A stretch of 25,990 bases of DNA from a virus. Each line of letters starts with the position of its first letter. Position 1 is the first letter of the stretch. Below, in pieces: positions 1 to 25,990 of the stretch. The stretch covers positions 1 through 25,990 of IMG/VR virus record IMGVR_UViG_3300021959_000332; one strand, given 5' to 3'. A program made the position numbers and the translations under genes. The notes beneath the pieces are model-generated. The model searched no databases, was not told the origin of the DNA, and was given only the letters and a program-made list of their open reading frames with translations.

Positions 1-166
1 CAGTAGCTGAGTTTGTACCGTCAATATTCGCTATAATAATTGTGTTGACTTTTAATAGCTTGTTACTTGCACAAGTTAATAAGTCGGTTGTTACTGTAGT
101 GCCTAAAGCTCCGTTTATACTTTTACCATATATCGAAGTAGCTGCTACTATGTTTGGATTTGCCAT
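1..166 (-). CDS. Partial small structural protein, C-terminus beyond the left edge
   Basis: The reading frame opens with ATG at 166 and stays open to base 1, giving 55 complete codons. The protein begins MANPNIVAATSIYGKSINGA and continues with LLTCASNKLLKVNTIIIANIDGT (shown here as two pieces, LLTCASNKLLKV and NTIIIANIDGT). A good ribosome binding site, AGGAG, lies 6 bases before the ATG. The 'MANPNIV..SIYGK' opening and the 'KVNT..(V/I)ANIDGTN' segment resemble small beta-rich virion proteins seen repeatedly in marine phage genomes. I recognise this only as a family resemblance and know no assigned function. It follows the 515-residue fibre gene by 14 bases and would belong to the same transcript. 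Its full length and ending cannot be seen. Confidence 0.8.
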   Translation of the reverse strand, partial: MANPNIVAATSIYGKSINGALGTTVTTDLLTCASNKLLKVNTIIIANIDGTNSAT

Positions 167-180
167 TTATTTCTCCTATG

Positions 181-1728
181 TTATCCCCAGACCAAAGCCA
201 TCGCTATAGATCTCGATCTTGTTGGTATTGAATTTTCTTTTATTATACCTGTTACATTTAACAAACTACCATCATAAGTCAGACCCGACTCACCATTTAA
301 TGTATTTGATGAACCTGTACCAGTCATTACATAGTTATTTGTATTATTATTTAGTGTTGTTCCGCTAATAGTTGACCAAGATAAAGTACCGGAACCATTT
401 GTTGTTAGTACTTGTGTATTTGATCCGTCACTCGTAGGGTACGCTAAACCACCTGCTGTTAATTGTCCTGAAACTGTTAACGCTGATAAAGTTCCAACAC
501 TTGTTATGTTTGTCTGTGCCGCTGTTAGTATAGTTCCTGTTAGGTTTCCTGCAACATTACCTGTTACGTTACCTGTAAGTGCTCCTGTAAAGGTTGCTGC
601 AGTTATTCCTGTTGTAGCACTTATGTCTGCTCCAACGATACTATTATTTGTAATATGTCTCGAGAGTATAGCATTACTTGCGATTTTTGCTGATGTAACT
701 GCGTTTGCTCCCAGAGAAGTCGTTTCTACACTTCCTGCAGTAAGTGCTTTTGTCGCAACTACTGATAATTTTTGCCCTGTGGGAGTATTGGCATCAAAAG
801 TTAATGTACCACTTGAAAAAGTATAACTGTCTTTTGGTTGATAAACACCACCTACGAATACCCAAGTATTGTTCTCGTTTGATGCACTGATACCTGTAGT
901 ATATGCGGCTGTGTTTGTCGTTGTGGCTTCATAGATCCCAAGAACTGTATCAGAACTTGCCATTCCGCCTGTTGTACCTGTTACAACATCTATCAATGCT
1001 CCATTTTCTGGTGCAGTACTAAATGTTACTGTTGAGCCACTATAACTATATTGTGATTTTTGCTGATATACACCATCTATAAATATCCATGTGTTTACTT
1101 CATTGTGTGGATTTATTCCTGTATCAAAAGCTGTTGTTGAGCCGTTTCCTGTTGCAGTATAATTGTCTACTTGTGTTGTTACTGAATCAAAACTTAATGC
1201 TCCAGAACCATCTGTTTTTAGATATTGCCCTGCACTACCATCGCTAGTAGGATAACTAATACCAGATGCAGTCAATGCGCCTGATACAAATGGAGCTGCT
1301 GTAATTGTTAAGTTACCAGTTGATGCTCCTGTAAAACTACCTGTTCCAACTGTAACTTTGTCTGCGCTTTCATCCCAACCGATAAATACATTATCAGAAG
1401 ATCCTCTTTCGATTACGATACCTGCGTCTGTAGCGGGTGCGCCCGAAGTTCCTGTTCCTAATTCTATGATTGCATCTTCGATAGTTGTATTACTAGAAGA
1501 ATTTGTTACACTTGAACCATTTGTTGTTAAGTTTCCAGTAATTGTTAAATTACCTGCGATTGTTATATTATCGGCAAGTTGATCTCCTGTTATTTGGTCA
1601 TCATCTATATGCCGAGTAAGAATACTATTAGAAGCAATTTTTGTAGCGTCAACAGAGTTATCCGCAATATTTGCGGTTGCTAAAGTGTTTGCTGCGATTA
1701 CTCCTGTTGATATTTTTGTTAGTGCCAT
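181..1728 (-). CDS. Tail fibre-like structural protein (515 aa) sharing modules with the neighbouring fibre
   Basis: This is a low-complexity, Ser/Thr/Ala/Gly-rich beta-structured protein of the phage fibre type. The N-terminus (about residues 10-50) has the NSILTRHIDD module that forms 50-residue tandem repeats in the 1327-residue gene just upstream. A second degenerate copy (NAILSRHITN) lies near residue 350. Two VYQ modules (IFIDGVYQ near residue 218 and VFVGGVYQ near residue 293) match three in the upstream gene. Short 'GNLTITGNLTTNG' and 'YPTSDGS.GQ.LKTDGSG' stretches are typical of fibre shafts. It has no S74 chaperone domain and ends in SIAMALVWG. The ATG follows the upstream stop by one base, with a GAGGGA ribosome binding site inside the upstream gene's end. 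It is likely a virion fibre or fibre-associated protein; its receptor is unknown. Confidence 0.8.
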   Translation of the reverse strand: MALTKISTGVIAANTLATANIADNSVDATKIASNSILTRHIDDDQITGDQLADNITIAGNLTITGNLTTNGSSVTNSSSNTTIEDAIIELGTGTSGAPATDAGIVIERGSSDNVFIGWDESADKVTVGTGSFTGASTGNLTITAAPFVSGALTASGISYPTSDGSAGQYLKTDGSGALSFDSVTTQVDNYTATGNGSTTAFDTGINPHNEVNTWIFIDGVYQQKSQYSYSGSTVTFSTAPENGALIDVVTGTTGGMASSDTVLGIYEATTTNTAAYTTGISASNENNTWVFVGGVYQPKDSYTFSSGTLTFDANTPTGQKLSVVATKALTAGSVETTSLGANAVTSAKIASNAILSRHITNNSIVGADISATTGITAATFTGALTGNVTGNVAGNLTGTILTAAQTNITSVGTLSALTVSGQLTAGGLAYPTSDGSNTQVLTTNGSGTLSWSTISGTTLNNNTNNYVMTGTGSSNTLNGESGLTYDGSLLNVTGIIKENSIPTRSRSIAMALVWG

Positions 1729-1729
1729 G

Positions 1730-4700
1730 TTATCCCTCTAGTGTCTCTATTCTTGCTGTTAAGGCGTCTATCTTATCGTCTGCTTCTTGTAATGCTTTAA
1801 TTAAAGGCAATATAAACATTTCTCTTGAAACCATCTGCATTCCATCGGTCTGTTCATGCCAACCTGCAAAAGTTGACACACCTGCTTTATCTAAGGCTGC
1901 TTTTACCTCTTGTGCAATCATTCCGTGCATTACAACATCTGTATCTTGTGTATTTTCTTCGTTGTAATCACTCCAATCTTTGGGAAAGTCTGCAGAAGAT
2001 TTCCACTTGTAGGTTACTGTTCTTAAGTCATTTATAAAGTCTAAACCTAAAATATCATTTTGTATGTTTTGTTTTTTTCTCTCGTCTGAAGATTGAGACC
2101 ATGAACCACTACTTGTAAAGTTTAGACTAACAGCACTTCCGCTTTTACCTATAAATACTTTGTTATTGCCGTCTGCGTTTAAGTCTGGACCAATAACAAT
2201 TCTGTTTGTACCTGCATTGTATTCTGCACCACCTGCCCCTCTGCCTATGTAAATATTATCTCCACCAGTTGTAAAAACATGTCCTGCTCCATAGCCAATA
2301 CATACATTACCACTCCCTGTTGTAAGTGAGTCGCCTGCTGCTGAACCAACAAGAGTATTTGTATTACAAGATGACATTGCTCGCCCTGAGCCATGCCCAA
2401 TCACAGTGTTTCCATATCCTGTAGCGGTTGAATTGTCCATAGCATAACTGCCATAGACTGTATTTGAATAACCTGTTGTTATACTCATTCCTGCACGATA
2501 ACCAAATGCTTCATTTGGGGTCCCAGTAGTCAAGTTGCGTAAAGACATGTAGCCAACCGCAGTATTGTCATTTGATGTGGTAGCTACAGACATTGAACCA
2601 GATCCAATAGCAACATTATGATTGCCTGTTGTATTTGTTTTTAAAGGTTGTAGTTGAGCATTGTCATAAGTACCTATAGCAACATTTCCTGTTCCAGTAG
2701 TATTCGCAATCATTGCTGCTTGTCCTATCGCAACATTTTGACCTGTAGTGTTTGCTTTTAAGGCTAATTCACCTACAGCGACACTATAACTTCCTGTGGT
2801 ATTTGCTTCTAAGGCTTGACTTCCTACTGCTGTATTACTTATACCTGTTGTGTTTGCGGTTAAAGCAGATTTACCAACTGCTACATTATTATCACCCTCT
2901 GTTAAAGCTGCAAAAACATCTATGCCTAGACCAGTATTGTTATTTGCTGCATTAATAGTGCCTGTTGCATTATCCCCAATCATTATGGAAGATGTTCCAA
3001 ATGTCTTAAATGTTGGACCGCCTGCAGGGGCATCTTCCCATGCCACTCCGCTTCCAGTAGATGTTAGAAGCTGTCCGTCAGAACCTTGTCCGCCATTGAT
3101 CTTAAAGTTCTCTCCGTCTACTATAGCTGCATCAACCAAAGGAGTAGTAACAGATGTTACGACTGTAATTGCATCTGCTAACTGGTCTCCAGTTACTTGG
3201 TCATCGTCTATATGTATAGTAAGAATACTATTTTGTGCTATTTCACTTGATGTAACTTGGTTAGCTGCTATCTGTGTGCTTGTTACTGAGTTTCCTGCAA
3301 GTTCTGTTGCGGAGACTGAATTTACTGCAAGTTTTGCATTTGTTACTTGGTCATCTCCAATATGTATTGTATCAATAGAGCCAGTAACTAATTCACTTGA
3401 ATCTACTGAGTTTGCAGCAATCTCTGCTGAGCCAACTGCATTTGCTGCAATGGAAGTAGCTGTTACTGCATTTGCTCCTACGTCAGTAAGAGTTGTAATT
3501 TGATTTATAACTACTTCAATATTACCTGTTCCACTTGGTGGAGCTTCTGAGAAAGTAAGTGTTGTACCACTTACAGCATATGTTCCTTTTGGCTGATATA
3601 CACCGCCAACATATACTTGCGTATTTTCTTCTTTTACAGGATCAAGTGATAATGTAAATGCTGTTGTAGAAGCATTACCATTAAATGTGTCAACTGTTGA
3701 GGCTTTGCCCATTACAACACCACCAATTGTGTATGCTATAACTTTTGTGCTATTTGCTGGTGCAGTATCAAATGTAAGAGTTGTGCTACTTACATTGAAT
3801 GAATCGGCATTTTGGTATACACCGTCTATAAATACAATTAAGTCTGTGTCTGAGCCTGGTGCTTTTGAAAGTGTAAATGCTGTTGTAGAACCATCTCCAT
3901 TATACGAGTTATGATTAAATGCTCCACCTGTTGTTAAGTTTGCTAGATTATTTACTTCTACGCTTGTTCCGTTTGGTGGTGCAGCACTAAATGTTACTGT
4001 TGAGCCAGATGTTGAATAAGCTCCTTTTTCTTGATAAACACCATCTATAAATACCCAAGTTAAAGCTTCGTTTGTTATTGTTGTTCCAGTATTAAAAGCT
4101 GTTGTTGAGCCGTCTCCAGAGCCTTCATAAACAGCAACAGTTTGATTTAAACCAATACCACCAGATCCACCTCCACCAGAGATTGTCTGATTTGATACAT
4201 TTGTTATTCTTCCTTGTGCATCTACTGTAATTTGTGGTGAAACAGTTGTAGAACCATATGTTCCCGCTGTTACTGCTGTATCTGCAAGTTTTGCTGCACT
4301 GACTGCATCGTCTGCTAGTTTAGCTGTTGTTATTGCCCCATCTGCTACAGTTGCTGTACCATTTGAAGCTGATGTTATACGACCATCTGCATCGACTGTT
4401 ATGTCGGCATTTGTATAAGCACCGGCTGTTACTGCAGTAGCTGCAAGTTCACTCGCTCCAACTGCTCCAGTTGCTATATGTGTTGCGGTTACAGCATTTG
4501 CTGATATTCCTGTTGTTCCTGTAATTGTAATAGTATCAGAACTAGCATTTGTTGTAAGTGTAATTCCTGTTCCGCCTACAAGTGTTAATGTGTCTGTAGA
4601 AGAGTCTGCGACTACGCTGCTCTGTCCTGAGATAGCAATAGTTTCAAAACTATTTGATGCACTTCCACCACTTGTTACAGTACCGAAAGATAAAGTTCCA

Positions 4701-5713
4701 CTACCATCTGTTTTGAGTACTTGTCCACTAGAACCATCTGATACATTTAACTGATCAATACCAATTTGGTTATCATCAATATGTCGAGTAAGAATACTAT
4801 TTGATGCTATTTTTGTTCCATCAATAGCGTTATCTGCAACGTTTGCTGTAGCAATAGTGTTTGCTGCTATCTGTGTTGTTGTGATTGTTGCATCAGCTAT
4901 TTGATCTGCTGTGACCTGATTATCGTCTATGTGTCTAGTAAGAATACTATTTTGTGCAATCTTTGTACCGTCTACTGCATTATCTGCAATGTTTCCTGTT
5001 GCAATAGTATTTGCAGCGATCTGAGTTGTAGTAACTGTAGCGTCTGCTATTTGATCTGCTGTTACTTGGTTATCGTCAATGTGTTTTGTTAGAATTGAGT
5101 TTTGAGCAATCTTTGCTGAAGTTACAGCGTTAGTTGCTATTTGAGCTGTTCCTACTTTGCCATCTGCTATTGCATCTGAAACAGAGTACGAAGCTGAACC
5201 CATGTATCCATGACTGGAACATTGATAAAATAAAACTTGGGGAGTTGATGTAGTAACTGCAATCTGAGTATACGCTCCAGAAGAACCTGGAGTACCATTT
5301 GTTGTGACACCTGTTGTATAAGCAGTTGTTTTATCTGCTTCTAAATAAAATCGAAGTGGATGACCACTATTACTTGAATCTGCTTGATCAAATTTATATG
5401 TGTTGCCAGGTACAAGAAGTAAGTAAGGACTCTCTAAACCATCAATAGTATAACCACTAGAACTACCAGTACCATTATATGGATGTGCGGCAGTTTTTGT
5501 AACGACTTTCGTTACATAAGTTTGTGTCCCAAAAGGGTTTATACCCTGTGGAGCATAGGTTAATATTGCATCTCCGCTAGTATTTCCATCGACATGTTTT
5601 CTTAAAAAGAATTTTCCGTCTTTGGTATTAATACCCATTTCTCCTAACGCAAGGTTAGAAGTTGTAGGATTTGCACCAGCAGTATTTGACCGCTTTAGTT
5701 GTATTGTAGCCAT
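1730..5713 (-). CDS. Large modular tail fibre with cupredoxin-like domain, YadA-like head and C-terminal S74 chaperone (1327 aa)
   Basis: Modules in order: an N-terminal 'MATIQLKRS...LALGEMGI' virion-attachment-like segment (1-40); a cupredoxin-like domain (about 68-180) with H118, C165, H168 and M171; two 50-residue repeats (205-254, 255-304) and a third partial one; a glycine-rich hinge; three VYQ modules (near 555, 628, 700); more HIDD-type modules; and a YadA-like beta-roll head (about 915-1175) of 14-residue NTTG..N.A.G..AL repeats. The C-terminal Peptidase_S74 intramolecular chaperone begins at S1209. There, SDERKK gives the Ser and +5 Lys (K1214) spacing of the known self-cleaving dyad, and a heptad-like tail 'ALQEADDKIDAL' closes the protein. 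By family knowledge this domain trimerises the fibre and is released by autocleavage, here losing about 119 residues. The protein is probably a trimeric receptor-binding fibre; the ligand is unknown. Confidence 0.9.
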   Translation of the reverse strand: MATIQLKRSNTAGANPTTSNLALGEMGINTKDGKFFLRKHVDGNTSGDAILTYAPQGINPFGTQTYVTKVVTKTAAHPYNGTGSSSGYTIDGLESPYLLLVPGNTYKFDQADSSNSGHPLRFYLEADKTTAYTTGVTTNGTPGSSGAYTQIAVTTSTPQVLFYQCSSHGYMGSASYSVSDAIADGKVGTAQIATNAVTSAKIAQNSILTKHIDDNQVTADQIADATVTTTQIAANTIATGNIADNAVDGTKIAQNSILTRHIDDNQVTADQIADATITTTQIAANTIATANVADNAIDGTKIASNSILTRHIDDNQIGIDQLNVSDGSSGQVLKTDGSGTLSFGTVTSGGSASNSFETIAISGQSSVVADSSTDTLTLVGGTGITLTTNASSDTITITGTTGISANAVTATHIATGAVGASELAATAVTAGAYTNADITVDADGRITSASNGTATVADGAITTAKLADDAVSAAKLADTAVTAGTYGSTTVSPQITVDAQGRITNVSNQTISGGGGSGGIGLNQTVAVYEGSGDGSTTAFNTGTTITNEALTWVFIDGVYQEKGAYSTSGSTVTFSAAPPNGTSVEVNNLANLTTGGAFNHNSYNGDGSTTAFTLSKAPGSDTDLIVFIDGVYQNADSFNVSSTTLTFDTAPANSTKVIAYTIGGVVMGKASTVDTFNGNASTTAFTLSLDPVKEENTQVYVGGVYQPKGTYAVSGTTLTFSEAPPSGTGNIEVVINQITTLTDVGANAVTATSIAANAVGSAEIAANSVDSSELVTGSIDTIHIGDDQVTNAKLAVNSVSATELAGNSVTSTQIAANQVTSSEIAQNSILTIHIDDDQVTGDQLADAITVVTSVTTPLVDAAIVDGENFKINGGQGSDGQLLTSTGSGVAWEDAPAGGPTFKTFGTSSIMIGDNATGTINAANNNTGLGIDVFAALTEGDNNVAVGKSALTANTTGISNTAVGSQALEANTTGSYSVAVGELALKANTTGQNVAIGQAAMIANTTGTGNVAIGTYDNAQLQPLKTNTTGNHNVAIGSGSMSVATTSNDNTAVGYMSLRNLTTGTPNEAFGYRAGMSITTGYSNTVYGSYAMDNSTATGYGNTVIGHGSGRAMSSCNTNTLVGSAAGDSLTTGSGNVCIGYGAGHVFTTGGDNIYIGRGAGGAEYNAGTNRIVIGPDLNADGNNKVFIGKSGSAVSLNFTSSGSWSQSSDERKKQNIQNDILGLDFINDLRTVTYKWKSSADFPKDWSDYNEENTQDTDVVMHGMIAQEVKAALDKAGVSTFAGWHEQTDGMQMVSREMFILPLIKALQEADDKIDALTARIETLEG
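2070..2089 (-). other. Predicted S74 autocleavage site and catalytic dyad codons
   Basis: S1209 of the 1327-residue fibre is encoded by the codon at 2089-2087 and K1214 by the codon at 2074-2072. In characterised S74 chaperones such as phage endosialidase, cleavage is immediately N-terminal to a Ser, assisted by a Lys five residues later. The SDERKK motif fits this spacing. That cleavage takes place here is inference. Confidence 0.65.
4802..5101 (-). repeat. Two 150-bp (50-residue) tandem coding repeats plus a third partial unit
   Basis: Unit 1 (5101-4952) and unit 2 (4951-4802) each encode 50 residues starting NSILT(K/R)HIDDNQVTADQ and ending in NA(V/I)DGTKIA. A third unit starts at 4801 and diverges after about 12 residues. 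The protein copies are nearly identical, while many third codon positions differ. Related single modules lie at about 3190-3240 and 3340-3370, and in the next gene near 1600-1700 and 640-690. Confidence 0.85.
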
Positions 5714-5754
5714 ATTTATGGTTGTCCTGTTGTCTTACTCTATGTAGAGATTCT

Positions 5755-7929
5755 TTAGAATGTTCCTCCGTCTATTGTATTTGTAAACTCTAGATCGTTT
5801 CCTGAAGAATTAATTTGTAATAATTGATTTGCACCACCTGATGAAACTGCTAATCGTTTGTAACCGCCATCTGACGCTTTACCAATTAATAAGTCACCGA
5901 GTGCTGTTGTTGTTACATCACCTTTTAATTTGATTTCATCTGCTGTTACAGATAAAGTTACTGCGTCTGGAACTACATTTAATGTGTTCGCAGATTTTGT
6001 CATACCATTCCCTGCTGTTATTTGACCAGCACCTGAGAATTGTGTAAATGTTAAATCAGTAGTATTTAGTGTAATTACATTATTTGTTGTAAGTACATAA
6101 CCTTGGTCTCCGTTAGCAGTACCTTCTTCAACAAATACAAACATACCGGAAGTAACTTCTGCACTTGCATTTGCATCAGTTGAACGAGCAGGTGTACCAC
6201 CTGAAGCAACTGCTACATAGATACCATTTTCTGAGGCATCTGTCTGATTTTTAAGAAGAACCCTATCACCAGCTACAAGAGTAACGCCATCAATTGCGTC
6301 ACCTGCTTCTAGTCCAGAAGAACCTGCTGTTAAAGCAACGTTTGCTGTTGAAGCTACATGTACTGAATCTTTAATATCTAGTGCTTGTTTTACTGCATCA
6401 ACATATCCTTTTGTTACAAGAGAAAGTGCACCTAAGCCACTTCTATCATCATAACCTGAAGGAACTTTAACTGTACCTGTTCCATTTGGAGATAAAGTTA
6501 AGTCTGTATTTGAAGTAGTTGTAGAAACAGTGCTACCATTAATATTTACTGCGTCAACATCTAAGTCTCCAGTAATATCTGTAGCGGCTGTAACTGCGAA
6601 TGTTGTACCATCAAATGTAAAGTTAGCGTCGTCTTCAATTTCACCTGAAGCACCTGCAATAACAATTCTATTATTTGTTAAGTCTGAAACTTTTAAAGTA
6701 GAAGCTGTTGTTGAACCCACACCAAGTGAGCCACTAATATCTGCATTACCATTGATATCAATAGTAGTTGCAGTAATGTCAACTTCTGTATCAGCTGCGA
6801 TTGCTAATGTACCGTCTGAAGGAGAAGATACGCTTAGTGCAGAGTCTCTGAATCGTAAAGCCATTGAGCTGTTCAGCATTAAAGCTGTATCAGCAACGTG
6901 GGTAAGTGTTACATCATTATCAGCACCAAATCCTAAGACTGCAGAATCGCTGTCAAGTTTAAGGTCATTGCTAATATTAACTGATGTTGAGGCATTGATA
7001 TCAACAACTGGTGCTGTGATTTCAAGTTCTGTATCGGCATCAATATCTAATTGTCCGTCTGTGCTAGAGTTAATGCTAAGTGCAGAATCTCTGAATCTTA
7101 AACCCATCGCTGAGTTTAACATTAAAGCAGCATCAGCGACGTGTGTAAGTGTTACATCTCCGTCTGCTCCAAATGATACTACTTGACCATCAGTATCAAA
7201 TTGTACTGTTGGGGCTGTGATTTCTAATAATGTATCTGCATTGATGTCTAATTGTCCGTCTGCAGAAGATCCGATGCTTAGTGCTGAATCTCTGAATTGG
7301 AAAACGCTAGTGCTATTAAGAAGTAAACCAGTATCGGCAACATGAGTTAAGTTAACTTCTGAATCTGCTCCAAAGTTTAAGACGGCTGCATCTGAAAGTA
7401 ATGATACATCATCTGCGAATGTAGTGTCTTGTCCGACTACTATCTTTTCGCTGGAATTTGTTGTTACGAATTTTAAGTAAGAAGTTGAACCTTCTTTAAT
7501 ATCAAGAGAAGCTGCGTTATTGTCAATAATAGACATTACGTTTGCTTGAGCATCTAAATCTATTGTGCCACCGTGAGTAATTATTAAATTACCTGTAGGA
7601 GCAATAGTAAGAGTACCACTTGATGTAGAAATAGTGTTACTAGAACCAGTAACTACAATGTTACCACTTAGTAATTCGTTTATCTTTTTATTGGAGTCAA
7701 CAATTAATGCTGAACTCGCTGTGTTCGTACCATGTACATGGTCGAGCATATCGGTAAAATATTTACCACCGATTATTAGATTACTGCCATCGGCAGGATT
7801 ACCTACAAAAAGTCTAGAGCCTGCGCCACCTTGTGCGCCCGCTCCACCTGTATAAGCTAACTCACCAGCAGTAAGGCTACTTGGAGCCGAAGTACCTGTG
7901 GATCTTTTTATCTTAATTGTTGTTGCCAT
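5755..7929 (-). CDS. Tail fibre-like structural protein with internal beta repeats (724 aa)
   Basis: The N-terminus 'MATTIKIKRS...SLTAGELAY' is the same type as that of the 1327-residue fibre, and I read it as a shared attachment segment. Residues about 180-410 hold three units of roughly 70-85 residues, each with FGAD.(E/D)V.LTHVAD followed by RDSALS and DG.L.I.AD. A segment near residues 515-640 (DGVTLVAGDRVLLKNQ, ENGIYVAVASGG, GMFVFVEEG) is a beta domain known from many phage fibres and T4-like virion proteins. The C-terminus ends IDGGTF, matching the ends of the two small genes before it. It follows the 114-residue gene by 20 bases with an AGGA ribosome binding site. It is a virion fibre or shaft protein by composition and context; no enzymatic motif is visible. 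Confidence 0.82.
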   Translation of the reverse strand: MATTIKIKRSTGTSAPSSLTAGELAYTGGAGAQGGAGSRLFVGNPADGSNLIIGGKYFTDMLDHVHGTNTASSALIVDSNKKINELLSGNIVVTGSSNTISTSSGTLTIAPTGNLIITHGGTIDLDAQANVMSIIDNNAASLDIKEGSTSYLKFVTTNSSEKIVVGQDTTFADDVSLLSDAAVLNFGADSEVNLTHVADTGLLLNSTSVFQFRDSALSIGSSADGQLDINADTLLEITAPTVQFDTDGQVVSFGADGDVTLTHVADAALMLNSAMGLRFRDSALSINSSTDGQLDIDADTELEITAPVVDINASTSVNISNDLKLDSDSAVLGFGADNDVTLTHVADTALMLNSSMALRFRDSALSVSSPSDGTLAIAADTEVDITATTIDINGNADISGSLGVGSTTASTLKVSDLTNNRIVIAGASGEIEDDANFTFDGTTFAVTAATDITGDLDVDAVNINGSTVSTTTSNTDLTLSPNGTGTVKVPSGYDDRSGLGALSLVTKGYVDAVKQALDIKDSVHVASTANVALTAGSSGLEAGDAIDGVTLVAGDRVLLKNQTDASENGIYVAVASGGTPARSTDANASAEVTSGMFVFVEEGTANGDQGYVLTTNNVITLNTTDLTFTQFSGAGQITAGNGMTKSANTLNVVPDAVTLSVTADEIKLKGDVTTTALGDLLIGKASDGGYKRLAVSSGGANQLLQINSSGNDLEFTNTIDGGTF
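6760..7385 (-). repeat. Three diverged coding repeats of about 70-85 residues
   Basis: Within the 724-residue fibre gene the motifs GAD.(E/D)V.LTHVAD, LMLNS...(L/F)RFRDSALS and DG.L.I.AD recur three times in the same order. The corresponding DNA (for example around 6840-6910, 7080-7150 and 7280-7350) is visibly related but not identical. Unit borders are approximate. Confidence 0.75.
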
Positions 7930-7949
7930 TTTATTTTCCTAATGGAGTC

Positions 7950-8294
7950 TTAAAAACTCCCCGCATCTACTGTTTCCATGTCGCCTGTCGCTTGTGCTAA
8001 TGGTACGAACTGAAAAACGTTGGATGATGTTTCTCTGTAAACTTTGAGCTGATTATCATTCAGATCATAAAAGAAGTCGCCTTCTGATAAATTTGTTGTT
8101 GATGCACTTGGTACATCATTTCCTCTAAAAAATTGGTCTGCTAATTGTTCTAACGCATCTTGTACGTTAGTAGCAGTTATAACATTGTGAGGTGTAAATG
8201 TTAAGTTAGCAGCATTAGTTGATGCATCAGTGGGTGAGATTGCGCTAACGCTAATGCTTGTTACATCTTCGACTACTGTAATTGTTGTTGTCAT
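7950..8294 (-). CDS. Small structural protein (114 aa), paralogue of the preceding gene
   Basis: The second half (about residues 40-114) aligns by eye with the 135-residue protein encoded just upstream. Both have NVQDA(L/I)EQL, then (F/S)RG, then G(D/L)(F/L)FY..N.NQLKVYR, and both end GDM(D/E)T followed by D(A/G)(G/S)(S/T)F. The N-terminal third differs and is Thr/Val/Ser-rich. The ATG directly follows the upstream TAA with no base between, so translational coupling is likely. The C-terminal D.GSF signature is also found at the end of the 724-residue fibre downstream. I know no named family. A fibre-joining or fibre-tip role is inferred from context only. Confidence 0.75.
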   Translation of the reverse strand: MTTTITVVEDVTSISVSAISPTDASTNAANLTFTPHNVITATNVQDALEQLADQFFRGNDVPSASTTNLSEGDFFYDLNDNQLKVYRETSSNVFQFVPLAQATGDMETVDAGSF

Positions 8295-8702
8295 TTAAAA
8301 TGTACTCCCATCTAATGTATCCATGTCTCCTTCTGCTTGAAGAAGAATTTGCCATGCTCCATCTCTATAAACCTTTAATTGATTTGTGTTTGTATTATAA
8401 AATAAATCTCCATTGTCAAGATAAGTTTCACTACTTGTGCTAGGATCTGTTGCTCCTCTTGAAAATTGAGATTCTAATTGTTCTATTGCGTCTTGTACAT
8501 TTGCTACTGATAGTGTATTATGAGTAGTAGAAACTACATCACTTGCTACAAATGCACGAAAAAATTGTTCTACTGCTATTGTTGCTGAAGAAGTTGTAAT
8601 GTTTGCAATTACATCATTTAGTGCGCTTTCTGTAATAGAAATTGCAGGATGAGCTGCTACAACATTTGTTCTTGCAAGTCTGTTTGCTCCTATTCGGCTC
8701 AT
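8295..8702 (-). CDS. Small structural protein (135 aa), first of a duplicated pair
   Basis: The start overlaps the preceding stop as ATGA (4 bases). The C-terminal part contains NVQDAIEQLESQFSRG, then a 'GDLFYNTNTNQLKVYRDGAW' beta segment, and ends MDTLDGSTF. 'LFYNT.T.QLKVY..G.W' is a short beta-hairpin motif common in phage fibre and appendage proteins. The N-terminal 80 residues are Ala/Thr/Ser-rich with HPAISITESALNDVI and have no family I recognise. It is paired with the 114-residue paralogue downstream. It is probably a virion protein of the fibre cassette. Confidence 0.75.
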   Translation of the reverse strand: MSRIGANRLARTNVVAAHPAISITESALNDVIANITTSSATIAVEQFFRAFVASDVVSTTHNTLSVANVQDAIEQLESQFSRGATDPSTSSETYLDNGDLFYNTNTNQLKVYRDGAWQILLQAEGDMDTLDGSTF

Positions 8703-9031
8703 CTTGTTACTTCACCAGAGACAGTAGCTGTTCCCTGTATAAGTCTTTGTGAGGTAGTGCTTGTAAATAACTCTAAGTCATAGTAGTACTGTCCCACATC
8801 TATATCGTCTGTTAGTGTATTTGCAAGTGCCATAGTTAGTATTCCACTACTAGCATTTGATATTGTGCAAGTGAACGTAGCTGTAAGAGTACTAGAATCG
8901 ATTGTAGGGCGCATCTGTGCGCGTGCACTAAAGCCTGTAAGATTTTTTGCGGATCCGTCTTCTTGAACAGTAAGCTGTAACGAGAAATCTGATCCCTGAT
9001 CTATTTTTATGTTGTAATTACCAGCACTCAT
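8699..9031 (-). CDS. Small Ig-like/BppU-N-like structural protein (110 aa), first gene after the promoter
   Basis: The sequence MSAGNYNIKIDQGSDFSLQL, then VQEDGSAKNLTGFSARAQMR, then YYYDLELFTS and QRLIQGTATVSGEVTR, has the strand pattern of the small Ig-like domain found in phage appendage proteins (BppU N-terminal type). Members open with 'I.QG.DF...' and have 'dLtG.sa.aq.R'. This is resemblance by eye, so the family call is moderate. It is the first gene of the fibre cassette, about 22 bases downstream of the predicted transcription start. A GGAGGT ribosome binding site lies 13 bases before ATG, which is rather far. It overlaps the next gene by ATGA. Confidence 0.75.
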   Translation of the reverse strand: MSAGNYNIKIDQGSDFSLQLTVQEDGSAKNLTGFSARAQMRPTIDSSTLTATFTCTISNASSGILTMALANTLTDDIDVGQYYYDLELFTSTTSQRLIQGTATVSGEVTR

Positions 9032-9059
9032 GGTTATTTCTTATACCTCCAATGAATTA

Positions 9060-9089
9060 ATTATACCAAAAAATAACACCTGATGTCAA
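9060..9089 (-). promoter_or_regulatory. Consensus sigma70 promoter (extended -10) for the fibre cassette
   Basis: Read on the minus strand, a perfect TTGACA (9089-9084) is followed by an 18-base spacer and a perfect TATAAT (9065-9060). The spacer ends in TGG, giving an extended -10 (TGnTATAAT). A transcription start would fall near 9053, leaving a leader of about 22 bases before the ATG at 9031, with GGAGGT at 9050-9045. It lies in the largest intergenic space in the window (9032-9121). It should be read by the host vegetative RNA polymerase and drive the genes leftwards from 9031. Confidence 0.85.
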
Positions 9090-9102
9090 GGATTATTTTT
9101 GG
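9066..9102. repeat. Near-perfect inverted repeat enclosing the -35 box
   Basis: The plus strand has CCAAAAAATAA at 9066-9076 and TTATTTTTGG at 9093-9102. The arms match except for one extra A, and the 16-base centre holds the -35 hexamer. It overlaps the promoter spacer. It could be an operator for a repressor or activator, or a chance product of AT-rich DNA. Confidence 0.5.
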
Positions 9103-9121
9103 AATGTGAAATCGTTATACT

Positions 9122-9307
9122 TTATCCTTTGGGATATTTGTCTTTTACTGCTTTCATTTCAGTATAAAAAGAAGAAGTTTTAGCTGTATCACCAAACTTT
9201 CCGTCATCTACTGCGTGCCAAAGTAAATCAAGCTGCTCTCTTAAAGATGGATAATAAGATGCTCTCTTTGTTCCATATGCTTCTCCTGTGTCTAAATCTA
9301 AATTCAT
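9122..9307 (-). CDS. XkdW-like small tail protein (61 aa)
   Basis: The compact protein MNLDLDTGEAYGTKRASYYP continues SLREQLDLLWHAVDDGKFGD. The 'YPS..EQLD.LWHA.DDG' core is the signature of small proteins such as XkdW and its relatives, found next to tail fibre genes in many phages. Their exact function is unsettled. It overlaps the upstream gene by ATGA and is the last gene before the 9032-9121 intergenic region, so it probably closes the upstream transcription unit. No terminator hairpin is visible after it, so readthrough into the fibre cassette is possible. Confidence 0.8.
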   Translation of the reverse strand: MNLDLDTGEAYGTKRASYYPSLREQLDLLWHAVDDGKFGDTAKTSSFYTEMKAVKDKYPKG

Positions 9308-9741
9308 TCTCCTCTCCTTTTTACATACAAGGAAACTTCTCCTTGATAATAATTACTTTTTTCAAAGAGTATTCTCCATACTCCTGCCTCTTTTGCTGTT
9401 AGTGTCAAACTACTGTCTGAATTCATTGTCCCAAGCAATACTCCACCTCCATATACTTTAGTTCCTTCGGGTACACCTGAAAGTGTAAAAGTTTCGTCTA
9501 TAGCACACTGTCCATTTTCAGGACTTACTGATATACTAAATGTTGAATATTCTACAATATCGTCTTCTGCTTCATTTATATAGAAATGATTAGTAGCTAT
9601 ATCGTCAGAACGAGTAGTCGTAACATACCCTCTTCCTGCAGATGCTTCTGCAGATATTTGTTCTGATGTGGCTGTGCCTCGTAGTGCATAGGCTATTTCT
9701 TTGCTTGTGTTATTATAAAATACAGTAAATGTATCGCTCAT
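9304..9741 (-). CDS. Hypothetical structural protein with C-terminal Ig-like segment (145 aa)
   Basis: No known family is recognised. The first 70 residues (MSDTFTVFYNNTSKEIAYAL, then SAGRGYVTTTRSDDIATNHF) are polar. Residues about 75-140 (SISVSPENGQCAIDETFTLS, GVPEGTKVYGGG, GVWRILFEKSNYYQGEVSLY) have the alternating pattern of one Ig-like beta sandwich, as often found on phage surface proteins. It overlaps both neighbours by 4 bases (ATGA), which points to coupled translation with the paralogous trio upstream and the XkdW-like gene downstream. It is probably a virion or appendage protein, from context. Confidence 0.75.
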   Translation of the reverse strand: MSDTFTVFYNNTSKEIAYALRGTATSEQISAEASAGRGYVTTTRSDDIATNHFYINEAEDDIVEYSTFSISVSPENGQCAIDETFTLSGVPEGTKVYGGGVLLGTMNSDSSLTLTAKEAGVWRILFEKSNYYQGEVSLYVKRRGE

Positions 9742-10352
9742 AGTTTTACTCCTATATCTGGTTGATCGAAAATTAAATATGAATAGTATACAGTTCTTCC
9801 ATTATATACTGTTCTGCTTTGTCTAAGTGTGTTATATGCGTTAAAACCTCCTTCATAACTCATGAAGTACATATAAGTTCCATCAACTTCATAATCAAAT
9901 CCATGTGCTATTGAGTTCTTTATTTTTGGGTCATCTGGTTGTCCGTCTGAGAAACTGACAAATTCCACATCAAGATGGCTAAGATGCACTGCTGGTGTAA
10001 GGACTTTTAATGCTTTTCCACTACTTATGTAGTCTGCATATATAAATCGTGCTATAACTGTAGGAGTATACCCACTTACATTGTGTGCAACTCGTGCAAC
10101 AGAGCCAGAACTTGTATTACTTGTATAAAATGTTTTTGGACTTTTACCATATAATGTTGACCCAATAGTACTTGAATTTGTATGAGCACTTAGTGTTCCT
10201 TGTCCATATCCAATAACATTAAAGTTTGCTGATGCTCGAGAATCAAATAATAGATTTCCTGAAGGATTACTTGCATTATCTCCTTTTTTTGATACAAACA
10301 GTCCATAAGTTCCTGCATCGTTTTTTCCAAGTACAACTCTATTTGTTCCCAT
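9738..10352 (-). CDS. Third member of the tandem 'LF.S..G' paralogue trio (204 aa)
   Basis: The N-terminus MGTNRVVLGKNDAGTYGLFV, SKKGDNA, then NLLFDSRA shares its pattern with the two preceding genes: N-R-(I/V)-(L/V)-(I/L)-G, tY.L.VS..G, then d.L.Fds. The remaining 160 residues are unrelated to the siblings. They contain aromatic segments such as HGFDYEVDGTYMYFMSYEGG and TVYYSYLIFDQPDIGV. The start overlaps the upstream stop by one base (TAATG). The shared N-terminus probably attaches a variable C-terminal domain to the particle, which I infer from the pattern. No enzymatic motif is visible. Confidence 0.78.
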   Translation of the reverse strand: MGTNRVVLGKNDAGTYGLFVSKKGDNASNPSGNLLFDSRASANFNVIGYGQGTLSAHTNSSTIGSTLYGKSPKTFYTSNTSSGSVARVAHNVSGYTPTVIARFIYADYISSGKALKVLTPAVHLSHLDVEFVSFSDGQPDDPKIKNSIAHGFDYEVDGTYMYFMSYEGGFNAYNTLRQSRTVYNGRTVYYSYLIFDQPDIGVKL

Positions 10353-10774
10353 TAGAAGAACCCCTTTATACTAATAAACTTATAATTTCCTGAACTTATA
10401 TTTGTGTGAGTTATGCCTCTTATCGTTAAACTAGCATCAGTACTAAGAGTATGAGTACTCCCAGTTGTAGAACCGCTTTGTATAAATCCTCCATCGGTTC
10501 CTTCTCCTACAATTTCCATTCCATCTGTAGTATTTAATTGTGTTATTCCTTGGTTACTTGTAGAGTTTGAATTCTGAGTTACATCTCCTGTTGTATTATT
10601 TGTAGTGCTTCCCACTTGTCCTAGTTGAAGAAATCCTAAAAAATTTGAAGTATCTGAACCATTTGTATTAAAAATCAAATCATCTTCATTCATATCAGTT
10701 ACATTTTTACCGGGTCTACTCACAAATAGCCCATAATTAGTTCCATTATTTCCTATTAATATTCTACTTGCCAT
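10352..10774 (-). CDS. Second member of the paralogue trio (140 aa)
   Basis: It begins MASRILIGNNGTNYGLFVSR, PGKNVTDMNEDDLIFNTNGS, the same module as its two neighbours. The C-terminal 100 residues are Thr/Ser/Gly/Asn-rich (SSTTNNTTGDVTQNS-like composition) and end in NISSGNYKFISIKGFF. It is the shortest of the trio and may carry only a minimal decoration domain. It begins 2 bases after the preceding stop and overlaps the next gene by one base. The homologous opening module is clear; the function is unknown. Confidence 0.78.
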   Translation of the reverse strand: MASRILIGNNGTNYGLFVSRPGKNVTDMNEDDLIFNTNGSDTSNFLGFLQLGQVGSTTNNTTGDVTQNSNSTSNQGITQLNTTDGMEIVGEGTDGGFIQSGSTTGSTHTLSTDASLTIRGITHTNISSGNYKFISIKGFF

Positions 10775-10776
10775 AT

Positions 10777-11505
10777 CTAAAATCCCATAAATGTTGAAGT
10801 CATATATCCATAACCCATTGGTATCTTTAGAACAGCTGCTCGTGCATTCACTACAGCTACTCCTCCTGAATCTGTTCCACTTATTTGATAACTACTTCCT
10901 GTTGTTACTCCATAAGTTACAGCAAATACATTTCCACTTGCTGCTCTAAAAGAAATTGTATTGTTTGATGTTGGAGTAAAAGTAGATAGTCTATTTGCTT
11001 TTGCTCCGTGATCTCCTGCCGCTCCATTCCATCCCAATGTAATTCCACGAGTTGAAGTGCCACTAGCTATTTCATTATTTGCGCTTAAGTCGTAACGATT
11101 TGTAAATGAAAAAATTGAAAAGTGTTCATCAACTCTTTCAAGTATAAAGTCATTACTACTAACTACTACAGTAGACCCATCACTTATTCTATTTCTATAA
11201 GTTGAAGATGTTGAACTATAGTAACCTGAACTTGAAGTTTTTGTTACTCTTGTTCTATGATGTTTTTCAAAAAATATACAAAGAGGCATATACTCTGTAC
11301 CATCTGCTAAATCTGTATCAGTTCCTAGAAAATTATTAAATCCAGAAGCATTTGCTACTGTTTTGTGCACTTGTCCAGTTCTATAACGAGTACTGTCAAA
11401 AAGCATATCATCTTGTCCGTCAGTAAGAACATCTTGTCCAGGTTTTGATACTCTTAATTTATAAGTGCCTGCATTATCTTGTCCAATTAAAATTCTATTT
11501 GGCAT
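10777..11505 (-). CDS. First member of the paralogue trio (242 aa)
   Basis: It opens MPNRILIGQDNAGTYKLRVS, KPGQDVLTDGQDDMLFDSTR, the shared N-terminal module. The rest (about 45-242) is a distinct beta-rich domain with AEVERVDEHF-like character around 'VVSSNDFILERVDEHFSIFS' and 'GITLGWNGAAGDHGAKANRL'. It ends MGYGYMTSTFMGF. It begins 4 bases after the J-like gene, so it is probably translated with the tail tip genes. Proteins with this N-terminus occur next to tip and fibre genes in marine phages, as far as I recall; no biochemical role is known to me. Confidence 0.78.
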   Translation of the reverse strand: MPNRILIGQDNAGTYKLRVSKPGQDVLTDGQDDMLFDSTRYRTGQVHKTVANASGFNNFLGTDTDLADGTEYMPLCIFFEKHHRTRVTKTSSSGYYSSTSSTYRNRISDGSTVVVSSNDFILERVDEHFSIFSFTNRYDLSANNEIASGTSTRGITLGWNGAAGDHGAKANRLSTFTPTSNNTISFRAASGNVFAVTYGVTTGSSYQISGTDSGGVAVVNARAAVLKIPMGYGYMTSTFMGF

Positions 11506-11509
11506 GTTA

Positions 11510-14500
11510 TTAATCCGATATTAAAATTCGTTGATTGTTTCCTTGAAGTTGAATTTGTGCAGAAGAACCAACTGTTATTGTTGAACTTGCTGCGATATTT
11601 CCACCGTCAATTGTAGTAATATTACTTCCATCATTAAAAGTTCCGTTACTAAAAGTAACTACTCCTGTAAAGCTTGTAAGCTGAACAACACTACTATAAG
11701 CTACGGTTATTGTGCTTGATCCTGCTGACGATTCTGTTCCATAATATCGTACAGTCCACCAAAAATTTGATGAAGTAGCGTCTTGCGTTGTTGGACTATT
11801 TCTCCAAACATTGGTTGAACCGCTATCATTAATACCAGTACCTGATACTACTCCAGTACTAAAAGTATACGTAGTTCCACTTGGTGCACTCGGTGCTCCA
11901 CTACTGGTTTTTTCATAATAAAGATAACCTTGTATTGTTCTTAATCCTGCTGCTCCATCATTTCCATCATTTCCATCATTTCCATCATTTCCATCATTTC
12001 CATCTTGTCCAGCAGCACCAGTTGCTCCCTGTTTTGATTTTGTAAGAGTCTGTATTCTTGTAAAGGTTTTCGAAACTCCTGCTTCGTTTCTTACTGTAAT
12101 TGTAAAAGTTACTGAACCTACATCTGCACTTAAAGCACTGATATCTGCAAACCTTCTTGTATTTGAAGAGACAGTACTTGCACTTCCTACTGTAACACTT
12201 GAACCACTTGCTGAAATATTGAAAGTTGAATTTCCACTTGTTGCATAGTTTAATTGAGTTGTACCATTAAATACTTGAATATCTGTTCCTGATCCTGAAA
12301 AACTAGTTGGTGTTCCTGAAGTATTTGTAGGAACAGTATGTGCTTCATTTGATAGTATAATTGTAATAGCATCCACACCAGCTTTTAAACCAGCAATTGT
12401 CATTATGTCTCTTGCAAGAATTGTTCCTGAATTTGATCCTTCTCGTATCTGAACTTCCATCTTATCTGGCATATTATCAAAAGAAGATTGAGGTGTATAT
12501 GCATAAGTATTTGAAGTTGTATTTTGAACACTTGAGTCATTCTTAAAGAATTCATAATATACAGTTCCAGTTGTATTTACGGCTGTTGCAGTAATTGTTG
12601 TACTAGAAGGATCTGGACTTGCTCCATTTGTATTATATTCAATACTTTGATCTCCTGCAGTTAAGGCTACTCCACGGGCATCTGTACCTACAGATCCGTC
12701 TGCACCATCTGCTCCAGTAATACCTGCCGTAATTGCATAAACTATTTCAAAGGAGTAAGCAGTGCTGCCGTTTGTTACGACTTTCGCAATTATCGTATCT
12801 TTAAGAAAGTCAGGTTTAAAGCTTTGCTTAAATACATTATTACTACTATAGGCTCTTTGACTTACAGCATCTATAAACATTAAAGTATCACTTTCTATAC
12901 TTTGTACTTTTGCATAAGTTGCTTGTGCTGCAGTACCATTATCTAGTTTTACTAAATCTCCAGAGGCAAAATCACTTGTAAAAGAAGTACTAGATCCATC
13001 TATTTGGTTTGAGAATTGGGCGACAGTTATTGTTCCACTCGCCTGTGTTAGTCCGTTATTGGATGCTCCAACTTCTGCAAAATACTCTACAGCTGGGCTC
13101 ACATTTGAATCTGTTTTAAGTTCAACTGCTTTTAGATGATCTGAAGTTGCATCCGAATCAAAAAGTAGGAAAGCTGTTGCACTTGCTCCCATTCCTGAGA
13201 AAGCTTGTTGTGTATTTCCTGTACCCGTTCCTGTAAGAACATATTCTGTTCCATCTTTCCCTATAAAAGTATAGGTGGAAGATCCAATAGTAGCTACTCC
13301 TGTGTTTGTATTTATCGCAAGTGCTTGATTAAGCTGTCCTCCTACAGCTACTTGAGATTTATTAAAGCCTGCAATAGAAGGAACTTCATTTTTACCAACA
13401 GTTACTTTTCTTGTTATCCACGGAGAATAAGTATTTATAGTTGATATTGTTCTTACGTGTATATTATATGTGCCTACTTTTACATTTTCAAAAGTAAAAC
13501 TTTGATCTTCTCCATTTGTGATTATACTCTCAAAACCACCATTAAAACTATGTTTAAGTTCAAAACCTGAAATATTTTTATATTTTAATCCGTCTGATGT
13601 TAAAGGAGCGTTCCAAGTTACAGTTACTTTTACACCCCCTGAAGTTGGAACATCAACTGTTTCTCCTAAATCTCCAGATTCGGAATTCATAGGTTCTACC
13701 TTTGCAACTATATTTGTAGGTGCTGGTATAACATCATCTCTATCAGGAATTGCATCTGTTGGTACACTGTAAAGTGTGTATCCTCTGTCGACTGCTCCGA
13801 ATTTTGCTTTTGCAAACTCACTTGCAACAATTTGTACTTTTTGATCTTTATCTTCTTTTACTGATATAACTTTAAATTCTTTTGTTGTTCCAGTTTTTGG
13901 AGTACCATCACCATTAAAAAGTTGAAGTGCCCAAATAATTTCTGCGTCAGGTGTTGCACTAAAGGCAGAAGCTACTGTTAAACTAGACACATTTCCTGAA
14001 CTTGTTGATATATTTTGTTTTTCTACTCTTACATTCTCTGACCAAAAATTAAGAACCTTATCACCACTATCATCTTTTAAGTTAGCAGCTTCTTCTTGTG
14101 TATCGAGTGCACTGCCATCTTGATTTTCTAATAATAGATCTCCTCTATGGTAAGTTGCAGAATTAATAACTGCTATTTCTTGCTCTAAGTAACAACCCCC
14201 TTCTGGGTAAATAAGTAATAGTTGTGGAGGAAATGCTGCAGCGTAAGAAGGTAATGATATTGTTCTATCTAGTGGAATTACTGTGGTGCTTCTTGTGCCT
14301 GTATTTGAAACTCTTCCTGAATATTGGTATCCATCTTTATCTGCATCTTGAACACCTATAATATCGCCAGGTCTTAGTCCTATAGCATTAAGTCCGGTTG
14401 AAAAAGTAACAGTTTCTTTTTCAAGTTGTGCAGAAAGTAATTTCCATTTACCATATCTATGTGCTTGTGCACGAGAAGTACATCCAAAAGCTACTGAAGA

Positions 14501-16702
14501 CTCTCGTACTAGTCTGTTTGTACTTAATATATTTTGATGATCTTCTACATATTCGATTGCTTGTCTGTAATTGTCTGCTGGATCATTCCATGTTACTTTT
14601 ACTTGGTTAGTTCTTACTCTGTCTCCTGTTCCTTCATAGGTAAAAACTCCATTTTCAACATTACCTTTTGTAAATGTATATACAACCTCTTTTGGTCTAT
14701 CAGCTATAGCTACAATTTCTCCTTCTGACCATAGTACCATACCTCTAAATATACTTGCAATATCTCGCAGTACTTTTGTTGCTTCGGCAGTTTTGTCTAA
14801 GTAAAGATTGGCTGTAAAGCGAGGTTCTAATCCTCCTTCACCGTCTGAAACAAGTTCATCACAATATTTTGCAATTTCAAATAATGAATATTTATCTATA
14901 AGTGCGCTATCAACAAATTGCCCAACTCCATAGCGATTATTTGTAAGAATATCATAAAATACCCAAGCTGGATTATTACAGTATACTAGTTCTCTATTTG
15001 GGTGTCCTTCTGCCCATGTTGAACGATCTCCTCGAAATGATCCATTCCATGTCTGATAAGATGCTTCTTCTGAAACAGCGTAAGAAGGGGCAGAGCCACT
15101 TACTAATCGTGTATATTTTGCTGTGCCGTCTGAACTTTCATCCCTTGTTAAATAATTAGTAGGAACTTGAATTAGTTTACCTTTTAATTTATATGCTCTA
15201 CTTGGAAGTCCTCCGCTAAAGTCTTTTGCATTAAATACGTTTGCTGTATAAGCGGCATAAGGATAAGATAATCTATCTTTAGTTATATTTTCTACTGTTT
15301 TGAGACGAGAAGCATTTTGATGTTGAAAACTTCCATCTTTAAAATTATCATCAGTTATTCTTCTTACACGAATTCTATAATTAACAAAAGGTTGAAATTG
15401 TTCAACATTCATTACAAATTCTTCTATGTATTCAGAGTATTGTGCTTTCGAAGGTTTTACATACCCAGTGCTAGGTATAGAACCACTATTAACTCCATAA
15501 GTAACTTTATTCCCCCATTCAGGTGTTCTAGAAAGTAGTGTTGAATTAGAAGGTCCAAATGCCAAAGCACTAGTATAATTTGTTCCATCTGATGTGTATT
15601 CAAAGAACATCTGAAACTCTACAAAGCTTGGTCCCTTTGCTCCTGAGTTTTTAAATGCGTGCATTTCTGGAAAGCTAAAAGTAAGATGAACTTCGTCTAC
15701 TTCTTGGGGATTTGAAACTCCCATTGCTGCTGCTGTTAATACAGTATCTGAAGCAGAACCTTGACCATCATTGCCAGGTTCATCAATTCCATTTTTTGTT
15801 CCACCATTTGTTCCGTTATAGTTATTACCTAAACCAGAAAGACCTGATACTGCTGATAAATTTGCTTGTTTGAGTTCTACATTTGCATCATAAACTGTGC
15901 TTGAAGAACCTGTAAACCCTGGAGCTATTAAAGGTGCTTGTAGTGCATTTCCTGATGTTATTCCGAAAGAAACATGAGAAAAGTTTGCTAGTTGAGCAGA
16001 GTCTTCTAAAGAAGGTCCGCTTACTACACATAGAGCACCAGTTACGGCTGTAGGAGTAGCAACAGATAAGGTTGCGGTATTTCCTGAAATGGAACTGAGT
16101 GTTGTAACATGATCTTGAACTATATCTGCACTTGAAACTGTAGTAAATGCTCTTACACTTAGTTCTGCAACTGTTGCACTTACCATTTTCTTTATACCTG
16201 ATACAAGATCCTGTCCTCCTGGACCGGCACCTGCAATACGGATATATACTGGTAATCCTTTTCCTTGATTATCAATTATTGTTTGAGTAAAATAATTTGA
16301 AGAAGTTGTAACTTTTGAAGAGCCTGCACTGATACTTGCTATACCTGAGCCTTTTGTACCTGCTCCTACAATAGAAATAACTCTGCCACCTATAGCAAGT
16401 CCTGATTTATTATTATAACTAAGAGTGCGAATAGTTCCAAACTCACTTGCAGCTACAGAAGTACTGTTTGCGGTTGTATTTGCTGTAAATTTTCGAGGTT
16501 TGAGTATAGCATTATTTACCGAGTCAATTAAAGGAACGTCATTGTAGTAAACCGAAGAAAGATCATTTGATAAGCCTGCAATTGGTCCTTCTGCGAGTAA
16601 ATCGTAGACAATAGCTGTTTGTTCCTTATTAGGACTTTTTAGATCATAAGTTGCTTTAGTTCCAAAGCCTCTTGTACTGTATTTTGATGAATTATCTGCC
16701 AT
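11510..16702 (-). CDS. J: Tail tip attachment/host specificity protein, lambda J-like (1730 aa)
   Basis: This is the central tip fibre that plugs the tail tube and contacts the host. The N-terminus (ATYDLKSPNKEQ, then VYDLLAEGPIAGL near 20-45) is the conserved J opening. The core near residues 575-790 has the family motifs YDILTNNRYGVGQFVD, then CDELVSD, RFTANLYLD, DIASIFRGMVLWSEGEI, TNQVKVTWNDP and LRPGDIIGVQD. A fibronectin type III domain follows at about 985-1095. Collagen-like G-X-Y stretches lie near 1330 and 1560-1590, and the protein ends in a beta-rich fibre tip. Lambda J is 1132 residues; the extra length is a roughly 300-residue insertion near residues 50-350 and a long C-terminal extension. 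The gene lies directly after the I-like gene, as in lambda. Confidence 0.95.
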   Translation of the reverse strand: MADNSSKYSTRGFGTKATYDLKSPNKEQTAIVYDLLAEGPIAGLSNDLSSVYYNDVPLIDSVNNAILKPRKFTANTTANSTSVAASEFGTIRTLSYNNKSGLAIGGRVISIVGAGTKGSGIASISAGSSKVTTSSNYFTQTIIDNQGKGLPVYIRIAGAGPGGQDLVSGIKKMVSATVAELSVRAFTTVSSADIVQDHVTTLSSISGNTATLSVATPTAVTGALCVVSGPSLEDSAQLANFSHVSFGITSGNALQAPLIAPGFTGSSSTVYDANVELKQANLSAVSGLSGLGNNYNGTNGGTKNGIDEPGNDGQGSASDTVLTAAAMGVSNPQEVDEVHLTFSFPEMHAFKNSGAKGPSFVEFQMFFEYTSDGTNYTSALAFGPSNSTLLSRTPEWGNKVTYGVNSGSIPSTGYVKPSKAQYSEYIEEFVMNVEQFQPFVNYRIRVRRITDDNFKDGSFQHQNASRLKTVENITKDRLSYPYAAYTANVFNAKDFSGGLPSRAYKLKGKLIQVPTNYLTRDESSDGTAKYTRLVSGSAPSYAVSEEASYQTWNGSFRGDRSTWAEGHPNRELVYCNNPAWVFYDILTNNRYGVGQFVDSALIDKYSLFEIAKYCDELVSDGEGGLEPRFTANLYLDKTAEATKVLRDIASIFRGMVLWSEGEIVAIADRPKEVVYTFTKGNVENGVFTYEGTGDRVRTNQVKVTWNDPADNYRQAIEYVEDHQNILSTNRLVRESSVAFGCTSRAQAHRYGKWKLLSAQLEKETVTFSTGLNAIGLRPGDIIGVQDADKDGYQYSGRVSNTGTRSTTVIPLDRTISLPSYAAAFPPQLLLIYPEGGCYLEQEIAVINSATYHRGDLLLENQDGSALDTQEEAANLKDDSGDKVLNFWSENVRVEKQNISTSSGNVSSLTVASAFSATPDAEIIWALQLFNGDGTPKTGTTKEFKVISVKEDKDQKVQIVASEFAKAKFGAVDRGYTLYSVPTDAIPDRDDVIPAPTNIVAKVEPMNSESGDLGETVDVPTSGGVKVTVTWNAPLTSDGLKYKNISGFELKHSFNGGFESIITNGEDQSFTFENVKVGTYNIHVRTISTINTYSPWITRKVTVGKNEVPSIAGFNKSQVAVGGQLNQALAINTNTGVATIGSSTYTFIGKDGTEYVLTGTGTGNTQQAFSGMGASATAFLLFDSDATSDHLKAVELKTDSNVSPAVEYFAEVGASNNGLTQASGTITVAQFSNQIDGSSTSFTSDFASGDLVKLDNGTAAQATYAKVQSIESDTLMFIDAVSQRAYSSNNVFKQSFKPDFLKDTIIAKVVTNGSTAYSFEIVYAITAGITGADGADGSVGTDARGVALTAGDQSIEYNTNGASPDPSSTTITATAVNTTGTVYYEFFKNDSSVQNTTSNTYAYTPQSSFDNMPDKMEVQIREGSNSGTILARDIMTIAGLKAGVDAITIILSNEAHTVPTNTSGTPTSFSGSGTDIQVFNGTTQLNYATSGNSTFNISASGSSVTVGSASTVSSNTRRFADISALSADVGSVTFTITVRNEAGVSKTFTRIQTLTKSKQGATGAAGQDGNDGNDGNDGNDGNDGAAGLRTIQGYLYYEKTSSGAPSAPSGTTYTFSTGVVSGTGINDSGSTNVWRNSPTTQDATSSNFWWTVRYYGTESSAGSSTITVAYSSVVQLTSFTGVVTFSNGTFNDGSNITTIDGGNIAASSTITVGSSAQIQLQGNNQRILISD
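11955..12004 (-). repeat. Five perfect 9-bp tandem repeats encoding (Asn-Asp-Gly)n
   Basis: The plus-strand unit ccatcattt occurs five times without a mismatch from 11955 to 11999 and continues for 5 more bases. On the coding strand this encodes NDG five times inside a collagen-like G-X-Y stretch of the J-like protein. Perfect identity at DNA level suggests recent expansion. Any length change keeps the frame. Confidence 0.95.
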
Positions 16703-16712
16703 TTTATTTTAG

Positions 16713-17663
16713 TTACAGCTTTTGTACTGCGTCGTCGACTTGAGGAAACTTTGTTATTCCACCTGGGTTATCGAAAATATGATCCATTACTGCATCAAAA
16801 GTATTATTTCCTGTTCCTACCCATCCTGAAGCGGGTTGATTTGAAGGAGTACCTGCATTTGAGGTACCATAATTAGTATAAGTTCCACTATAAGGATTGG
16901 CTCCTACTCTTTGATTGCCCGAATCTGTAGATCCTATTATTGTAACTCCTTTCTTATATTGATTATGTAGTCCTGGTGTGTATCCTTGATAAATTGGTGC
17001 GCCACCGATTGTAAGTTCTCCATAGAGAAGTGGAACAGGTTTTCCCTGTTCAATGTGATTTTGTGCTCCATTAAATAAGTAAGAAGGATCGTTAGTTGTT
17101 TTATCTGGATCGGGTGCTGACATTTCTGCAAGACCCATAAGTGCTAAGTTTGCTCCTAGCATCATTACTGCTGAACCTGCTAAATTTAAGCTTGCTCCTG
17201 AAGCCAATGCTGCCGATACTGAAGTACCTGTGCCTAATGTTACTGTGCCTCCCACCATTGTTGTACCTGTAGCAAATGATCCTGCTAATGCTCCAGTTCC
17301 TCCAACAGTTGTTCCTCCAGTTGTCATTGCTGCTCCGAGTCCCGGCATAAAAAAGAAAGCTGCTAGCATTAGTAATCCTGTGATTAATTTTCCTAATCCC
17401 TTTCCAGAACCTGCAGGTACTGGAGTAATTATTAGTTCTTCTCGTGCAATATTTAGATATAATTCTGGAAACTCCTCTATAAGAGTATCTCCACTTTGTA
17501 TAGAGAATTCGATATTTTTTAAATGACAGTCTAAAAGATATTCTTGTAATCCTTCAGTTTGTACATGAATACATTTTAATATATCACGAACATTCGTATC
17601 GACGCACTCCCACTCAGAACCGAACTTGTCTCCCATTTCTCCCATTAATTTAACGTGGGTCAT
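16713..17663 (-). CDS. I: Tail assembly protein, lambda I-like (316 aa)
   Basis: The protein starts MTHVKLMGEMGDKFG and has a ubiquitin-like N-terminal domain, a hydrophobic glycine-rich centre (GKLITGLLMLAAFFFMPGLG), and the family's C-terminal signature FNGAQNHIEQGKPVPLLYGE. These match the lambda I tail-tip assembly family. I place the start at 17663, not at the upstream in-frame ATG at 17696. AAAGGAG lies 9 bases before 17663, and homologues begin at this point; the upstream ATG would add 11 poorly fitting residues inside the K-like gene. It overlaps the K-like gene by 14 bases and is followed 10 bases later by the J-like gene. It is needed for tip assembly in lambda. Confidence 0.9.
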   Translation of the reverse strand: MTHVKLMGEMGDKFGSEWECVDTNVRDILKCIHVQTEGLQEYLLDCHLKNIEFSIQSGDTLIEEFPELYLNIAREELIITPVPAGSGKGLGKLITGLLMLAAFFFMPGLGAAMTTGGTTVGGTGALAGSFATGTTMVGGTVTLGTGTSVSAALASGASLNLAGSAVMMLGANLALMGLAEMSAPDPDKTTNDPSYLFNGAQNHIEQGKPVPLLYGELTIGGAPIYQGYTPGLHNQYKKGVTIIGSTDSGNQRVGANPYSGTYTNYGTSNAGTPSNQPASGWVGTGNNTFDAVMDHIFDNPGGITKFPQVDDAVQKL

Positions 17664-17985
17664 AAATAAATTCTCCTTTCTCTGGGTACGATACAATTAA
17701 GTATGGTACACCAAGACTTTTACATACATTCTTGTCATGCTCACTTGGATGACAATTTGAGCCGTAGTGACTATGGACTACATATTTTATTTTTGAAATA
17801 ATCGAGTATCGAACCCATTGTTTTGGGTCAATTGCAAAGTGCTCATTCTCAGAACTTTGATTTTCCAGAGGAATATATTTCAATTCATCTTCGATTTCAA
17901 TAACAAGTCCACAAGCTTCTTTTGGACTTTCTTCTTTTACTTGCTTATATATTTCAGGTAGAAGTCTACTTAAATTTTCTTGCAC
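17650..17985 (-). CDS. JAB/MPN metalloprotease, N-terminal half of lambda K (111 aa)
   Basis: A complete JAMM zinc motif is visible: H71-S-H73, seven residues, S81, two residues, D84, with the partner E23 in KEACGLVIE. In lambda, K has a JAB domain followed by an NlpC/P60 peptidoglycan hydrolase; here the protein ends right after the JAB domain (EKGEFIYDPR). The start is GTG at 17985, preceded by GGAGG with 8 bases of spacing. An earlier TTG at 18000 is in frame but overlaps that ribosome binding site. The start lies inside the 3' end of the L-like gene, a 20-base overlap. Its position between L and I matches lambda K. Its likely role is in tip assembly or processing; the substrate is unknown. 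Confidence 0.88.
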   Translation of the reverse strand: MQENLSRLLPEIYKQVKEESPKEACGLVIEIEDELKYIPLENQSSENEHFAIDPKQWVRYSIISKIKYVVHSHYGSNCHPSEHDKNVCKSLGVPYLIVSYPEKGEFIYDPR

Positions 17986-19213
17986 CAGGAAATCCTCCAA
18001 AAGGTAAAGATTTTTGACTATTCTTTGTTGTACTTCCTGTTGAAGCAGAAGCTGTACTTAATGGATTATATCCAAATCTACATGAACATGAGGTTAGTCT
18101 TTTACCACATGAGTCTCCTCTTTCCCAATAACTATTGAATCCGGGAGCAGTATTCGCTCCTGTTGTTTGTGTACGAGTTGCTTTCCATAAATGTGTTTTT
18201 CCACCACTCGTATATGCAACATAATCATTATGTCTATCTTCTGTATAGGCATAATAATTTGCACTTGCACTGTATGTACCATGTACTCTTATTCTTTCAA
18301 AATTACCATTTGTATCTGAAGGAGTTCCAGGACTACTTGCTGCTGTTGTAGCTTGCCAATAGTTATTAATTGTTCCTCCATTTGCACTTGCGTCTATAGT
18401 ACCGTTTGGCTTTAACCTTTGTATACCCGTAGTTGCTAGTGTAGTAGTAGTTTTATAATAAGTATCTTTTGTAACTGCTCCGCTAGTATAAGTTGTGAAA
18501 CTAGTAGTTGAAGGAATAACATACTCATCATCTTGAGTTACATAGACAGTATGAGTAACATCTGTTCCGCTACCGTTTGTCATAATAAGCTTAGATTCTT
18601 CTGACCAAGTACATCCACCATTATCTGTACTTGCATTTATTTTATTTGGAGAAGCTCCTTGATATACCCATGAACAGGCATTATTACCAATAACACGATA
18701 AGGAAGTACTAGTCCTTCTACATCAAAAGGTGTTGTAAGTTCAAAAGATATTTCTATAGCATTTTCTTGTTCGATTCTATCAATGATAAAAACTTGTCTT
18801 GGAAATTCTACAGGAGTATTTCCTGAGCCTGTGTCCGCTGTTCCATCTTTTAAATATTTTCGTAAAGTTTTTCTTCTATAAAGTTTCTTTCCAATAAGAT
18901 CATTTGGTTCTAAACTACCTAGTGCATCTCCGAAAGTGCTTAGTATATTTGCAAAAGTAATTACAGGTCTTGCAGCTGTTCCTTGTGATTTTACTTCAAA
19001 ACCTTCTGCTTGAAGTGGAATTGCATCATAAGTATTTAATTGACTATTTGTATCATAATCGTACATTTGTACATTTGTTAAATCTGCATCTTCTCCTCGA
19101 GTAAAATAAGCTCGACTTGATCCATCAGCATCAAGTGCAAGTTCATATAGAATTACTAAACCAGATTCTTCTTCAAGAGATTGTAGCTCTTTGATTGCAA
19201 TTTTTTCCGTCAT
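17966..19213 (-). CDS. L: Minor tail protein, lambda L-like, Fe-S binding, with a large insertion (415 aa)
   Basis: The N-terminal 180 residues follow the L family (DAIPLQAEGFEVKSQGTAAR, GKKLYRRKTLRKYL, FPRQVFIIDR). The cluster cysteines remain: C180 (NNACSWVYQG), C201 (NGGCTW), C369 and C376 (CGKRLTSC, with an extra C378), followed by RFG and LPFGGFPG. Lambda L is about 232 residues and binds an iron-sulfur cluster through four cysteines in its C-terminal domain. Here about 167 residues separate the second and third cysteines. This insertion carries two aromatic carbohydrate-binding-like segments (YWQATT; HNDYVAY, HLWKATR, SYWERG). The start overlaps the M-like stop as ATGA. It is a tail tip component between M and the JAB protein. 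Confidence 0.92.
   Translation of the reverse strand: MTEKIAIKELQSLEEESGLVILYELALDADGSSRAYFTRGEDADLTNVQMYDYDTNSQLNTYDAIPLQAEGFEVKSQGTAARPVITFANILSTFGDALGSLEPNDLIGKKLYRRKTLRKYLKDGTADTGSGNTPVEFPRQVFIIDRIEQENAIEISFELTTPFDVEGLVLPYRVIGNNACSWVYQGASPNKINASTDNGGCTWSEESKLIMTNGSGTDVTHTVYVTQDDEYVIPSTTSFTTYTSGAVTKDTYYKTTTTLATTGIQRLKPNGTIDASANGGTINNYWQATTAASSPGTPSDTNGNFERIRVHGTYSASANYYAYTEDRHNDYVAYTSGGKTHLWKATRTQTTGANTAPGFNSYWERGDSCGKRLTSCSCRFGYNPLSTASASTGSTTKNSQKSLPFGGFPGARKFK
17994..17998 (-). promoter_or_regulatory. Ribosome binding site deciding a GTG start
   Basis: GGAGG on the minus strand stands 8 bases before the GTG at 17985. It overlaps the alternative in-frame TTG at 18000-17998, making that TTG an unlikely start. 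Confidence 0.7.
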
Positions 19214-19605
19214 GCTTCGTATACTCTTTTAAATGTTGCTGTTAAACTATAAAAGTTTTCGTATGCCCAAGTTTGATCCCACTTATCACATACGCATTTA
19301 ATTGTTTCTGTGCTAGAACCTGCATTGCTGTCTTCTAAGTCAAAACGAAATTTACTCACTCCACCAAGTGACTCAAAAAATGCCACTAAATCATCTATTT
19401 CTGCTTTTGGTCGAGTAGAAAAACTTACGCTTATAGTTTGTTCTAAATTATTAATTCCATCTGCCAGTCTTTGTTCGTACCCATCTCCAAAAGTTACTAC
19501 ATGAACTTTTGGTTTACTAGCACGTTTTAGTCCTTTATCTGGTTGTACTGGTGCACTGAAACCTGTAATATTTGATCCATTATTTTGCATTATTCCAAAA
19601 GCCAT
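19210..19605 (-). CDS. M: Minor tail protein, lambda M-like (131 aa)
   Basis: The motif VVTFGDGYEQRLADGINN, then FSTRPKAEIDDLVAFFES and FRFDLEDS, ending YSLTATFKRVYE, is typical of the lambda M family of minor tail proteins, at the usual length. M forms a ring at the tail tip between the tape measure end and the L layer. It follows the tape measure gene by 3 bases and overlaps the L-like gene by 4 bases (ATGA), the same order as in lambda. Confidence 0.93.
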   Translation of the reverse strand: MAFGIMQNNGSNITGFSAPVQPDKGLKRASKPKVHVVTFGDGYEQRLADGINNLEQTISVSFSTRPKAEIDDLVAFFESLGGVSKFRFDLEDSNAGSSTETIKCVCDKWDQTWAYENFYSLTATFKRVYEA

Positions 19606-19608
19606 TTA

Positions 19609-22600
19609 TTAACCTCCACCTAATACGCCGCCAGGACGTTTTTCTCTTTGTAATGTTTCCATAACTGCTGCTTGTATTGACATACCAAGTGCTTGCGCTT
19701 GCTCTGCATTTCCTGTGCTACTTGCATTTCCGCCTGCATCTACATTAATTGTTACATTGTTTGTTCCTGCTCCACTTCCCATCATTTCTACAGGAATTCT
19801 TCTTCCGTCTGGTAAAGGTACTACAGCTTCATTGTGTCTTCCTTCTCCAACCATTACTGTAGGAGAAGTGGCAATTCCACCAGTTCCAAAACGTTTTGTA
19901 CCTACAGAAGTATATCCTCCAGAAGCCATTCCTCGAACAGGTATAATACCTCCCTGTGCAAATCCCATAAATCCAGTTACTGAAGCTGCCATTTTCATTG
20001 CAGCTATTTTTGCCATTTCTTGTAGTACTAGAGTTGCTAAAGATTTAAAAGCATCTTTTGCACTTGCGGAACCAGTTGCTATATCTTCAAACATTTTTTG
20101 TATTCCTTGTGAGAAAGTATTCTGTAGTTTTCCAGCAAGTGTTATTGAGTGTGCATAGGCTTTTTCTTGTTCCTGTGCTACAGCTAGTTGTTTCTGTGCT
20201 ATTGCTAAATTGTGTTCATCTAAGGGAGTCTTAACTTTAATTAAATCTAATTCATCTACTTTAGCTTGTCTTTTTTCTTTTGCTATTCTTAAATCTTCTA
20301 GTTTTATATCTTCTTTTGCAAAGGTGGCTGCAGCTCCTTTTTTATTTGCATTTCTTGCTCCTGCTACTTTATTATCAAGTGCGTCTAGTTCTAATTGTCT
20401 TCGAGCATCTATTACGTTTCCTAAGCCTTCTGCAAATCTATCTAGTGCTGCTGTCATATCGTCTAGCGATGTTCCTTCTGCTCTTGAGCCAAATACAGAT
20501 TCGTAAATTTTTTGAACAACACTTTCTTTATTATCACCTGTAAGTTTTATTGTTTGATCTAAATTGTTATAACTTGAAAGAAGTTCATCTAAAGGATTTC
20601 GTTTACTAAGTTTACCATATTGCTGTACAAATCCTGAAATAGTATTATTTATTTGTTTGAAAGCAGTATTTTGTGCACCTGCTTTTAGAGTTACATTTTT
20701 AAGTCCATCTGTTAGTTTTTCTGTAGATATCTCGCCTTTTTCATACTGGCTAAATAAGTCGGCAATTGTTGGGTTTATTCCCCCTAAATCTTTTCCGTAT
20801 TTAATTAAAGCGCTTCGTTGTTTTTCTAGTTGGTCGGCGGTAAATGCATCTTCTCCTGTTCTGCTTTCCATTCCTTTAAGTCTTGCAGCTGCCCCTTGAA
20901 TTCCGGAACTTGCTATAGTTGCTACATTTGCTTCGAATTGCTGTCCTGCTGATTGATCAAGTCCTTCTCTAGCAGATATCATTTCTTTGAACTCAGTATG
21001 TAGACTTTTTAATTTTTCTTGAGCAGATTCAAATTGATCTGCAAGTATTGAACCAGGTCTTTCTTTCTTTGCTTTATGTGCCATTTCTCCAATAAAACCT
21101 TCCCCAGATTCAAGTTGTCCTTCAATACTATCTGCGATTCCGGCAAGTTTTTCTTGTGCAAATTCTCCGCCTGCTTTATAAAATTTACCTACAAGTGGGA
21201 TTCCACTTAAAAAGTTTGCTAGTTTTGCAATTCCATTTCCTACGAATCGTATTGCAGTTGCAAATCCTTGCATTACTTTATCAAAGTTTGCTTGTAAAGC
21301 TTTTAAACCATCCATTGCTAGTTGTATAAAACCAAATATAGCTACAGCTCTAAAAGCTAAATTAACAGCTCCTGCTGCACCTTTTGCAGCTATTGCCATT
21401 CCTTTAAATGCTACTTTTGCAGCTATTGCCATTCCTTGGAAAGTTCCTTTTATAGCAATTCCTGTTAACTTCAGACCAGTTCTCATAGTCATATTAGTTT
21501 TACTGCTTTCAATTTCCATTTGTTTCAATGAACTTCTAAAGCCACGAACTTTTTTGATATTTTCTCCTGCAAATATACCAGTTGTTATTTTTCCGTGCCT
21601 TTTGTACTCTGCCTCTGCTTTTTTCAAGGCTCCTTTTAATCCACTCATTTGTTGTCGAGTTAGATTTTCACCTTTTTTCAAAGCATTTATACCTGACGAT
21701 TTTAAAGCTGCCTTACTATCAAATCCTTGTGATAATTTTTTGGCTTTTGCTGTTCCTTGTCCTCCGAGTTGACTTTTAAATTCAGCTGCACTTCCTTTCA
21801 TGCTTCCGAAACTATCTCCTATTCCTGCAGCAAATTTTCCTATTCTACTATTATCTATTTTTGCAGAGAGTTCATCAAATGCTGGAAGCACTGATTTTAA
21901 AAGTGTAGAAGCAAAAATAGCAAGTACTGCTACTGCTGATTTTATATTTTCGGTAAAGAATCCTGCAAGTACTTCTGCGATTGGAGTGATAAATTCCATT
22001 GCTTTATCTTTTAAATCAATAAAAGTTGCAATTAATTTATTAAATTGGTTAACGGGAACAGCATCTCCTACTGCTCCATATTTTTCTTCTGATTGGGTTA
22101 AAACTTCATTTAAAACTGCTTGTGATTTTTCAAAAGTGGTTAAATCTTTTGCAGATTTACCTATTGCTTGTGCATACTTTTTTGTAGCAGGTTCTAATCG
22201 TAGAATAATACCTAATTCATCGAGTAGTTCTGGTTCAGCTTTTGTAACACCTCGAACAAGACGATTAAAAGAATCTTCAAAATCTCTACCGAGTGCGGTT
22301 GATGCTCCTCTTGCTGCCGTTGCGATTGCTCCCATTTGATCTTCACTAAATCCAGCTGCTAACATTATTTGAGATGATTGTGCTGCTTGTCTAAAGTCTA
22401 ATTGATGTCCTGTTGCTTCTTGTAAATTTTTTGATAAACTTTTTACCATAACTCCAGAGTTAGCAGCAAATGCTCTCATACCTTGATTTAATACACGAAA
22501 GTCTGCGGCTTGTTGTAATCCTCTAAATACAGCTCCTAATGCAAACATTTGAGCAGCTAAAGTAGCATACGCAGGCACAAGACCACCACTGACTCCTTGA

Positions 22601-22788
22601 GCCATTTTTGAAAAGTTTTTTGTGGTATTGGAAGATGCTTGAGCAGCACCTTTTAAGCGTCTATCAACGGTATGGGCAGATTTACCTGTATTGTCTAACT
22701 GCTTACCTAAAGCTTTTGCTTGTTTTTTAGTAAGAGTTAATTCCTTACCATCAACGTTGATTTTTATTTTTACTTCGTTTTTTGCCAT
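19609..22788 (-). CDS. H: Tail tape measure protein, lambda H-like (1059 aa)
   Basis: This long, mostly helical, Lys/Ala/Gln-rich protein sets tail length. The N-terminus (MAKNEVKIKINVDGKELTLT, with KQAKALGKQLDNTG) leads into the conserved tape measure core near 60-240. Hydrophobic stretches lie near 66-90, 286-305 and 450-492, where GMAIAAK occurs twice. A coiled-coil region is near 835-885. The C-terminus has the usual glycine-rich tape measure ending (FAQGGIIPVRGMASGGY, then GEGRHNEAVVPLPDGRRIP). With the usual 1.5 angstroms per residue, 1059 residues would correspond to a tail of roughly 160 nm. The start overlaps the stop of the chaperone frameshift product by one base (TAATG), which couples the two. 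No lytic domain is evident. Confidence 0.95.
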   Translation of the reverse strand: MAKNEVKIKINVDGKELTLTKKQAKALGKQLDNTGKSAHTVDRRLKGAAQASSNTTKNFSKMAQGVSGGLVPAYATLAAQMFALGAVFRGLQQAADFRVLNQGMRAFAANSGVMVKSLSKNLQEATGHQLDFRQAAQSSQIMLAAGFSEDQMGAIATAARGASTALGRDFEDSFNRLVRGVTKAEPELLDELGIILRLEPATKKYAQAIGKSAKDLTTFEKSQAVLNEVLTQSEEKYGAVGDAVPVNQFNKLIATFIDLKDKAMEFITPIAEVLAGFFTENIKSAVAVLAIFASTLLKSVLPAFDELSAKIDNSRIGKFAAGIGDSFGSMKGSAAEFKSQLGGQGTAKAKKLSQGFDSKAALKSSGINALKKGENLTRQQMSGLKGALKKAEAEYKRHGKITTGIFAGENIKKVRGFRSSLKQMEIESSKTNMTMRTGLKLTGIAIKGTFQGMAIAAKVAFKGMAIAAKGAAGAVNLAFRAVAIFGFIQLAMDGLKALQANFDKVMQGFATAIRFVGNGIAKLANFLSGIPLVGKFYKAGGEFAQEKLAGIADSIEGQLESGEGFIGEMAHKAKKERPGSILADQFESAQEKLKSLHTEFKEMISAREGLDQSAGQQFEANVATIASSGIQGAAARLKGMESRTGEDAFTADQLEKQRSALIKYGKDLGGINPTIADLFSQYEKGEISTEKLTDGLKNVTLKAGAQNTAFKQINNTISGFVQQYGKLSKRNPLDELLSSYNNLDQTIKLTGDNKESVVQKIYESVFGSRAEGTSLDDMTAALDRFAEGLGNVIDARRQLELDALDNKVAGARNANKKGAAATFAKEDIKLEDLRIAKEKRQAKVDELDLIKVKTPLDEHNLAIAQKQLAVAQEQEKAYAHSITLAGKLQNTFSQGIQKMFEDIATGSASAKDAFKSLATLVLQEMAKIAAMKMAASVTGFMGFAQGGIIPVRGMASGGYTSVGTKRFGTGGIATSPTVMVGEGRHNEAVVPLPDGRRIPVEMMGSGAGTNNVTINVDAGGNASSTGNAEQAQALGMSIQAAVMETLQREKRPGGVLGGG

Positions 22789-23626
22789 TATTTTTTCTTA
22801 ATATTTGCTGAGGATATGTGAGTATTCTTTCCTTTATTCTCACGAGCTTTTCTTTGTCGCTCTAAATCCTTATTCAATTTCATTGCGTATCTTGCTTCTA
22901 TATTCTTCAAAAAATAACAAACTATTTGCTTATCGTCTACTTCCCAGACATCTAGTAAAGTTCCTAAAGCAGATAAGTCCTTTCCGAAATACGATCCACT
23001 CATTCCATCCCATCTATCGGGTAAAAGATCGTGCAATAAAAAAGCCACCTGAACTTCAAGGGGAAAGTCCCCACGAGTTGGTGGCATTTCGTTCGGATCG
23101 GGATCTATACCTTTTTGTTCACATATATCTAAGTATACGTCTAAAGATATCTGACCGTCTCTGTATGTTTCATCAAGTAGTTCTAAAACTTTTTCTACTT
23201 GACTCGAGTAAAATTTTCTAAATCACCTGTTACTTCTGTAACCCAAGTGTCGAAATCAGCTGCATTTTTCATCAGCGTTTCAGCGTTTTCTTGAGAGAAT
23301 TCAAGTTCATCGTCGGGATTAAGACTACTAATGTCCACCAATAGAAGCTCTTCGAGGTAAGAATATTTTAAGCCTTTCCATCCTTTGATTACAGCTTTTA
23401 CATACTCTACTAAAAATTTATCTTCATCTAATTGTTCGTCAAAAGCTCTTGTTTTACGATTAAACTTTTGAGATAAGCAACGATTTCGTAATTTTAGTAG
23501 TTCTTCTCTTGCTAAATAGCAAAGATCAACTGAAAATCCAGCCATTCCTGGATAGTCTACTGAAACTGTTTTGCTTGGAGTTAATAAACTCGCTAGTGAT
23601 ACTGATTTGTTTTCTTGTTCTGTCAT
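22788..23626 (-). CDS. Tail assembly chaperone, G-T-like -1 frameshift product (279 aa)
   Basis: The first 139 residues are those of the shorter chaperone (to F139). Ribosomes slipping back one base at A AAT TTT then read YSSQVEKVLELLDETYRDG, continue through ICEQKGIDPDPNEMPPTRGD and VAFLLHDLLPDRWDGMSGSY, and end KKK at 22788. The -1 frame is open from 23222 to 22788, far upstream of its first ATG at 23087, and the residues before that ATG look coding and conserved. This supports a fused product over independent initiation. In lambda, G and G-T coat the tape measure during tail assembly and are absent from the virion. The stop overlaps the tape measure start. Confidence 0.9.
23173..23216 (-). 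promoter_or_regulatory. Programmed -1 ribosomal frameshift signal
   Basis: The slippery heptamer A AAT TTT lies at 23216-23210 in the zero frame. A 7-base spacer follows (23209-23203). A perfect 8-bp stem then pairs TCAAGTAG (23202-23195) with CTACTTGA (23180-23173) around a 14-base loop. A ninth G-T pair is possible. The zero-frame TAG stop is the last codon of the left arm. Heptamer, spacing and stem are all of the standard -1 type. Confidence 0.9.
23195..23626 (-). CDS. Tail assembly chaperone, G-like (143 aa)
   Basis: The main zero-frame product is MTEQENKSVSLASLLTPSKT, then YPGMAGFSVDLCYLAREELL, with KLRNRCLSQKF, and ends TRVK at a TAG. Size, acidic character and position between the tail tube and the tape measure match the lambda G type chaperones, although sequence resemblance to lambda itself is weak. 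Its stop codon lies in the stem of the hairpin that follows the slippery heptamer. AGGA lies 9 bases before ATG. Most ribosomes should end here, giving excess G over G-T, as in other siphophages. Confidence 0.88.
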   Translation of the reverse strand: MTEQENKSVSLASLLTPSKTVSVDYPGMAGFSVDLCYLAREELLKLRNRCLSQKFNRKTRAFDEQLDEDKFLVEYVKAVIKGWKGLKYSYLEELLLVDISSLNPDDELEFSQENAETLMKNAADFDTWVTEVTGDLENFTRVK

Positions 23627-23647
23627 TCTGGTTCCTGGTTAAACGAG

Positions 23648-23665
23648 GGGAGGGTTGCCCCTCCC
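23648..23665 (-). terminator. GC-rich hairpin directly after the tail tube gene
   Basis: On the minus strand GGGAGGG, the tetraloop GCAA (a stable GNRA type) and CCCTCCC form a perfect 7-bp stem, 8 bases after the tail tube stop. The sequence after it (CTCGTTTAACC) has only a short T run, so termination would be partial. It may instead protect the 3' end of the tube message. It also lies upstream of the chaperone start. Confidence 0.6.
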
Positions 23666-23673
23666 TTCTAAAA

Positions 23674-24987
23674 TTAAGTTACTGTTGGTCCAATAAAGAT
23701 TAAATCTAATTCGTCCACAGCGTCAACTGAGGTTGGTAAGGCGTGGAAGTTTGTTTCCAAGCTTACAATATCTTCCATTGAATGTGTAGGTACTTCAAGA
23801 TGGCAATTATTCATATTCATAACCATTCTTGGAGTATTTCCTGTTCCACCTACAGTAAATGTCAAATCAAATGAATTTGTTATTACTGAAGTAGATTCAA
23901 TGAGATCCTCAAATAAATCTGCACTAGATGCACCAGATGAAGGAGTATTTAAGTAACAAGTAAAGTTACCTGATACAGAACGAGTTCCTGTAACATGTCC
24001 TAAAGGCTGGTTTACAATGCCTAGTGTTTCTGGTGTTAGGAAAGTAATATTATTTGAAATACTAACGTTTCCACCAGTTAATGTTAATGTATAAGTATCA
24101 GTCATACCTACATTTGAGAAAGTAAGTGTTGCTCCGTCTGCGATAGACATTGCTGCACTTAGTGTCAAAGTAGTGCCTGATATTGCAGATACAGTTGTGC
24201 CTGCAGTTACTCCAGTTCCTGAAACAACCTGTCCAACTTTGATTAATGAACTACCATTATCCAAAGTAACAGATGCAGAACTTGAAACTGCTCCGTTAAC
24301 TGTGTCTGTTACAACATCATTAGTTAAGACTAAATCTGTTAATCTATTTCTAATAAAGTTGTTAGTATCGGCTGCTGCTGTTCCTTCATACTTAGTTGCA
24401 GTTGTCATTGAAGTTTCTTCAGTAATAATTTTACCAAATCCTGACCAGTTTGCTGTTGCAATACCGTCAATATCAAAATCAATTGAAACTTCATTTACAA
24501 CACAGCCTTCTATCTTGTAAATAGTTGAACTAGCTTTACCACTGCCCATTTCAAAGAATAAGTCAAAGGTATCTAGTGCTACTTTGTTTGAATTTGTAAA
24601 AGCTATATTTGCGTCTGTGCCATCAGCTGTTAAAGCTGTTCCAGATGCGCCTACTGCTCCACTTCCTGCTAAAGCATTCCATAGAGGCTCTTCAACCATG
24701 TGATGAGCTACTGCTGAATGTTCTCCGCCTGATCCTGCCCCACCAGATTTAAAAGGTCTGATGTAGGTTTGAAATGACCATTCTGCAGGAGCGTAAGAAT
24801 CTGTAAACATTTGTCTCGCTCTTCTGCTGACACCTGCTGCGGTTGCCATTTCGTTCAATGTAACTTCTGTTGCATTGGTTGCTTGAGAAAAACTAAATCC
24901 ATCTAGTACTGGTATCTTATAGATTGCTCCTGCGCTATCAGTAAGGTGGACTAAGGTATCCCTCGAAAAATAAAATGTATCTGCCAT
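23674..24987 (-). CDS. Major tail tube protein, lambda V-like, with inserted surface domain (437 aa)
   Basis: The protein starts MADTFYFSRDTLVHLTDSAG and has a tail-tube type fold by pattern (LDGFSFSQATNATEVTLNEM, EWSFQTYIRPF, EEPLWNALAG). It lies between the terminator-type and chaperone genes, where the major tail protein is expected. Residues about 226-293 (DNGSSLIKVGQVVSGTGVTA, GTTVSAISGTTLTLSAAMSI) are a repeat-type beta segment usually seen in fibres and adhesins, and I read them as an insertion facing outwards. The tube core resumes with MTDTYTLTLTGG. The ATG has AGGAG 8 bases upstream. Hairpins stand on both sides of the gene, consistent with separate control of this abundant protein. 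Confidence 0.88.
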   Translation of the reverse strand: MADTFYFSRDTLVHLTDSAGAIYKIPVLDGFSFSQATNATEVTLNEMATAAGVSRRARQMFTDSYAPAEWSFQTYIRPFKSGGAGSGGEHSAVAHHMVEEPLWNALAGSGAVGASGTALTADGTDANIAFTNSNKVALDTFDLFFEMGSGKASSTIYKIEGCVVNEVSIDFDIDGIATANWSGFGKIITEETSMTTATKYEGTAAADTNNFIRNRLTDLVLTNDVVTDTVNGAVSSSASVTLDNGSSLIKVGQVVSGTGVTAGTTVSAISGTTLTLSAAMSIADGATLTFSNVGMTDTYTLTLTGGNVSISNNITFLTPETLGIVNQPLGHVTGTRSVSGNFTCYLNTPSSGASSADLFEDLIESTSVITNSFDLTFTVGGTGNTPRMVMNMNNCHLEVPTHSMEDIVSLETNFHALPTSVDAVDELDLIFIGPTVT

Positions 24988-25022
24988 TTTACATTCTCCT
25001 ATTTTTGCTTTGAAAAGGGGTC

Positions 25023-25041
25023 AGCAAGACTTTTGTCTGCT
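25023..25041 (-). other. Small hairpin before the tail tube gene
   Basis: On the minus strand AGCAGAC, loop AAAA and GTC-T-TGCT form a 7-bp stem with one bulged T. It lies between the terminator-like gene and the tail tube start, and is followed by GACCCCTTTTC. It is too weak to be a firm terminator; it may be a processing or attenuation site. The rest of 24988-25054 holds only the tube gene's ribosome binding site. Confidence 0.4.
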
Positions 25042-25054
25042 TATCCGTTTTCAT

Positions 25055-25504
25055 TTAATATTGAACTTCAGCTAAAACTTCGCCTATGCCCAATGGTTCT
25101 AAAACTCCTTCATCTGTGTCTACACTAAGTATACTTGTTTGTATAGTATTTACTGTAGCACCTAAAGGGTCTGTATAAGTTAAAGGGTTATTGCCCTCTA
25201 GTATTGTTTCTACATCTTCTAATAATTTTTCTAATGCTGTAACAGAATCTTCTTCATTTACATAACAACGAAAAGTTAGAGTTAGAAATCTAAATTTTTG
25301 TCCTGCTCCCAAGTATTCTCTTCTTTCTGCTCCAGCACTAACATGTACTGCTGGAAATTCTAAAACTTCATCCCAGAATTTTATTCTGCCAGAGGTTTCT
25401 GCAATAGCACTTTTAAATTGTCCTGTGCCATCTACAGTATTTAGTAGTCCAACATATGCATTTACTATGCTGCTTCTTCTAGTTGTATACTCTCTTGCTG
25501 CCAT
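25055..25504 (-). CDS. Tail terminator/completion protein, lambda U-like (149 aa)
   Basis: The small alpha/beta protein begins MAAREYTTRRSSIVNAYVGL, has FPAVHVSAGAERREYLGAGQ and FRCYVNEEDSVTALEKLLED, and ends GEVLAEVQY. Length, the 'R..I...Y..LL' helical start, the 'P.V.V..G.E' strand and the 'R.Y..EE......LE.LL.DVE..L' segment match the tail terminator family. That protein caps the tube at the head-proximal end. The gene stands just before the tail tube gene, as in lambda. It starts 2 bases after the upstream stop. The family call rests on pattern and position. Confidence 0.75.
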   Translation of the reverse strand: MAAREYTTRRSSIVNAYVGLLNTVDGTGQFKSAIAETSGRIKFWDEVLEFPAVHVSAGAERREYLGAGQKFRFLTLTFRCYVNEEDSVTALEKLLEDVETILEGNNPLTYTDPLGATVNTIQTSILSVDTDEGVLEPLGIGEVLAEVQY

Positions 25505-25506
25505 AA

Positions 25507-25990
25507 TTAAACCCTTCTTGTGTAGAATCTACCAAGTTGTAGTTCTACAGCTATCTCTCTAATTGATCTATCTATTAGAGTTCTTGGATCTCTTTCTAAA
25601 CTTGACCAAGGTCGTTTTCCTGTAGAAGTTTCATAAATTTCATAAGGATTTTTTTGGTAAGTATATGCTATACTTGGAAATCCTTTTGCAGTTCTATTTA
25701 CATTAACTGCTCTTGTACTTGCAGCAAATCTTCCTGTTCTATTTTCTAGTGCGGGAGGTTCCATATTTCCTGCTACTTTTTCTGGTAATCTTGCATTAAT
25801 TTGCTTTAGTAGTTGCATAGGATTTACATTTGTTCTTCCTTTTGAACTTCCTTTTTTAGCTTGTACGTCTGCTCTTTTTACACCCTCCATTAAGCTTCCA
25901 ACTTTTACTATATTTGAAGGAGGCGGTGTATACTTAAATTTACCTGGTCTTGTTGCTCTACTTTTTTCTCTAAATGTTTCTTTTGTTTTA
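25507..25990 (-). CDS. Partial neck/tail-completion protein, N-terminus beyond the right edge
   Basis: The frame is open with no stop from 25990 down to the TAA at 25507, giving 160 visible residues. The ATG at 25890 is internal: upstream codons read RATRPGKFKYTPPPSNIVKV and look coding, and no good ribosome binding site stands before that ATG. Visible motifs are NPMQLLKQINARLPE, NRTGRFAASTRAV, YEIYETSTGKRPWSS and LIDRSIREIAVEL. The basic character, 'RTGRFA' motif and position before a tail terminator fit a minor tail or head-tail completion protein (lambda Z position). The exact family is uncertain. Confidence 0.7.
   Translation of the reverse strand, partial: KTKETFREKSRATRPGKFKYTPPPSNIVKVGSLMEGVKRADVQAKKGSSKGRTNVNPMQLLKQINARLPEKVAGNMEPPALENRTGRFAASTRAVNVNRTAKGFPSIAYTYQKNPYEIYETSTGKRPWSSLERDPRTLIDRSIREIAVELQLGRFYTRRV

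Follow-up and report, generated by a model that had tools for sequence, protein, structure and literature searches.

The locus described here raises the question whether two overlapping open reading frames (ORFs) in a phage tail operon represent two genes, or a single gene whose second half is reached by a programmed change of the reading frame. It is located in an IMG/VR virus record of 25,990 bases, which was analyzed at its full length and is called the window in the following. The features of the locus are all encoded on the minus strand. Here, the first ORF, called G (23195–23626), encodes a short tail assembly chaperone of 143 amino acids (phrog_313, E 7e-13), and the second ORF (22788–23222), called T, is open in the −1 frame and matches the tail assembly chaperone family phrog_3914 (E 7e-14). 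The preliminary description of this DNA had proposed a complete −1 frameshift cassette, which produces a tail chaperone pair of the G/G-T type known from phage lambda. The comparative evidence presented below makes it very probable that this is a programmed −1 ribosomal frameshift of that type.

The tail module of the window

The G/T pair is placed between the upstream major tail protein gene (23674–24987; phrog_3575, E 6e-47, with tblastn matches to T5-like major tail proteins) and the downstream gene of the tape measure protein (19609–22788; phrog_3779, E 6e-44). Among cultured phages, relatives of G, the −1 ORF and the major tail protein are found in the T5-like group, at identities below 60%. 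The tail module as a whole is mosaic: the tube, chaperone and terminator genes (19609–25504) match T5-like proteins and the tip genes (11510–19605) match the lambda-type M, L, K and J families. Furthermore, a repetitive tail fiber ORF of 1327 amino acids is present at 1730–5713, whose C-terminus (SDERKKQNIQ...) presumably resembles an intramolecular chaperone domain. Searches of the window against Rfam and for tRNAs gave no match. Matches within genome contigs were confined to two MAG contigs binned as Gammaproteobacteria and Euryarchaeota, which are probably stray viral contigs.

The assignment to the chaperone families is consistent throughout the homologs, since all 62 aligned G homologs match phrog_313 and all 63 T homologs match phrog_3914, both being families of tail assembly chaperones. 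Scans of G and T against Pfam and NCBIfam were without a match, the family scans gave no sequence match to lambda G or T, and searches of the PDB sequences with profiles of G and T returned chance matches only. AlphaFold2 models were obtained with a mean pLDDT of 93.8 for T and a pLDDT of 80 for G. Foldseek revealed nothing significant in the PDB for either protein. When its candidates for G were aligned using VIA-align, YqbN came first with Z 5.6, followed by the HK97 tail assembly chaperone at 5.1, and the next structure reached 3.1. The two best values lie in the range of 5–6, where VIA-align warns of common arrangements.

Together, the matches to phrog_313 and phrog_3914, the gene order and the weak similarity of the G model to the HK97 chaperone fold support the lambda-like chaperone role that had been proposed for G/G-T. 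As in lambda gpG/gpGT, the order is major tail protein, chaperone and tape measure protein, the chaperone is encoded by two overlapping ORFs, and a site of the X XXY YYZ type near the end of G precedes a second ORF in the −1 frame. The lambda heptamer is G GGA AAG. In contrast to lambda, the window contains the heptamer A AAT TTT and a strong, conserved hairpin.

Anatomy of the frameshift cassette

The end of the G ORF reads ...GAT TTA GAA AAT TTT ACT CGA GTC AAG TAG. The slippery heptamer A AAT TTT (23210–23216) lies in the zero-frame register (GA|A AAT TTT|ACT) and is followed by the 7-nt spacer ACTCGAG (23203–23209), the 5′ arm of a stem, TCAAGTAG (23195–23202), a loop of 14 nt (23181–23194) and the 3′ arm CTACTTGA (23173–23180). 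The two arms form 8 Watson-Crick pairs ending at 23173; including an outer G-U gives 9 pairs. The 5′ arm ends with the zero-frame stop codon TAG (23197–23195), which therefore lies inside the stem. In the −1 frame, no stop codon occurs from 23222 until the TAA at 22790–22788, and a T domain of 140 residues extends from the Tyr at 23210 to the Lys at 22791. This results in a zero-frame product of 143 and a −1 fusion of 279 amino acids. Thus, the heptamer, spacer and 8-bp stem in register, the stop codon within the stem and the sizes of both products, all part of the preliminary description, were found as stated there.

Such an arrangement would hardly be expected by chance. A census of the 20 main minus-strand genes of the window (8250 codon positions) identified 45 in-register X XXY YYZ heptamers, of which only A AAT TTT of this cassette has an 8-bp stem at a suitable spacing. 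An 8-bp stem occurs at 0.27% of the codon positions, corresponding to about 0.1 expected after 45 heptamers. An SD-like sequence, AGGTGAT (23222–23228), is located 5 nt upstream of the heptamer and was considered as a possible, weak stimulator. Its anti-SD pairing in the relatives exceeds the synonymous null only modestly (mean z −0.8), but the value is larger in the +1 clade described below (−1.6), where no sensible position is present, and a stimulatory role is not claimed.

Conservation of the slippery heptamer

Alignment of the closest relatives (80 loci, 83–100% identity) revealed AAATTTT in register and 19 nt before the stop codon in all 80, with the spacing kept. Since two of the clades are too divergent for a joint alignment search, further homologs were located by degenerate DNA patterns anchored on the C-terminus of G. 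A pattern scan demanding neither TTT nor the following base added 120 loci, most of them with the heptamer, and 185 of the 304 homologs located have the heptamer A AAT TTT and a T ORF in the −1 frame. Within the non-redundant relatives, AAT and TTT are each present at the site in 111 of 111 sequences, as compared to 67% and 82% elsewhere in the gene, although these relatives are not independent and the conservation counts overstate the number of events. Three loci deviate from the heptamer, each solely in its first base (GAATTTT in L192, TAATTTT in L211 and L215), and the stem is kept in these. A scan of the whole viral collection found TTC in place of this TTT only in L266 and L267; the heptamer of both is G GGA AAC, and their slip site does not include this Phe codon. 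Therefore, the heptamer is invariant, or nearly so, across a clade of more than 180 contigs. In one further relative, L046, the T ORF lacks its tail and stop codon (around 3100–3160), and its frame runs on into that of the tape measure protein for 1287 codons past the site, which reflects either a real deletion or an assembly error.

The conserved, A/T-rich tract A4T4 (GAAAATTTT) might also be thought to act on the level of transcription, where slippage of the polymerase would give an insertion or deletion in the mRNA and replace slippage of the ribosome. Polymerase slippage usually requires homopolymer runs longer than four. Moreover, the conservation follows the codon register and the stem at the ribosomal distance, and one relative (L298) substitutes GGGAAATTTT, a change that is compatible with tRNA re-pairing. 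A transcriptional origin of the shift is hence considered extremely improbable.

A conserved and covarying stem

The region following the heptamer folds with a mean dG of −11.9 kcal/mol as compared to −5.0 kcal/mol in synonymous shuffles, in which the amino acids of T are preserved, and all 111 sequences are below their own null. Two main stem geometries are observed: 66 sequences are window-like, and in 33 the 3′ arm lies 9 nt, that is three codons, nearer. By parsimony, on a tree built without the residues of the arms, the geometry changes at least seven times, three of these changes being forced by well-supported branches. The relocation of the 3′ arm could also have occurred by recombination, and the sequences do not represent independent events.

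In the first geometry, 84% of the cells pair and 55 cells are changed on both sides, in comparison to 21 in the shuffles and at most 17 when the arms are slid. These double changes include the combinations TAG/CTA versus TAA/TTA. In the second geometry, 95.8% are paired and one pair flips from C-G to G-C in 10 of 31 sequences. The stem, whose co-variation in related genomes had been suggested as a check, is thus present with compensatory changes in every close relative examined.

Hairpins are common and the 3′ arm codes for Leu-Leu, and the stem might accordingly be a by-product of the amino acid sequence, in this case a Leu-rich helix in T, or a terminator. This is very unlikely: shuffles that preserve the amino acids lose the stem, the stop codon in the 5′ arm (TAG or TAA) covaries with CTA or TTA in the 3′ arm while other pairs also change on both sides, and the 3′ arm moves by three codons yet still pairs. 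Homologs that do not use the A AAT TTT site have no stem at this place; when the corresponding region was folded against shuffles in the +1 and GGGAAAC clades, no comparable structure was revealed.

The second ORF is probably read via the frameshift

The first ATG in the −1 frame (23085–23087) is the start that gene callers would pick, giving a gene of 99 amino acids in the ORF listing. T could therefore be a separate gene, which is translated from this ATG by re-initiation, with the heptamer and the stem as by-products. The position of the ATG is indeed often conserved, the first in-frame ATG being found at codon 41–43 past the site in 81 of 111 relatives. The preliminary description had regarded a conserved start with a ribosome binding site at 23087 as an argument against the frameshift. 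In the relatives, however, the often conserved ATG comes without a ribosome binding site: of 111 relatives, a single one shows an SD-like motif ahead of its first in-frame ATG, and the mean anti-SD pairing (−2.84) is no better than that of random coding sequence (−2.62), as opposed to −4.93 for the starts of G.

In addition, the 40 codons upstream of this ATG evolve as a protein in the −1 frame. Between the stop codon of G and the first in-frame ATG, the mismatches at T-frame codon positions 1, 2 and 3 amount to 1663:925:3595, which is a protein-coding pattern in the −1 frame on the evidence of these alignments. In 95 of 111 relatives, the open T frame contains no ATG, GTG or TTG ahead of codon 20. 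An independent start would also leave the invariant AAT TTT and the covarying stem unexplained. Taken together, re-initiation at 23087 is highly improbable. The ATG is probably an internal Met codon, whose frequent conservation reflects a conserved Met residue within the domain, and T would be produced via the frameshift.

Proposed mechanism and a possible link to the tape measure protein

From the anatomy, the conservation, the covariation and the homology described above, we infer the following course of translation. Most ribosomes would read the G ORF up to the TAG codon (23197–23195) and release the 143-residue G protein. A minority would slip back by one base with the Asn-tRNA on AAT and the Phe-tRNA on TTT, so that A AAT TTT is re-read as AAA TTT. 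The hairpin, located about 7 nt downstream and holding the zero-frame stop codon, would favor this slip. Slipped ribosomes would then continue in the −1 frame and produce the 279-residue G-T fusion. In analogy to lambda, many G and few G-T proteins would coat the tape measure protein, and the T domain would recruit the major tail protein. This coating and recruitment would allow the tail to grow to the right length.

The frameshift may further be linked to the synthesis of the tape measure protein itself. Its ATG overlaps the stop codon of T by one base (TAATG, 22786–22790), without an SD sequence. The same overlap is found in 73 of 109 relatives of the clade of the window, nearly all others being within a few bases, and anti-SD pairing revealed no SD enrichment at the tape measure starts of this clade. 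In the GGGAAAC and +1 clades, gaps are present between the stop codon of T and the start of the tape measure gene. Due to the TAATG overlap and the missing SD sequence, only frameshifted ribosomes would reach the junction, and therefore the shift may also set the output of the tape measure protein. Tape measure starts may hence be coupled to termination of T, a hypothesis derived from the gene arrangement.

Homologs with other signals and a probable opposite direction

Not all homologs use the signal of the window. At 43 loci of an uncultured clade (L112, L126, L154 and L276 among them), homologous G and T ORFs are again connected via the −1 frame. In contrast to the window, the heptamer is G GGA AAC, it is located one codon upstream and no adjacent stem is present. 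Here, single sequences 30–105 nt downstream fold better than synonymous shuffles; a search for a consensus structure in this clade did not identify one. In L298, the slip site GGGAAATTTT contains the heptamers GGGAAAT and AAATTTT overlapping in register, and this locus is possibly a bridge between the two slip signals.

The T homologs of T5 and other Demerecviridae are encoded in the +1 frame. The G proteins of the clades share 27–44% identity. All 64 classified +1 homologs, among which Aeromonas AhSzq-1 and AhP_Mru1 are not counted because their records are too broken, carry TTT CGN where the alignment places the Phe codon TTT of the window, and no −1 homolog does; the window itself has TTT ACT with T in the −1 frame. 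In most +1 homologs, the +1 frame is closed by a stop codon ending 5 nt ahead of this TTT, and the stop of G follows 9–60 nt after it, and therefore the frame has to change within a short stretch around TTT CGN. At the site, TTT is used in 23 of 23 sequences of this clade, compared to 52% elsewhere in the gene. In two deposited records, L309 (Aeromonas AhSzq-1; region 2942–3265) and L092, the T ORF is split into short frames, probably by sequencing indels.

For T5 (L094, AY543070), the chaperone ORFs are T5.143 and T5.142 by the locus tags of the record (around 96624–97458). They resemble the pair of the window in their homologous G and T domains, their place in the tail operon and the Phe codon at the G/T junction; they differ in having T in the +1 frame and a TTT CGN site without an in-register heptamer or stem. 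The site is TTT CGT, and the end of T5.143 reads CTAGATACTTTTCGTAGC. The 26 +1-frame codons that separate this site from the annotated T5.142 start include no ATG, GTG or TTG. Nevertheless, this stretch behaves as coding sequence: in 28 T5-like loci, 5, 1 and 16 variable columns fall on the first, second and third +1-frame codon positions, and for the whole +1 set the mismatches are 402:123:1045. Two phages new to the comparison, Enterobacter KKP_3711 and Providencia PSTCR5, fit the +1 prediction. The T5-like records inspected annotate G and T as two genes, and the study on phage Sugarland describes a chaperone, similar to T5, without a predicted frameshift signal (PMC6256483). Based on these alignments, the T5-like chaperone ORFs appear to be a +1 frameshift pair that was missed in annotation.

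Mechanistically, re-pairing of the tRNA from UUU to UUC before CGN would lead to the +1 shift. A −2 shift would reach the same frame and was not adopted for this clade, since the re-pairing from TTT to TTC is simple and no repeat supports a shift by −2. Influenza A PA-X is expressed via a +1 site UUU CGU. The T5-like candidate shares UUU CGN with this site, although gene and host are unrelated and the −1 site of the window is of a different kind.

On trees of the fusion proteins calculated without the trait residues, the direction changes once (SH-aLRT 97 in a quick tree; 98/93 and 97% of bootstrap trees in a careful tree), and since these trees are unrooted they give no polarity of the change. 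A likely reading of all observations is that one gene is shifted in opposite directions at the same Phe codon, by +1 at UUU CGN in the T5-like clade and by −1 in the clades of the window and of GGGAAAC. The direction would have changed once and the signal and stem geometry more often, and in the clade of the window the shift may gate the tape measure protein via TAATG. It is known that tailed phages use −1, −2 or +1 shifts in different phages, with the tail chaperone of haloarchaeal HSTV-2 probably being made by a +1 and that of phage Mu by a −2 shift (reviewed by Atkins; PMC5009743). HSTV-2 and Mu likewise obtain the same product pair via different directions, but these are different phages, whereas the present case concerns a single family of homologous genes, in which both directions occur at the same codon. 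A switch of direction at a single codon of a homologous chaperone gene was not found described in the literature searched, which covers the key papers incompletely.

Conclusions

The cassette of the window itself is a canonical −1 signal of the G/G-T type, and the comparison within the family is the more interesting part. The cassette corrects the gene calls in a large and abundant group of uncultured marine phages. If the start of the tape measure protein is coupled to termination of T, the shift would in addition set the supply of this protein. For the T5-like clade, the comparison concerns a classic laboratory phage, whose chaperone has no predicted frameshift signal according to PMC6256483. 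More generally, the comparison makes it testable how a programmed frameshift may switch its direction and still yield both products.
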